From positions 23,244,243-23,308,242 of the forward strand of contig CM028333.1 in assembly GCA_016647705.1 (NCBI GenBank): 64,000 bases of DNA. The letters are read 5' to 3'. The position numbers and the translations under genes are program-made. Below the pieces are notes generated by a model. That model made no database searches. It was not told the DNA's origin and saw only the letters and a program-made list of their open reading frames with translations. Numbering within the stretch: position 1 is the first letter of the stretch; the number at the start of each line of letters is the position of its first letter. Of the stretch, positions 1-64,000 are shown piece after piece. Origin of the DNA: Eucommia ulmoides (taxonomy: Eukaryota > Streptophyta > Magnoliopsida > Garryales > Eucommiaceae).

Positions 1-340
1 ATAAATGGACCACCCTGAAGAAATTGATCAACCGAATGAGGAAAGTCGGTCAACTGTTTTAGTCAGTGTGTTTTTTGAAGTAAAATGGAACTACCCTATA
101 ACATTCGGTCAACCGAATAAGAAAATTTGGTAAACCGAATGGGGCTTGAAATTCTGCAGAGGTAGATTCTGAACCATTCGGTCAACCAAATGGGTTATTT
201 TGGTCAACCGAATGGTGTTTAAGGTTTAAGCTTGGTTTCGGTGCTGATTCATTCAGTCAATTAAATTATTTGGGTCGGTCAACTGATAATGTTCGTTGTG
301 TTTTTGTGTGACTTGATCTCTTGATCAGAAACTATTCGTT
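1..340. repeat. Cluster of a near-palindromic ATTCGGTCAACCGAAT-like motif
   Basis: About eight variants of the 16-base motif ATTCGGTCAACCGAAT lie within 300 bases, for example near 104, 128, 174, 196 and 250. Each arm is the reverse complement of the other except for the central bases. The cluster sits at the edge of the LTR-like stretch that follows and may be part of it. No open reading frame of interest is present. Confidence 0.6.
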
Positions 341-360
341 TTTTATGATTTGAAAGGAGA

Positions 361-1775
361 GGTTTGGGGGATTTGAACATACTAAAGATATGGTAAATCT
401 ATTTTAATATCCCTATTAATTTGGTCCACATAATTTAAGATTATTTTAATTTAAGTTGATTAATATTTCTTATCTTTGTGATTATAAATTGAGAAATATT
501 TCATGGACATATTTGAGATATTTGAAAAGTTATTTTTAGTGGATTACCGCAGAAATGGAAGATATTATTATATGGGATTTAAGAGTGTCTTTTAGAGGCA
601 TATCTTTTGAAAAGTAGCTATTGGATGGCTTGGTATCAGTCTATAAATATAGATTTGCGGGATTGAGAGAAAAGACATAAAAAACAATCAATTCTAAACT
701 TTTCTAAGGGAGATTTTTACGCTGAGATTTTTGAGAGATATTTGTGTTAAGTTCTTGATCTAAAACGATGTTGATTTGGTGTCACTGAGTTATGCTATAT
801 TGTGATTCTGTTTCCACTTTGGTGTTTTCCTGATGAGATCTTTCCAAGCTATTGTTCTTTATTTTGAATTAATATTATTATTATTGCTTGGTTATAAGAT
901 TGTTAGAAAATTGTTTCAAACTTAAAAATCTGAAAATCTTTTTAAAACAATTTTGTGTGATTATTTGATTACGTGCTCTAAATTGTGCTACACACATTGT
1001 TTATTAATCAGATATTATTTACCTCAGATGGTATCTATCACATAGTAAATTTTAGGACATTAATCGAGTATATCTGTATTGAGGTGGTAGAAGCTCATTG
1101 AGGAAAAAAAGCTCATATTTTTCTATATTTGTGAGTTTGAGTGGATTAGACACGGTAGGGCCGGTGTTTAGTCAGGGTAGCTAGATTTCGATCTTTTTTC
1201 TGTGAAAAAGATTATTGCTTGTTCTTTGTCCAGTAAAAAAGTTAAGTTATTCTTTTCCCTCGAAAAGAGATAAGTTTTGATTCTCCTTGCAATTGAATTT
1301 GTTTTGAGTAAATTGTAAATGTTCCATCTTTACTTGTAAAAATGATACTTGTGAGAGTAGTGAGGTTAATCTTTAGCCTGGTAAAAAGATAGGGTTCATC
1401 CTTGATTTGGGAAAAGGGTAAAGTTGTAAAGATTAATTCTGTGCATGTAAAATAATCATTGTAAGTGTTTGGTTCCTACCTGGTAAAGGAATAAGGGTTT
1501 TAGAGGTTGCAAATCTCCGTGGAGCTCGGAGGACTTGATTAGGCAAAGCTAACTTACTGAACCAGGATATATCTTGGTGTGCCGTATTCTTTACTTTCAT
1601 TATATTGTATTTGGGTGTGCACTTAGAATTAAATACTTATCCGCTGCATAACAAAGTTAATAATTAATTTCGAAAAATTGATTGATAATTAAGTGTTAAA
1701 GATTTATTTGTTTAAATTTTTTGTAACTACCCAATTCACTCTCTCTTGGGTAGTTCTTTAGGCCAATAATCCCCT
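361..1775 (+). mobile_element. Degenerate LTR remnant, probably copia of SIRE/Maximus type
   Basis: No coding frame survives here. The stretch has the look of the 3' half of a SIRE/Maximus-type LTR: repeated 'ggtaaag..gg' runs, the phrase 'cggaggacttgattaggc' near 1527, 'atccgctgcat' near 1638, and an inverted 'taactacccaattcactc...ttgggtagttc' at about 1724-1757, which resembles the LTR terminus of that group. No tRNA-iMet primer-binding site follows, so the element is truncated. The assignment is inference from remembered LTR-end patterns. Confidence 0.4.
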
Positions 1776-1913
1776 AAAAAAATAATATAATAAAATAATT
1801 AATTATTAATTATTATACTAATAAAAATTTGGGTAGTTCTTTGGGCCAACAATCCCCTAAAAAAAATAATATAATAAAATAATTAATTATTAATTATTAT
1901 ACTAATAAAAAAT
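1748..1913. repeat. Two tandem copies of an 83-bp AT-rich unit
   Basis: The unit beginning 'gggtagttctttaggcca' at 1748 starts again at 1831 with few changes ('gggtagttctttgggcca') and runs through the same AT-rich tail in both copies. It directly follows the LTR-like end and looks like a local slippage duplication. Confidence 0.85.
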
Positions 1914-4099
1914 ATTATATATAAGATAGACACACATCATATATTCTCTTTTAAAAAAAGAATCCTTTCAAAAAGGGAATCCATGTAATAAATTTATAGA
2001 CAACCATTTGATCAAAAGACAGACATTTTTATGTTTTGGATGGTTAGATATTCTAACCCACCTATAAGATGACAATTAGGGTTTGGGCCTCATATATCTT
2101 TTTTTTTTCCCTCTCTATAAGTTGTTCCATCTTTCTCGTGTGTCTCTTTCTCAACTTGACTTCTTTTCTTCTCCATCTTGTACCGTTCCTGTTCAAGCCC
2201 GCGCATGACACCATCACTTATGGAGATGGACCTATATGGCCCGTTGTCATAAGGTTAATTTTTCATCACGAATTTTTAACCGAGTGATGGCCTAGTTACG
2301 AACCAACTAGTTAGCCACTTGTATGGTTCCTAGACAACCACTTTCACACCCACCTACATGGATGCATACATACTGGAAAATAGTATGCAACACAACATTT
2401 ATAGTTGAAGCCAACCTCGTTTTATTACTTAGTTAAAACAAGAAAACACACATACGAATTCTGGCATAAGGGTAGCAGGAGAACCAACTCACTGCTCTAC
2501 CTTTCACAAATCCAAAAATACAGTATACATAGGCAACGAAGTTCGTTGACAGCCCTACTGCTAGGCAAACATGTAAGAAACTGCTCCCACTTAATTGAAT
2601 TTTGCCCATCAGCTAAGTCCCAACTGCCCATCCAAATCTGACGTTCCGTTGCATTTTGTTGCATCGTTACACCAACGACTTGCCAACTCCGTATTTATTT
2701 TTAGCACCAGAATGCATTGCTGTGCCCAACGGTGCATCATACTGTGCACATGACACTGCCCACAACATAGCATTACGCCTACGCTGTACTGCCTTACCTT
2801 GGTACTGCACCAAGGTTTTTCGTTGGTTCCATGCTTCACCCAAGGACTCAAATTCTAGCACAATCTACCAATGCCTCTAATATGCGTCCACATTGGCCAA
2901 CAATGTACCATTTTGCCAACGTGGACCCAACATCTTGGTCCAACGTTTCCCCATTCCTGCAAAGCATATTATCCCATCTTTGACCCTCGTTGCCTTTGCC
3001 GTGTGCTAAGGTCTTGCTTATTGCCATGCCACCCACATAGTACCGATCCTAACATTGTACCTAGGATCATCAACACAATGCCTAACACATGCTGGTGTTG
3101 TGCCACAACGCCACTGTCTACCAATGTGCACCAAGTTATTGCCTTTGTTGCCAATGTCTTCACTTGTGTCACATGCACCACGTCTGGTAGTAAAGTACAC
3201 AAAATTCGTGCCAAGTGGTCCTCCAACTTTGTTGGGGCTAATACTAGTCCACTACTTCCCCTTTTTCTCTCACGCCGATATGCTTCAATTGGTTTGAATA
3301 TCTTTCTTTCTTGGTCTCACTCTCACTAAGCTTTCTCTCTACCTCAAGCTAAGGTCGACCTTCACCACACAACTATCATTTGTGCTGTAGGTATGATTTT
3401 TCGCTCATTCTCTCCCTTCTCGTTTTTCTTTCCATATCTTTATCGTCGTGCCACATGCATGTGCCTATTTCCATTCTCTTTCCATCTTCTCAGGCCAGTG
3501 ACACAACAAAAAATTGTATTCCTTAAAATTGGTATTCCACAAAGTTGAGGATGTTGATGGTGAACCCAAACCCTTAAACTCAGTCGCCCCATTTTGCAAT
3601 TAAAATAGTTCACATTTCTTTCCCTCTATCCTAGTCTTTCATGCCTTAATATCTTCACTCTCTCTTGGTTTCACACATTCTTAACTAACTATGAGCTTTG
3701 CTCTTCTTCTCAAGCCAACTCCATTATCATAACAGTTAACTATCATAAACCATCAGTTTAAGGATTTGGGGTCACAATCATCATCTCCTCCTCCTTCTTC
3801 TTCTTCACCATCAACATTATCAATTTTTTCCCAAAACAACTGCCAAGGTGCTCAGCGCTGGGCCTCATGTCTCAAAATATTGCTCAATTATCACAACAGT
3901 TTCTGTTTTTATCCCTTTTTTCTTATTAATATCCAAATAAATGATGAATTTTTTTCCTCACTATGACTCTAAATATGAAAATCTTAAGTGGAGTTTGGAT
4001 GTTAAAATGAATTCTTGATCGTGTTTGGGATTTTTTGTCTATTTCAATTTGTTCAATTATCTTTAGGGGTGGAGTTAAGCTAATTTCAATTTTCTCAAA
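1914..4099. other. No recognised gene; unassigned sequence
   Basis: Only short open frames occur here and none resembles a known family. Between about 2650 and 3330 the sequence is rich in 'ttggcca', 'tgccaac' and 'caatgtacca' words and looks repetitive at low similarity. From 3330 on there are CT-rich runs. It may be old transposon sequence, but I cannot name it. Confidence 0.5.
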
Positions 4100-4181
4100 T
4101 CTAGGTACATTTTTGCCCATGTCTAGAAATGCAACAACCATGAATGTTTCACTCTAGGTACACTTTTTGGCCATGTCTAGA
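4100..4181. repeat. Short direct repeat, period about 53 bp
   Basis: 'tctaggtacat' through 'catgtctaga' at 4100-4127 recurs, slightly altered, at 4153-4181. The spacer holds 'caacaaccatgaatgtttc', which reappears just beyond the right end of the neighbouring element at about 7906 as 'caacaactatgaatgtttc'. Confidence 0.7.
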
Positions 4182-4190
4182 GAATGAACC

Positions 4191-4456
4191 TGCTGAAATT
4201 GATGGGGAAGATAAACAAGAAAAGAAATGAAACAAATGATAATGGAGAAATATTATAGGACTACATTGTATTACATTACCATACAATCACTTCATCTCTT
4301 AATACAATTCTATCAATTATATAGACAAACATATCTTAGAATGGTATTAATGAGAAAGGGGAGTAGTTGAGAAAGATGAATTAATGATGATAGTTTTCGG
4401 TGGCTTTCGGTGATATGTCATTAAATGAGCTTGGCTTTTATTCCTTATGATTCTAT
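4191..4456 (-). repeat. Left (3') terminal repeat of the non-autonomous element
   Basis: Starts 'tgctgaaattgat' and matches the right repeat over nearly its whole length, including 'gagaaatattataggactac' and 'tgtcattaaatgagcttg'. It diverges at about 4456, where the right copy ends in 'ctatagtaaca', so the outer few bases are lost or altered. Confidence 0.75.
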
Positions 4457-4540
4457 ATGTCTCTGCAAGATGGAGTTTCGTGAGGAAAATCTAATCTCGG
4501 ACGTTAGCATGTGAAAGCGTGTGCGCAGTAGAGGTTTGGT

Positions 4541-4800
4541 GCGCTGGGGCATGTACTGGGCAGTGCATTTAGAGCGGATAATGCTCGAAGGCACGTTGGA
4601 GTGGGCCTTGGGTACGCTGGGGCACGAACTGGGCAGTGGTTGTTGGAGCTGAGAATGCTCAGAGGTACGTTGGAGCGGGCCTTGGGTGCGCTGGGGCACA
4701 AACTGGGCAGTGGTTGTTGGAGCTGAGAATGCTCGGAGGCGTGCTGGAATAGACCTTGGGTGTGCTGGAGCGGACCTTAGGTGCGCTGGGGCATGAACTG
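4541..4800. repeat. Minisatellite, about 74-bp unit, 3-4 copies
   Basis: Units begin at 'gcgctggggca' (4541), 'acgctggggca' (4614), 'gcgctggggca' (4688) and 'gcgctggggca' (4783). The spacers contain 'gaactgggcagtggttgtt' and 'gctgagaatgctc'. A 196-residue open frame on the minus strand through this array (4445-5035) is a by-product of the repeat and is not a credible gene. Confidence 0.85.
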
Positions 4801-4839
4801 GGTAGTAGTTGTCCCTCCTAACAATTTTTTTTTTTCGCG

Positions 4840-5046
4840 GACTCGAACCCTTGATCTTATAGAAGTCTCTCAACTTCTTTAACTCAAGTGTTTGAGAGAG
4901 AGAAATTGTTGATTTAAGAGAGAGAGAGAGGGAGAGAGCGAGAGATTCAGCGAGGTAGACGGCGGCTTCCGCAAGCTCGAACCCCTGATCGTATAGAGGC
5001 CCCTCAACTACTTTAGCGCAAGTGTGCCCTGCCACTTGAGTTAAAC
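4840..5046 (-). mobile_element. SINE-like, tRNA-derived segment
   Basis: On the minus strand the sequence opens with an A-box-like TTTAACTCAAGTGGCAGGGC (5026-5045) and a B-box-like GGGGTTCGAGCTT (about 4975-4988). A CT-microsatellite follows, then a second B-box-like AGGGTTCGAGTCC near 4841-4855 and an A-run at about 4825-4836. The paired polymerase III boxes and the A-tail fit a tRNA-derived SINE or a dimer of one. It is not a functional tRNA, because no cloverleaf can be drawn with confidence. Confidence 0.45.
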
Positions 5047-5128
5047 CTTGTTGGTTGGAATGGAAGAGACTACATTGACGGCAAAAAAAACCGATTTATA
5101 GTGTAGATGTGTGTACAACGAGCGTTTG

Positions 5129-6688
5129 TTACGCGCTCGCGTATTGACTACTCACAAGTGCACGAAATCAAAGTTTTAGTATAATGTGATCTTTAAGATC
5201 GGGTATCGTATCCACAGGGATTGGTTGTCATTATTATCGAGTACCGCGTTTATCATGACCTAACTTTATCTAGGCTAAAAATAAATGTTTTTAATTAATT
5301 AATACTAAAACTAATATACTAATATAATGAGATGTTTTAGGGGAAAGATTTGTCTAGGGATTAACTCGGTTTACAAATACATGTTCGATCTCGATTTACT
5401 TACGTTTATGGTGTTTGACCTATTTGACAATCTCAGTTCGTAAGCTCCCCCGCCACCTCTCCTGAGTGTAAGACGGGGGAATACATGACTTCGTGTCAAC
5501 AAAGAAGTCCCCCTCAACATCTTAACGACCCTAGGTCACGTGAGTCTCGCCCCAACGTCATTGATTGCGCACAATCCAACTCTCAACCGGGTTATTGGAT
5601 CGTCGTGTTGTGTTTACCCTATCGACAATCTCAATTCGTAAACTCCACCGCCATCTCTCCTGAGTGTAAGACGAGGGAATACATGACTTCGTGTCAATGA
5701 ATAAATCCCCCTCAACGTCTTAACGACCCTAGGTCACATGAGTCTTGCCCCAACGTCATCGATTGACGTTATATTTACTTTAGTCCGAATCTGGGATTAC
5801 CTCTCCCGAGTGTCAAACCCCGTATTCTCCGAATATCATTCTAAACATAGTAAACAAACAATACGGTAAACACAATCAAACTATGAAGAACAAAAATAAA
5901 TGCAACACCGAAATCACACGAATCACATATTTATAAATATATTGTTAATCCCTATACAATTCACGTTTAACTAACGGCCATAACCATATTTACCAGAAAG
6001 CACGAGCTAAACATGCTCACAAAATCCTAAGTTAAAGAAATAAGGGAAGAAATCAAAGAACTTATCCTCATCTGAAGTTTACCCGCTAAGAACGTTCAAC
6101 GATCGCTTCGCCGTCTTCTTCTCCTTCGGGATGTGAACACTCCCTCTAAAACTCTTCTACCTCACCCTAGATATGTTCTAAGGGTCCTAGGGGGTGATTC
6201 CACCAGAAGAGTGGAGGAGAGGAAGGGTTTAAATAGGCAAAATATCTAAAAACATATCTTAAATCTGTGCAGAGGCCACCGCCCAGGCGGTGGTGTGGGT
6301 ATGCCGGTTCGTTGATCACCGCAGCGGTGGATTCAGGGACCATTGCAGTTTCACCGTCTAGGCGGTGAGCTTCCAGCAAGAATTAACCCTCTCTACATTT
6401 TCACCGTCGCGGCGTGTCTATATTTTCACCACCGCGGCGGAGGTCTGGACGCTGCGGCGGTGGGCTTCTTTCAGAATATTGCCGCTTTGCTCGTTTTCCC
6501 ACCGTTTTTCGACCATTCTTAGTTCGATCTTATCGTTTTCGCTCCAGTTTCCTATTTTTTTTGCCCCACACACCTATTTTATACAAAAAGAATAAAAACT
6601 AATTAAAACGTAATAAAATTAACTATAAAAATACTCTAAAACTAACAAAATCGATTTGGAAATATGTAGGTAGATTACACCTATCAAT
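5129..6688 (-). mobile_element. Solo or partial LTR related to the 18-29 kb LTR family
   Basis: The sequence tracks the LTRs at 18.6, 23.3 and 27.4 kb in order: 'aagttttagtat', 'tccacagggattggttgt', 'ttaccgcgttta..cataaccta', 'ttatctagg', 'gtctagggattaac', 'cacctctcctgagtgtaag', 'ctaggtcacgtgagtctcgc', the 'cctctcccgagtgtcaaacc' block and the GC-rich 'ggcggtgg' hairpins. It carries an extra internal duplication and ends near 'cacctatca' (6688), matching the 'ccactcatca' ends elsewhere. No obvious target duplication was found. Confidence 0.7.
5426..5770. repeat. Internal duplication within the LTR, period about 198 bp
   Basis: 'gacaatctcagttcgtaagctcc' with the downstream block to 'caacgtcattgattg' (from 5426) is repeated from 5624 with minor changes. 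The full LTRs at 18-29 kb carry this block once, so the duplication is particular to this copy. Confidence 0.8.
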
Positions 6689-7637
6689 GTGATTTTCGTA
6701 ATGGTGCGGGGTTTGATGACCATGAAGAGGTAGATGTAGAAGAAAATACACTGACGGCAAATAAACCGATTTATAGTGTAGATTTGATGATGGAAATGGT
6801 GGTTTGAGAGGCGTCACCGCAATGGAGGTGGGGTAGAGGTATTGCGGATTGAAGAGTGAGAGAGATCCGGAGTAAAGAACTGAACTATGAATCGATCTGT
6901 GTAGTTGTAGAAGAAACTATACTGTAGAATAGGAATTTTGAAAAATCGATATCACGGTTGGAATCAGGGCATTAAAAAAACCCTATGAACCGGTTTTGAG
7001 ATGGGGGAGAATCGGATGTAAAATTATTGAACCGGTGGGAAAGATTTAACGGTGAACCGGTCAGTGTATTTATAAAAAAAACTGAACTGTAAAAACCGAA
7101 TTTTGAGAAATAGACACCACAGTTGGATTTAGAGCACCAAAAAAATCTAGGAACCGGTTTGAACATGTCAAGAACTGGCTAGAAAAGAGGGCAACCGGTC
7201 CAATGAAAATGCGTAAAAACCGGTCTGCAAGTCGGGAAGTTCGGCGGCGTGTGAATCTGGGCTGGTAACTTCAAACGGAGTGTGAGAGTGCGTCTGGCGT
7301 TAAAAGAAAGATGTGTGATGTGTCGTTGGAATCATCTTTGAAAGATGAATTCAGATCTGGTCTCGGATTTATCATCGGAGTTCGAAAGGTTTGTGAAAAA
7401 GGTCAATCTGTGTACGAAACGATATATTTTCTAGGTAGAATTTCAGGTGGCGAGTGTGGCTTCGTTATATGTCCGATGACGATGATTTTTATGGATTTAG
7501 AATCATTTTGTAAAAACATTTCTAGATATGTGATTAGAAAAACAAATGGAGCACCAGAAATTGAAGAAGAATAAAGGAATAGCGGAAGCAGCGGAAGAAA
7601 AAAAAAAAAGCTTTGGACCTTAAGCTCTTGATACCTT
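6689..7637. other. Interior of the non-autonomous element; no gene recognised
   Basis: The stretch holds several 'aaccggt' motifs (for example near 6989, 7030, 7055 and 7155) and two loosely similar blocks of about 190 bp at 6890-7070 and 7075-7250. An 87-residue open frame at 7311-7574 has no recognisable domain. A 32-bp word 'tgacggcaaa..aaaccgatttatagtgtagat' at 6752-6783 also lies left of the solo LTR, at 5076-5107. Confidence 0.5.
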
Positions 7638-7909
7638 GTTGAAATTGATTGGGAAGATAAACAAGAGAAGAAATGAAATAAATGATAATGGAGAAATATT
7701 ATAGGACTACATTGCATTACATTACCATACAATCACTTCATCTCTTAATACAATTCTATCAATTATATTGACAAACATATCTCAGAATAGTATTAATGAG
7801 GAAGGGAAGTGATTGAGAAAGAGGAATTAATGATGATAACTTTTGGTGGCTTTGGGTGGTATGTCATTAAATGAGCTTGACTTTTATTCCTTACGATTCT
7901 ATAGTAACA
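7638..7909 (-). repeat. Right (5') terminal repeat of the non-autonomous element
   Basis: On the minus strand it begins TGTTACTATAG and ends TTTCAACA, the usual TG...CA form of an LTR. It is followed inward by the tRNA-iMet-like priming site. Differences from the left copy are scattered, so the insertion is not recent. Confidence 0.75.
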
Positions 7910-8297
7910 ACTATGAATGTTTCACTCTTGCTCTTTCACTCTCGCAACAAATATGCATTTTCGTATTAGTTACTCTCTCTCCTCTATGATCAGATATGAA
8001 TATGTATAACGGTTCGATTGATTGAGAGAATCGATCTTCATATTGCTTGAAGATCTAGTTACTAATCATTTTATTTCTTTGTAGGAATGGAAACTAGAGA
8101 TCTAGATATATATTTCACACTAGATTAAGATCTAATTCTAATTTTTTGAAGCAATTTTGTATAGTTTAAACTTTTCTTTTTGTTTTTATCTTTTTGTTTG
8201 CATTGTTCGATGTATTGGCACAACGTAAGTTATTATTGATTTCTTTTGGTTCTTTTATATTTTTTATGTGGATTTTGTTTTCTTAGGGCAAGGGATT
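7910..8297. other. Spacer without recognised features
   Basis: AT-rich sequence between the non-autonomous element and the Tat LTR. No gene, repeat or regulatory signal could be supported. Confidence 0.5.
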
Positions 8298-8852
8298 TGT
8301 TCTGGCAAAGTCCTTCCAGTGTGAGAGTAAGAGCTCAGAGAGAAAAAGTACAGAAATGCATCAAATATGTAAATAACAATTGAGCGTTACCTCGGGTTTG
8401 CATATCCCTTGATATTTATAGGCGTTGGAGATGATTAGCTTTACCTAATTGGGCCAAAACACAGTTAATTAGGCGAAATCATGTGTTTAGCCAATAATTC
8501 GGGGCGTTTAGGAGATAATCATGGGGCTTGGGCTTTCGGGCCCGTGTGAAAAAGCTTGCGGGCCTCTGTCATGCCTGTGGAGGAGTCCTGGTGGAGGAGA
8601 TCAGAGATCTGTGGAATTCTGGAGGAAAAACAGACTAAAATAGTGAGCTGGTTGAGAAAAAAGGCCGGGTTCCTGAAGTTGGCCGTCCAGAGTTGTGGCA
8701 CATAGTTTTGGGTGGAAGTATCTCTGCGAGGCATACTGCTCTTCCCTGGCTGCAACGAAGATTCCTGGGGAGGAGCTTTGGTCAGTGTATGCTCCTGCAT
8801 GACACTTTGAGCCCTAGTGTTGACTCGGTGACGCCCAAAAATACCCCCATCA
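8298..8852 (-). repeat. 3' LTR of the Tat-lineage element
   Basis: On the minus strand it starts TGATGGGGGTATTTTTGGGC (8852 downward), right after a purine-rich AAGGATAGGGGTAAT that fits a polypurine tract (8853-8867). It ends near TTTGCCAGAACA at 8298. A TATA-like TATAAATATC lies at about 8411-8420 on the minus strand, with the LTR's R/U5-like CT-rich stretch after it. The matching 5' LTR is not in the window. The left boundary is approximate. Confidence 0.6.
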
Positions 8853-9062
8853 ATTACCCCTATCCTTGGGCGGCGAGGGACGCGAAACAATCAGGGATAT
8901 CAACTTCTGCCTGAAACGGGCGTCCCAGTTGCTTCAAAACACGAAAATAAATAAATTATTAGTCGGTTCTCCGGAGCTTTTTGCCGACCAGAGGCCAGTG
9001 CTCCTCGCCAGCAGACTTTGATTCATGCAGCGCCAGCTTCTAGGTCAGCAGAGCTCCTGGGA

Positions 9063-9740
9063 GGCAGGCACGTCTTCTAGGTGGTACTCCTAACGGACAT
9101 AATTCTGAACGACACTTTTCGATCTATTAACATCTTCTAGGGGACCAATTTGGGAAAGGCCTCCATGTGCCCGTGTGACAGGCAGGGATAACGCGTTAGG
9201 GCATCAACAAGTTTTCTCAAATTTTTGGAGTTCAGAAAGTTAAGTCTTCTACGAGGCTTTTCTGGTGGGCAGAATTCTGAACGGAATTTTTGGAACCGTT
9301 GACATATTCTTGGGATCCAAATTGGGAAAGGCACCCATGTGCCCGTGTGCCCAACAGAGATAGCACGTCAGGCCATTAGCAAAAATTCTCAATTTTTGCA
9401 CTTTAGGCCATCATGTCTTCTAAGCGGCTCTTTTGACAGGCAAAACTCTAAACGGAATTTCTCGAACTTTTGACATATTCTAGGGAGCCAATTTGAGAAA
9501 GGCCCTCATGTGCCCATATGCTGGGTAGAGATAGCACGTCAGGGAGTCAGTAAATTTTTTCAAATTTTTGAACTTCAGGTCGTCACGTCTTCTGGGCTAC
9601 ACTTCTGATGGGCAGAATTCTGAACAATACTTTTTGAGCCGTTAACATCTTCTAGGGGACCAATTTGGGAAAGGCCCACATGTGCCTGACAGAAATAGCA
9701 CGTCAAGGTGTTAGTAAATTTTTCTAATTGTCTGGATGAC
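9063..9740. repeat. Satellite block, about 172-bp unit, 4 copies
   Basis: The anchor 'gggaccaatttgggaaaggc' or a close variant recurs at 9141, 9312, 9482 and 9656, spaced 170-174 bp. Each unit also holds 'atgtgccc', 'agcacgtcagg' and 'gggcagaattctgaac'. Tandem blocks between integrase and the 3' LTR are typical of Tat/Ogre elements. Confidence 0.85.
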
Positions 9741-10050
9741 ATTTTGAATCGTTGAACATATCTTAAGCACAAACTGGCTATTGCCGCAGAGGAAACAAAA
9801 GCGAACTCTAGGAGGATAAGTGCAGCGAACAAGCAGGGGGAAAGGTAAGAACAACCCTCGTGGGTGCTGGGTGCATAGACGATAGGTGGCGCACTGCCAA
9901 CTGGCGACGCTACCGGCCAACGCTGGCTAGTATAGTGCTCGAGCAGTGAATTTGGCCGCGCGTACTGAGACCTTGTCTCACCTTCTGTGCCCATTCTTCT
10001 AATAAATAAAGAGCTGAGAGGCCTTATTTAAGCACATTCAAGTTTTCTGG

Positions 10051-12112
10051 ATGTTCTCTCTAATAGATTTCTCTACACGATACTTTTTCTTTACTTTAGA
10101 AATGTTGTCACGCATGTCCACTTCAGTATCTTTTTTTTTTCTTTTAGGAGCAACTAAGGGAACAGCTCAGGCTACAGCGTGTCGGAGTAAGCTTATCAGG
10201 TTCTTGGGGATGCCGGACGACGCATTGGTGCCTAGGGACCACCATCTTCTTCTTTGGGGGCTTTAACACAATCACCTAGGGGACGACCCTCCCTAGCTGA
10301 GCTAGTGTTCATGGTCAGCCACCCTGGCGAACATGGAGGAAAAGGTTTTGCACGGGAGCTTATTTCCGTTTTTATTCCGAAGGAGAAGGAACAGGTGATA
10401 GAGACTCAGTTTCTCAAGGCAATTCTTCTGGTATCGTGGCCCGTCAATGATTCAGGGCCTAAGATTTTGTACTTTGCTATTCCGATCTGAAGCCCTCTTT
10501 GGAACCTTTAGTCTAACGTTACCAAGAAAAATTTGATGCGACTGCCGATTAGTGGGAACATCAACCACCCCTGGGCTTCATTACGATGTTTTGTCATCAG
10601 TTAAATGTCAGACTCCCTTTTCCTATTCACCCCTGGGTCGGGGCTGTCTGTAAGGAGTTCGGCCTGTGTCCATCACAACTGACTCTGAGTAGCATGGAGA
10701 TAGGGATAGTGTATTATATTATCTTTAAGGCGGAGGAGATTGGGCTGAGCATGGAGCTTTTCCACGCTCTCTTCTTCGCCAAGTCCCTATTGTTGGGTAC
10801 CAGGTATTATTATGTGTCCTCTTGGTCAATATTTATGATTGACATGAATTTCAAGGTGTACAAGTAGAAGTCAAGGTACTTTTACCTCGGCGACGATGGT
10901 TGGGAGTTCAGCCTTGACGAGGAGGATCACTTGATTCCTGTCTAGTAATCATGGGGACGAATTGGTAAGGAGATCTTGATGGTAGTTAAGAAAGGTACTC
11001 CATCCATTTGCGCTTACTAGGTTTCTGTTATGTTTTTGCGGAGAGTGAGAAATAGGGTAAGAAGCCGCGACACAGGGTGAAGGAGCTCTGTCTAGAAATT
11101 GTTGTATTGAAGGAATGGGTCTTGAGGACACCTTTTCACCAGGTGAACGTGCTGCTGAATTTGACTTTGTATGATATTCACTTCTACTAAGCTCCGCTCA
11201 ACCTTTGCTGAGCTTCTGTCTAGACTAATGAACAATACGGTTCTTCTGATCGTCAATTTTTCATGGCTTGGTTCAACATTTTGAATAATGATCTCCTCGA
11301 AGGAATGGATAATGTTGCTCTGTTGAGGAGAGTTGCTACCAAGAGGAAGGCTAGGGCCACAGAGAGCTCGACTGTGGGACAGGGACATATTACTCAGGGT
11401 AGTGTTCCACCTCCCCAATCTCCAGCTACACAGGGGTGACGATTAGAGAGTTCGATCCTAGCGCATGGGATCCGGATACTATATGGGTAGCTCTGCAAGA
11501 GAGGGTAAAGATACCTTCTGGGAGCTGATTTAGTAAGGTAAATGGAAGAGTATGTGTCCCCCCAAGTTAACGAATGCTACTCCATTTTCTATGGATCCTA
11601 GTCTTAATTTCTTTGGAGTCGAGAATACCTGCTTGGAGATCAGTACCCTCCTATTGGATAACCCGATACTGATGCCGAAGTTCTTAAGCAGAGTGACACC
11701 ATCTGCTGATTGGAAGAAGATTGGCGGTACTAGCCAGGAGCAGCTCGCCGGGGACACTTATAGGGACATAACGGGACATTGTTAACTGGACCAGGGAAAA
11801 TGACAGATATGAGATGGTAGAGTAGTAGAAGAAGGGCCCTAGATTCCTAGCTTTAGGAGGAAATGACCAATGACTTTCTTGAGGTAGAAAACCGGACCAC
11901 AATAAAGGCTATTCGTCGCTTGCATCCAGAAATTCCTGCCCACCCTGTGGCGATGGAGTTTTAAGACCTGGGGGATGGAGCTGACACGAAGGCACCAAAA
12001 AGAGAGATGGAGCAAAGGATAATGCTGGCGAGAGGAGTCCCGAGGAGGTCGATATTGATGTTTCTTCTCCTCGTGCGGACACCCCTCATGATGAAGGCGG
12101 GGATGACTGAGT
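10051..12112 (+). pseudogene. Antisense ORF of the Tat element, putative 'gypsy-type transposon' domain (PF04195-like)
   Basis: This runs opposite to the pol genes. Its best-preserved part is at 10586-10867, coding for 'FCHQLNVRLPFPIHPWV' then 'FGLCPSQLTLSSM' and 'MELFHALFFAKSL', which resembles the PF04195 family found as an extra antisense ORF in Tat/Retand elements. After a stop at 10865 the same frame continues with 'KSRYFYLGDDGWEFSLDEED'. Upstream pieces at 10051-10266 and 10254-10490 are in shifted frames, and the end near 12105 is acidic, followed by a non-coding tail. The function of this ORF class is not established. The copy is broken by several stops and shifts, and its exact limits are uncertain. 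Confidence 0.5.
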
Positions 12113-12834
12113 TTCGGGTTGTTGCTCTTTAGCACTTAGAACTCCGTAACCTCTTTTATAATTATTCTTTTTGTCGACTTGTAATAGGTGGACGACCCAC
12201 TATTTTTGTAATGGGTGGATGATACATCTTTTTGTCGACTTGTAACGAGTTGATGACCCACTCTTGAACATCTCCTGAATATATCAATACAAGTCATTTT
12301 TTGTATATTCTTGTTTTTCTGTGACCGAGCATGTGAGCTTTTGAGCGACATAGAAATGGTGTTTTAGAGTCTGTTCCTCTTTCTTGACATTTTCGCTAAG
12401 TCACTTTCTGCTTGGTATTGTTTTTAGAGTTGTAAAATTTTGAAAATTTTGAAAAAACTTTTTCTCTTTGCCTAGGACCATGGACCACTAGCCCGCCAGT
12501 CTGGGACACGAGTTGATTGTAAGAAAATCGTGTCAAAAACTTAGGAGAAGGGTTTTCCAGGGTGTCTGGTCTTCTCTGTCTGTAGGGCGCAACGCGACAG
12601 TTGGTCCCCCGTGGCCAGTCATCGGTGAGTTTTTCGTAGTTAGGTTCATTCTTGAACCTTTTCATGTTATCTCAATTTCCTCCTTGCAAGATCACTTTTC
12701 CCTTCAGAACATCGGACTTAGTTGACTGGTGGGGAGAGGTACTTAGCTGCAGGTCCTCAAACTTGATCAATGCCCCGCCCTTGGCGGATGACCTTGGTCT
12801 TTCCATGGGAAAAGAATATTAACTTGTGGAGAAC
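12113..12834. other. Non-coding part of the Tat 3' region
   Basis: A short direct repeat 'ttttgtcgacttgtaa' occurs at about 12171 and 12231 (period 60), each followed by a 'gacccac' motif. Otherwise I see only short unremarkable frames. Confidence 0.5.
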
Positions 12835-13078
12835 ATCTGGTTATCACCCTCGACACCAAGCGCTAGGATTTCACTTTCTTGTGGAGAATCACCCGCGACT
12901 CTAAGCGTTGGGAAGAATCACCCGTGACTCTGAGCGTCGGGATGCCCTTTTTCTGTAGATTCATCCACCACTTTAAGGGTCAGGATGCTGTAATGGAGAA
13001 TCATCTGTGACTCTAAGGGTCAGGATGTCATTTTGGAGAAGCATCCGTGACTTTGAGGATCAAGATGTCGTTTATTGG
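12835..13078. repeat. Minisatellite, roughly 50-bp degenerate unit, about 5 copies
   Basis: Repeated phrase 'gagaatcacccgcgactctaagcgt' and variants ('gaatcatctgtgactctaag', 'gaagcatccgtgactttgag'), each ending in a 'ggtcaggatg'-like word. It lies between the integrase remnant and the antisense ORF of the Tat element. Confidence 0.75.
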
Positions 13079-13298
13079 ATAGTTTACTCAAGGCACATTG
13101 CACATAACACCTTCTTTATTTTGATAAGAAAAACTACTACACTTTATACAAACTAAAAGTTGTTTACAAAAGAGGATCTTCCCTACAGAAGTAGCGCTTC
13201 TGATGACCAGCCTTCCATGAGTGTTTGAGTGGTACACCTTCTTCTGTTTCAAGATCATAGGTGCCCGGATGTGTGATCCCAGTGACTCTATACGGCTC

Positions 13299-13960
13299 TT
13301 ACCAGGTGGAGAAAAGCTTTTCGGTGCCTTGTTCTTTGGTGGACAGGGTAACCTTTTTGAGAATAAGGTTGCTGACGTCAAAGGAGCAGGGGAGAACTCG
13401 TTGGTTGTAGTACCTGGTCGCCCTATGCTGGTAAGCAATTTGCCGAACATGGGCTTGTTCCCTTCGTTCTTCGAGGAAATCAAGGTTTAATAATAGCACT
13501 GTATTATTTTTGGATTGATTAAAGGTCCTGGTAGTTATGAGGGTTTGCAAGCTAATTTTTAAGGGGATGGCGACCTCGGAGCCAAAGGCCATCGCAAAAG
13601 GTGTCTCTCGGATAGGGGGTTCTCGGAGTTGTGTGATATGCCCAAGGATAGGGTAGACATCTTCCACCCACCAGCCCTTTGACTTATCAAGTTTTGTCTT
13701 TAATTCATGTAGGATCATTCTGTTTATGACCTCCACTTGGCCATCTGACTGAGGATGTCCAAGGAAGGTGAAGTTCATCCTGATTCCCAACTTTGCGCAA
13801 AAGGTGATGAATAAAGAGTTATCGAATTGAGTGCCGATATTGCACACAATTTCTCTCGGGACCCTAAAACGACAAACTATGCTCTTCCACACAAAGTCAC
13901 AGATTTTTTCCTTGGTGATTCTAGCCAGAGACGTAGCCTCGACCTACTTCGTGAAATAGT
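13299..13960 (-). pseudogene. Integrase core remnant (Ty3/gypsy, Tat type)
   Basis: A 197-codon open stretch (13299-13892) encodes 'GTQFDNSLFITFCAKLGIR', 'HPQSDGQVEVINR' and 'ETPFAMAFGSEVAIP', the hallmark rve-core and post-core motifs of Tat integrases. In life the enzyme inserts the cDNA into host DNA. The catalytic second Asp, normally in 'TDNGTQ', reads 'CNIGTQ' here, so this copy should be inactive. The N-terminal half, up to about 13960, is out of frame. Confidence 0.8.
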
Positions 13961-14059
13961 TAATGGTGACGACCAGGAACTTCATCTACCCATTTCCTTG
14001 AGGGAAAGGTCTGAATAGGTCAATGCCCTATTAGGCAGAGCAGCACGGGCTGAACATCG

Positions 14060-14520
14060 GAACCAACATAGTAGGAGGAGCGTGAGGGCTTGTCACATTT
14101 CATGAAAAATTCCACAGTTTTTTCATGTATTTTAGGCTAGAAGTATCATTTAGGAGTAGCTTGTTGGCGAGGAACCTGCCCCCCGAGTGGTTTCCACACA
14201 GCCTTTCATGAACTTTGCTCAGGATATACTTACCTTCCCTTTGAATGGAGACATCTAGAATAGGGGTCCGAGAATGATCTCTGGTACAGAACTCCATTAA
14301 TGATAGTGTACCTCACTGACCGATAGCGTATCCTCTTAGCCTCCACACAGTCCCCTGGCAAGGTGCCGTGCTCCAGGTACTGCTTGGTTGGGTCCATCCA
14401 GGTTGGTAGATCAGTGAGTTTGTAGATGATAGCCACTAAATCCAAGGTTGCAATGCTCGGAGCATCAAAGTATTCCATAGGAATGCTCATTTCCAGAGCC
14501 CATTCCACCGCCGAGACGAG
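14060..14520 (-). pseudogene. Region between RNase H and integrase, with zinc-binding remnant
   Basis: Two overlapping frames (14230-14508 and 14100-14297) carry 'WMDPTKQYLEHGTLPGD', 'RYTIINGVLYQRSF' and 'KVHERLCGNHSGGRFLANK'. These correspond to the linker and the H2C2 (integrase zinc finger) segment of Tat polyproteins. The frame change near 14230-14297 is a frameshift. Confidence 0.75.
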
Positions 14521-14639
14521 GTTTACCAGTACACCAATGTGCCTGTTCTCTTCCTTGGGGATTTGGGATGCTTGGATTTTTTAAAAAAATTTCATAAGTG
14601 CCCTCACCCTCTCCAAGTATGCCAACATGCTCAGGTCCT

Positions 14640-14895
14640 TAGCTATGTAATCGTTGTTCACCCGATTGACCACGAGTTATGAGTCACAGAAGGCTAAGAG
14701 AGCTTGTACATTGAATTCCCTCACCAGGCAAAGACCAGTGAGCAAGGCTTCATATTCAACCTCGTTGTATGTAACCTTGAATCCGAGCCTGAGAGCGTAT
14801 TCAGTAACCTCTTTATCTAGGGCCACCAGAATCATCTTTGCCCCACAACCGCTCACATTGGATGATCCATCTGTGTAGAGATGCCACACTGTTGG
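14640..14895 (-). pseudogene. Second RNase H domain (Tat type)
   Basis: The 70-codon frame at 14677-14889 starts near 'HLYTDGSSNVSGCGAKM' and includes 'NEVEYEALLTGL' and 'LLAFCDS', matching the D-E-D pattern of the additional RNase H typical of Tat elements. The Asp of 'YTDGSS', the Glu of 'EYEAL' and the Asp of 'FCDS' are all present, but the surrounding polyprotein is broken. Confidence 0.75.
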
Positions 14896-15339
14896 GACAA
14901 AATCTCAAGGGTCAGATGAGGTCCCAGGGTCCCCCAAGGGTTCCCTAGTGATTTGCTTCTGGATCCTAATCATCCGGGAAGGTGAATTCTGTGTTGAAAT
15001 TGGCGATGACTTGGCTTTTGATGGCCGTTCTCGGCCAATATTCTATATGGAACTGTCCCTGCTCAAAGCTGTGTTTCATCAGCCTTCTTGAGATGTCAAG
15101 AGAGTGTAAGATTTTCTTTAGGGGTTGCGCGGTCAGAACCACAATTGTGTGCCCTTAGAAATACTGTCAGAGCTTCCTTGAGGCGATCAATAGGGCATAA
15201 GCCAACTTCTCTAACCTTGAGTACTTTGTCTCAGAATCCAGGAGGACTCTGTTGGAGTAGTACACTGGACTTTGAATTCCATTCTTTTCCCTCACCAGGG
15301 TTGCGCTTACCGTAGTTGCAGAAGCAAAAATGTATAAGT

Positions 15340-16300
15340 ACAACTCCTTCTCTTTTGGGGGTACTGAATAGGGAAGATGAGGAGAGATAGTGCTTCAGAT
15401 TATAGAAGAAAACTTCATATTCGCTTGTCTAGGTGAAGTCTTAGTTTCCACGGAGTACCTTGATATGGGGCAGACACCATTCAGAAAATTTAGAGATGAA
15501 TTGGTTTAGGACTGCAAGCCTATCGATTAGCATTTGGACTTCCTTCTTCCGGCGGGGCGAGGACATGCCGAGTATAGTAGTGATTTGGTCAGGGTTGGTG
15601 TAAATTCTACATTGAGAGACCATATATGCAAGGAACTTCTCAGCAGACATGCCGAAGATGCACGTGGTGGGGTTAAGCTTTATATGGTGGGGCCCTTAGC
15701 GTGTTAAAATATTTCTGGAGGTACGCTAGGTGATCAGGAGCTAGTGAGCTCTTCACTAGCATATCGTTAATGTTGACTTTCATAGTTTTACTGATGTCTT
15801 CCTTGAACATTTTTTGACCAATTTATGGTAGGTGGCACCAAGATTGCGTAGGCTGAAGGGTATCACCTTGTAATAGTATGTTCCCCTATCCATAATGAAT
15901 AATGTTTTGCTCTTGTCAAAGAGAACAAGATAATCTTGTTGTAGCCGGGAAGCTGAAGAGCTCGTGGCCTACCGTGGCATCAATGATTAGATCAATCCTT
16001 GACAGATGAAATAAGTCTTTGGGGCAGACCTTGTTGAGGTCCATAAAGTTAACGTAGAGCCTCCACTTGCCCCTGACCTTAGGAGTGACCACGACATTAG
16101 ACAACCAGTATGGGAAGGTCATCTCATCTATAATACCAAACTTAATTAATTTTTGCATTTCCTCTTCGATGATTTTTTGGCCCTCAAGATGGAACTTTCA
16201 CATCTTCTGCCTGACTGGAGGATGGTGTAGGTCTGCGTGGAGCCTGTGCATGGCCACTCTTGGATCGATTCCCAGGAGCTTATCATGAGACTATGTGACA
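15340..16300 (-). pseudogene. Reverse transcriptase / RNase H remnant (Tat type)
   Basis: RT motifs appear in order on the minus strand: 'KLIKFGIIDEMTFPYWLSNV' and 'GKWRLYVNFMDLNKVCPKD' (15916-16158), then a decayed catalytic box near 15755-15775 reading N-I-N-D before 'MLVKS' where Y-V-D-D is expected, then 'KFLAYMVSQCRIYTNPDQI' (15441-15650), the RT-connection region. Loss of one catalytic Asp plus several frameshifts make it non-functional. Confidence 0.8.
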
Positions 16301-16639
16301 CATCAACATTTTCTTGTAGTAACTTGGTGAGCTCAGCCCGTTGTTCTAAGGTAAGCTTGGCTCCTATTCTAACAATTATTTCTTTAAGAGTTTAATGAAT
16401 TGACACTTCAACTAAATCTTCATGTGGGTGGGGGCTCAGCTCATCATCTCTGGGGTCATCAATCGGCACCAAGACTTCTTTTTGCATTTAGGGTCATGAG
16501 CTCAAGAGTTACTAGCTCAGAACAGTGGAGTCCAGGCCCTCACATTGGTTGTTATTTCTTTTACTCCAGTTAACTTGTGATACCTCCTGGTCACCTCTGA
16601 CTTCTCCTACCCTTTGTTGGTAGGAAATTTCACAACTTG

Positions 16640-16940
16640 GTGGTACAGAGAGCATAACCTTGAAGGCTGAAACTATCGGTTACCCCATAATAGCATTGAA
16701 GGGCGACGACCTGTTCGCTATTAAGAACTTGGTCCATATCGTTGATGACCTTGGATTTATCCTAATCATGATGGACAAAGATACCCATCTGAGGGAGTTA
16801 AGCACCTCTCCCCCAAAACCAACTAGGAGAGACTTAGTGGGCTCCAAGGAGTCAACCTCGGTTTTCAGCTTGTCAAAGGCCCATTTGAAGATGATGTTAG
16901 TTGAGCTTCCTCTGTTGATCAAGATGTGCCCCATCTTGTA
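16640..16940 (-). pseudogene. Aspartic protease remnant
   Basis: An 84-codon frame at 16680-16934 encodes 'VLI/ILINRGSSTNIIF' at the place of the catalytic D-G-S-S triad, with Asp replaced by Asn-Arg, followed by 'LLVGFGGEVLNS' and 'SPFNAIMG', which match the flap and C-terminal motifs of Tat proteases. The lost Asp implies inactivity. Confidence 0.7.
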
Positions 16941-16993
16941 ATTATTTATTAGGGTCGTGATGACTAAGGTGTCATCGTGGGTATATATACTCC

Positions 16994-18587
16994 TCAGAGG
17001 TTGATTTTACTGAAGGAGATGATGTTGTGCGTAGCAACATCAACTGCGCTCACCTCGTATATGTCCTCGTCATCTTTTCTCTTGGCCTTTCGCTCATGTC
17101 TCTTCTTGGAAGATGGCATTTTTTCCTTGGAGCTGAATCCATCGTGGATGACATTGATTTCTCCATCTACGTGTTGTTGATTATCCCTGGCCTCAACCCT
17201 CCTAGGCTGTGGAAGGATGCGGTTCTCCATTTTATTTGGGGCCCAAGGTTCTCCTAGGGGTTCATCCTCATCAGGATGCATCTAATTTTCTATTTGGACT
17301 TGGTTCCCTAGATAGCCTCTTCAGATGATAGCTTCAATGTTCTGTCAGAGTTGGATGCAGATTTTTATAAAGTAGCCCCGGTCTCAGTGGAACTCACAGT
17401 ACTTGGTCATTGACTTTCCGAGCAACTTTTCCCTTAGGGGCGACGGAGCAGGAAAGAAATCACGCCTCGCGTTTTCTGCAAAGATAGCGGCTACTGAAGC
17501 TGTAAGTGGAGTGAACCCTTACTGGTGACGCCCTTGGGGAATAAGTAGTCTCCTATCCCTAGGCAGGGTTCCTAATTTTCCTTCAGCTTGTAATCTTCTC
17601 AAACCTTGGGCCTAATATAGAACCCTATTTCTCAGTTCTTTCTGCTTATTTGCCCTTTCCATATCTCTTCTTGTCGCAGCACGGAGGTCAACATTGTGAA
17701 ACCTGGTCCAACAATCTAGGACTTGATCGATATTGGGGGCAGGATTCGAACAAAGATTATAGGATGACCTCTAGTGCTAGAGCCTGTCGACAAAGGCGTT
17801 CAGTACCACACCTTCAGGGAGTTCGTTACACGTGTTAGCTTCTCGGTTGAAGCGCTCGACGTAATCTCCCTAGGAACAACTGCTCGAGCTTCTAGAATAT
17901 GGAGATAGATGCTGGCCTCAAGCTTTCAAACTAGGCCCTTATTGCCCCCTGTAAGCGTAATGGGAAAGGTTTTGCACCTCAGGGTCACAAAAGCCACCAA
18001 CATGTCTATATGAGACTTTAACATAAACAGGTGGTTAACTGGATCAAATGTCTTGTCGTATGGACTCATTTAGGGGTGAACAAAGCGTCTCGGCAATACC
18101 TCTTCCAGAACCTCTTTTATAACTGGAGATCTCACCTCCTTTATAAATTATTGTTCTGTCCGGCCTCTGTTCACCTCCTAGAGGCAGTCTTCAATGTCAG
18201 CCTGGTGGCGCTCTACGACTTTTCCTACTCGGGTCTCTCCCTGTATATGGATACCCATAGCTCGGGTCATAGTGTGATGCGAGAGAGGCGAGTAGGAGCT
18301 AATTTCACGTCCACTATGTCCCTTAGGATCGGACTTGGCTGGTTGATGGGTAGTTCGATCGTCGGGGGATGCTAATAGGTCGCTTCCTGTATGTCCGCGT
18401 AGTAGAGGAAGTGGGGATGTTGGTACTGCTAGGGGGCTCTCTCCAGTCCTCCAAACTCGTGGCCGCAAGGCAGAGGGCGATCCCTGGGTGCACGAACTTT
18501 CGGAGATTCTATACGAACGTCTCGGTCTAGTTATCTCTCTTTGAGTTCTACTGTTTGGAAAACTCATCCCCCTAGATGGAAAGCAGC
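16994..18587 (-). pseudogene. Gag remnant of the Tat element, cut by the LTR array
   Basis: The minus strand near 17290-17420 encodes a 'KYCEFH...' segment followed by 'IEAIIRRGYL', recalling the conserved gag C-terminus of Tat elements. The frame at 16994-17281 is a charged linker before protease, and the frame at 18178-18618 is rich in Arg/Ser/Pro. The capsid core between 17400 and 18200 is scattered over frames. The 5' end is interrupted at 18587. Confidence 0.5.
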
Positions 18588-20012
18588 TGGTAGCGCGTGA
18601 ATATGCCACTACTTTCACTCGTAAGTATACGAGGTCAAGTTTTAGTATAGAATGGGAGAGTTAGGGTTATCGTGTCCACAAGGATTGGTTGTGATTATTA
18701 TTGATTACCGCGTTTACCATAACCTAATTTTATCTAGGCGATAAAAATGAAATATAATTAAATACTAATACTAATTTAATTAATCTAATTAAATTAACTA
18801 TACTAATATTAATATGAGACGGTTAAGGGAAGTAGATTTGCCTAGGGATTAACTTTCGTTTACAAAAATGTGTTTGGTCTCATTTTAGTTTATGTTAACA
18901 GCGTTCGAGTATCTGATAATCTCGGTTCGTAAACTCACTCGCCACCTCTCCTGAGTGTAAGACGATTGAATACATGACTTTGCATCAACGAAGAAGTCCC
19001 CCTCAACATCTTAACGATGCTAGGTCACGTGAATCTCGCCCCAACGTCATTGATTGCACACTTTCTAACGCCCTCCCAGGTCGTTAGATTGTCGTGTTGT
19101 GTTTAACCTAGTCCGAATCTGGGGTTACCTCTCCCGAGTGTCAAACCCCGTATTCTCTATATATCATTCTAAGTATATAATCAATACAAGAATGATAAAC
19201 ACAATCGAAATTATAAAGAACACATATTAACGAAACACAAACTCAAACAAATCACATTTTCATAAATATGTGTTAATCCCTAAGACAATCCATGTTTACC
19301 TAACGGCCATAACTGTATATACAATGTAAAACAAGCTAAACATACTCAAATAATAATCCTAAGTTAAGATATGAAGAGAAAAACGAGAGAAACTAGCCGT
19401 AGTCCGAAGATTTCTCACTAAGAATGTTCCAAGATTGCTTCTCCTTTGTAGCTTTGTGTTCTTCTCCTTAGGAATTGATTGAGCTCCCCAAAAACACTTT
19501 CTCTGTCCTCCTAAGGTCTTTGGAGGTGTGTTGGCCGAATGGAGAGGAGATGAGGAGAACAAATGGGATCAAAATATCCTAAAATATCTAAAATAATATC
19601 TAAACTAGCGTAGAGGTTACGGCCGCGGCGGTGGAAATGCAGAGCCATTACAAACTTTCTGTTGTTTTACCGCCGCGGCAGTGGTGTCCTGCTGTGGCGG
19701 TGATACGTTTTTTTTTTATTTTGGCTGTAACTTTTTCGTTCGAACTCCGATATAGGTGATTCAAAAACCTGTGGAAAGCTAAGAAAAAGATCTATAACTT
19801 CTATATTTTAAATTTTCCAAAAATAGAATGTAATAGTGTTAAAAATAGGCCTTCAAGTTACAACACCTGTACCAATTTTGCATAATTTCACCATTTTATT
19901 CAAAAACCTACCAAACAACACAAAAACATATTAAAACAACAAAAGTGCTTAAAAACACACAAATATTTGAATATAAAAGTACTTAATTTGTTGGTAAATG
20001 AACCACTCATCA
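18588..20012 (-). repeat. LTR 1 (3' LTR of the array)
   Basis: Minus-strand ends are TGATGAGTGG... and ...GCGCTACCA. It is preceded by the polypurine tract TTTGGGGGTATT (20013-20024 on the minus strand). It contains a GC-rich inverted block near 19620-19705 built from 'gccgcggcggtgg' words. Confidence 0.85.
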
Positions 20013-20024
20013 AATACCCCCAAA

Positions 20025-21559
20025 CTTAAACATTTGTTTGTCCTCCAGCAAAACACCCACACAATACAAGAAAATATAAAAACTAATTACGAAATTGAAA
20101 AACACGAAAAACAAATATGGGCAAGTTTTTATTATCATCTATCGGCCAAATGAAATATCCCTCATCGGCCCCCAATCCTATCGAGTTCAGGCATAAAATA
20201 ACACCATGTAATGTTCTAGACTTTAAACATTTATAATAGTAAATGCCATTATAGATCCTACTAAAGTGTGTGTGTATGTGTTTAAAACTCAAATATATAA
20301 CTGTCCGTTAATCGGATTGGATTATCCACCGTATAAGCGCATGACAAAAAAAACCCCGAAGGTATAGGGAATCCATAGGCTTGACCCGGGATCTATTCTC
20401 CACTAATGTAGGCTTGGAAGTACAAAAAGATCATTAGGGTTTGGTTCGGTTTAGGACAAATGGCCAAGGGTAATTTTGAAAGTGAAAATGGGTTAACGTC
20501 ATTAACTTGACGTTACCCAAGGCACATCGCTTGGCACTCTCACACTCGAAACCCCATAGATAGATTGGAAACAATCCCGAACATATATTAAGAATGACGT
20601 ACTCACTTGTCAAAAAGAAACGGAAATTAAAAACTGTATTTACATTTGATTTTTTTTTTTTTTCAATGAACACAACCCCAAACTTATTTGTTTTGTACAA
20701 TTTAAAGGGTGTGGGAAATATGAACGAAAAACGACAAGTGAGTACTCGAATACCGAGCCAATTAATAGCTCGCCCAAAACCCAACCGCTCACATCAAGTA
20801 GCATTTGCAACTGCTAGCTTGATTCACTCACATTGTGTCTTCGGTTAAGCGATAAAGGTTTAAAAAAAGTTCAATCGGCTATGGTATTTGTTAAGTGTTC
20901 ATAATTGAAACGGTGTTTAGGCTTCGACAGGGTAACGAAGGATAATAATATATCAAGGTAAGTTTAAAAAGGCTCAAGCGAGAAAATGAATGCCTAAATC
21001 ATGTCTTCCGAACTACCTCACCTAAGATTTCGTCTTGAATTTCCCCCAAATCAAGTTTTAGAAACCCTAATGTCATGAATTTAGGTGATAGATAATCGTT
21101 TTCAAATCAATTAGACAATTATATAATGAGTTTACATGCTCGTGCAAGTAGGATCTATAATAACTATTACTAAAACGTAATATTGAGCACACAGAACATA
21201 TATGCATGAGTTTTACACTCGACCTCAATAAACAACTAGGAGACAGACTCATCATCGGGTAATGACCCAAATGACGTAAAAACTCAGCACATGCACAAAA
21301 ACTACCCTAAACAAACATGCACACATAAAAATAACAAAACATAAACTATAACTAAACATACTAACACATCACACCCGACTCAAACAGGAAATGCCCATAA
21401 TAACCTAGTCAACGATCCCAATGACATGATAAAGCATTATAATGAAGACTAGAGTTTAGAACACATACCTGGGAGGCAAGAGACTCTCGCCTCCGAATAA
21501 AATCGGTTATGACAGATCTAACTTATTATTTTCCTTGGGTCCCAAGAAGCACTTGGTTT
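20025..21559 (-). other. Non-coding 3' part of the left internal region
   Basis: No gag or pol motif is visible. The same sequence recurs in the right internal region (24726-26290), so it is a genuine element component. Short frames here have no recognisable domain. Confidence 0.6.
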
Positions 21560-23221
21560 ATGGTCGTCAGCCTGACACACTGAAGTGATCGTCAAAGAGC
21601 GACTTCCGCCCGTAGTACGTGTTAAATAACACTACAAATGGGTCTTGGTTATCAACACCCTCAATCTTAGAAAGATAAGGCTCTATTCGGCTCGATCTTT
21701 CAACAGGATGCTCCACCGGCTCATGTACTTGGTGGGCATGGAAGAACGTTGCTAATGGCGACGAGGGATAAGTGAGCCACATTAGATCTTCGTAAATATG
21801 ATCGTCTGAGATCGATGCCGACATCACTAATTGGATCTCAAATGTTGACGAATCACAATCGTTGATCCAGGCTTGGGTTCCCGTCTCATTCGGATAGGCA
21901 TAGTTGAACGCTCCTAAGCTCCTCCCGCTTGTCTCCAGTTACTCACGGTGGCTTTCACTGAATGTGGCTTGTGAATCTCCGGGTGCCACCGTGTCTGACT
22001 CGGCCTCAATCAAGCAGATTAGGCCCCATTTGGTTAGTGTTCCCAACCAAACCCAACCCAACCCAAAAATTTTGAGTTTGATTTTTGGGAACGTGTTTGG
22101 CAAATACAAAACTCAACCCAACCTAACCAAAAAAATAGGAATTGATCCTCAAAATGTTAAGGAAATGAGAAACAAAAAAAACTTTTTTTTTTTTTTGTGC
22201 CTAAAACACTCAACCCAAAGTTCTCAACTCCAGCCACCGTCCGACGACCACCCGCCACTGTCCACCGCCGCTGGTCACTATCCACCGCCGTCGATCACCG
22301 GCCGCAGCCACCATCCAGCGACTGTCGGCAACGGCACTTTCAGTAACCTTCGCCGGACACCGTGCGTCGCCGCTGGCCACCACCGCCGTCGTCCGGCCAT
22401 CCGGCCACTGCTGCTACCGTCGTCGTCCGACCATCGCCAAACACAAAAAAAAAAAATTCAAAAAAAAAAAATAGTTTTAGGATAAAATCGTTACCAAACA
22501 CATTCTGTTCTCAGTAGAGAACAAAAATTGTCGTTACCAAAAGCAATTCTGTTCTCAAAATTCTCAACACAACCCAATTCAACTCAACCCAACCTATTCC
22601 AGTTGGGTTCAAAAAAATGGGAACACTAACCAAACGCCACCTTAGTTGACCGATTTGCGTCTGAAGAGACATTACGGTTGTATCGATTTCAGTGCAAATC
22701 GTCTCAATGTTGTCAAGACGATCCTCGTGCTCATTTAGCCAGTCATTCATCTCCCTCCAAAACGTCTGAGTTTTCCTAATAAAATCAAAGAGTATTTCCT
22801 CCAGGTCAGGGGAAGACTCAACCTATGGGTCCAGGGTGTCAATCCATGGCGCCGTAGAATTGCAACTCTGATAATCAAAGGCCTCCATATCTTCCAACAT
22901 CCAATGGGCTTCGTCCGTGGTTAGTTGGTCGAAAGAGGTGGTACCGTTTTCTCTTTCAACCCACATTCTGGTTGCGGCTTGTAACCCATCAAGGAAGTTC
23001 AGTAGTTGACACTCCCTCAGGAATCCGTGATTCGAAAATCGGAGTAGTAAATCCTTGTATCGATTCCAAGTACTATAAAACGGCTCAGAATCCTGTTGAA
23101 AGAATCGTAAAAGCACTTGTCGATCTAGCATCTTCAAGTACTCTGCAGGAAAAGAAAAACAAAAGCTACCAAACAAAAAACGTTCTAAGCCAAATAAATG
23201 CCTAAAGTAAAATTTGGTCAT
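21560..23221 (-). pseudogene. Gag remnant, left internal copy, interrupted by a MITE
   Basis: The open part at 22823-23221 encodes 'FYSTWNRYKDLLLRFSNHGF', 'LLNFLDGLQAATRMWVE' and 'DEAHWMLEDMEAFD', the pattern of the retrotransposon gag capsid domain (Trp-x-Arg-hydrophobic-x-x-Leu-Leu, then Phe-x-x-Gly-Leu). Downstream is a predicted coiled stretch 'LNEHEDRLDNIETICTEID' (22511-22750), cut by the 622-bp insertion at 22022-22643. After it, frames such as 21567-21827 give the C-terminus. A stop near 22825 and the insertion disable it. Confidence 0.7.
22022..22643. mobile_element. Tourist-like (PIF/Harbinger) MITE, 622 bp, TSD TTA
   Basis: It is bounded by TTA (22019-22021 and 22644-22646). Its ends GGCCCCATTTGGTTAGTGTT and the inverse of '...aacactaaccaaacgccacc' form imperfect terminal inverted repeats of about 23 bp. 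The TTA target and GG..CGTTTGG ends are the PIF/Harbinger signature. The interior is GC-rich in its second half and has no transposase. Confidence 0.9.
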
Positions 23222-23256
23222 TTACTTACAATATCAATAATAACCAAATCAACCAA

Positions 23257-23274
23257 TCCCCGGCAACGGCATGA
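23257..23274 (-). promoter_or_regulatory. Primer-binding site, tRNA-Asp type (left internal)
   Basis: The plus strand reads tccccggcaacggcatga, matching tRNA-Asp over its first 14 bases and decayed at the CCA end. It lies next to LTR 2. Confidence 0.75.
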
Positions 23275-23280
23275 AAAACT

Positions 23281-24706
23281 TGGTAGCGCATGAATACGCC
23301 GTTACTTTCACTTGCGAGTATACGAGGTCAAGTTTTAATATAGATCAGGAGAGTTAGACTTATGTGTCCACAAGGATTGGTTGTGATTATTACTGATTAC
23401 CGCGTTTACCATAACCTAATTTTATCTAGGTAATAAAAATGGAATATAAGTAAATACTAATACTAATTTAATTAATCTAATTAAATTAACTATATTAATA
23501 TTAATATGAGACGGTTAAGGAAAGTAGATTGCCTAGGGATTAACTTTCGTTTACAAAAATGTGTTTGGTCTCATTTTAGTTTAACAGCGTTCGGGTATCC
23601 GATAATCTCGGTTCGTAAACTCACTCGCCATCTCTCCCAAGTTCAAAACGAGTGAATACATGACTTCACATCAATAAAGAAGTTCCCCTCAACATCTTAA
23701 CGATGCTAGTTCACGTGAGTCTCGCCCCAACATCATTGATTGCACACTTTCTAACGCCCTCCCGGGTCGTTAGATTGTCGTGTTGTGTTGAACCTAATTT
23801 GAATCCAGGGTTACCTCTCTCGAGTGCCAAACCCCATATTCTCTATATATAATTCTAAGCATATAATCAATACAAGAAAGATAAACACAATCGAAATTAT
23901 AAAGAACACAGATTAACGAAACACAAACTCAAACAAATCACATTTTCATAAATATGTGTTAATCCCTAAGACAATCCATGTTTAGATAATGACCATAACC
24001 GTATATACAATATAAAACGAGCTAAACATGCTCAAACAATAATCCTAAGTTAAGATATGAAGAGAAAAACGAGAGAAACTAGCCGTAGTCCAAAGATTTC
24101 TCACTAAGAATGTTCCAAGATTGCTTCTCCTTCGTAGCTTTGTGTTCTTCTCCTTAGGAATTGATTGAGCTCCCCAAAAACACTCTCTACTATCCTCTTA
24201 AGGTCTATTGAGGTGTGTTGGCCGAATGGAGAGGAGATGAGGAGAACAAATGGGATCAAAATATCCTAAAATAGTATCTAAACTGGCGCAGAGGTTACGG
24301 CCGTGGCGATGGGATCACGGCCGCGGTGGTGGAAATGTAGAGCCGTTATAAACTTTCAGCTGTTTTACCGCCGCAGCAGTGGTGTCCCACTGCGGTGGTG
24401 ATACGCTTTCTTATTTTGGTTGTAACTTCTTCGTTCGAACTTCGATTTAGGTGATTCAAAAACCTGTGGAAAGCTAAGAAAAAGATATATAGCTTATATT
24501 TTTGAGTTTTCCAAAAATAGAATGGCATCGTGTTAAAACTCGGCCTTGAAGTTACAGCACCTGTACCAGTTTTGTATAATTTCACCATTTTATTCAAAAA
24601 CCTACCAAACAACACAAAAACATATTAAAACAACAAAAGTGCTTAAAAACACACAAATATTTTAATATAAAAGTACTTAATTTGTTGGTAAATAAACCAC
24701 TCATCA
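23281..24706 (-). repeat. LTR 2 (shared middle LTR)
   Basis: Same length and ends as LTR 1 and LTR 3. It serves as 3' LTR for the right internal region and 5' LTR for the left one. The polypurine tract beside it (24707-24725) is eroded ('aaatacctaaaaactc'). Confidence 0.85.
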
Positions 24707-26289
24707 AATACCTAAAAACTCAAACATTTGTTTGTCGTCAAGCAAAACACCCACACAATACAAGAAAATATAAAAACTAATTACGAAATTGAAAAACATG
24801 AAAAACAAATATGTGCAAGTTTTGATTATCATGTACCGGCCAAATGAAATATCCCTCATCGGCCCCCAATCCTATCGAGTTCAGGCATAAAAACACACCA
24901 TGTAATGTTCTAGAATTTCAACATTTATAATAGTAAATGCCGTTATAGATCCTACTAAAGTGTGTGTGTGTGTGTTTAAAACTCAAATATATAACTATCC
25001 CTTAATCAGATTGGATTATCCACCATATAAGCGTATGACAATAAAAAACCCGAACGTATAGGGAATCCATAGACTTGACCTGGGATCTATTCTCCACTAA
25101 TGTAGGCTTGGAAGTATAAAAAGATCATTAGGGTTTGGTTCGGTTTAGGAAAAATGGCCAAGGGTAATTTTGAAAGTGAAAATGGGTTAACGTTGTTAAC
25201 TTGACGTTACCTAAGGCACATCGCTTGGCACTCTCACACTCGAAACCCCATATATAGATTGGAAACAATCCCGAACATATATTAAGAATGACGTACTTAC
25301 TTGTAAAAAAGAAACGAAAATAAAAACTGTATTTAAATTTGATTTTTTTTTTCAACTAACACACTCCCAAACTTATTTGTTTTGTATAATTTAAGGGATG
25401 TGGGAAATATGAACGAAAAACGACAAGTGAGTACTCGAATACCGAGCCAATTAATAGCTCGCCTAAAATCCAACCGCTCACATCAAGTAGCATTTGCAAC
25501 TGCTAGCTTGATTCACTCACATTGTGCCTTCGGTTAAGCAATAAAGGTTTGAAAAAAGTTCAATCGGCTATGGTATTTGTTAAGTGTTCAGAAATGAAAC
25601 AGTGTTTAGGCTTTGACAGGGTAATGAAGGATAATAATATATCAAGGTAAGTTTAAAAAGGCTCAAGGGAGAAAATAAATGCCTAAATCATGTCTTCTGA
25701 ACTACTTCGCCTAGGATTTCGTCTCAAATTTTCCCCAAATCAAGTTCTAGAAACCCTAATGTCATGAATTTAGGTAACAGATAATCGTTTTCAAATCAAT
25801 TAGACAGTTATATAATGATTTTACGTGCTCGTGCAAGTAGGATCTATAATAACAATTACTAAAATATAATGTTGAGCACACAAAACATACATGCATGAGT
25901 TTTACGCTCGAGCTCAATAAACAACCAGGGGACAGACTCATCATCGGGTAATGACCCAGATGACGTCAAAACTCAGCACATGCACAAAAACTACCCTAAA
26001 CAAACATGCACACATAAAAACAACAAAACATAAACTATAACTAAACATACTAACACATCACACCCGACTCAAACAGGAAATGCCCATAATAACCTAGTCA
26101 GTGATCCCAATGACATGATAAAGCATTATAATGAAGACTAGGGTTTAGAACATATACCTGGGAGGCGAGAGACTCTCGACTCTGAATAAAATCGGTTATG
26201 ACGGATCTAACTTATTATTTTCCTTGGGTTGCTTCCCAAGAAGCGCTTGGTTTATGGTCGTCAGTTTGACACACTGAAGTGCTCGTCAA

Positions 26290-27220
26290 AGAGTGGCTTC
26301 CGCCCTTAGTACGTGTCAAATAATACTATAAACGGGTCTTGGTTATCAACACCCTCAAACTTGGCGAGATAAGGCTCTATTCGGCTCGATCTGTCAACAG
26401 GATGCTCCACCGGCTCATGTACTTGGTGGGCATGGAAGAATGTTGCTAATGGCGGCGAGGGACAAGTGATCCACATCTGATCCTCATAAATATGATCGTT
26501 TGAGATTGATGGCGATATCACTAATTGGATCTCAAATGGTGACGAATCATAATCGTCGATCCAGGTTTGGGTTTCCCATCTTATTCATATAGGCATAGTT
26601 GAATGCTCCCAAGCTCCTCCCGCTTATCTCCGGCTCTTCACGGTGGCTTTCACTGAATGTGGCTTGTGAATCTCCGGGTGCTACCGCGTCTGAATCAGCC
26701 TCAATCAAGCATATTAGCTTACCAATTTTCGTCTGAAGAGACGTTACGGTCGCATCGATTTCAGTGCAAATCGTCTCAATGTTGTCGAGACGATCCTCAT
26801 GCTCATTTAGTAGGTCATTCGTCTCCCTCCAAAACGTCTTAGTTTCCCTAATAAAATCAAAGAGTATTTCCTCCAGGCCGAGGGAAGACTTAATGTATTG
26901 GTCTGGAGTATCAATCCATGGCACCGTAGAATTGTAACTCTGATAATCAAAGGCCACCATGTCTTCCAACATCCAATGGGCTTCATTCGCGGTTAGTTGG
27001 TCGAAAGAGGTGGTACCATTTCCTCTTTCAACCTACATTCTGGTTGTGGCTTGTAACCCATTGATAAAGTTCAGTAGTTGACACTCCCTCGGGAATTCGT
27101 GATTCGAAAATTGGAGTAGCAAATCTTTGTATCGATTCAAGCACTATAAAATGGCTCGGAATCCCATTAAAAGAATCGCAAAAGCACTTGTCAATCTAGC
27201 ATATTCAAGCACCCTGTCGG
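26290..27220 (-). pseudogene. Gag remnant, right internal copy, without the MITE
   Basis: The same gag as in the left copy. The C-terminal two thirds is open at 26547-26972 ('DNIETICTEIDATVTSLQ' segment) and continues in another frame at 26306-26521 ('HEPVEHPVDRSSRIEPYL'). The N-terminal capsid part (26990-27220) is recognisable but carries stops. The insertion site of the MITE in the sister copy is intact here. Confidence 0.7.
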
Positions 27221-27327
27221 AAAAGAAAAACAAAAGCTACCAAACAAAAAAAGCTCTAAGCCAAATAAATGCCTAAAGTAAAATTTGGTCATTTACTCAC
27301 AATATCAATAATAACCAAATCAACCAA

Positions 27328-27345
27328 TCCTCGACAACGGCGCCA
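27328..27345 (-). promoter_or_regulatory. Primer-binding site, tRNA-Asp type (right internal)
   Basis: The plus strand reads tcctcgacaacggcgcca, two changes from the 3' end of plant tRNA-Asp including CCA. It lies 6 bp from LTR 3. Confidence 0.8.
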
Positions 27346-27351
27346 AAAACT

Positions 27352-28770
27352 TGGTAGCGCGTGAATACGTCGCTACTTTCACTCGCAAGTATACGAGGTC
27401 AAGTTTTAGTATGGATCGGGAAAGTTAGGGTTATCGTGTCCACAGGGATTGGTTGTGATTATTATTGATTACCGCATTTACCATAACCTAATTTTATCTA
27501 GGCGATAAAAATGGAATATAATTAAATACTAATACTAGTTTAATTAATCTAATGAAATTAACTACACTAATATTAATATGAGACGGTTAAGGGAAGTAGA
27601 TTTCCTAGGGATTAATTTTCGTTTATAAAAATGTGTTTGATCTCGTTTTAGTTTATGTTAACAGCGTTCGGGTATCCGACAATATCGGTTCGTAAACTCA
27701 CTCGCCACCTCTCCCGAGTCTAAGAGTGAATATATGACTTCGCATCAACGAAGAAGTCCCTCTCAACGTCTTAACGATGCTAGGTCACGTAAGTCTCACC
27801 CCAACGTCATTGATTGCATACTTTCTAACACCCTTCCAGGTCGTTAGATTGTCGTGTTGTGTTTAACTTAATCTGAATCCGGGGTTACCTCTCCCGAGTG
27901 CTAAACCCCGTATTCTCTATATATGATTCTAAGCATATAATCAATATAAGAATGATAAACATAATCGAAATTATAAAGAACACAGATTAACGAAACACAA
28001 ACTCAAACAAATCACATTTTCATAAATATATGTTAATCCCTAAGACAATTCATGTTTAGCTAATGGTCATAACCGTGTATACAATGTAAAACGAGCTAAA
28101 CATGCTCAAACAATAATCCTAAGTTAAGAGATGAAGAGAAAAACGAGAGAAACTAGTTGTAGTCCGAAGATTTCTCGCTAAGAATGTTCCAAGATCGCTT
28201 TTCCTTCGTAGCTTTGTGTTCTTCTCCTTAGGAATTGATTGAGCTCCCCAAAAACACTCTCTACTAACCTCCTAAGGTCTATAGAGGTGTGTTGGCCGAA
28301 TGGAGAGAAGATGAGGAGAAAAAATGGGATCAAAATATCCTAAAATATCTAAAATAATATCTAAACTGGCGCAGAGGTTACGGCCGCGGCGGTGGAAATG
28401 CAGAGCCGCTACAAACTTTCTGCTGTTTTTTCGCCTCAGCGGTGGTGTCCCACTGCGGCGGTGACACGTTTTTTTGTTTTGTCTGTAATTTTTTCGTTCG
28501 AACTCCGATTTAGGTGATTCAAAAACCTGTAAAAATCTAAGAAAAAAATCTATAACTTCCATGTTTTGAATTTTCCAAAAATAGAATGGAATCATGTTCA
28601 AAATTTTCCTTGAAGTTCCAGCACCGGTACCAATTTTGCACAATTTCACCATTTTATTCAAAAACCTACCAAACAACACAAAAATATATTAAAACAACAA
28701 AAGTGCTTAAAAACATACAAATATTTGAATATAAAAATAATTAATTTGTTGGTAAATAAACCACTCATCA
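27352..28770 (-). repeat. LTR 3 (5' LTR of the array)
   Basis: It ends at 'ccactcatca' (28770), after which the flanking Tat-derived 'ggagcaac' appears. On the minus strand it leads directly into the priming site at 27328-27345. Confidence 0.85.
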
Positions 28771-28805
28771 GGAGCAACAAACACGAGAGAAAGAGCTACA
28801 CACAT

Positions 28806-31350
28806 TGTCATATCCCACTCCGAGCACCCATCACCCGAGGCCGGGCGTGACGTCGACCTGACGTTACCGGACCAATCCACGAATATCCAAACAAACATAC
28901 ATACATACACACTCGCGCTATTGTAAGTTTTTTCCTCAAAAATATATAAACCTGTTCCGAATATCCATAACCAAAAACACTAAAATACTTGAACCTTCCA
29001 CGGTTCACGTCCGACCGACTTACCTCCAACACGACACTACCTCTGGACTCTCCCTAGTGCCAGTAGTAGACCAACTCTTAGCCGCAGTACCTGAAACCAA
29101 AATTTTTATCGGTATACTGTCTTCATAATAAAAATATTTCATGGATCAAGTATAAATAATGAACACTACGTTTCAAAATATAACATTATATAATCACATA
29201 CCTGGTTCCACTGTCACCAATGTAAAGAAATAATGTGTTTAAAACACCTAATACAAATATAATATAATCACATACCGTACGGAAATCCAGTTTCCCTGTC
29301 ACTAATGAAATAAACCAATATATATATATTTAAAATACTCAATTCAGACATTTAAAATAAACCAACTCGATTATTTTAGATCAATCAATCCAAATATTTT
29401 AAATCAGTCAGTGCAACCAAAAATAATATATATGTCAATCCATTTTACAGTAATATATATCCAAACCGAATCAATCCAGACAATTCATCGTAAAATACAC
29501 CACACCCCTTTCCTACTAGCCATAGGAACATTTTTACCTCACGATCGGGAGTTGTAACGGTACCGTACCACCTGTCAGGTTTGCACTCCTGACGGGTCAA
29601 CCACCCTGCAGAGCCTAGCAGGTAATCCACATCTCGTAGGTCATATCCGTCTAACGAGAAGAAAATCTACATCCCGTAGGTCATATCCGCCTAACGGAAA
29701 GAAAATTAACATCTTTTACGGGAAGAAAATCCACATCCCTTACGGGAAGAATATCCACACTCCTTACGGGAAGAAACTATGACATAGTCGGACCAAACAT
29801 TACTCTCCACCTTAAAACCGACTCGATCCAAAAATCTTTTTCCCACCTTTAAAACCAACACGATCCAAAAATCATTTTTTCCCACAAATACTCAATACCA
29901 CTTGATCCATATAAGTTGCAAATTCGTCAATTTTTAAATAAAAACATTTTCCATAATTTATACGAAAATAAAATTTGTCATTTATATAGAAGATAATACA
30001 TTCACCTCGTTTTCCGCACTACAAAAACGTCACTGCCCAAAACCTACTAGGACGTTGGCGCCTGCAAATCTAATAGCATAGGCCTAAATTAATATTTTAT
30101 TTAAAATAATCCTACTATGAAATGCATGGCCCTAAAATGCAAAATTTCCCTTTTCCCGAATTTAATTATGCGAAATTATTATTTATCCCACTTCATTATG
30201 TTACTATTCACTGTACCAACCTATTAAAATTAACAGTTATAAAAATATTATCACGATTACGGAAATTTTAATGTTAGTAATTTAATTTAACGAAAATAGT
30301 AATCGACCGAAATTTTGCCTGTTTCCGAATCACTCACAGGCCGAGAAATTAGATTTCCAAATTTTGATTTTTATGTGATTTTTTTTTTCCCTCGTTTTTC
30401 GTTTTTTTTTTCCTTCTTTTTCCGTTTTCTTTCTGTTTCTGGTTCAGTGTGCTCAGTCGACCGACGACCTTCCTTCCATTGCCGATCACAACACTGTCGG
30501 ACTGAACGATCGACACCAACCACCCTCCCCGCAACCGCCTGCACAACTCACCCATGCAAACTATACACTCACAGACAGCAGTGGGGCTCACATATTCACA
30601 CGACGAACTCGCCGGCACACCTCCACGACCGACCACCGGTGAGAAGCAACGATCACACTCACGCACGTCAATCACCGTCGGTGACTCCCACATCGTCGGA
30701 CTGCACCACACCCACGCCGACCAAACACCCCGCCGCCGACCCTCTAACCTTTCTCGGTTTCTGTTTTGATTCCACCGACACACACACACACTCATCCAAT
30801 CACCTACAACCCACCCACGGCGACACACACCTACACACGATCACCGGAGAAACGACGATGATAACGACGCTCACACACCCACACCGGAGAAACCGCGACA
30901 ATCCGAACCCACCACCGCCGGCGACCCAACGACACCCCGAATCTCTCTTTCTCTCTCCTCTGTTTTCAGATTTCTTCTTTTGAGCTGCTCCTATGATGAA
31001 TTACATGCATGAACATACATATATGCTTGAACATAGTGGTTGAATTGGATCCCCAAGCCTTGCCACGTCGCATCTTTCTCTCTCTGTTTTGTGTTTTTTT
31101 TCTCCTCCGCATGTATGTGTATATATATATATATATATATGAAATAATTTTTTCAAATTACATTATCCTCCCACACATTTCCTTTATATTCCCATTTTAA
31201 CTAAATTCATAATTTTAAGATTTTTAAAATTATAAATTCACCCCTAAAATTTTTATTTCAAATTGAAAATGGCACATACCACCCCGTTATTTTTCTAAAT
31301 GTTCTAAAATGCAACTCAAATTATGTACGTGTCAAAATTAAGGTCTTATA
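28806..31350 (-). repeat. 3' LTR of a Del/Tekay-like gypsy element
   Basis: On the minus strand it starts TATAAGACCTTAATTTTGAC (31350 downward), after the purine-rich AGGAAGGAAGGGT, and ends ...GGGATATGACA at 28806. The solo LTR at 54890-58036 aligns with it along its length, for example around 'gtaggttttg', 'ggtgaatgtatt' and 'acttatatggatcaag'. A TA microsatellite (about 31115-31140) and CA-rich tracts expand parts of it. A long plus-strand open frame at 30315-30983 is a by-product of this composition. Confidence 0.8.
29630..29775. repeat. Minisatellite inside the gypsy LTR
   Basis: Four to five units containing 'aagaaaatccacatcccttacggg' or variants with 'gtaggtcatatccg'. The equivalent block, expanded differently, is at 57045-57260 in the solo LTR, so this is a standing feature of the LTR family. 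Confidence 0.75.
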
Positions 31351-31369
31351 ACCCTTCCTTCCTAAAAGA

Positions 31370-33300
31370 AATTTTGTCTCGAAATTTTAGTTACCTTGGT
31401 CGAACAGGTGCGGATATTTGTCTCTCATCTTGTCTTCTCACTCCCACGTCACTTCCGCTACGGAATGACAGCGCCATCACACTTTTACTAATGAAATCGT
31501 TTTCATTCGCAACACTTGATCTTTACAATTCAAAATTCGGACTTACTTCTCAATGTAGGTCAAATCCTCCTCTAATTCGATTAATTGAGAAAATCAACAC
31601 ATGCGAAGAATCTGACATATATTTCCTAAGCATCGTTGTGTAATCTGGACAATTTTGACAGTAGGGTAATTCGATAAGCTGTCGCACCAACCCGTGCTAA
31701 GATCTTGTATGGCCCGATATATCTTGGACTTAACTTCTCTTCCTTCCCGAATCTCATTATGCCGTTCCACGGGGATATGTGAAAAATACACAATTGCTCA
31801 CTTCACATTTCAACTTTCGTCTACACTTGTCAGCAGAACTCTTTTGCTGACTCTGAGCATTTCTCAATCTTTCTTGAATCACCTTTCCTTGTCTGCCGTC
31901 ATTTGGCCTATACCTGGCATCAATAATTCCCTTTCTCCCACTTCAGTTCAGTCTGTTGGACTGAAGTCCTACATTTCCTGCCATATAACGCTTCATACAG
32001 TGCCATATCGATTGCTGAATGGTAGTTGTTATTGTGGGCGAATTCCATCAACGTCAAATAATCATCTCAGCTACTAGGACATTCTAGAACATAGCCCGTT
32101 AACATATCCTCCAACATTCGAATTGTACGCTCTGATTTACCGTCAATCTGCGGATGAAAAGTGGTATTAGATTTCAGCTTGGTACCTAAAGCAGTTTGGA
32201 GACTCGGCTAGAACTTCGAAGTAAATCTCGGATCCCTACCTAACACTATGAAAATCGGTGCACTATGTAGTGTAACAATTTCGTCAATATACAATTGGGC
32301 ATACCTAACCTGAGAGTACGTCATCTTTATGGCCAGAAAAATGAGAATCTTTAGTAAACCTATCAATGATCACCCCGATTGAATTATGCCCCTTTTGAGT
32401 ATGGGGTAATCTCGAAACGAAATCTATCGTGACATGCTCCCATTTCCACTCTAGTATAGGTAGAGACTGCAATAACCCACCTGGACATTGATGCTCAATC
32501 TTCACTTGCTAACACATAAGACACCTGACAACAAATTCAACAATTTTCCGTTCCATTCCATTCCACCTATAGTGTTCTTACAGATTGCGATACATTTTGG
32601 TACTGCCTGGGTGCATTACATATGCTGAACTATGTGCTTCCTCCAAGATATCATTTTCCAGATTGACATCATCAGGCACACACAATCCATTTCCAACCAT
32701 CAAAGTCTCATCGTTGTCCCTGACACGATAATCAGCTCTGTGACCACCTTTTAATTCATTTATGCTCTTCCCCAATTGGGCATCTGACTTCTGCGCTTCT
32801 ATAATACATAAATACGGTCGATCAATGTCAGTCTCAAAGTCAAAGTCACAAGCAACGCTGCCGTCTGACCAACCGCCAATTGGACTCGCAAAGATCTCAA
32901 CTCGGCATATAGATTAGTATGAACAACTTGATTGTGTGCAACCGAACCCGCCGATTTTCAATTCAACACATCTGTTACAACATTGACCTTTCTAGGATGA
33001 TAGTGGATAGTACAATCATAGTCCCTGATCAACTCTATCCAATGTCTTTAACTCAGATTTAGTTCTTTCTGAGTAAACAAGTATTCCAAACCCTGGTGGT
33101 TGGTATATATCTCACAAGTCTTGCCATATAGGTAATGGATCAAAATCTTCAAGGCAAATACAATCGCCGCCAACTCCAAATCATGCGTCGGGTAATTACA
33201 CTCATGATTCTATAATTTCCGGGAGGCATATGCAATCATGTGACCATGTTGCATCAGTACACACCCCAAAATCTTTAAGGAAGTCTTGTTTAAAGAAATA
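31370..33300 (-). pseudogene. Pol 3' half (RNase H, zinc finger, integrase) of a Del/Tekay-like element
   Basis: Read on the minus strand from 33.3 kb down: an RNase H segment near 32980-33250 in several frames; 'NGLCVPDD' and 'ILEEAHSSAYVMHPGSTKMY' (32578-32775), the H2C2 finger; '[20 protein letters not shown]' and '[13 protein letters not shown]' with '[11 protein letters not shown]' (32305-32505), the start of the integrase core; then out-of-frame 'DRDPRFTS', 'FHPQ.DGKSERTI' motifs to about 31980, and a GPY-like segment with 'MLRKYMSDSSHVL' near 31560-31800. Many stops are present. The element is truncated at about 33300, so RT, protease, gag and 5' LTR are absent. Confidence 0.75.
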
Positions 33301-33344
33301 CATAGAAGGGCTTTCGACATGTGCCCAGATGATTAGTTTGTTTG

Positions 33345-34343
33345 TACTTTATGTTTGATTTCTTGTTGTTTAATTTCCAAACTATCCAAAAAAATATATG
33401 CCCCACTTAAAAAGCATATTTTGTTTAATTATTATTTTAAACAAACCACATGCACAAACACACCACGCGCGCACAGATATGCAAATCCGAGTAGATTTGA
33501 GATTGGATCTACATATTCAAACACACCACACGCACAAACACACACATATGTGCATGCATGCGTATATGCACACATATATAGAGAGAGAGTGTGTGTCAAG
33601 GGGAAGAGACAAGAGTGAGAGATAATGAGAGAAGAATTGAGAGACAAGATAGAGAAAGAGCAAGGAACTAAGAGAGAGAAAGAATAAGAAAAAGATGATG
33701 AGAGGCTAGGTATGGGTGACTGTGTGGGGGAATAGGGAGGAAATAAGGACTAGGTGAGGTGAGGAAAGGGGGAATGAAAAGGAGACCAAGGTTTAGCGTT
33801 GTCCATGATCCAGTTTAGGTCCAGTTTCATATAAAATCGAAACCAAAACCGTTAGACATACACCAAACCTAAACCAAAATCAAAATAAAAACCACCGTTG
33901 TTTTTACACGATTTTAAAATCGAACTATTTAAGTTTATTCAAAACCGTGAACCCATTTAAGGTTTTTCAATTTTATAAAAAACCAAAATCAAAACTGCAG
34001 ACCGTTAACATAATTAAAATATAAAAAATAAATTCCAAAAATAAAACCAAACCACATAACTATTAATTTTTACAATAAACATTCATAACCATAATTAAAA
34101 TACAACGATAAATAATCGTCACAATAATACTAATCAAGATCTCCAAAGCAAATACTATCTCAATTTTCCGCGCTGGCGCCGTCTACAGGTAGTGGATGGT
34201 CGTGGCCACTAGGGATTGAGGCCCAAAGTAGAGTGAGGGAGAGATCAGAGATAAGAGAAGTCAGAGATGAGAGAATGGAGGGATGGAATGGAAGTCTAAA
34301 GTCGGCTAAGCTACAACATACACAAAGGAGAAAACTTAACCCT

Positions 34344-34386
<43 letters not shown>

Positions 34387-34680
34387 CGAGGGGGTTAAAC
34401 TGTAAATATATTAAAAAGTGAGGGTATATATTATAAAAATATATCTAAAATATCGGTTACACGGTTCAGTTACGAGGTTCAGTTACGTGGTTCGATTAAG
34501 CGACCGGTTCGATTTCACAGTTACTATCCCAAAACCGAAAATGTTTTGGTTGCTAATTTTAAAATCAAACCGCAATCAAAACTCTCTAGTCGGTTTCAAA
34601 ACCAAATCGTTCGGTGTGATTCCGTTTTGTTACCCATCGATTCGGTTTTAATTATCATCCCTATTAGGGTGTGGTTAGGG
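33345..34680. other. Unassigned repetitive stretch
   Basis: It contains CA/AG-rich tracts (33440-33660) and two regions of 'aaccaaaacc' and 'ggttcgattt' words (33790-34000 and 34445-34650), which may be the two sides of one old transposon opened by an insertion near 34130-34410. I could not identify terminal repeats. No credible gene. Confidence 0.4.
34345..34386. repeat. (AC)n-(AT)n microsatellite
   Basis: About 15 AC dinucleotides followed by a short AT run. Confidence 0.95.
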
Positions 34681-35008
34681 TGTGGTGATTAAAAGTGTTT
34701 GTAAAATTTTACAAATATAAAAGGGTTTAAAAATATGATAATTTATTATAAGTAAGAGTCAAATAAAAAATTTAAAATTATTTAGATTTTTTCGAGATGT
34801 AATATACATTTGAGTAATAATAGTGTACATATAGAAAAACCATAGGTAGGTAAATGTAATTTCTGAAAATGCATTGGATCCATCCGCCACTTGGATGAAC
34901 CTTTCGATAAAACGTGATGTATCCACCGTTCCAATCACTACCCACGTCTGCATGTGATGGTCTCACAACCAACGTCTGGTTTTTAAAATGGTCTTCACTT
35001 GTACTTAT
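34681..35008. other. AT-rich spacer
   Basis: No gene or repeat signature was found. Confidence 0.4.
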
Positions 35009-35105
35009 TGTTGGCGTAAGTAAACCGACTTGTTTACTAAATAAATATTTTTAAAAACAAAATTACTGATAGCAGACATATTTCAATTTATTTACCATAG
35101 GCGAG

Positions 35106-35178
35106 GATCCCGGCCTTCTGAAGGCCGGGATCAGATCGAAAATATATATATATTTATCCCGGCCTTGTGAAGGCCGGG
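35106..35178. repeat. Two GC-rich hairpins in AT-rich DNA
   Basis: 35106-35132 is a perfect inverted repeat with 13-bp arms (GATCCCGGCCTTC) around a single T. 35158-35178 repeats its core (CCCGGCCTT, loop GTG, AAGGCCGGG). An AT run separates them. Confidence 0.9.
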
Positions 35179-35214
35179 GTTAATTTTATTTTTTATTTTT
35201 TTTATACTTATGTT

Positions 35215-35735
35215 TTGGCCCAATAAATTTTTAAAATTTTCGACAATTTTGAGTTGATTAACGGTGATCTATCGATATTTTAAATAAATCTAATTTTTTT
35301 TTGCATAAATTACGTTCAAAACATTCCATAATGCATTTTACGTTTAAAAACGGATAAGTTGATGAATTTTAAAAAATCGCCAAAGTTGACCAGATGAGCT
35401 GTTTCGATAATGGCAGAATTATTTTCAGCAATTTAAAATTAACAAAAGATTGCATGTTCATAACAGAAATGAACCAAATTTTTTGTATATAAATTATGTT
35501 CATAACACTACATAACAAAACTTAAAATACTAAAAACGGACTAGTGAATAATTTTTAAATAATCGTCAAAATTGGTCGGATGAGTTGTTTCGATGACGAT
35601 GCAGTTTTTTTTGAAAACTTTGAGTTAACAAAAAATTGTCGTTTATTCGTAACAGAAATAAACCTGATTTTTTTGTATACAAATTACGTTCATAACGCTA
35701 AGTAATAAAATCGAGAATACCAAAAACGGATTATC
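35215..35735. repeat. Tandem repeat, period about 184-190 bp, nearly 3 copies
   Basis: The anchor 'ataaattacgttca' recurs at 35305, 35489 (as 'ataaattatgttca') and 35679 (as 'acaaattacgttca'), each followed by 'aaaaacgga' and 'gatgagctgtttcgat'-like words. It ends where the copia RNase H frame resumes. Confidence 0.8.
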
Positions 35736-35739
35736 TCTC

Positions 35740-36376
35740 TCATACGCGGCCTGACATCGCATATGCAGTGAGTGTAGTAAGCCAATTCATGCACTGTCTA
35801 GGTGAAGAACATATGAATGCGGTAATTCGGATTCTCCGATATCTAAAGTCTTATCCCAAAAAATGACTTATGTTTACAAGAAATAATCATCTACGAGTGA
35901 AAGGTTACACAGATGCTGACTGGGCATGAAATATCTCTGATAGAAAATCCACCTCAGGCTATTTCACGTTTGTTGGAGGGAACCTGGTTATATGGAGAAG
36001 TAAAAAGCAAAAGGTGATAGCATTATCAAGTGCTGAAGCCGAGTTTCGTGGGATGGCTAAGGGCCTTTGTGAACTTCTATGGCTTCGAAGACTATTAACT
36101 GAGATTGGCTTCGCTCTTGGCTACGAGATTGACCTATTCTGTGATAATAAAGCTACAATTGACATTTTTTATAACCAAGTCCAACATGATCAAACCAAAC
36201 ACGTGGAAGTAGATCGGTACTTCATCAAACAAAATATTGAGGCCAAGATAATTCGATTTCTACTTGTTAAATCTGAAGACCAATTGATAGACATACTTAC
36301 AAAAACTATTTGTAGCAAAAGTTTCTATGGCTCACTTGACAAGTTGGGCATCCGAGATCCATATGCACTAACTTGA
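35740..36376 (+). pseudogene. Copia RT end and RNase H domain
   Basis: The reading begins with an '[20 protein letters not shown]'-type RT terminus (35745-35810), then RNase H motifs 'GYTDADWA' (with a stop after it), 'KSTSGYFTFVGGNLVIWRSK', 'VIALSSAEAEFRGMAKG', 'LFCDNKATIDIFYNQVQHD', 'TKHVEVDRYFIKQNIE' and 'QLIDILTKTI'. The last 120 codons (36014-36376) are open to the natural stop just before the 3' LTR, but stops at about 35865 and 35928 break the domain. Confidence 0.85.
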
Positions 36377-36383
36377 GGGATAG

Positions 36384-36608
36384 TGTTGGCGTGAGTAAAC
36401 CTCTCAACCATCTACTTCCCAACCATCTACCATTAATGCCAATCATCTACCATTAATGTATTCCCCAACCACCTTCTACCATTAATATACTTCCCAACCA
36501 TCTACCACCAATTTGTTTGTTGTATATATATATATATGAATGTATATTATCAAATGAGTAGAATGAAAAATATAAGATATTCTATCTATCCTCCTATCTG
36601 TTTTAACA
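36384..36608 (+). repeat. 3' LTR of the copia element, 225 bp
   Basis: It starts right after the polypurine-like 'cttgagggatag' (36373-36383). It contains imperfect 'aaccatctaccattaat' repeats and ends 'gttttaaca'. Confidence 0.75.
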
Positions 36609-36738
36609 CTTACCACTAAATAAATTCCAAATAAATTCATCATTCAACTGCCAACTAGTACTTTACCAAAAAAAGAAAAAAAAAACTACCAACTAGTCAA
36701 GTACCAATAATTGTACTGTTAGCTAAAAAAAGGAGTGG

Positions 36739-36747
36739 TATTTAAAA
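36739..36747 (+). promoter_or_regulatory. TATA-like element upstream of exon 1a
   Basis: TATTTAAAA lies 65 bp before the chosen ATG. The surrounding 'ggagtggtatttaaaatggtcttta' is also conserved before the second exon 1 (41737-41745), as expected for a core promoter. The transcription start is not visible from sequence. Confidence 0.45.
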
Positions 36748-36811
36748 TGGTCTTTAACGATACAAGAGACGATAACGAAGAAGTATGCAGCGCCAAGCAG
36801 AATTAGCAGAA

Positions 36812-37263
36812 ATGGGAACTTCTGGTGTTGATAAGCTGAACCGAAGATTGATTTCCACCACAGACCATGCACAAGGAAATCGTCCAGAAGTGCAAAATCA
36901 CATGTCTCACGCCATGGAGTTGGTGAACTCCTTGGTCCTGCCAATGGTTCTCAACACCACCATCCAGCTCGGAGTGCTCCAGATGATAGCCGATGCCGGT
37001 CCCGGCGCCCAACTCTCCACGTCGGACATTGCGTCTCGTTTTCCTGCCAACAATCCGGACGCATCGTCCATGCTCGACCGGATGCTCCGGCTTTTGGCCA
37101 GTTACTCTGTCCTCACCTGCTCTGTCGTCGACGGCGGCGATGGCCGTCTCCACCGATTGTACGGACTGGCGCCTGTGGCGAAATACTTCGTCCGGAACCA
37201 GGATGGGGCATCGTTGGGTGACCTAATGGCATTGGTCCAGGACAAGGTCTACCTGGATAGCTG
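36812..37263 (+). CDS. COMT-like O-methyltransferase, exon 1a (intact)
   Basis: It encodes residues 1-150 plus two bases of codon 151: the N-terminal dimerisation and substrate-gating part of plant class II O-methyltransferases. Visible motifs are 'AMELVNSLVLPMVLNTTIQL' (helix typical of the family), 'LDRMLRLLASYSVLTCS', 'LYGLAPVAKYFVRN' and 'ALVQDKVYLDSW'. The start at 36812 was chosen because the paralogous exon begins at the same codon; an in-frame ATG at 36785 would add nine residues. The donor is TG|GTACGT at 37263/37264. Relative to alfalfa COMT numbering (offset +11), positions M130, N131 and L136 read L141, V142 and Y147. It differs from exon 1b at about 29 of 452 bases by hand count (about 94% identity). 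Confidence 0.75.
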
Positions 37264-37314
37264 GTACGTTTGTAGCACTTGATTTTAGTGCCCTATAAAT
37301 TTCCTTTAAATTCA

Positions 37315-37668
37315 TTTAGTGAATGTGGTTTTGCTTCTCTATCAACAATAAAATTTAGCTTATAAAATGAGATTTTTTCTCACACGTAAATTTGACTATC
37401 AGCATCTTCCATATTCGATATGGAATAAATCCAACAAAATTCTTCTTATATATCAAGCCTTTGATCGGTTAACCCTCAATGAGTCTATCACTTTGTGGAA
37501 GAGACTTCCACTCGACAACCTTGTACGGTTGTTGTAACCTGGACTCTAATACCTATGTAAGGTAGTCTTGAACATCTCTCAATCGTAAAAGTTAGCTTAT
37601 AAGGTGAGACTTTTTTTGACACTTATAACTTGATCATCAGTCTCTTCCATATCTGAAACTAATATTAA
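37315..37668 (-). mobile_element. Degenerate TRIM retrotransposon
   Basis: Two terminal repeats, about 37315-37436 (ending 'aaatccaaca') and 37556-37668 (starting 'tgtaaggtagtcttgaac'), share 'gttagcttataa..tgaga' and 'cttccatat'. Between them, a 'ggactctaatacct' matches the inverse of the tRNA-iMet priming site, giving minus orientation. It is the same family as the clean copy at 52108-52448. Confidence 0.65.
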
Positions 37669-37719
37669 AAATACCATATATATCTAAATCAATTAAAAAT
37701 AGCATGTAGTTAATGTTCT

Positions 37720-38060
37720 TGTTAGAAGGTTCTAACTTAACCTTATGGTACTAAGCATAGTAGCTCATTTGATTCATATGGTGGATTAAAAACTCTCCAC
37801 TGATTAATGTGGGATATGAATTTAACACTCTCATTTAAGTGCAACCCATGATTTGACTACGAAGGAATGATGAGAAGTGTGCAATATTAGTCTTGCATGA
37901 ATGATATGACTACGGGAGAATAGGAATTCTCATTAATCTTGGCTCTGATACTATGTTAGGAGGTTCCAACTTAAAACCATATGGTGCCAAGTGGAGTAAT
38001 TCCTTTGATTTATATAATGGTTTGAAAACTCTCGATGAACGTAACATCGAGAGAGTGGTA
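37720..38060 (-). mobile_element. Second TRIM-like element, different family
   Basis: The terminal repeat 'tgttagaaggttctaactta' at 37720 recurs as 'tgttaggaggttccaactta' at 37954, immediately after 'ggctctgatac' (37941-37951), the inverse of a tRNA-iMet priming site. The 120-bp interior is non-coding. The right repeat is truncated near 38050. Confidence 0.6.
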
Positions 38061-38286
38061 AGTATAGTAGGTAACTGGATCATAGCACCTATATCCTTTC
38101 AACATAGAAGAATAGCTGAGGAAAACACACTAGATAGATTTATCATTTAACTTAATGCGAGTAAGGCTCTAATTCTAGACAAAACACGTACAACCAAAGA
38201 CTCGAGGTAAGATAGGAAAAATAGTGCTAGTGGGTTGCAACATATGAAGGTGGGCTTTGCCTGTAAGGACACAACTCGGTGCGCAA

Positions 38287-38870
38287 TTAATGAGATAGAC
38301 AGCAATAAGAACTGTCGTGTGTCAAAGATTTAGGAACATTCATTTCTCGCAAAAGACAATGAACGACAGACATGATATGACGGTTCTTACATTCCGCCAC
38401 ACCATTTTGCTCAAGGGTGTAGGGGTAGGTAAGTTGCTGAATGATGCTTTGCTTATTAAGTTCAGCCCAAAATTCATTAGATAAGTATTCCTGGCCATTA
38501 TCTAACCTGATATTGCATACAACGATTTTATATTGGGTTTTTATCATTTGAAGGAAGTGAGTAAAGTGAGTGTAAATCTTTGATTTGTGTTTCATCAAAC
38601 AAACCCAAATGCATCGACTATAATCATCTATGAAGGTGACATAGTAGCGTTGTTTGGAAATGATTGCGATAGAAGAGGGTCCCCAAATATCAGAATGGAT
38701 AAGATCAAATGCTCAGGAGGCACGGTGCATGCAAAGAATATAAGAGGTACATACGTGTGTGTTTAGACAATTCACAAACCACACATTGAAATTTAAAGTC
38801 CTTGTAAACTTTATTAATGGACGGAAACAACCAACACAAATCCTGAAAAATTTGCATGTCCCAGACTGGC
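38287..38870 (-). pseudogene. Copia integrase remnant
   Basis: Out-of-frame 'VVCELSKHTRVPL' (38745-38785) is the end of the zinc-finger segment. 38287-38598 gives 'IRLDNGQEYLSNEFW', 'PYTLEQNGVAECKNRHIM' and 'CLLREMNVPKS', the integrase core with its second catalytic Asp (DNG) and the Glu-bearing 'QNGVAE'. Stops before 38598 break it. Confidence 0.85.
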
Positions 38871-38980
38871 ATGTTACAAGTTTAAATTTTTGAAAAACAC
38901 ATAGAGGAATAAAAAACAGGTAATACAGAAGCTTGCATAATAAAAAGTGGAGCGCGTGGAGGTGGAGGGCTACCGAAATA

Positions 38981-39313
38981 TTAGAGGCAATCGCGTTTAT
39001 ATCCCCTGCCAAAAATCTTCCTCGTAGTCAGGTCTTGCAAGAAGCAATGATCAGGTAAGAAAACAACAGCGCAATTAAGATTTTTAGCAAGACGACTAAC
39101 CAAAAGAAAATTATAGGCAAATTTAGCAACATAATGAACAGAGTGAAGAGTGATATCAGAGGACAAGTAGATATCTCTCTGACAACGAATATGGATAGAG
39201 GTTCCATCGGCAATGCATATAGATTGGTTGATAGGTGAAACATGGGAGATGAAGGTAGAAAACTCACCAGTCATGTGATTGTTTGCCCGAAATCCAGAAT
39301 CCAAGTAGGGCAA
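38981..39313 (-). pseudogene. Copia protease remnant
   Basis: It begins 'YLDSGFRANNHMTGEFSTF', the copia protease active site (expected D-S/T-G-A followed by H-M-T), and continues with 'ICIADGTSIHI' and 'LHSVHYVAKFAYNFLLVSRL'. The Asp-Ser-Gly is present but Ala is replaced and two residues appear inserted after it. Confidence 0.8.
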
Positions 39314-39649
39314 CCAGACTTACCATGAAGTGTAGTAGGAGTACTTGAGGCAAGAACAACTGTGGGGCTGGAAGACGATGCCAAAGTGGTTAACTAAGCT
39401 TGAAGCTGGGCCACCAAGGTAGAGAAGGAGAAAGCGAGACCAAGGCTGGGTCTTACTCAATGAAGTGTAGTAGGAGTACTTGGGCCTATCCAGGAGAGCT
39501 GGTGGAAAATCTATTGGACTAGGGATAATATCAGTAATAGCACCAATATGTGGTCCTCATTTTCCTTTCCGCCCTTCTAGGTTTCGGGGTTTCAATTCAG
39601 GCTGAAGATTGTGACAACAATCTATGTTGTGACAAGACTTTCGACACTG

Positions 39650-40564
39650 CTAACAGTATGGTGGCATGACTGATGAGAGAGGACCAGAGGGAGCCGGAAA
39701 GGCCATCTGCGAACCAAAGGGAGCCGAAAATGCCATCTTCTCAAGGATTGAAGGAGTGACTTCAAGTGAGAGAAGTAGCCAGCGTTTTGAATCATTGTCA
39801 ACAGTAGAGAATGCATTGTATATATCTGGTATCGGTGATGTGTTTAAAATTTGAGTGCGAAGATTCTCATACTCCGGATTTAAACCCATCAAGAAATGGT
39901 ATGTGTGTCGACGATCCTGGTGTTTGGATTCGATCTTAGCAGTATTCTTAGGAAATTCACTCAGAGGTTCATACTGCGCAAGTTCCTCCCACCGAGATTG
40001 AAGGTAGTCAAAGTAATCCGCAACTGAAAGTCTGAATAATGCCTGAGAGGTATAGGAAATCTTACAATAGAGCTCGAAGATCTGTGATTCATTGCGAGAA
40101 TGGGCATACATCTTCGTAAGAGTAGACCATAATCCGTTGATCGTCTCGTGGAACATGAAGATATTATAGATCCGTTCTTCCAAAGAATTGAAAATCCACC
40201 CGAAGATGGTACAATTATCAGCATCCCACTGAGCAAACTTGAGATCGTTGATATCTGACTTTGGCTCAGTATCGTTGAGTCATCCGGTCTTATGTTTTCC
40301 ACCAAGGTAGAGAAGGAGAAAGCGAGACCAAGCAGGGAAATTCGCTCCATTGAGTAAGACGGTGATAACACGTTGGACTATGGCCTCAGGGGCATAGGTA
40401 GAATCTGAGCGCGCGGGTAGCTGTAGAGCATGAACGGTCTGAAATGGGACATCACCTTCTCTTCCAAATGCCATTAATACAAATGAGATAAGATTGTAGC
40501 AATGAAATAGGCGGAAAAAAAATGCTACAAACGACTGACCGGGCTCCGGAAGAAGAAGACACAA
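39650..40564 (-). pseudogene. Copia gag remnant
   Basis: 40280-40564 encodes the gag N-terminus with 'VITVLLNGANFPAWSRFLLL', the usual 'L.G.NY..W' motif. 39650-40183 continues in another frame with 'INGLWSTLTKMYAHSRNESQ', 'DYFDYLQSRWEELAQYEP' and 'HFLMGLNPEYENLRTQIL', matching the copia gag-polypeptide domain. A stop and frameshift lie between about 40183 and 40280. Confidence 0.8.
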
Positions 40565-40569
40565 TTTGA

Positions 40570-41320
40570 GAAGCGAACCAGAGACGTAGTTACCTAATCA
40601 TTCAAGAAATCGAAGAAACGACCATGTATTTAGAACATTCGGAATACCAACGAATGGAGAACAACGAGGACGAGCAGCAGATTTACAGACGAAGAACAAT
40701 CCGCAACTTGCAGCAGTAGGTAGAAGCTATATGGTTACTTGTAATGATGTCTGACTAATGGCTGCGGGTACTGGCCGCAAATAGAGTATAACAATGTACA
40801 ATTGACTTGTTCGCGCGAGACGGTGCACAAAGCTAGTGCTGGGTCACGAGGACGGTTGGATCGCGAAAAATGGTGTTGGTTTCCGAAATTGCGGTTGGGC
40901 AAGGGGTCGCGAAGATAGCTGATACGCGAAAAAAAAATGTTGATTCGCGAAATCTCAACTGGGCATGGGTTTGCGAGACAGTTGTGGGGCTGATTGGGTT
41001 AGGGTTTTGTGCGAAATTGGCGACAAAGCTAGGGTTTTAGTGGCGAGGTTGAGAGGCGTAGGGTTAGGGTTCCCAACTAGTGGCAACGAGCTAGGGTTTC
41101 GATGGTGGTCTGTCCAGCGACAACGAGTGTGGGTTGTGGGGCTGGTTGCAGCATCAGTAGCTTGGTTGAGATTGGCTCAAAGGGTTAGGGTTTCGGTGGT
41201 GGCTGGTTTTGCGAGCTAGGGTTTCTTAGTTGGCGGCAGCGGCGGCGACTTGGTGGTGGTGATCAGTGGAGTCAACAACTGGTGGTGACGGCGGCTTTTA
41301 GTGTTTGGGAAAGAAAAATA
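40570..41320 (-). other. Leader region of the copia element
   Basis: Between priming site and gag. Several 'gctagggtttt' or 'gttagggtt' words (for example 41026, 41060, 41090, 41185) resemble plant 5' untranslated leaders. A plus-strand 84-codon frame here is a by-product. Confidence 0.5.
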
Positions 41321-41587
41321 TTGGCTCTGGATACCAAAAAGGACACAGGGGGAAAAAAAATTATATTGATAATTTTTTTACATACAGAATGAGTTTTATT
41401 CCCCTAATTATATAGCTGCAGGAATAGACTAAATTAGAAAGAATACTATTAAAATAAATAGACTAATAAAATCTTACAATAATGATACTGAAAATAGAAA
41501 TTAATATATAAATATAATATTTTAACAGTAATTATCTCTAAATAAATTCCAAATAAATTCATCAATCAACTACCAACTGGTATTTAC

Positions 41588-41760
41588 TACCAATAATTGT
41601 ACTGTTAAAGTGTTAAGCTAAAAAAGAGAGTGGTATTTACTACCAATAATTGTACTGTTAGCTAAAAAAAGTAGTGGTATTCATCAATCAACTAGTCAAC
41701 TGCCAATAGTTGTACTGTTAGCTAAAAAAGGAGTGGTATTTAAAATGGTCTTTAATGATA
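41588..41760 (+). repeat. Threefold promoter-proximal repeat upstream of exon 1b
   Basis: The block 'ccaataattgtactgttagc' plus 'taaaaaa.g.agtggtatt' appears at 41590, 41643 and 41703 (spacing 53 and 60 bp). The upstream paralogous promoter has it once, at about 36706-36742. The last copy contains the TATA-like TATTTAAAA (41737-41745). Confidence 0.85.
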
Positions 41761-41794
41761 CCAGAGAGGATAACGCCAAGCAAAATTAGCAGAA

Positions 41795-42246
41795 ATGGAA
41801 ACTTCAGGTGTTGATAAGCTGAACCGAAGATTGATCTCCACCACAGACAATGCACAAGGAAATCATCCAGAAGTGCAAAATCACATGCCTCACGCCATGG
41901 AGTCGGTGAGCTCCTTGGTCCTGCCAATGGTCCTCAACACCACCATCCAGCTCGGAGTGCTCCAGATGATAGCCGATGCCGGTCCCGGCGCGCAACTCTC
42001 CTCGTCGGACATTGCGTCTCGCTTTCCTGCCAACAATCCTGACGCACCGTCCATGCTCGACCGGATGCTCCGGCTTTTGGCCAGTTACTATATCATCACT
42101 TGCTCTGCCTTCGACGGTGGCGATGGTCGTCTCCGCCGATTATAAGGACTGGCGCCTGTGGCGAAATACTTCGTCCGGAACCAAGATGGGGCATCGTTGG
42201 GTGACTTAATGGCATTGGTCCAGGACAAGGTCTTCGTGGATAGCTG
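41795..42246 (+). pseudogene. COMT-like exon 1b with a nonsense codon
   Basis: It has the same length (452 nt), start codon and end phase as exon 1a, with donor TG|GTGCGT. The frame is open except codon 117 (42143-42145), where TAA stands for the Tyr codon TAC of exon 1a ('HRLYGLAPV' versus 'RRL-stop-GLAPV'). Read through, the rest of the exon is normal ('VAKYFVRNQDGASLGDLMAL'). It lies 9.2 kb before exon 2. Using this exon would end translation before the SAM domain; a downstream restart is not supported. Confidence 0.85.
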
Positions 42247-42377
42247 GTGCGTTTGTGGTAATTGGTTTTCGTGCCCTAGAAATTTACCCAAATTCGTTAC
42301 AGTTGATGCAATCGCATTCTACGCTTATATTGTCTTAATTTTCTTTCCCTCCCTTTCTTATTGCATTCACTTTGAAC

Positions 42378-45007
42378 CTAGGAATGACGGACACGGCGAC
42401 ACGACAATTTTTCAAAAGTCCCGACACAAACGCAGTAGAGACATATAAATAAATAAATATATAATTTTATTGTCATTAAATAAATTCGTTTAAAAAATAT
42501 TAAGATAATTATAATTATACAAAATTAAAAAAAAATTAAGATAATTATAATTATAATTTCTACTATTTAATAAATAAAAAATATATAAAAAAAGATAAAT
42601 TAAACAAAAAGTCAGAGCAATCTCACCTTGTACCTGAGATTCACGTGCCCTTATAATCAATGTTGTAAAAGGCGGGAGCGTTGAGCAGAGCGTTTTGGAC
42701 TGTCCGAGGCAGGGAGTAAACCTCGTAATACATAGACTTTTATATTTTAAAAATATTATATATAGTTAAAAAATACCAAAAAAAATAATTTAAAAATATG
42801 TATATATGAATTATGAAAAATAAACATAAATAACATCATAAGATGGGGAAAAAATATAATGATGAATATATATATGAAAGATTCTAAGTATTAACCAAGC
42901 AAAATCCCTCTTTTGTTCGCCTTCTTTTTCTTCATGTCTGACTTCAAGGTAAGAAACAATGTAAATTCATTTAATAAATAAAATAAATTTAGAGAAATTC
43001 AGAAAAATAAAAATAAAAATAGATCAGTGAAATTCAAAAAGCAGAGAAATCCAGGGAAAAAAATAACAGAGAAAAATTTCATTAAAAAAAACAAATAACA
43101 GAAAAAATGGAGAAAACTTAAAGAAACAAATAATAGGAAAAAAGGGAGAAAAACTAAAAATGAAGAAAAATAACATAAACTAGGTAGCGTTTGGTAACCA
43201 CTCTCATCCCAACCATTCCCATCCCATTCCCATTTTTTTGGGATTAAGTTTTGAGCATAGCATTTAGTAATCCATCTCACTTTTTTGTTTTCGTTCCCAT
43301 TCCATTTCCATCCCAGGATTGTGCCCACTTTTTATATTGGCTTGAGAAACAAAAAAAAATTGTGTCCAAGATTTCCCATCCCGTTCCCAACCCAAAAAAC
43401 AGCCGAACACAATCAAACACAGTCGCTCCATTATCACCTTCACCTTCGTCGTCCTCTATGGTCATCATCCAAGAAGATCGTCGTCGTCATCTTCTTCTTC
43501 AACCGTTCTCCTCTGGTCATCGTCTGCTTTTGCACGTTCGTCGTCATTTTTCATCACAAGTGTCATCGTTTGTCGCCGTCTCCATCACGTTGTTCGTCGT
43601 CGTCTTCTTCGCGTCGTCCGTCATCCTCCATTGTCATCGATTTCGTCTGCTTATAGGGTTTCGATTTCGAAATCTAAACCCTATTTCAATTTCAATTTCG
43701 AAACAGGGTTTCGATGTCTACTCTTGGTTTGTCGTCTGGTTTGTCGTCTTCTCCATCGACCATGTTCTTATACTTTTCGATTTCGTCGACCGTGTTCATC
43801 ATCTGCTTTTCGATTTCGAAATCGAAACTCGAAATCGATTTCGATTTCGGATAGGATTTCAAAATCAAATCGAAACCTTGTTTCCATTTGATTTCGATTT
43901 CAAAATCGAGGCTTGAAATCGATTTCGGTTTCCTATTTCGAAATCGAAACTCAAAATCAATTTCAATTTTGAAATCGAAATCTAAATAGGAAATCGATTT
44001 CGAGTGCGATTTCGATTTTGAGTGCGCATTGGTGAAGAAGAAGTTGTTTTTTTTGGCTTGAAATCAATTTCGATTTCAAAATAGGGTTTCAATTGTTTGA
44101 TGATTTCTTGATTGTGGTTTATGGTTCGTTCTTAATTACTTTGATAAAATTATTATCAAACGCGATTATGTTCCCTAATCAAAAAAAAAATTGTCGTTAC
44201 CAAACGCCTTTCTATTCCCAAGAAGGAAACAAAATTCTCATCATATCTCATTCTCATCTAACCGCATGGGATGGGCACGAAACAGTTACCAAATGGGCAA
44301 ACACTGAAATGCACACTCCAAGAAACCCTTTTATACTCCACGTGTCCACCAAAATGCATAGAAACACAATACTTGGAGACAACACCGATTCTAATTTCCA
44401 AGAAAAGGTATGATAGTATAAGCATGATATATATACACGAAGAATAAGCATTTCAAAAAAATAGAGACCCAAAAAAAAAACGAAATATTGAAAGACACAG
44501 AGAAGACAACGGTGGTGGTTTCGATGCGTTTCCTCCTCGGGAAGAAGACAATGTCGCGCATGGTAGGTTTCCTCCTCGGGAAGAAGACAGCATCGTGATG
44601 TAGTCTGAAATCAATTGAAGGAGGAGGACGAGCCAGACTAGAATCGAGGAGCTGCGATGGCATTCCAGACCAACATCGCGCATGTATTTCTTTCTCTTTT
44701 TGCATCGAGGAGTTGCGATGGCGACTACAACGCGAGAACTATGTTCAGTGATAGCGACGACGACCAACTGTTAGGCTTCAAAATCTGCAAAGGTATGCCT
44801 CAACGTAACAACCGATACTTAGAACTATGTAACACGTTTACCTTCGCGTGTACGACACGGTTACTTTCGCATGTCCGTGCTGTGTCGAAATTAATAAAAA
44901 TAAATGAAAATTTTGAACATGTTCTAACACGTGTCGGAGCCGTGTCGGTGTCCTACACATGTCAAACACCAACACTCAGCCTCCGGTGGAGTGTCCGTGC
45001 TTCCTAG
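42378..45007. mobile_element. hAT-like non-autonomous element, 2.63 kb, 8-bp TSD
   Basis: Ends CTAGGAATGACGGACAC and, inverted, CTAGGAAGCACGGACAC agree at 15 of 17 bases. Flanks CTTTGAAC (42370-42377) and CTTCGAAC (45008-45015) are a candidate 8-bp target duplication with one mismatch, the size typical of hAT elements. 'gacacg' words are enriched near both ends. No transposase frame is visible. A Harbinger-like element is nested inside. A Mutator-like element (9-bp TSD) is the main alternative. Confidence 0.65.
43183..44300. mobile_element. Harbinger-like element nested in the hAT-like element
   Basis: Terminal regions GGTAGCGTTTGGTAACCA and the inverse of '...cagttaccaaatgggcaa' are imperfect inverted repeats, with subterminal 'atcccatt' words on both sides. 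The interior includes many 'gatttcgaaatcga' words (43655-44080), shared with the element at 54647-58733, so both belong to one family. The presumed TSD (CTA against ACA) is not matched, so the ends are approximate. Plus-strand frames at 43251-43916 follow the simple repeats. Confidence 0.65.
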
Positions 45008-45015
45008 CTTCGAAC

Positions 45016-45489
45016 ATATAAGATGTAAACATATTAGCCTGAATGATCTTCAAAACAATATCTAAATTCAAACTATCAAACTGGTTCCACCTACTAGAAA
45101 GGTTTTGATAGAACATTAATTAAAGAGAACAAAAAGGAATAAGAGGCCCTAAATGTGACAAACATAATTTTTGACTATTTTAATTAATGAAATTGGTCGG
45201 GTTAGTATTCCATTGCATTCTTTTGGGGATCGATATAATATATTTGAATGCTAAAAATGATTAAGATTTGTATGAGATTTTAAATTCTTAAAATAACCCA
45301 CTTGAGGTTGAAGGCTTCAAATGGATAAGTAATCCTACATTGATTGTGAATGAAGAACTTGAGAACTATATTATGTTATAAATTGGAAGCAATCTTACAT
45401 TAGTTTTGGAGGAAAGACTTAAACACCATATCGAGTTATAAGTTGGAAGTAAAAGAAAAGCCAATGGGTATACAATCTTTGTGCATTAT
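45016..45489 (+). other. Intron 1 sequence without recognised features
   Basis: AT-rich; no transposon ends or coding motifs seen. Confidence 0.4.
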
Positions 45490-46213
45490 GAGAGATCTAT
45501 ATTTAACCACGCAAGCACGCCACCGCCCTCGACCAGTTTGGGCTGGGTTCAGATTTGGTTTTGTATTTTGGGTTTAGGTCGGCTCGCTTTGATCCAGACT
45601 TAGGTCGGGGCAGATGCAGGTCTGAATTAGGTCAGGTCTTAAGTTGCCGGAACAAAGTATATTTGAAATTAAATATAAATATTTAAATAAGGGTGGCAAT
45701 CAATTAGTTAATTAACTGCTCAATACTTAAGTTTGAAACAATATCAGTGAACAATGTGAACATTCACTGATAACTATTTAGTGTAAACATTCACACTGAA
45801 CATGTGTCTTTCCAAATAGAATTCATGCATTGTTTTTTTTTTTTGCTCTTCACCATCAAAACGAAAAACGTATAGAAATCTATATTTAACCATACAAGCG
45901 TGCCATTGCTAACGACCAGTTCGGGCCAGGTTCGGATCCGGTATTGTATTTTGGGTTTGGGTCGGGTCGCTTCGAACCAGACTTGGGTTAAGGTAGATGC
46001 AGATTGGATTAGGTTGGGTCTTAAGTTGCCAGGGTAAAATCTATTTAATATTAAATACAAATATTTAAATAAAGGCGGCAATCAAACAGTTAATTAACTG
46101 CTCGACAGTTAAATCTGAAACCATAACAGTGAACAAATGTAAACGTTCACTGGTGACTGTTTAGTTGAACGCTTACACTGAACAGGTGTCTTTCAAATAT
46201 CATACATTCGATG
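45490..46213. repeat. Tandem duplication, period about 383 bp, two copies
   Basis: Copy 1 from about 45490 and copy 2 from about 45873 share 'ctatatttaacca', 'gtattttgggttt', 'cttaagttgcc', 'aatatttaaata', 'cagttaattaactgctcgac' and 'tgaacaggtgtcttt' in order. Between them is a T-run (45832-45844). They lie in intron 1 of the COMT-like gene. Confidence 0.85.
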
Positions 46214-47821
46214 GTATCTTTGGTCTTTCATAAATAATAGACTTTACGTTTATTTTGAATTAGTCTCATTCATAACATTTATCACTTCATAACGCCAACA
46301 AAACAAAGAACATATAGAAATCTGTGAGAGTTCAAACACAAGTTCAGTTCGCTGATATTTTTGGTTTCAAGTGCTTGTACCAGAAACTTGAAAATCATTG
46401 TACCCTGGAGAAGGCAGACATTCATTTACCATTAGCATCGGTGTGAGGGCACAAATCTACTTTAAGGGCATAGTCTCAAACCCTAATCTCGATCTACTTC
46501 ATTTTTATTCATTGTTTGAATATTCTGAATAATTTGTTATTTAAATTTTAGTTTATTTGTTTTGAGAACGTTCACACCCTGTTTCTAGTTCTGTGTTTAT
46601 ATCTTGTGAATGTTCACACTCACATTTTGTTTTTGTTTTTGAACTGTGAATGTTCATATCATGAATCTAGTATGATATATACATTATAATCTTTCGTAGA
46701 ATTTTCAGGATTTAGTTTTACTGTCCATACATGCTTAGTTATTGTTCACATTAATATCGTTTAACAACTATTAGTTTTATTTCATGATTATTTAAATACT
46801 TAAATTTTGAAATTTCAGTAATTATTACCAACAGAAAAAAAATAAAAAAATTCATACGGTTAACGTTTACTATTCATTTGATTCAAAGGAATCATACCAT
46901 AACAAGCGTTCCTTTTCAATTTGGTATTCGTATCCACTAGTTTCTGAGGAAAAAATAATGTAACTAGTGAGTGTTCTTTAAATGATTAGATGAACAGTTA
47001 TTTTGAAAGTACGATATATATCTAAATCGGTTAAAAATATCACATAGTTAATGTTCCCTCAGAAGGCACTCAATCATATCATCATCATGATGAAATAAAG
47101 AATCTAACAAATGAAAACAGGATTAATGAAAGTCTACTAACTAGTTGCTGAATTGTAAATGATGATACAATGCAAATGAAATCTTGAGATGAACGTTCAC
47201 TAATTATATGCTTGCAAGATGTACAAGGAATGCGTGTAGTTAACATTTATTTGGAAAACAGTCAAAAATTGATATTAAAAACACCTAACAATTAGAAAAC
47301 TTATTAGATAGTGTCCACTAATCAATTGCTCAAGTGTAGATACTGATATAATATAGTAAACAAGTTTAGTATAATATAGTAAACAAATTTAGTGAAAGTT
47401 CAACCTTGATGTTATACTCCCATAATACCCCAGGAAGACACATAGTTAATATTCACTTCAAAGACATGTGGAAAACCAATTAACTGCTCGGATGTAAATT
47501 AGTAAGAAAAATTACAAGATCATTAATTGAATGTTCACTAATTATATAATCACAAAGTACAAGGAAGGCAACGATGAAAAGATAATTAGAGTTTGAATGC
47601 AAAATTCAAAATTTTGAAAAAGGAAAAGAATTATGTGATTAACAGAATGTTGGCTCTTTTTGTGACTGCAAAGTATAAAATATTCCTGAAATAACATTAA
47701 CGAGATAGAGGACCAAAAGATAACCAACATTGCGGGATAAAAAAACTAAATAAAAATCCGGGATAAATTTTTTTCCCACTTTTTGAAGGACAAAACTTTA
47801 AATTTTCTTTTAATTCAGTGT
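46214..47821 (+). other. Intron 1 sequence; segment shared with the upstream copy
   Basis: Mostly AT-rich. The stretch 47016-47062 ('gatatatatctaaatcggtt...agttaatgttcc') matches 37670-37717 of the upstream partial copy. This shows that part of intron 1, not only exon 1, was duplicated. Confidence 0.5.
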
Positions 47822-48443
47822 TCTAAGTATCGGCCCTTACGTACTGTAATGGTCGATATGTAATGGAAAAATAGGGTACCGTTACATATACAGACCGATA
47901 CTTGGAGCTTGGGTCAAGATTTGCACCGTAATGGGCCAATACGGGCACTTAACAGTGTTACATCTTGTTAGGGGGAGGCATAACAGCCGTTACAGGCTGT
48001 TATGCCGATATAAGTTGTATTTCCAGCCTTTCCCAGCAAGCCCCTCCCATCAGCTGGAATTTCAGCATTTTTTCAGGCCCCTCCCATCAGTTGAATGCTA
48101 TAATATGATGTACAAGTAAAATTTACTCTTTTATTATATTTGTGTAATATATTTTTATTAAATACTGTATGCATCATCTTATTTTTTTAAGATTATTTAG
48201 TAAGACGATTTTTCATATTTTTTCATATCTTTATTGTGTTGTAGATGCAGTTAAATGTCATAATATCTATTAGAATGTGTTCATTAAGGGTTAAATGGAT
48301 AAAATAATTACTATTATTGAGTTTTTGAGGAGATGATTTTAAAAAATTCACTACCCTTACGGTCGATTCCTGTTATGCCGATACTCCCGATACCGTTACA
48401 CTACAACTATTATTGTTACAGTACTCGATACTACAATTTAAAA
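47822..48443 (-). repeat. Dispersed element with 'taacgg'-rich termini, inverted copy
   Basis: Its minus strand aligns with the start of the repeat at 49461 ('gttttaaat.g.agtatcg', 'aacggtatcgggagtatcgg'). The two ends share an inverted 'tttaagtatcgg'-like word, suggesting a DNA transposon, but no target duplication was found. Confidence 0.55.
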
Positions 48444-48560
48444 CCTTCATTTAATTAGTATAAATAACTAAGTAAGAACAAATTATATTTAATATTTTTT
48501 GAACAAGATGTTAATTTCAAATATGATTTTTTTTTTATCCTCTGTTATCTCTAAATCTTA

Positions 48561-49425
48561 GGCTATATTTGATAACCAAATTAAGTATTGAAATCTGAAT
48601 AGATTAAGTGATTTTTATGATACGTTTGTTGGATAACTACAATTAAGACCACTTAATCAATTAAGTATTTAAAATTTGTTTAAAATTTTCAATCAAATCG
48701 TTAGTTACCTAATTGTTCTGTTGAACATGCTCGGTCAAAATTTCAGCACTTAAAACTTAAAATCCTAAAAATTTAAGTGTTATTAAACAAGTCATTTGTC
48801 TTTTAAATTGTATATATGTGTGTTTAATTTTGTTGTTGCTTTTTTTTTTTTTTTTCTATTGTTAATTATTCAAAAACTTACTCTACAAATTTGATTTTTT
48901 CTTTTTCCTTTTGTGTGTAAATTCAGTGTTCATCAACAAATATTCATTTGATTATTTTTGCAATGGATGAATAGGTTTACTGCTTCTACTTAAAATATAA
49001 ATATAAATATAAATAAAAAATAGTTTAAAATATTTAATAATGCATGACTCATTTTTTTTTTTTTAGCATTTATTACTTTAAATCATCAAATATCTATTTA
49101 CCACAACTACCATTAAATATCATTAAAATAAAATATTAGCAAAAAATGTTATATACAAACAATTATAGAAAGAGAAAATACTAAATTGAAAAACGTAGTG
49201 AGAGAAAATTTTGAAAGTGAGAATATTTAGGAAAGAGAAGGTTGTAAAGATTATTTTAGAGACAAAAATTTGAACATAGATATATTTTTTATGTTAGAAG
49301 TATTATAAAGGCAAGTATTTTAAACATTTAACACTCAATAAATTTATCATTCATAATTTTAGCACTTAAAATTCAGCAATTATAAGTTTCTAGCATTTCA
49401 ATTTTCAGCTTTGCCAAACGGGCCT
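48561..49425. mobile_element. Tourist-like MITE, 865 bp
   Basis: It starts GGCTATATTTGATAACC after TTA (48558-48560) and ends with the inverse of AGGCCCGTTTGGCAAAGC before CTA (49426-49428). The ends are similar to the GG...TTTGG termini of the other Harbinger-like elements here. The interior is AT-rich. Confidence 0.6.
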
Positions 49426-49460
49426 CTAGTTTTCATTTGTATTGGTGTATTGGAGGTAAG

Positions 49461-51293
49461 ATTTTAAATCGCGGTATCGGGTTACATAACGGTATCGGGA
49501 GTATCGGTTTGTCCGTAATGAGAATCGATCGTAACGGTCGTGATTTTTTTTAAAATCACCTGAAAATCCTCAAAAACTTAATCGTTGAAATAGTTCTACT
49601 TATTTAACTCTTAATAACCACGTGATATTGTGATATTTAACTATATCCACAACACATTTAACAAATAAAAAAATGAAAAAGAAATTAAGAATTGTCATAC
49701 TAAACAGTCTTAAAAGAATAAGAAGATGCAAAACATTTTAATGAAAATATGTTATAATAAAACTAGAAAATAGGAAAACAAGGCGAAAATTGTTTGTAGG
49801 GCTGAAATTAAGCCCAATATAGGTAGAAATTTAAAATATTTATAAAAACCTTACAGATCTGCTAGAAAACGGAGAATTCATGTTGTTTTTATTAAGGAAT
49901 TCAACTAGAAATACTTGGATTTGGCCGAAAATACAATGAGGGGCTTGGATCTATCTAGCCAAAAATGGAGTGGAGGAAGGCTAGATAGTCTCGATTTGGC
50001 CGAAAGTTGGATGGTTAGGTTGGAGGATGAATGGGAAAGGGTTGGGTGTAAGGTGAAAAGTGAGCAAAAATAGTCATTTGGACACAAATGTGCATAATTG
50101 GCCGTAACGGCTTATAACAACCATTACACTAACGCGTAACAACCATTAATCCTATTACAGTCCATTACAAATTGTTAAGGGCTGTTACAATAGCGAATCG
50201 GTCTGCAAATAATTTATTGGCCTGTAACAATAATGGAGGGCCAAAAATCCGTTATGCATTGCCCGTGACTCTACGTAACAACTGATACTTAAATTTGTGA
50301 CTAGAAGTCAAGAAATTTGCATGTCAACCAACTGATTACAAAAATATGAAATGAACATTAAACTTGCAAAAAATGAATAAGAAGATGGAAAAATATGTTA
50401 GAAATAAGTAAGCCCATTCCCAGTCTTCAATTAGTTTGATCCTTGAAACATTATATGATCATAACGGTTGTGATTTTTTTTTTTTAAAATTACTAGATTA
50501 TCCTCAAAAACTCAATAGTTATAATAGTTCTACTTATTTAACCTTTAATAAACACATGATATTATGATATTTAACTATATGTACGACACATTTAACAAAT
50601 AAAAAAAAAGGAAAAGAAATTAAGAATTGTTGTACTAAATATTTTTAAAAGAATAAGAAGATGCATAACATTTAATAACAATATTTAACACAAACATAAT
50701 AAAACTAGAAAAGAGGAAAACAAATGTAGGCAAAAATTGTTTGCAGGGCTGAAATTAAACTCAATATGGGTAGAAATACAATGAGGGGCTTGGATCTAAC
50801 TGAAAATGGAGTAGAGGAAGGCTAGATAGCCTGGATCTGGCTGAAAGTTGGATGGCTAGGTTGGAGGATGAATGGGATAGGGTTGGCTGTAAGGAGAAAA
50901 GTGAGCAAAAAAAGTCAATTGAACACAAATATGCATAATTGGCCATAACGGCTTATACAGCCGTAACACTAACGCATAACGGCCATTAATCTCGTTACGG
51001 GCCATTAAAAATTGTTAAGGGCTGTTACGGACACGAATCCGTCTACAAATAATTTATCGGCCCGTAATGGTAACGGAGGGCCGAAAATCTGTTACGTATT
51101 GTCCGTTACGCTACGTAACAACTGATACTTAAATCCGTGACTAGAAGTCGAGAAATTTTCATGTCAACCAACTGATTGCGAAAATATGAAATGAACATTA
51201 AACTTGCAAAAAATGAATAAGAAGATGGAAAAATACGTCAAGAGAAATAAGTAAGCCCATTCCCAGTCCTCAATTAGTTTGATCCTAGAAACA
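49461..51293 (+). repeat. Large tandem duplication just upstream of exon 2
   Basis: A block from about 49528 to 50454 is repeated from 50455 to 51293. 'gtaacaactgatacttaaat' at 50275 recurs exactly 840 bp later, and the long tail 'tgtcaaccaactgatt...attagtttgatcct' is in both. The first copy holds about 90 extra bases. The units contain 'taacggcttata' and 'gttaagggctgttac' words of the dispersed element also seen at 47822. The second copy ends about 180 bp before the exon 2 acceptor. Confidence 0.85.
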
Positions 51294-51473
51294 ATATACA
51301 CTCCCAAATCCTTAAATCCATTCGTTATAGCCAAAATGTAGATGCAACCTTATTGAATGGACAATATGGGTTATTCCCAGAGGATCATACTAATTGAGTA
51401 CCATGTTCCTGAATTTTTTGTAGTCCTCTATATTTTGAAGTTGCAGCTGATCCGATTTGAATTCGACTTGTAG

Positions 51474-51784
51474 GTACGAACTAAAAAATTGTGTTCTTGA
51501 AGGGGGTGTTCCGTTTGAAAGGGTGCATGGGACACATGCATTTGATTACAAGGGGAAGGATCCTAGATTTAATGAGATTTTCAACAAGGCAATGATCAAC
51601 CACACAACTATAGTCATCAAGGAACTCCTTGAGAGTTACAAAGGTTTTGAACATCTCACACGGTTGGTCGATGTTGGCGGCGGCCTTGGAATCACCCTCG
51701 GCATGATTACATCTAAATACCCCAGCATTAAGGGAATTAATTTTGACTTGCCCCATGTTATAAGACACGCCTCTGCCTATCCAG
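51474..51784 (+). CDS. COMT-like O-methyltransferase, exon 2
   Basis: 311 nt, the size usual for exon 2 of COMT genes. The acceptor is TTGTAG|GTACG and the donor CCAG|GTACTC. It encodes residues 151-255, starting W-Y-E-L-K, with '[20 protein letters not shown]', the SAM-binding motif I 'LVDVGGGLG' (215-223) and '[10 protein letters not shown]' (238-247, Asp242 for the SAM ribose). Against alfalfa COMT (+11), A162, F172, F176, M180 and H183 are kept as A173, F183, F187, M191 and H194, while H166 is K177. The first exon must supply phase 2, which both exon 1 copies do. Confidence 0.85.
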
Positions 51785-52107
51785 GTACTCTATTTTTTTA
51801 TTTTTATTTTCCAGTGTCTTACCAAAACCCTCAATTGGGCATGAAGGATAAAGGCAAAAGTTAGCATGTACAGAGTCAGAAAATGAACACAATTTGTTTT
51901 GTTTTTGGTCATCCACTCAAAGAAATAAATCGATTCATTTAAGAGGCTATTATAGCTAAAAATGGGTTTGAATACCTAAGATCCAAGTTCAACATGTACA
52001 ACTGCACAGAAGCAAGGTATGTGATCATCTGCAGCTGGATTTTCTTTTAGTCTTATTCTTATTGTCACTTAATCATTGATTGTTGTGTTTAATGTAAGGT
52101 AGCAAAT

Positions 52108-52448
52108 TGTAGGGTGGTCTTGGGTCTCTCTCAACCCCTAAAGTTAGCTCACAGGTGAGGTTTTTTCTCGTACTTATAACCTGACCATCAGCCCCTTCCA
52201 CATCTGATGTGGGATAAATCCAACAATCTCCCCCTCACACTATAGGTCTTTGGTAGGCTAACCCTCGATTAGTCTCTCCCTTTGTGGCTATTGGGTCAAA
52301 TTTGTTGTAATTTGGGCTCTGATACAAGTGTAGGTGGTCTTGGACCTCTCTTAATCTCCAAAATTTAACTCATGAGGTGAAACTTTCCTTCACATCTATA
52401 ACTTGACTAGCAGTCTCTTCCACATTCAATGTGGGGTTAAACCCAACA
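52108..52448 (-). mobile_element. TRIM retrotransposon in intron 2, 341 bp, TSD CAAAT
   Basis: Two terminal repeats of about 118 bp: 52108-52226 and about 52330-52448. On the minus strand they start TGTTGG or TGTTGGG and end CCTACA. The 100-bp interior includes 'gggctctgatacaag' (about 52315-52329), the inverse of a tRNA-iMet priming site. Target duplications CAAAT at 52103-52107 and 52449-52453 match exactly. No coding capacity. Confidence 0.9.
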
Positions 52449-52459
52449 CAAATCTATTA

Positions 52460-52807
52460 GGTTGTTTGGTTTTTGTCTAGAAAAACAATTTTCTGTTTCC
52501 TAATACAAAAATAATAAAATAAAATAAAATAAAAAATTAACTACCATTTTGATTGCATAACTCAAAATTAATTTCCACAATACTCAGTTATCACGTCACA
52601 TACTTCTAGCATTATATTTTTTTCGTTATTTTAAAATTTTAATAACTTCTTCTCCATGTCTTTATTTTCTATTTCTTTATACATTCTGCCTATTTCTTTC
52701 TATTCCATTTTCCATATTTTTTTTTTTTTTTCAAACTAAAGCAGACAACTTCTCACAATTTTCAAAAAATATTTTTAAAATTTTTGAAAACTAAACCAAA
52801 CAACACC
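52460..52807. mobile_element. Tourist-like MITE in intron 2, about 348 bp
   Basis: It starts GGTTGTTTGGTTTTTG after TTA (52457-52459). It ends with the inverse of GGTGTTGTTTGGTTTAG before GTA (52808-52810, where TTA would be expected). The interior is AT-rich with homopolymer runs. It abuts the target duplication of the TRIM and ends 16 bp before exon 3. Confidence 0.65.
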
Positions 52808-52823
52808 GTAATGTTTGGTACAG

Positions 52824-52888
52824 GTGTGGAACACATCGGCGGGGACATGTTTGTAAGTGTTTCAAGTGGAGATGCCATTTTCATGAAG
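52824..52888 (+). CDS. COMT-like O-methyltransferase, exon 3
   Basis: 65 nt, acceptor TACAG|GTGTGG and donor GAAG|GTAAAA. It encodes residues 255-276, 'VEHIGGDMFVSV' with Asp262 (adenine/SAM contact in the family) and 'GDAIFMK' ending in Lys276. Small exons of this size and phase are usual for the family. Confidence 0.85.
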
Positions 52889-52971
52889 GTAAAATAGAAT
52901 ATGGAGGAACAATGATTGCTATGTTAGTATTTAACTTTGGGTAGAAGTTAATATATTATTAATGACAACAG

Positions 52972-53268
52972 TGGATACTTCATGATTGGAGTGATGATCA
53001 ATGCTTGAAGTTGCTGAAGAACTGCTACAAGTCTTTGCCGGAGGAGGGAAAGGTAATCGTCGTGGAGGTCGTTCTCCCAGAGATACCCGACACTGGTTCC
53101 ATTTTTAGAAGCACCAGTGAAATCGATCTGATGATGATGACTCAATACACGGGCGGAAAAGAGCGAACCAAACAGGAGTTTCTGGATTTGGCAAAACTGG
53201 CTGGGTTTCAAGGCATTAGGTTTGAATGCTTTGTGTGCAACTTTTGGGTCATGGAATTTTACAAGTAG
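52972..53268 (+). CDS. COMT-like O-methyltransferase, exon 4 (C-terminus)
   Basis: 297 nt in phase 0, acceptor CAACAG|TGG, ending in TAG at 53266-53268. It encodes residues 277-374. Catalytic residues by alfalfa numbering +11: His280 in 'WILHDWSDDQC' (base that deprotonates the acceptor), Glu308 in 'KVIVVEVVLP' and Glu340 in 'GGKERTKQEF', which frame the His. 'LAKLAGFQGIRF' and a final 'VMEFYK' are family-typical. In the acceptor pocket I316 and M320 are kept (I327, M331), but I319 is M330 and N324 is Y335. The product is a SAM-dependent O-methyltransferase (or N-methyltransferase) of phenolic or related metabolites, cytosolic by default, with no targeting signal seen. Confidence 0.85.
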   Translation, partial: WILHDWSDDQCLKLLKNCYKSLPEEGKVIVVEVVLPEIPDTGSIFRSTSEIDLMMMTQYTGGKERTKQEFLDLAKLAGFQGIRFECFVCNFWVMEFYK

Positions 53269-53439
53269 GTAAGGTTGTGTTTTGAATGGGTGTATATCGA
53301 GTTAAAATATGAATATGCTTTCTTCAAATTTGAACTGGCCAAATTGCTTGGTTTAGATCGTCGCCTGTAAAATAACTAACTATGATCCCGTGCCTGAAAT
53401 GTTAAATATATATATATATATATATATTATTTTATTTTA

Positions 53440-54125
53440 TTTTATTTTTATAAATTAAAATTTTAAATATTATTAATTTAATATTCATATCATTTTTATA
53501 TTTCATAAATTTAATTTGCATAATTTTTGTATATTATATTTCCTCTTTCTATTATTTTTTTAATTTAATTTTATAAATTTAATGTTTTACTATTATTACT
53601 AAGTTTAATGTCCATATATTATTTTTATAATTTTTGTAAATTTAATTTTCATAATTTTTATATATTATGTTTCCCCTTTCTCATAATTTTTTTTTAATTT
53701 TATTTTCATAAATTTAATATTTCAATATTATTACTAAATTTAATATCAATATATTATTTCTATATTTTTTATAAATTTAATGTTGATAATTTCTGCATAT
53801 AATATTTTCTCTCTTATATTATTTCTTTAAGTTATCTTTTGTCAATTTAATTTTTTTATTATTATTAAATTTAATGTTGATATATTATTTCTAAAATTTT
53901 CATAAATGAAAGTCCATAATTTATATGTGTATTATATTTCTTCATTTATATTATTTCTTTAAATTAATTTTTATAAATTAAATGTTTCAGTATTATTAAT
54001 AAATTTGATATCCACATATTATTTTTACAATTTTCATAAATATAAGTCCATAATTTTCATCTATTACTATTTCTCTTTATATTTATTTAATTTAATTTAA
54101 TTTCGGTAAATTAAATATTGAGGGT
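53440..54125. repeat. AT-rich tandem array, about 132-bp unit, 5 copies
   Basis: The pyrimidine word 'tttcctctttct' or a variant recurs at about 53540, 53671, 53804, 53937 and 54069, each after 'ataatttt.ata.attat' and before 'ttaattt.ataaatttaat'. It begins about 170 bp after the COMT-like stop codon. Confidence 0.8.
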
Positions 54126-54279
54126 TTTATTTAATAGAAATGATTTAGCATCTAGAAAAAAAAAAAAAAAAAAAAAAAAGTCATTTTAAACAGTTATATT
54201 GTAATGTAACCCTTTTGTGAAACATTGTTAGTGTTTAGTCTTTTGACCATTGATCAATTTAATAAATAGACATTTATAC

Positions 54280-54281
<2 letters not shown>

Positions 54282-54337
<56 letters not shown>
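54282..54337. repeat. (TA)n microsatellite
   Basis: About 28 TA units. Similar TA runs lie at 55345-55400, 57525-57558 and 31115-31140. Confidence 0.95.
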
Positions 54338-54341
<4 letters not shown>

Positions 54342-54889
54342 GAAACCCTAATTTACAGACGTTTACTCTTTTCTTTCCATATAGTATTTCGGTGCCCCTC
54401 TCTTTTCTCTTTTTCCATTTTCACAGCTGTTCAGTGAACTCTCGCCGCCATCTATCCTTATTGTTGTCCAACGCCCAACCGTGTTCGTCCCTCACCGTCT
54501 GCCTTGCTGGTTCGACGTTGTCAACAACGCCAGAAAATAGAGAGAAAATTGAAATTATCGGGCCAAAAGTGAGCAGAAAATGGAAAAGCTACTTTGCTAA
54601 AGTTGATTATGGGGTTAGAGTGTTGCTTGGGGAGCATAGCAACTTAGGTGGCGTTTGGTAACCGTTTCGTGCCCATCCCATGCAGTGGGATTGGAATGGG
54701 ATGAAAATTTTGTTTTCTTCTTAGGAGTAGAAGGGAGTTTGGTAACGACAATTTTTTTTTTTTGGATCCAGGAACAGAATCGCATTTGGTAATAATTTTA
54801 TCCTAAAAATCAAGAACAAACCCTAAACCACAAATTCAAGAACAACAATCACAAATCCAAAAAATCAAGAACAAATTCAAGAACAAATC

Positions 54890-55352
54890 GGTAAGAGCCA
54901 AATCATAGCACGTATGTCACTTTAAACTCATTTTAGAGCATTTAGAAATTTCGGGAAAAATTTTGAGTTAATTAAAGACCAAGTTAAAAGTAATTGAGTC
55001 AACTAAAATTCAAATTAAAAGATTAGGAGTCAAATAGAAAATTTAGAAACATTATTCAAAACTTGGGATTCAAATTGTCGTTCAATTTATAAAAAAATTA
55101 ATTGTTAGGGATCAAATTAAAATTTAAGATAAGGTTAAATGGGAAAATCGGACTAAGAAAAAGGCTTTAAGAAAGTTAAAGGAGAAAGGAGTAATTAAAC
55201 TAAAGATTATTATAAAACATATAAATATATATATGCATATATCGTGTGTGTGTGTGTATAGTGAGATCGTCGGCGACAGGAGAAAGAGAGAGGAACGGGG
55301 CGACGTGGCAGGGGGAAAATCATTTCACAAACCACTAATTACATGCATATAC

Positions 55353-55402
<50 letters not shown>

Positions 55403-57523
55403 GTTCATGCATGTTGAGATCAGAAAAATCTAGAAATCAAATTCAGAACAATCTAGAGAAAAAGAAAGAGAATCGGAGATGGGGGTCGTCGATTTCTCTT
55501 GAATCGGCATTCCTCTGGCGGTGTGGGCGTGACATCGCCGTTCAAGGTGACTTTTGTGTGTAAGGGCTTGTTCAGGTGTGGCTGGGTGTGTATGGGTGAG
55601 GGTGCTCTGTTTTTCTGTTCATGCCAACAGTGTGTGTATGTGTGTTGCCATTACTGCTGTATGTGTGTTTTTCGTTGGCCGTGTGTGGGTCTATGCATTT
55701 GTGTGTGTTCTGCTCAGCCGGTGCATGTGGGTAACTGTGAATATGTGTGTGTTTTCTGTTTCCGGTTGGTGTAGCCGTGGGTGTGTATGTGTTCCGACGG
55801 TCAGGTGGGTGTGTGGTGATGTGTTCTATGTGTGTGTGGCTCCTCCGGAGGGGTGTGTGTGTGTGTCGTTGTTGGCTTGCTGAAAGAAAACAACATAGAA
55901 AGAGGAAGAGAGAGAAAGCAAAGAGAGAGAGAGGTCGGTCGGCAGTTCGTCGCCAGTGGGTTGCCGTGCTCTGTTCATCGTGTGCATATGTGTAGGATGT
56001 CATGCGTGCTCTGTTTTGTTTCAGTCCGGTGTGTGTGTGTGGGGGGGGGGGGGGTTATGTGCATGTGATCGAATCTGTGTATGTGTGAGGTTCGTGGGTG
56101 TATTCGATCGAGGGTGTATGCGATCGTGGCCGTTTGTTCGGTGATTGCATGTGCAAGTCGTCATCGGCAGTGTACGTCGGTGTGGGTCGTCGGTCGGTCA
56201 GCGTTGTCTATGGGAGTGGTTGTTGGTGTGAGCGTGGGTGTGAGGTCGCCGGCAGTCGGCGACATTAAGAAGAGAGAGGGAGGGCCGGCTGGAATTCAAG
56301 CAGAGCAGAGAACAGAAAACAAAACGGAAAAAGGAAAAGAAAGAAGAAGGGGAAAAAGAAGAAAAAAGAAGAAACTACACAAATAACCCCAACAAATTCA
56401 AAATCAGTCTCGCGACCCGTGAACGATTCGGAATGGGTAACATTTTTCGTTAAATTTATTTTAATTTTGTTAAATTAAATTCTGACATATAAATTTTGTA
56501 ATCGGAATAATAAATTTGGAACCGTTCGTATTACAAATTTTATGCAGTAATTTTAAACAAAATGAAAAATTAACCGAATAATAATTTTACATAATAAAAT
56601 GTAGAGACGGGAAAATAACGAAACTTAGGGTCTGCATTACATGATTAGGTGATTTTATATAAAATATTAATTTAGACCCTGTCACTAATAGGTTCGTAGG
56701 CACCTGAGGAACGGTAGAGTATAGTCGATAAAGGTTTTTGGGAGCGGATCACCAGGTGAATGTACTGTCTTCTTGTAAACCTATTTTCAAATATATGATG
56801 GAATAAATGTGTTTACTTAAAATTTGATGAATTTATAACTTATATGGATCAAGCGATTTTGGGTGATTTTGGAAACGTGGAGTTTGTTTGTTTTTAAAGA
56901 AAGTGGAAAAATGATTTGTCGAATCTAGTTGGTTTTCTAAAAAAGGTGAAAAAAATTATATTTGGGTTAAATCGGTTTTGGAGATAGAGGATGATGTTAT
57001 TGATTTGTAATTTGACGATAATGTTATTGATTTAACGATGCCATAGCTTATGTCCTGTTCGGAGGGGTAGTCCGGTAAGTGGTTATTGATATTATGTCCT
57101 GTTCAGAAGGGTGGTCCGGCAAGTGGTTATTGATATTATGTCATGTCCGGAGGGTAGTCCGGCAGGTGGTTATTTATATTATGTCTTATCCAAAGACGTC
57201 CGACGGGTGGTTATTGATATTATGTCCTGTCCGAAGGATTAGTCCGGCAGGTGGTTATTTATCCCGTTTAAGAGCAAACCCTATTGGTGGTACGGTATCG
57301 TTGCAACTCCCGATCGTGAGGTTAAAACGATCACATAGCTAGCCGAGGCATAGTATGGTGTGGTGTGGTATGATGTGGTGTCGTATATGGTGTTTTCTCG
57401 TATATGGTGATTGGGATGAGTACATTTATACATATTCTTTTATATTGGATTGGTATGTTCTGATTTCATTATACTGTACGGTTAGTTGAATTATTCTGGT
57501 TGATTTTCATTGTTTAGTTGGGA

Positions 57524-57559
<36 letters not shown>

Positions 57560-58036
57560 GTGTGTTTAAACATTGATTTTGTAGTGACAGGAAAAATGTG
57601 TTTTCCTTGTAGTATGAGACATTTATATATTATGAGATTTTTATTTGATATGTGATATTTATATGTTTTATATTTGATCCATCTAAAATGTTTTTATTAA
57701 GAAGGCAGTACATTCGCAGATACAACAACTAAGAGTCGGTCCTCTGTTGGCACTAGGATAGAGTCCGGCGATGTGGTAGCGAGAGAGTATTTTGGGAGGT
57801 GCTGGTTGAGGTGAACCTATGAGAGAGTCATGATTATTTTATCTTTGTTGTATTTATAATTTTGTAGGGACGGATGTGTCCCCAATTAGAGAGTATATAT
57901 ATATATATGGTCTGATTTGGTAGTTGTACATTTATATATGCATATTATCGTTTTCTAGTTGGTTAGACGTCCAGGTGATGTCATATCGGCGTCACGCCGG
58001 CCCTAGGGTGACGGGTGTCCGAGGTGGGGTGTGACA
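54890..58036 (+). mobile_element. Solo LTR of the Del/Tekay-like gypsy family, TSD AAATC
   Basis: AAATC at 54885-54889 and 58037-58041 flank a 3,147-bp unit that starts GGTAAGAGCC (consensus likely TGTAAGACC) and ends GGGGTGTGACA. Its plus strand aligns with the minus strand of the LTR at 28806-31350 from end to end, including 'aaaatattaatttag', 'aggtgaatgta' and 'acttatatggatcaagcg'. No internal region, so this is a solo LTR formed by LTR-LTR recombination. The GT-rich part (55540-56060, with a G-run at 56041-56053) creates several misleading open frames. Confidence 0.9.
57045..57260. repeat. Minisatellite in the solo LTR, 41-47 bp unit, 5 copies
   Basis: 'ttatgtcctgttcgga' or a variant starts at about 57048, 57095, 57137, 57178 and 57219, each with 'gtccggcaggtggttatt'. 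It matches the block at 29630-29775 in the other LTR. Confidence 0.85.
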
Positions 58037-58866
58037 AAATCTAAGAACAAATTGAAGAACACCAAGAACAAATTCAAGAACAACAATCACAAATCCAAAA
58101 AATCAAGAACAAATTCAACCTATTTCGATTTTGAGTAGTTTGAGTTTGAGTTTCGATTTCGAAATTGAAATCGAAATACGTTTCAAATTTGATTTCGATT
58201 TTCGATTTCGATTTCAAAATCGAAACCCTAAAGCAGACGACGAAGGCGACGATGAAGGCCAAGGTAACGAAGGCAACGAAATAGGGTTCGACGATGATGA
58301 CGAAGGCTAAGACGACGGCGACGGCAACGAAGGCGACGAAAGTGATAATAGCGACGGTGAGGAAAGCGACGAAGGAGCACGAACACGAACACGAAGAAGC
58401 AAATGAACGACGACGACCAGCGAAAACGAAGAACCAGATGAAACCGATTGAGGTTGATGGAGGGGATGGACATGAAGGACGATGATGGACGAAAGTGAGC
58501 TCAGATTCTGCTTTGTTTTTGGTTGGGAATGGGATGGGAGTCGGTAGAAACAATTTTTTTTTGTTTCTCAACTCTATACAAAAAATTGGGATGGATTTCC
58601 ATTTTCAAATGAAATAAGAACAGAAACAAAAAAAAGTAGGATGAATTACCAAATACTATGCCCAAAAATAAATCCCAAAAATTTGGGAATGGGATGAGAA
58701 TTTTTGAGATGGGAGTGGTTACCAAACGGGGCTTTACCTAATGTATTTTGAGCAGAATCAGGTAGAGGCACTCAACTTGGCTAAATCGGTGACTCAAACT
58801 GTGGTTGAAGTTGTAGAGGATTGGAGATTTGATGATATTAAGGCTGCTATGCTTGATCAAAAAGTA

Positions 58867-59478
58867 TTTAACAACCCGATTTTCCAAGGCTGAAAGTCGA
58901 TTTTTCCTAAAGAGCAATAAACTAAAAACCTACAATAAATATTTTCATAACTATAAATCTAAGAAATTTAACAAACTATGTTGATAATTATAATTATTAG
59001 TTAATTGAATCAATTTTACAATAACAAACAATAAATACAATTATTACAAAATTAAAAACAAATCCAAATATAATTTCTAGTGCAACTCCATTTTCGTAAA
59101 TCCTGCAATAAATACAATAGGGGTATGAGCCAATGCTCAATAAAATTTTAACCTCTTAAGTAGGTGCATCCAACCCATTCAACAAATAACACGTTGGTAT
59201 GTATATCACATAATTGCCATATAATGCATGATTATGAATAATGCATAAAAATCAAAAATTATAATTGAACAACAGTTATGGCACACATCATACAATAAAT
59301 GGAGAAGTTAAATACAAATATAAAATAATTGAGAATTCTATCTAAAATCAGAAATTGATAATCAAGAGAAATTATTTTTCCCTTAGTCTTCTTTTCTCCC
59401 TCTTCCTCTCTTTTCGTTTCTATTTTGTTTTTCCTTTTTCTCCTTTTTTCCCTGTGCTTCTTCATCTCCTCTCCTCAA
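58867..59478 (+). mobile_element. Possible LTR-like sequence truncating the ABCF fragment
   Basis: 'tatttaacaacccgattttc' at about 58865 resembles the TGTAACAACCCG start of some gypsy LTRs and cuts the ABCF frame exactly there. 'ggggtatgagccaatgctca' near 59122 is also LTR-like. The end and any partner LTR are not visible. Low confidence. Confidence 0.3.
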
Positions 59479-59794
59479 TCTATCTACATATATGTATATA
59501 TATCATGTATATAATAAAATAATATTATATATATATATATAATAAATCAGCTCATTTACATCTAGGGCCATTGGATGTCTCTAGATATTCGTAGCTGTTG
59601 GATTACTTTTATATACAACATATATATACAACATATCTATATAACACTTACCATCAACCTTACTTTTTAACACTTACTATCATCAACAGTCCTTGCCTTG
59701 CATTTACTTCATGTCCGCCGAATTCGTCGCCCCACTCCACGGATTCTTCTTTTTTTCCTCCTCATCTATGCACCGCCTCTGGCGGTTTCCATCA

Positions 59795-60330
59795 CCAGCC
59801 TTCGATCTCCACGCAGCCACCACCGATATCACATTTCCATCAAAACCCTAGCAGCGTCTCTCATCGTCGATCCATCGCCGTGCATCACCATCACTGAAGG
59901 TGTCGTCATCGTCGTTCCATCGTCGTGCATTACCATCACCACGCTTCCGTTCCAGGTTCGTCTCTATCTCTCTCCCTCCCTCCCTCTCTGATTTTCAATT
60001 TCATTTAGGTTTATTATTAATTTTGATTAGTTTAGGTTTTTGATTCAATTTTGAAACCAGCCTTCGATCTCCACGCAGCCACCACCGATATCACCTTTCC
60101 ATCAAAACCCTAGCAGTGTCTCTCATCGTCGATCCATCGCCGTGCATCACCATCACCGAAGGTGCCGTCATCGTCATTCTATCGCCGTGCATCACCATCA
60201 CCGCGCTTCCGTTCCAGGTTCGTCTCTCTCTCTCTCTCCCTCATTTCCTCCCCCTCCCTTTCTGATTTTCAATTTCATTTAGGTTTATTATTAATTTTGA
60301 TTAGTTTAGGTTTTTGATTCAATTTTGAAA
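59795..60330. repeat. Tandem duplication, period 262 bp
   Basis: 'ccagccttcgatctccacgc' at 59795 recurs at 60057. Both units run through 'ccatcaaaaccctagcag', 'cgccgtgcatcaccatcac', 'cttccgttccaggttcgtct' and 'tttaggtttattattaattt'. The second has a longer CT run. The 'ccag|gttcgtct' border resembles an exon-intron junction of a captured leader. Confidence 0.9.
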
Positions 60331-62010
60331 TCAATTTATGTTCGGTTTGTTTAGATCTAAGAGCGAATTGGTTGCTCCCAAAGTCCCAACCCTACATCGC
60401 CGTCGTGTAAGGCTGGAGAACCAACCGTACATCGCCGTCGTGTACAACTTTTGATGCACGCACCCCCATCGTCAACGTCCAGTCAGTGGTCCCGGCAGAA
60501 ACGGTTTCCTCATTTCATTCCTTTCAGCCGCAAGGTATGTCCATCTCTCAACATTTTTGTATTTTTTTGCTGCAAGGTTCCCTATTTACATTTATGGTAT
60601 GTGTTCCTGTTTTCCTTTTTATGTTTCTGTTCCCAGAAAACTTGAAAAAGAAACAGCAATATGGGAGAAAAAATAGGAATAAGGTGGCCTTTGTTTAGTA
60701 TTTTTGTTTCCCATTCTGTTTCTGGTGTTTGAAGAAAAAGAATTGGTCCAAGAGTACTGGTTATGTTCCCCATTTTTGGAACAAATTTCTGGAAGCAGAA
60801 CAATAACATATTTTTGTGTTGTCATATTTATATTTCTGTTCTAACATAAATTTTAGAACAGAAACACTTGCACGCCTAACCAAACTCTACCCTACCCAAT
60901 ACTTCCATTTTAGGGGCATAAGATAAGATCCTGGGATCTAACCAAGAGACATTTTGTTATTTCTGTTCCCAGATTTCTGTTTCTGCTACTAAAAAAAATA
61001 CTTAGCAGAAACAAAAATTTGTTCTCTAAAATTTGGGAGCAGAATGAACTGGTAACAGAAACAGAAATTTGGGAGCAGAATTACTAGAAATAAATAGATA
61101 GTTTTTTTACTCTGTTTTTTGTTCCTGTTCCTAGAAATCTGGGAACAGGAAAAAAACCAGCAGTATAGAAACGAGAAAAGATTGTTTGTAGCATTGTTTG
61201 TTACGAATTTTTTTTGTGTGATTGTTTTTCGGTAAAATCAGATAATGGAAAAAAAGACTAAATGTTTACTTTTTCACTTCCATTCACGTCCGTTGTCTCA
61301 AGGTATTTCTCTACTCACACATGCAACCAGGTAAATACTGTTTCTCATTTTTTTTTGGTTCAAAGTTCGCATATTTCTATTTCGCAAATCAAATTCCACA
61401 TCCAAACGCACCTATAAGGTCATGGGTCATTGAATCGATCTCACCACCACACGATTAGGCGACACCACCCCACCACCAGCCTCTGCCTCCATCGACGGTA
61501 GTTGAGCCATGGCATGAACAATTAGGGCTCAACCGTCGTCACTCTCCGTCATGCTTCGCTTCGCCGCCGCCATCGTCGTCCAGATCTGGCCTCCTATCGC
61601 CGTCGGACAAAATTTCTCGGCACAGGAGAGCTTCGATTCAAGTTTCATCGTTTCCACCATTCGCGACCAAAAGGTGAGTCTCGATTCAATTTCTGATTTG
61701 TTCAAATTCTAGCCATGGCATGAACAATTAGGTCTCAATCCTTCTCGCCGCAGTAACAATAGCCATCGATCTAGCGCCATCGCCGTGTCTATTCCCAGAT
61801 TTTTGTATTTTTGTTCCCTTATTTTTGTTTTTTTTTTTTTTTTTTTGTTCCAGGCTCGTTATTCAATTTCTGCTGTTGGAGATGGGTCTGCTGCTGTTCT
61901 TCAATTTCTAATGTCTAAGAATAGATCCAGAGGGAGATGGGTACACTGAGATGTTTTCTATTGTGGTCCATTTCTGTTTCTGTTCCCTGTTTCCATTTCT
62001 GTTTCTGTTC

Positions 62011-62304
62011 ACAGAAAATGTCATCGAATGAGCTTAATTCAGTGAGATCTGTTTCTGTTCTGTTCTGTTTGTTCTGAATTTTTTTCGAGGCCTGTTTGTT
62101 CCTGTTTCTGCTCCCTGTTTCTGTTTCTGTTCCCTGTTTCCGTTTCTATTTCTGTTCACAGAAAATGTCATTGAATGAGCTTAATTCAGTGAGATCTGTT
62201 TCTGTTCTGTTCTGTTTGTTCTGAATTTTTTTCCAGGCCTGTTTGTTCCTGTTTCTGTTTCTGTTCCCTGTTTGTCCATTTCTGTTTCCATTCGCTGTGT
62301 TGCA
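62011..62304. repeat. Tandem duplication, period 147 bp
   Basis: 'acagaaaatgtcatcgaatg' at 62011 recurs at 62158 as 'acagaaaatgtcattgaatg', with the following 'gagatctgtttctgttctg' and 'ggcctgtttgttcctgtttc'. It is embedded in a wider field of 'gtttctgttcc' words (60600-62300). Confidence 0.9.
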
Positions 62305-63920
62305 TCTACTTGGTCTCATAAGTCATGAGATTGAGAGCTAATAAGTTTCACATATTGTTTTGGTTATAAAAATGTTCTTTGGACTCTAATTTGATTTCAG
62401 TATCTTTTTTCTTGCGATTTCTACTTGGGTTTTATGTATAATTATTTGTTTCATTGTTTTTTGTCAGAAATTCTCCTCAAATCCAACTCAAAATAGGTAT
62501 TGAGATCTACCATTTCATATCAAATGCGTAATGTTGACTATTTTGATCTACCATTGTTTTTTTTTCTAGATTTTTTCAGATCTGAAACAACTCTGATACA
62601 TGGTAGTGATATTCATATTTCTGGTAAGACCATATTATTGACGTAGAGGCTTAAGGTTTTAGGTATCTCTCTCTCAGAGAACAAATCTGCTAGATATGTT
62701 CTTAAATAAAATAAAATTTCAGATCAGATCTATTTTTTCTTAGACTTTTAAAATATCTTTTGTGATTTTTTGTGTTCTTTATATACAAAGAGTAAGAATT
62801 GATGGAGCATTAAATTTGATTCATTCAAGGTTTTAGAGATAGAAGATCAAAGGAAATGTTAATCTCAGTTTTGGTGTTCACATTATTTGGGGAAATAAAA
62901 GACAAGGTATTTTTGTTTCTTCATTTTCGTCTTTTTCTTTATTTTAATTTTTTTTAATGGATTTCATCTATTATAATTAATATAGTAATTTATTTTTTCT
63001 CCATTTTTTTTTTATAAATGGTGAGGGTGTTTAATTCCAACTCAACTGCAGTTTATCCTGGTAAGTTCATGAACACCATCGGCATTATCATAAGTTTTGC
63101 ATTTTAGTGTTTTTGTTTCAAGAATTTTGTGTTTGTTCCCAGTATATTATACATATGTGTGTGTGTGTGTGTATTTGCGTGCATTTATCCAGTTATATCT
63201 GAGGCGTCTGTGGTCTTAGTATCCAGGCCTTTTCGGGGCTGTCGGCGTTTAAATTATTTGCGGCGTTGGCTATGATGTTGTACTTGGCAAAATGTGTTAT
63301 GTATTTTAAACTTAATATTTCGATTTGTGTGCAAGGAGATTTTGGACAGTGTTTGCAGGGCGGTTTTGGGGAGTGTAAGTGACAACTTTGATCTATATTC
63401 ATTGTTTTGGCTGTCGGTACGAATTTTTTGTTGTACTAAAATTTATTTTACCATCATTTAGGTTTAATAAAGTTCTTTTTATATTCTTTTTTATATTTTT
63501 TCCAATTGTGATTTATCCCTTGAGTGAGTACTTGGAAACACTGTTATCGTTTCGCTGACGCTGCTGTCATCACGTCTTGAAGGTAAGACTTTTGTTCAAA
63601 TTTTTTTTAACTAAATTCTCTATTATATAGGTGGTGTTTGTTTAGTGATTTTGTTCTAACAAAAGTACTGTTTCTCTTCGTTTCATGATATATCTTTCTG
63701 CATACCTTTATTTTTGTATTTCTATTCCCATTTTTTTGTCATATTGTTAAAGTTCATGTTTATGTTAGTTATTGTCGCGTCGTGTTTGGATTATGTTCAA
63801 TTTTTTTTACTGTAATTATTGGTTTGTTCATGTGAAAATATTTTTTGAATATTGGACGATGTCATATAAACAGATGAGATTGTCAAGAAAAAAAAATATG
63901 TTTAAGTTAATTTTTTTTAC

Positions 63921-63952
63921 ACCCGTGTCTTCAGGCACGGGTTATATGCTAG
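63921..63952 (+). other. Helitron 3' terminus: hairpin plus CTAG
   Basis: 7-bp perfect stem with an 8-nt loop, then TATATG and CTAG, followed by T. This matches the established 3' structure of plant Helitrons. Confidence 0.8.
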
Positions 63953-64000
63953 TATATATATATATATTATCATTTCTACCTTTTCTCTCTTTTCACCTAA
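63953..64000. other. Flank after the Helitron
   Basis: A TA run and CT-rich sequence; nothing else can be said. Confidence 0.4.

Follow-up and report, generated by a model that had tools for sequence, protein, structure and literature searches.

A putative O-methyltransferase gene of Eucommia ulmoides with two tandem first exons, the inner of which is interrupted by a stop codon

The window analysed here, a stretch of 64,000 nucleotides of the E. ulmoides genome, contains two very similar first exons of a methyltransferase gene upstream of a single set of exons 2 to 4, which raises the question of whether these pieces still form one gene and, if so, which of the two first exons opens it. The features of the locus are collected in Table 1. 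The preliminary description of this DNA had stated that exons 2 to 4 are intact and occur once, that the near first exon (exon 1b) has a TAA at codon 117, that the far one (exon 1a) is open with the correct phase and donor, and that only the far one joined to exons 2 to 4, skipping exon 1b, gives a complete gene; all of this was borne out, the last point as far as this assembly is concerned. Exon 1a comprises 150 codons plus 2 bases with no stop in frame and corresponds to the O-methyltransferase dimerisation domain, and the TAA is the single in-frame stop of exon 1b. The two exons differ at 29 of 452 bases and end in identical phase before a GT, the donor of exon 1b reading gtgcgt, and exon 2 is directly preceded by AG. 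Spliced in silico, exon 1a and exons 2 to 4 gave 374 codons with one terminal stop, and the corresponding product of exon 1b carried an extra stop; the predicted intron would measure 9,227 bases if exon 1b were used. The junction between exons 1 and 2 (AGCTG/GT...AG/GTAC) is also present in the intact C7 paralogue. Since about 8.4 kb separate the matches to exon 1 and exon 2 in the C8 paralogue, a long first intron has a precedent in this genome.

Table 1 Features of the methyltransferase locus (positions in the window; exons 1a, 2 and 4 were scanned against Pfam separately).
Feature	Positions	Strand	Evidence or remark
Proximal upstream region of exon 1a	36601-36811	+	homologous to upstream region of exon 1b (blastn, alignment)
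Exon 1a (far, outer first exon), intact	36812-37263	+	open frame; PF08100, E 7.4e-18; donor gtacgt
Predicted intron from exon 1a, containing exon 1b	37264-51473	+	14,210 bases; GT...AG ends, phase
Repeat downstream of exon 1a	37318-37652	+	starts ~15 bases past the end of the 1a/1b homology
Antisense Copia retrotransposon fragment, truncated	38290-41527	-	integrase, Pol_BBD, gag pieces (Pfam); one LTR
Proximal upstream region of exon 1b	41530-41794	+	homology to 1a starts at ~41520-41532, adjoining the Copia edge
Exon 1b (near, inner first exon), pseudogenic	41795-42246	+	TAA at codon 117; 94% identity with 1a
Premature TAA of exon 1b, codon 117	42143-42145	+	~100 bases 5' of the 1b donor
Two diverged head-to-tail copies of a non-coding unit of ~0.84-0.93 kb	49527-51298	+	beside exon 2
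Exon 2, start of SAM-dependent methyltransferase domain	51474-51784	+	PF00891, E 7.4e-28
Exon 3	52824-52888	+	tblastn, open frame
Exon 4, catalytic His and Glu residues, stop codon	52972-53268	+	PF00891, E 1e-22

Our preferred reading, which we hold with somewhat better than even confidence, is that the locus represents one gene, the outer first exon of which would be joined to exon 2 over the pseudogenic inner one. A type-2 methyltransferase gene of plants, from the COMT group and there from the clade that includes the Rhododendron chalcone C-methyltransferase, would have undergone a tandem duplication of its first exon together with at least about 200 bases preceding it. The inner copy, redundant after the duplication, would have exchanged Tyr117 for a stop, and a Copia LTR would now occupy the position of its distal promoter, the outer copy having been kept open. 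A transcript from a promoter at exon 1a could then be spliced from 37263 to 51474; as a first exon, exon 1b would not be expected to have an acceptor and would be excised within the 14.2-kb intron. Translation of transcripts from exon 1b would end after 116 codons, with about 100 bases left to the exon junction, which would make these transcripts candidates for nonsense-mediated decay.

The homology block detected around exons 1a and 1b by blastn and alignment extends over about 0.7 kb in total. Its left side at exon 1b adjoins the outer edge of the Copia LTR at about 41527, where a dispersed copy of this LTR ends as well, most of the 40 scored copies ending within a few bases. One TATA-like run is located near 36523-36538, farther out from exon 1a than the homologous block and in non-homologous sequence, and a TATA-like site is found 290 bases 5' of the exon 1b ATG, inside the LTR. 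A clear acceptor 5' of exon 1b was not found, none of the 20 AG sites in 41500-41795 having more than 9 pyrimidines in the preceding 15 bases, as judged by pyrimidine counts rather than by a plant splice model. Rescue of exon 1b by downstream reinitiation was rejected, since no in-frame Met follows the stop before codon 139, which falls beyond the dimerisation domain (domain limits taken from exon 1a).

With regard to the remainder of the predicted intron, neither a second LTR of the Copia fragment nor, among the frames of this region scanned by Pfam, reverse transcriptase or RNase H was detected. The repeat downstream of exon 1a recurs between exons 2 and 3 (52114-52425, 70% identity in a comparison within the window), and the predicted 14.2-kb intron was lengthened by the duplication of the non-coding unit beside exon 2. 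The region 36600-53300 contains 40 stop-to-stop frames of at least 75 aa, of which 15 outside the O-methyltransferase exons were scanned against Pfam along with those exons. Four of the 15 are Copia frames, three above the Pfam curated cut-off and the fourth (gag_2) below it; the other 11 gave one DUF2069 match under its cut-off and, in 10 cases, no match. Among the frames scanned, a hidden gene in the 14.2-kb stretch was thereby largely rejected.

In order to assess the copy number, the 947-Mb assembly was searched as a whole. At the DNA level (E<=0.001), exon 1 matched twice, each time inside the window (100 and 94%), and exon 2 was found at 2 places, the window and a 67% match in the C7 paralogue. 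The protein search, in which counts for large families are lower bounds, returned 40 matches, the 5 in the window being the exons of the methyltransferase gene; the uniqueness of exons 3 and 4 is based on this search. A second copy of exons 2 to 4 was not found in the assembly, either for exon 2 by DNA or for any exon by protein. Within the window, tblastn with the 374-aa product gave 7 matches, namely the 5 exons and two matches with E 4.0 and 7.7; there was no trace of exons 2 to 4 in 37264-41794 and no match at E<=1 in the 60-kb flanks on either side. Given these genome searches and flanks, an upstream set of exons 2 to 4 misplaced elsewhere in the assembly was rejected.

The preliminary description had offered, as one explanation, that the assembly has dropped exons 2 to 4 of the upstream copy, which does not agree with the lack of a second copy in 947 Mb, the differences between the first exons and the absence of N from the window and from 120 kb of flanks. 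An assembly artefact, be it that these exons were dropped or collapsed or that two haplotypes were placed in tandem, appears very improbable to us: collapse of one exon set and not of the other is unlikely because the exon 1 copies differ at 29/452 bases, and a homology of only about 0.7 kb is unlike a doubled haplotype. Another explanation offered was the rescue, through a partial duplication, of a gene that a nonsense mutation had damaged, and it is true that the gene is completed only by the far exon 1. Codon 117, however, encodes Tyr in exon 1a and in 8/8 outgroup proteins and is a stop in exon 1b. By parsimony, the stop would therefore be younger than the duplication and have arisen in the inner copy once this was redundant, unless an intact allele entered by unequal exchange. 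The copy of a damaged exon would carry the stop, so that an order of events in which the gene lost its exon 1 first and was then supplied with an intact one would require back-mutation or exchange with an intact allele; we give it hardly any credence. The third explanation of the preliminary description, two genes in decay, may still hold. Exon 1b also departs from the outgroups at codons 37 (8/8 Leu), 101 (8/8 Leu) and 99 (7/8 Ser), and exon 1a at codon 85, with Ser versus Pro in 8/8 outgroups; codon 39 is a less clear case, with Ser as in 1b in 6/8 outgroups and Asn as in 1a in 1/8. These polarised changes (4 in 1b versus 1 or 2 in 1a) are too few for significance, and for the majority of the 16 amino-acid differences no direction of change could be assigned, the DNA-level outgroup tried being the C7 paralogue, which is only 58% identical in protein. 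The outgroup profile scores were 169.5 bits for 1a and 159.8 bits for 1b, with the 1b stop set to X.

Between exons 1a and 1b, we obtained a Ka/Ks of 0.41 from 16 nonsynonymous and 12 synonymous changes, counted without the premature stop; the synonymous excess is weak (P = 0.025 to 0.074, varying with the assumed transition bias). The Ks of 0.12 translates into about 4 to 24 million years over substitution rates of 1.5e-8 to 2.5e-9, a range too wide for use. According to rough estimates with assumed indel rates, the chance of no disabling change if unconstrained since the duplication is P 0.08-0.33 for exon 1a and 0.02-0.16 for exons 2 to 4, and intactness alone is therefore no proof of function. 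The points for our preferred reading are the open frame, the phase, the splice ends, the C7 junction, the copy number, Tyr at codon 117 of exon 1a as in the outgroups, the profile scores, the Ka/Ks, the catalytic residues, the distance between the exon matches in the C8 paralogue, the Copia edge beside 1b and the lack of a clear acceptor before 1b, and those against it are Ser at codon 85 and Asn at codon 39 of exon 1a, the weak synonymous excess and the small number of polarised changes. We consider it unlikely, although deserving of attention, that the locus is dead or dying, in the sense that first-exon changes and intron growth abolish the full-length transcript and that exon 1a and exons 2 to 4 are young stop-free relics. 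After so recent a duplication, their lack of stops is only modestly surprising, an invariant Pro is changed in exon 1a, the signal of selection is weak and the intron contains transposon pieces; on the other hand, the splice ends, the phase across four exons and the catalytic residues are all intact, and the family profile fits 1a better than 1b. A distinct possibility, though short of an even chance, is that two complete tandem genes are ancestral and that the upstream exons 2 to 4 were deleted later, leaving exon 1a as a stump that was secondarily spliced downstream or not. The incomplete Copia fragment probably points to a deletion between 1a and 1b, and the homology ends at the Copia edge to the left of 1b and about 15 bases before the repeat to the right of 1a; the duplicated block may therefore once have been longer. 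The lack of traces of exons 2 to 4 in 37264-41794 and elsewhere in the genome speaks against this history, which concerns the past only and is compatible with one gene opened by exon 1a. That exon 1b is retained as a regulatory decoy, transcripts starting at or including it being unproductive and tuning the output, strikes us as highly doubtful: it has an in-phase GT donor, a stop upstream of the junction and the TATA-like site in the LTR, but identical facts are explained by simple decay, and a clear acceptor is lacking in front of it. Fainter still is the idea that the broken exon 1b, or an exon 1a transcript with retained intron, gives the dimerisation domain only, a small dominant-negative protein dampening the enzyme, in a plant variable-first-exon locus with UGT1-like birth and death of first exons, for an enzyme from the little-known clade of chalcone C-methyltransferases.

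Regarding the identity of the putative enzyme, the term COMT-like of the preliminary description is appropriate for the family, whereas the lignin type is more likely to be encoded by another gene, on C7. The 374-aa product combines the PF08100 and PF00891 domains of the plant type-2 small-molecule O-methyltransferases (COMT group), and His269, Asp270, Glu297 and Glu329 (alfalfa COMT numbering), to which we ascribe catalytic roles, are conserved. With family, catalytic residues and about 58% identity, it resembles caffeic acid O-methyltransferase (C7 gene, alfalfa 1kyw). In the substrate pocket, for which we assumed a list of alfalfa COMT residues, it differs from alfalfa 1kyw at positions 130, 131, 136, 166, 319, 323 and 324, Met130, Asn131, His166 and Asn324 being replaced by Leu, Val, Lys and Tyr, and agrees with it at positions 162, 172, 176, 180, 183, 316 and 320. 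The C7 paralogue matches alfalfa COMT at 130, 131, 166 and 324. Judged by these residues, the window enzyme does not look like a lignin COMT, and the C7 gene, not the window gene, would be the best lignin-type candidate of the genome. For the comparison with a chalcone C-methyltransferase, we took PDB entry 9kus to be RdCMT. This enzyme is described in PMC13109631 as the chalcone C-methyltransferase of Rhododendron dauricum. In a tree of 9 proteins, the 374-aa product grouped with RdCMT as its sister, apart from the lignin COMTs, with support of 100/99. The two share 61% identity and the pocket changes to Leu130 and Val131, and of the 228 columns that are invariant among COMTs, 55 are altered in both enzymes, which carry an identical residue at 22 of these 55. 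They differ at positions that include 136, 162, 166, 176, 183, 319, 323 and 324, and the exon 1 loop is longer in RdCMT. The product is a candidate relative of the chalcone C-methyltransferase.

Several known gene organisations resemble this locus. Pseudogenic exons, i.e. decaying duplicated exons, were described in four mammals (Morais and Harrison 2009, PMC2718932). Exon 1b is likewise a homologue of another exon in its own gene, disabled by a stop and located beside its intact parent towards the 5' end of the gene, but here the gene is from a plant and a whole coding first exon was duplicated along with its proximal upstream region. In the vertebrate UGT1 clusters, as presented by Li and Wu 2007 (PMC1885805), tandem first exons precede one shared exon set, some copies being pseudogenes and others working; organisations of the UGT1, GCNT2 and UGT2A kind are regarded there as restricted to vertebrates. 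Here, too, two coding first exons in tandem lead to a single common set of exons, and by analogy the locus may work like a two-member variable-first-exon locus of the UGT1 type with one member dead. Unlike UGT1, it has two first exons only, which are 94% identical and show no sign of diversified specificity, and both of its promoters are putative. Type I alternative first exons of plants, as defined in Chen et al. 2007 (PMC2174465), are mutually exclusive and share the downstream exons. Our locus would share this arrangement, but that set is defined by transcripts, and one first exon is disabled here. No plant precedent for a duplicated, partly dead first exon was recognised in the literature as far as it was accessible to our search, which does not prove that none exists.

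According to PMC13109631, homologous C-methyltransferases acting on related flavonoids and acylphloroglucinols have so far eluded identification. A gene predictor, or a reader, choosing the nearest first exon would wrongly call the gene dead or truncate it. Taken by its sequence, the locus can plausibly be read as the decay of a duplicated exon, in itself nothing out of the ordinary. Were the 14.2-kb junction to be confirmed by RNA, the locus would offer a clear example from plants of a first exon that has decayed within a gene still at work, and of the arrangement from which UGT1 clusters are built.

Reading of the frame bore out the preliminary description as far as the gene structure is concerned: the outer of the two first exons (exon 1a) is open, the inner one (exon 1b) is interrupted by a stop codon, and exon 1a joined to exons 2-4, which were found as a single set, gives 374 codons without internal stops.

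Exons of the COMT-group gene, with positions in the window.
Feature	Position	Reading frame
Exon 1a	36812-37263	open frame
Exon 1b	41795-42246	TAA at codon 117 (42143-42145)
Exon 2	51474-51784	
Exon 3	52824-52888	
Exon 4	52972-53268	

The two first exons differ at 29 of 452 bases (94% identity), and five of their 16 amino-acid differences, the stop excluded, fall inside eight codons (codons 99-106; 37106-37129 and 42089-42112). Separate Pfam scans of exons 1, 2 and 4 placed the dimerisation domain in exon 1 and the methyltransferase domain in the other two. In the paralogue on contig C7, the junction of exons 1 and 2 has the same position and phase, so the splice position predicted here is that of a relative.

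The homology between the two copies spans ~36601-37302 and ~41520-41532 to 42285. On the left of exon 1b it stops where a Copia LTR has its outer edge: the match of 40334-41527 to another copy (81%) ends at 41527, and of 764 candidates from a genome search with 41300-41560, 40 were scored. Apart from the window itself, these were 39 matches at 83-86% that end at query positions 222-243, mostly 228-232 (~41527-41531). Exon 1b thus has only ~265 bases of upstream sequence before the transposon; exon 1a has a separate, different upstream flank. Both have a TATA-like site near -290 in unrelated surroundings, that of exon 1b inside the LTR. On the right of exon 1a, the homology ends ~15 bases short of a repeat recurring in intron 2-3 (37325-37652 versus 52114-52425, 70% in a comparison within the window). 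Between the first exons, Pfam detected antisense Copia integrase, Pol_BBD and gag pieces, and no second Copia LTR was detected there.

The window holds further repeats. A non-coding head-to-tail duplication (49527-50456 and 50457-51298), whose units of ~0.93 and 0.84 kb share 73-96% identity in their individual pieces, directly precedes exon 2, and inverted repeat arms 15 kb apart (43188-43407 and 58506-58728, 79-84% complementary) lie in the intron and past the gene. Two to three long tandem copies (18588-22022, 23280-26717, 26714-28863), spaced ~4.69 and 4.07 kb apart and with pieces that are 61-94% identical, are possibly a tandem retrotransposon array; a fourth, weaker match lies at 5400-6025, and one long frame in the copies gave no Pfam match. 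An array at 57026-57262 is built of about five diverged 41-44-base units, most of which contain GTCCGG or a close variant.

It had also been proposed that the assembly lost exons 2-4 of an upstream copy. We searched the assembly of 946.7 Mb in 391 contigs, of which C9 (47.5 Mb) carries the window; as the gene and its relatives indicate, the source is a plant. Exon 1 DNA was found at two places, both inside the window. Exon 2 DNA was likewise found twice, once in the window and once, at 67% identity, in the paralogue on C7. The protein search gave at least 40 matches, such counts being lower bounds for large families: five are the gene's own exons, nine lie in three other COMT-group loci (three each on C7 near 0.58 Mb, C64 and C8 near 30.71 Mb) and 26 are more distant relatives on C4 (12), C2 (10), C5 (2) and C7 near 3.11 Mb (2). 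The C4 and C2 matches form two clusters (2060958-2192097 and 868586-932491). With tblastn, the 60 kb on each side of the window gave no match at E<=1. None of these searches found a displaced set of exons 2-4, which argues against such a loss, and collapse of a second exon set is unlikely because the assembly itself separates two first exons that are 94% identical.

Codon 117 is Tyr in exon 1a and in all eight outgroup proteins, which by parsimony places the stop in exon 1b after the duplication and removes the earlier suggestion of a plain "rescue", by duplication, of a gene damaged by a nonsense mutation. At columns with at least seven of eight outgroups agreeing, the derived state is that of exon 1b in four cases (codons 37, 99, 101 and 117; codon 99 is Ser in 7/8) and that of exon 1a in one (codon 85); codons 2 and 19 lie outside the alignment, and the other differences are not polarisable. 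Codon 39, Ser in 6/8 outgroups as in exon 1b, counts against exon 1a. Outgroup profile scores are 169.5 bits for exon 1a and 159.8 bits for exon 1b (X at the stop), Ka/Ks between them is 0.41 with Ks 0.12, and the excess of synonymous changes has P = 0.025-0.074. Polarised codons, profile scores, Ka/Ks and synonymous excess lean towards constraint on exon 1a, none of them strongly. Without constraint, the rough chance of no disabling change over the same time, with indel rates assumed, is 8-33% for exon 1a and 2-16% for exons 2-4.

We infer splicing, promoter use and enzyme activity from the sequence. In a transcript from promoter 1a, donor 37263 would pair with acceptor 51474. Exon 1b would leave with the intron, because first exons carry a donor and can do without an acceptor, and none of the 20 AGs before it (41500-41795) has more than nine pyrimidines in the preceding 15 bases (a plain count, no splice model). 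A transcript from exon 1b would stop at codon 117, ~100 bases short of the junction. The ~8.4 kb between the exon 1 and exon 2 matches of the C8 paralogue provides a precedent for a long first intron. Loss of exon 1b with the intron would be as in the vertebrate UGT1 variable-first-exon clusters, in which pseudogene first exons stand among working ones (PMC1885805). Stop-killed duplicated exons next to an intact parent form a class described in mammals (PMC2718932), and plants have mutually exclusive first exons (PMC2174465).

In a tree of nine proteins (the predicted product, three of its paralogues from the same genome, of which one lacks exon 3, and five PDB chains as far as listed), the product groups as sister, at 100/99, with a C-methyltransferase of Rhododendron dauricum (PDB 9kus), and the COMT chains and the C7 paralogue stand apart. 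The loci compared were 36812-53268 of the window, C7:580040-585798, C64:1047013-1048324 and C8:30706270-30716419. In alfalfa COMT numbering, the catalytic positions are conserved, and Met130/Asn131 of alfalfa COMT are Leu/Val in the product as in the Rhododendron enzyme, from which, however, several other pocket positions differ. The structure title led us to take 9kus as RdCMT, the enzyme of that species which dimethylates naringenin chalcone (PMC13109631). The C7 gene is the best candidate for a lignin-type COMT of this genome. The gene studied here is a candidate member of the chalcone C-methyltransferase clade, and this candidate place is at least as useful as the account of its first exons.
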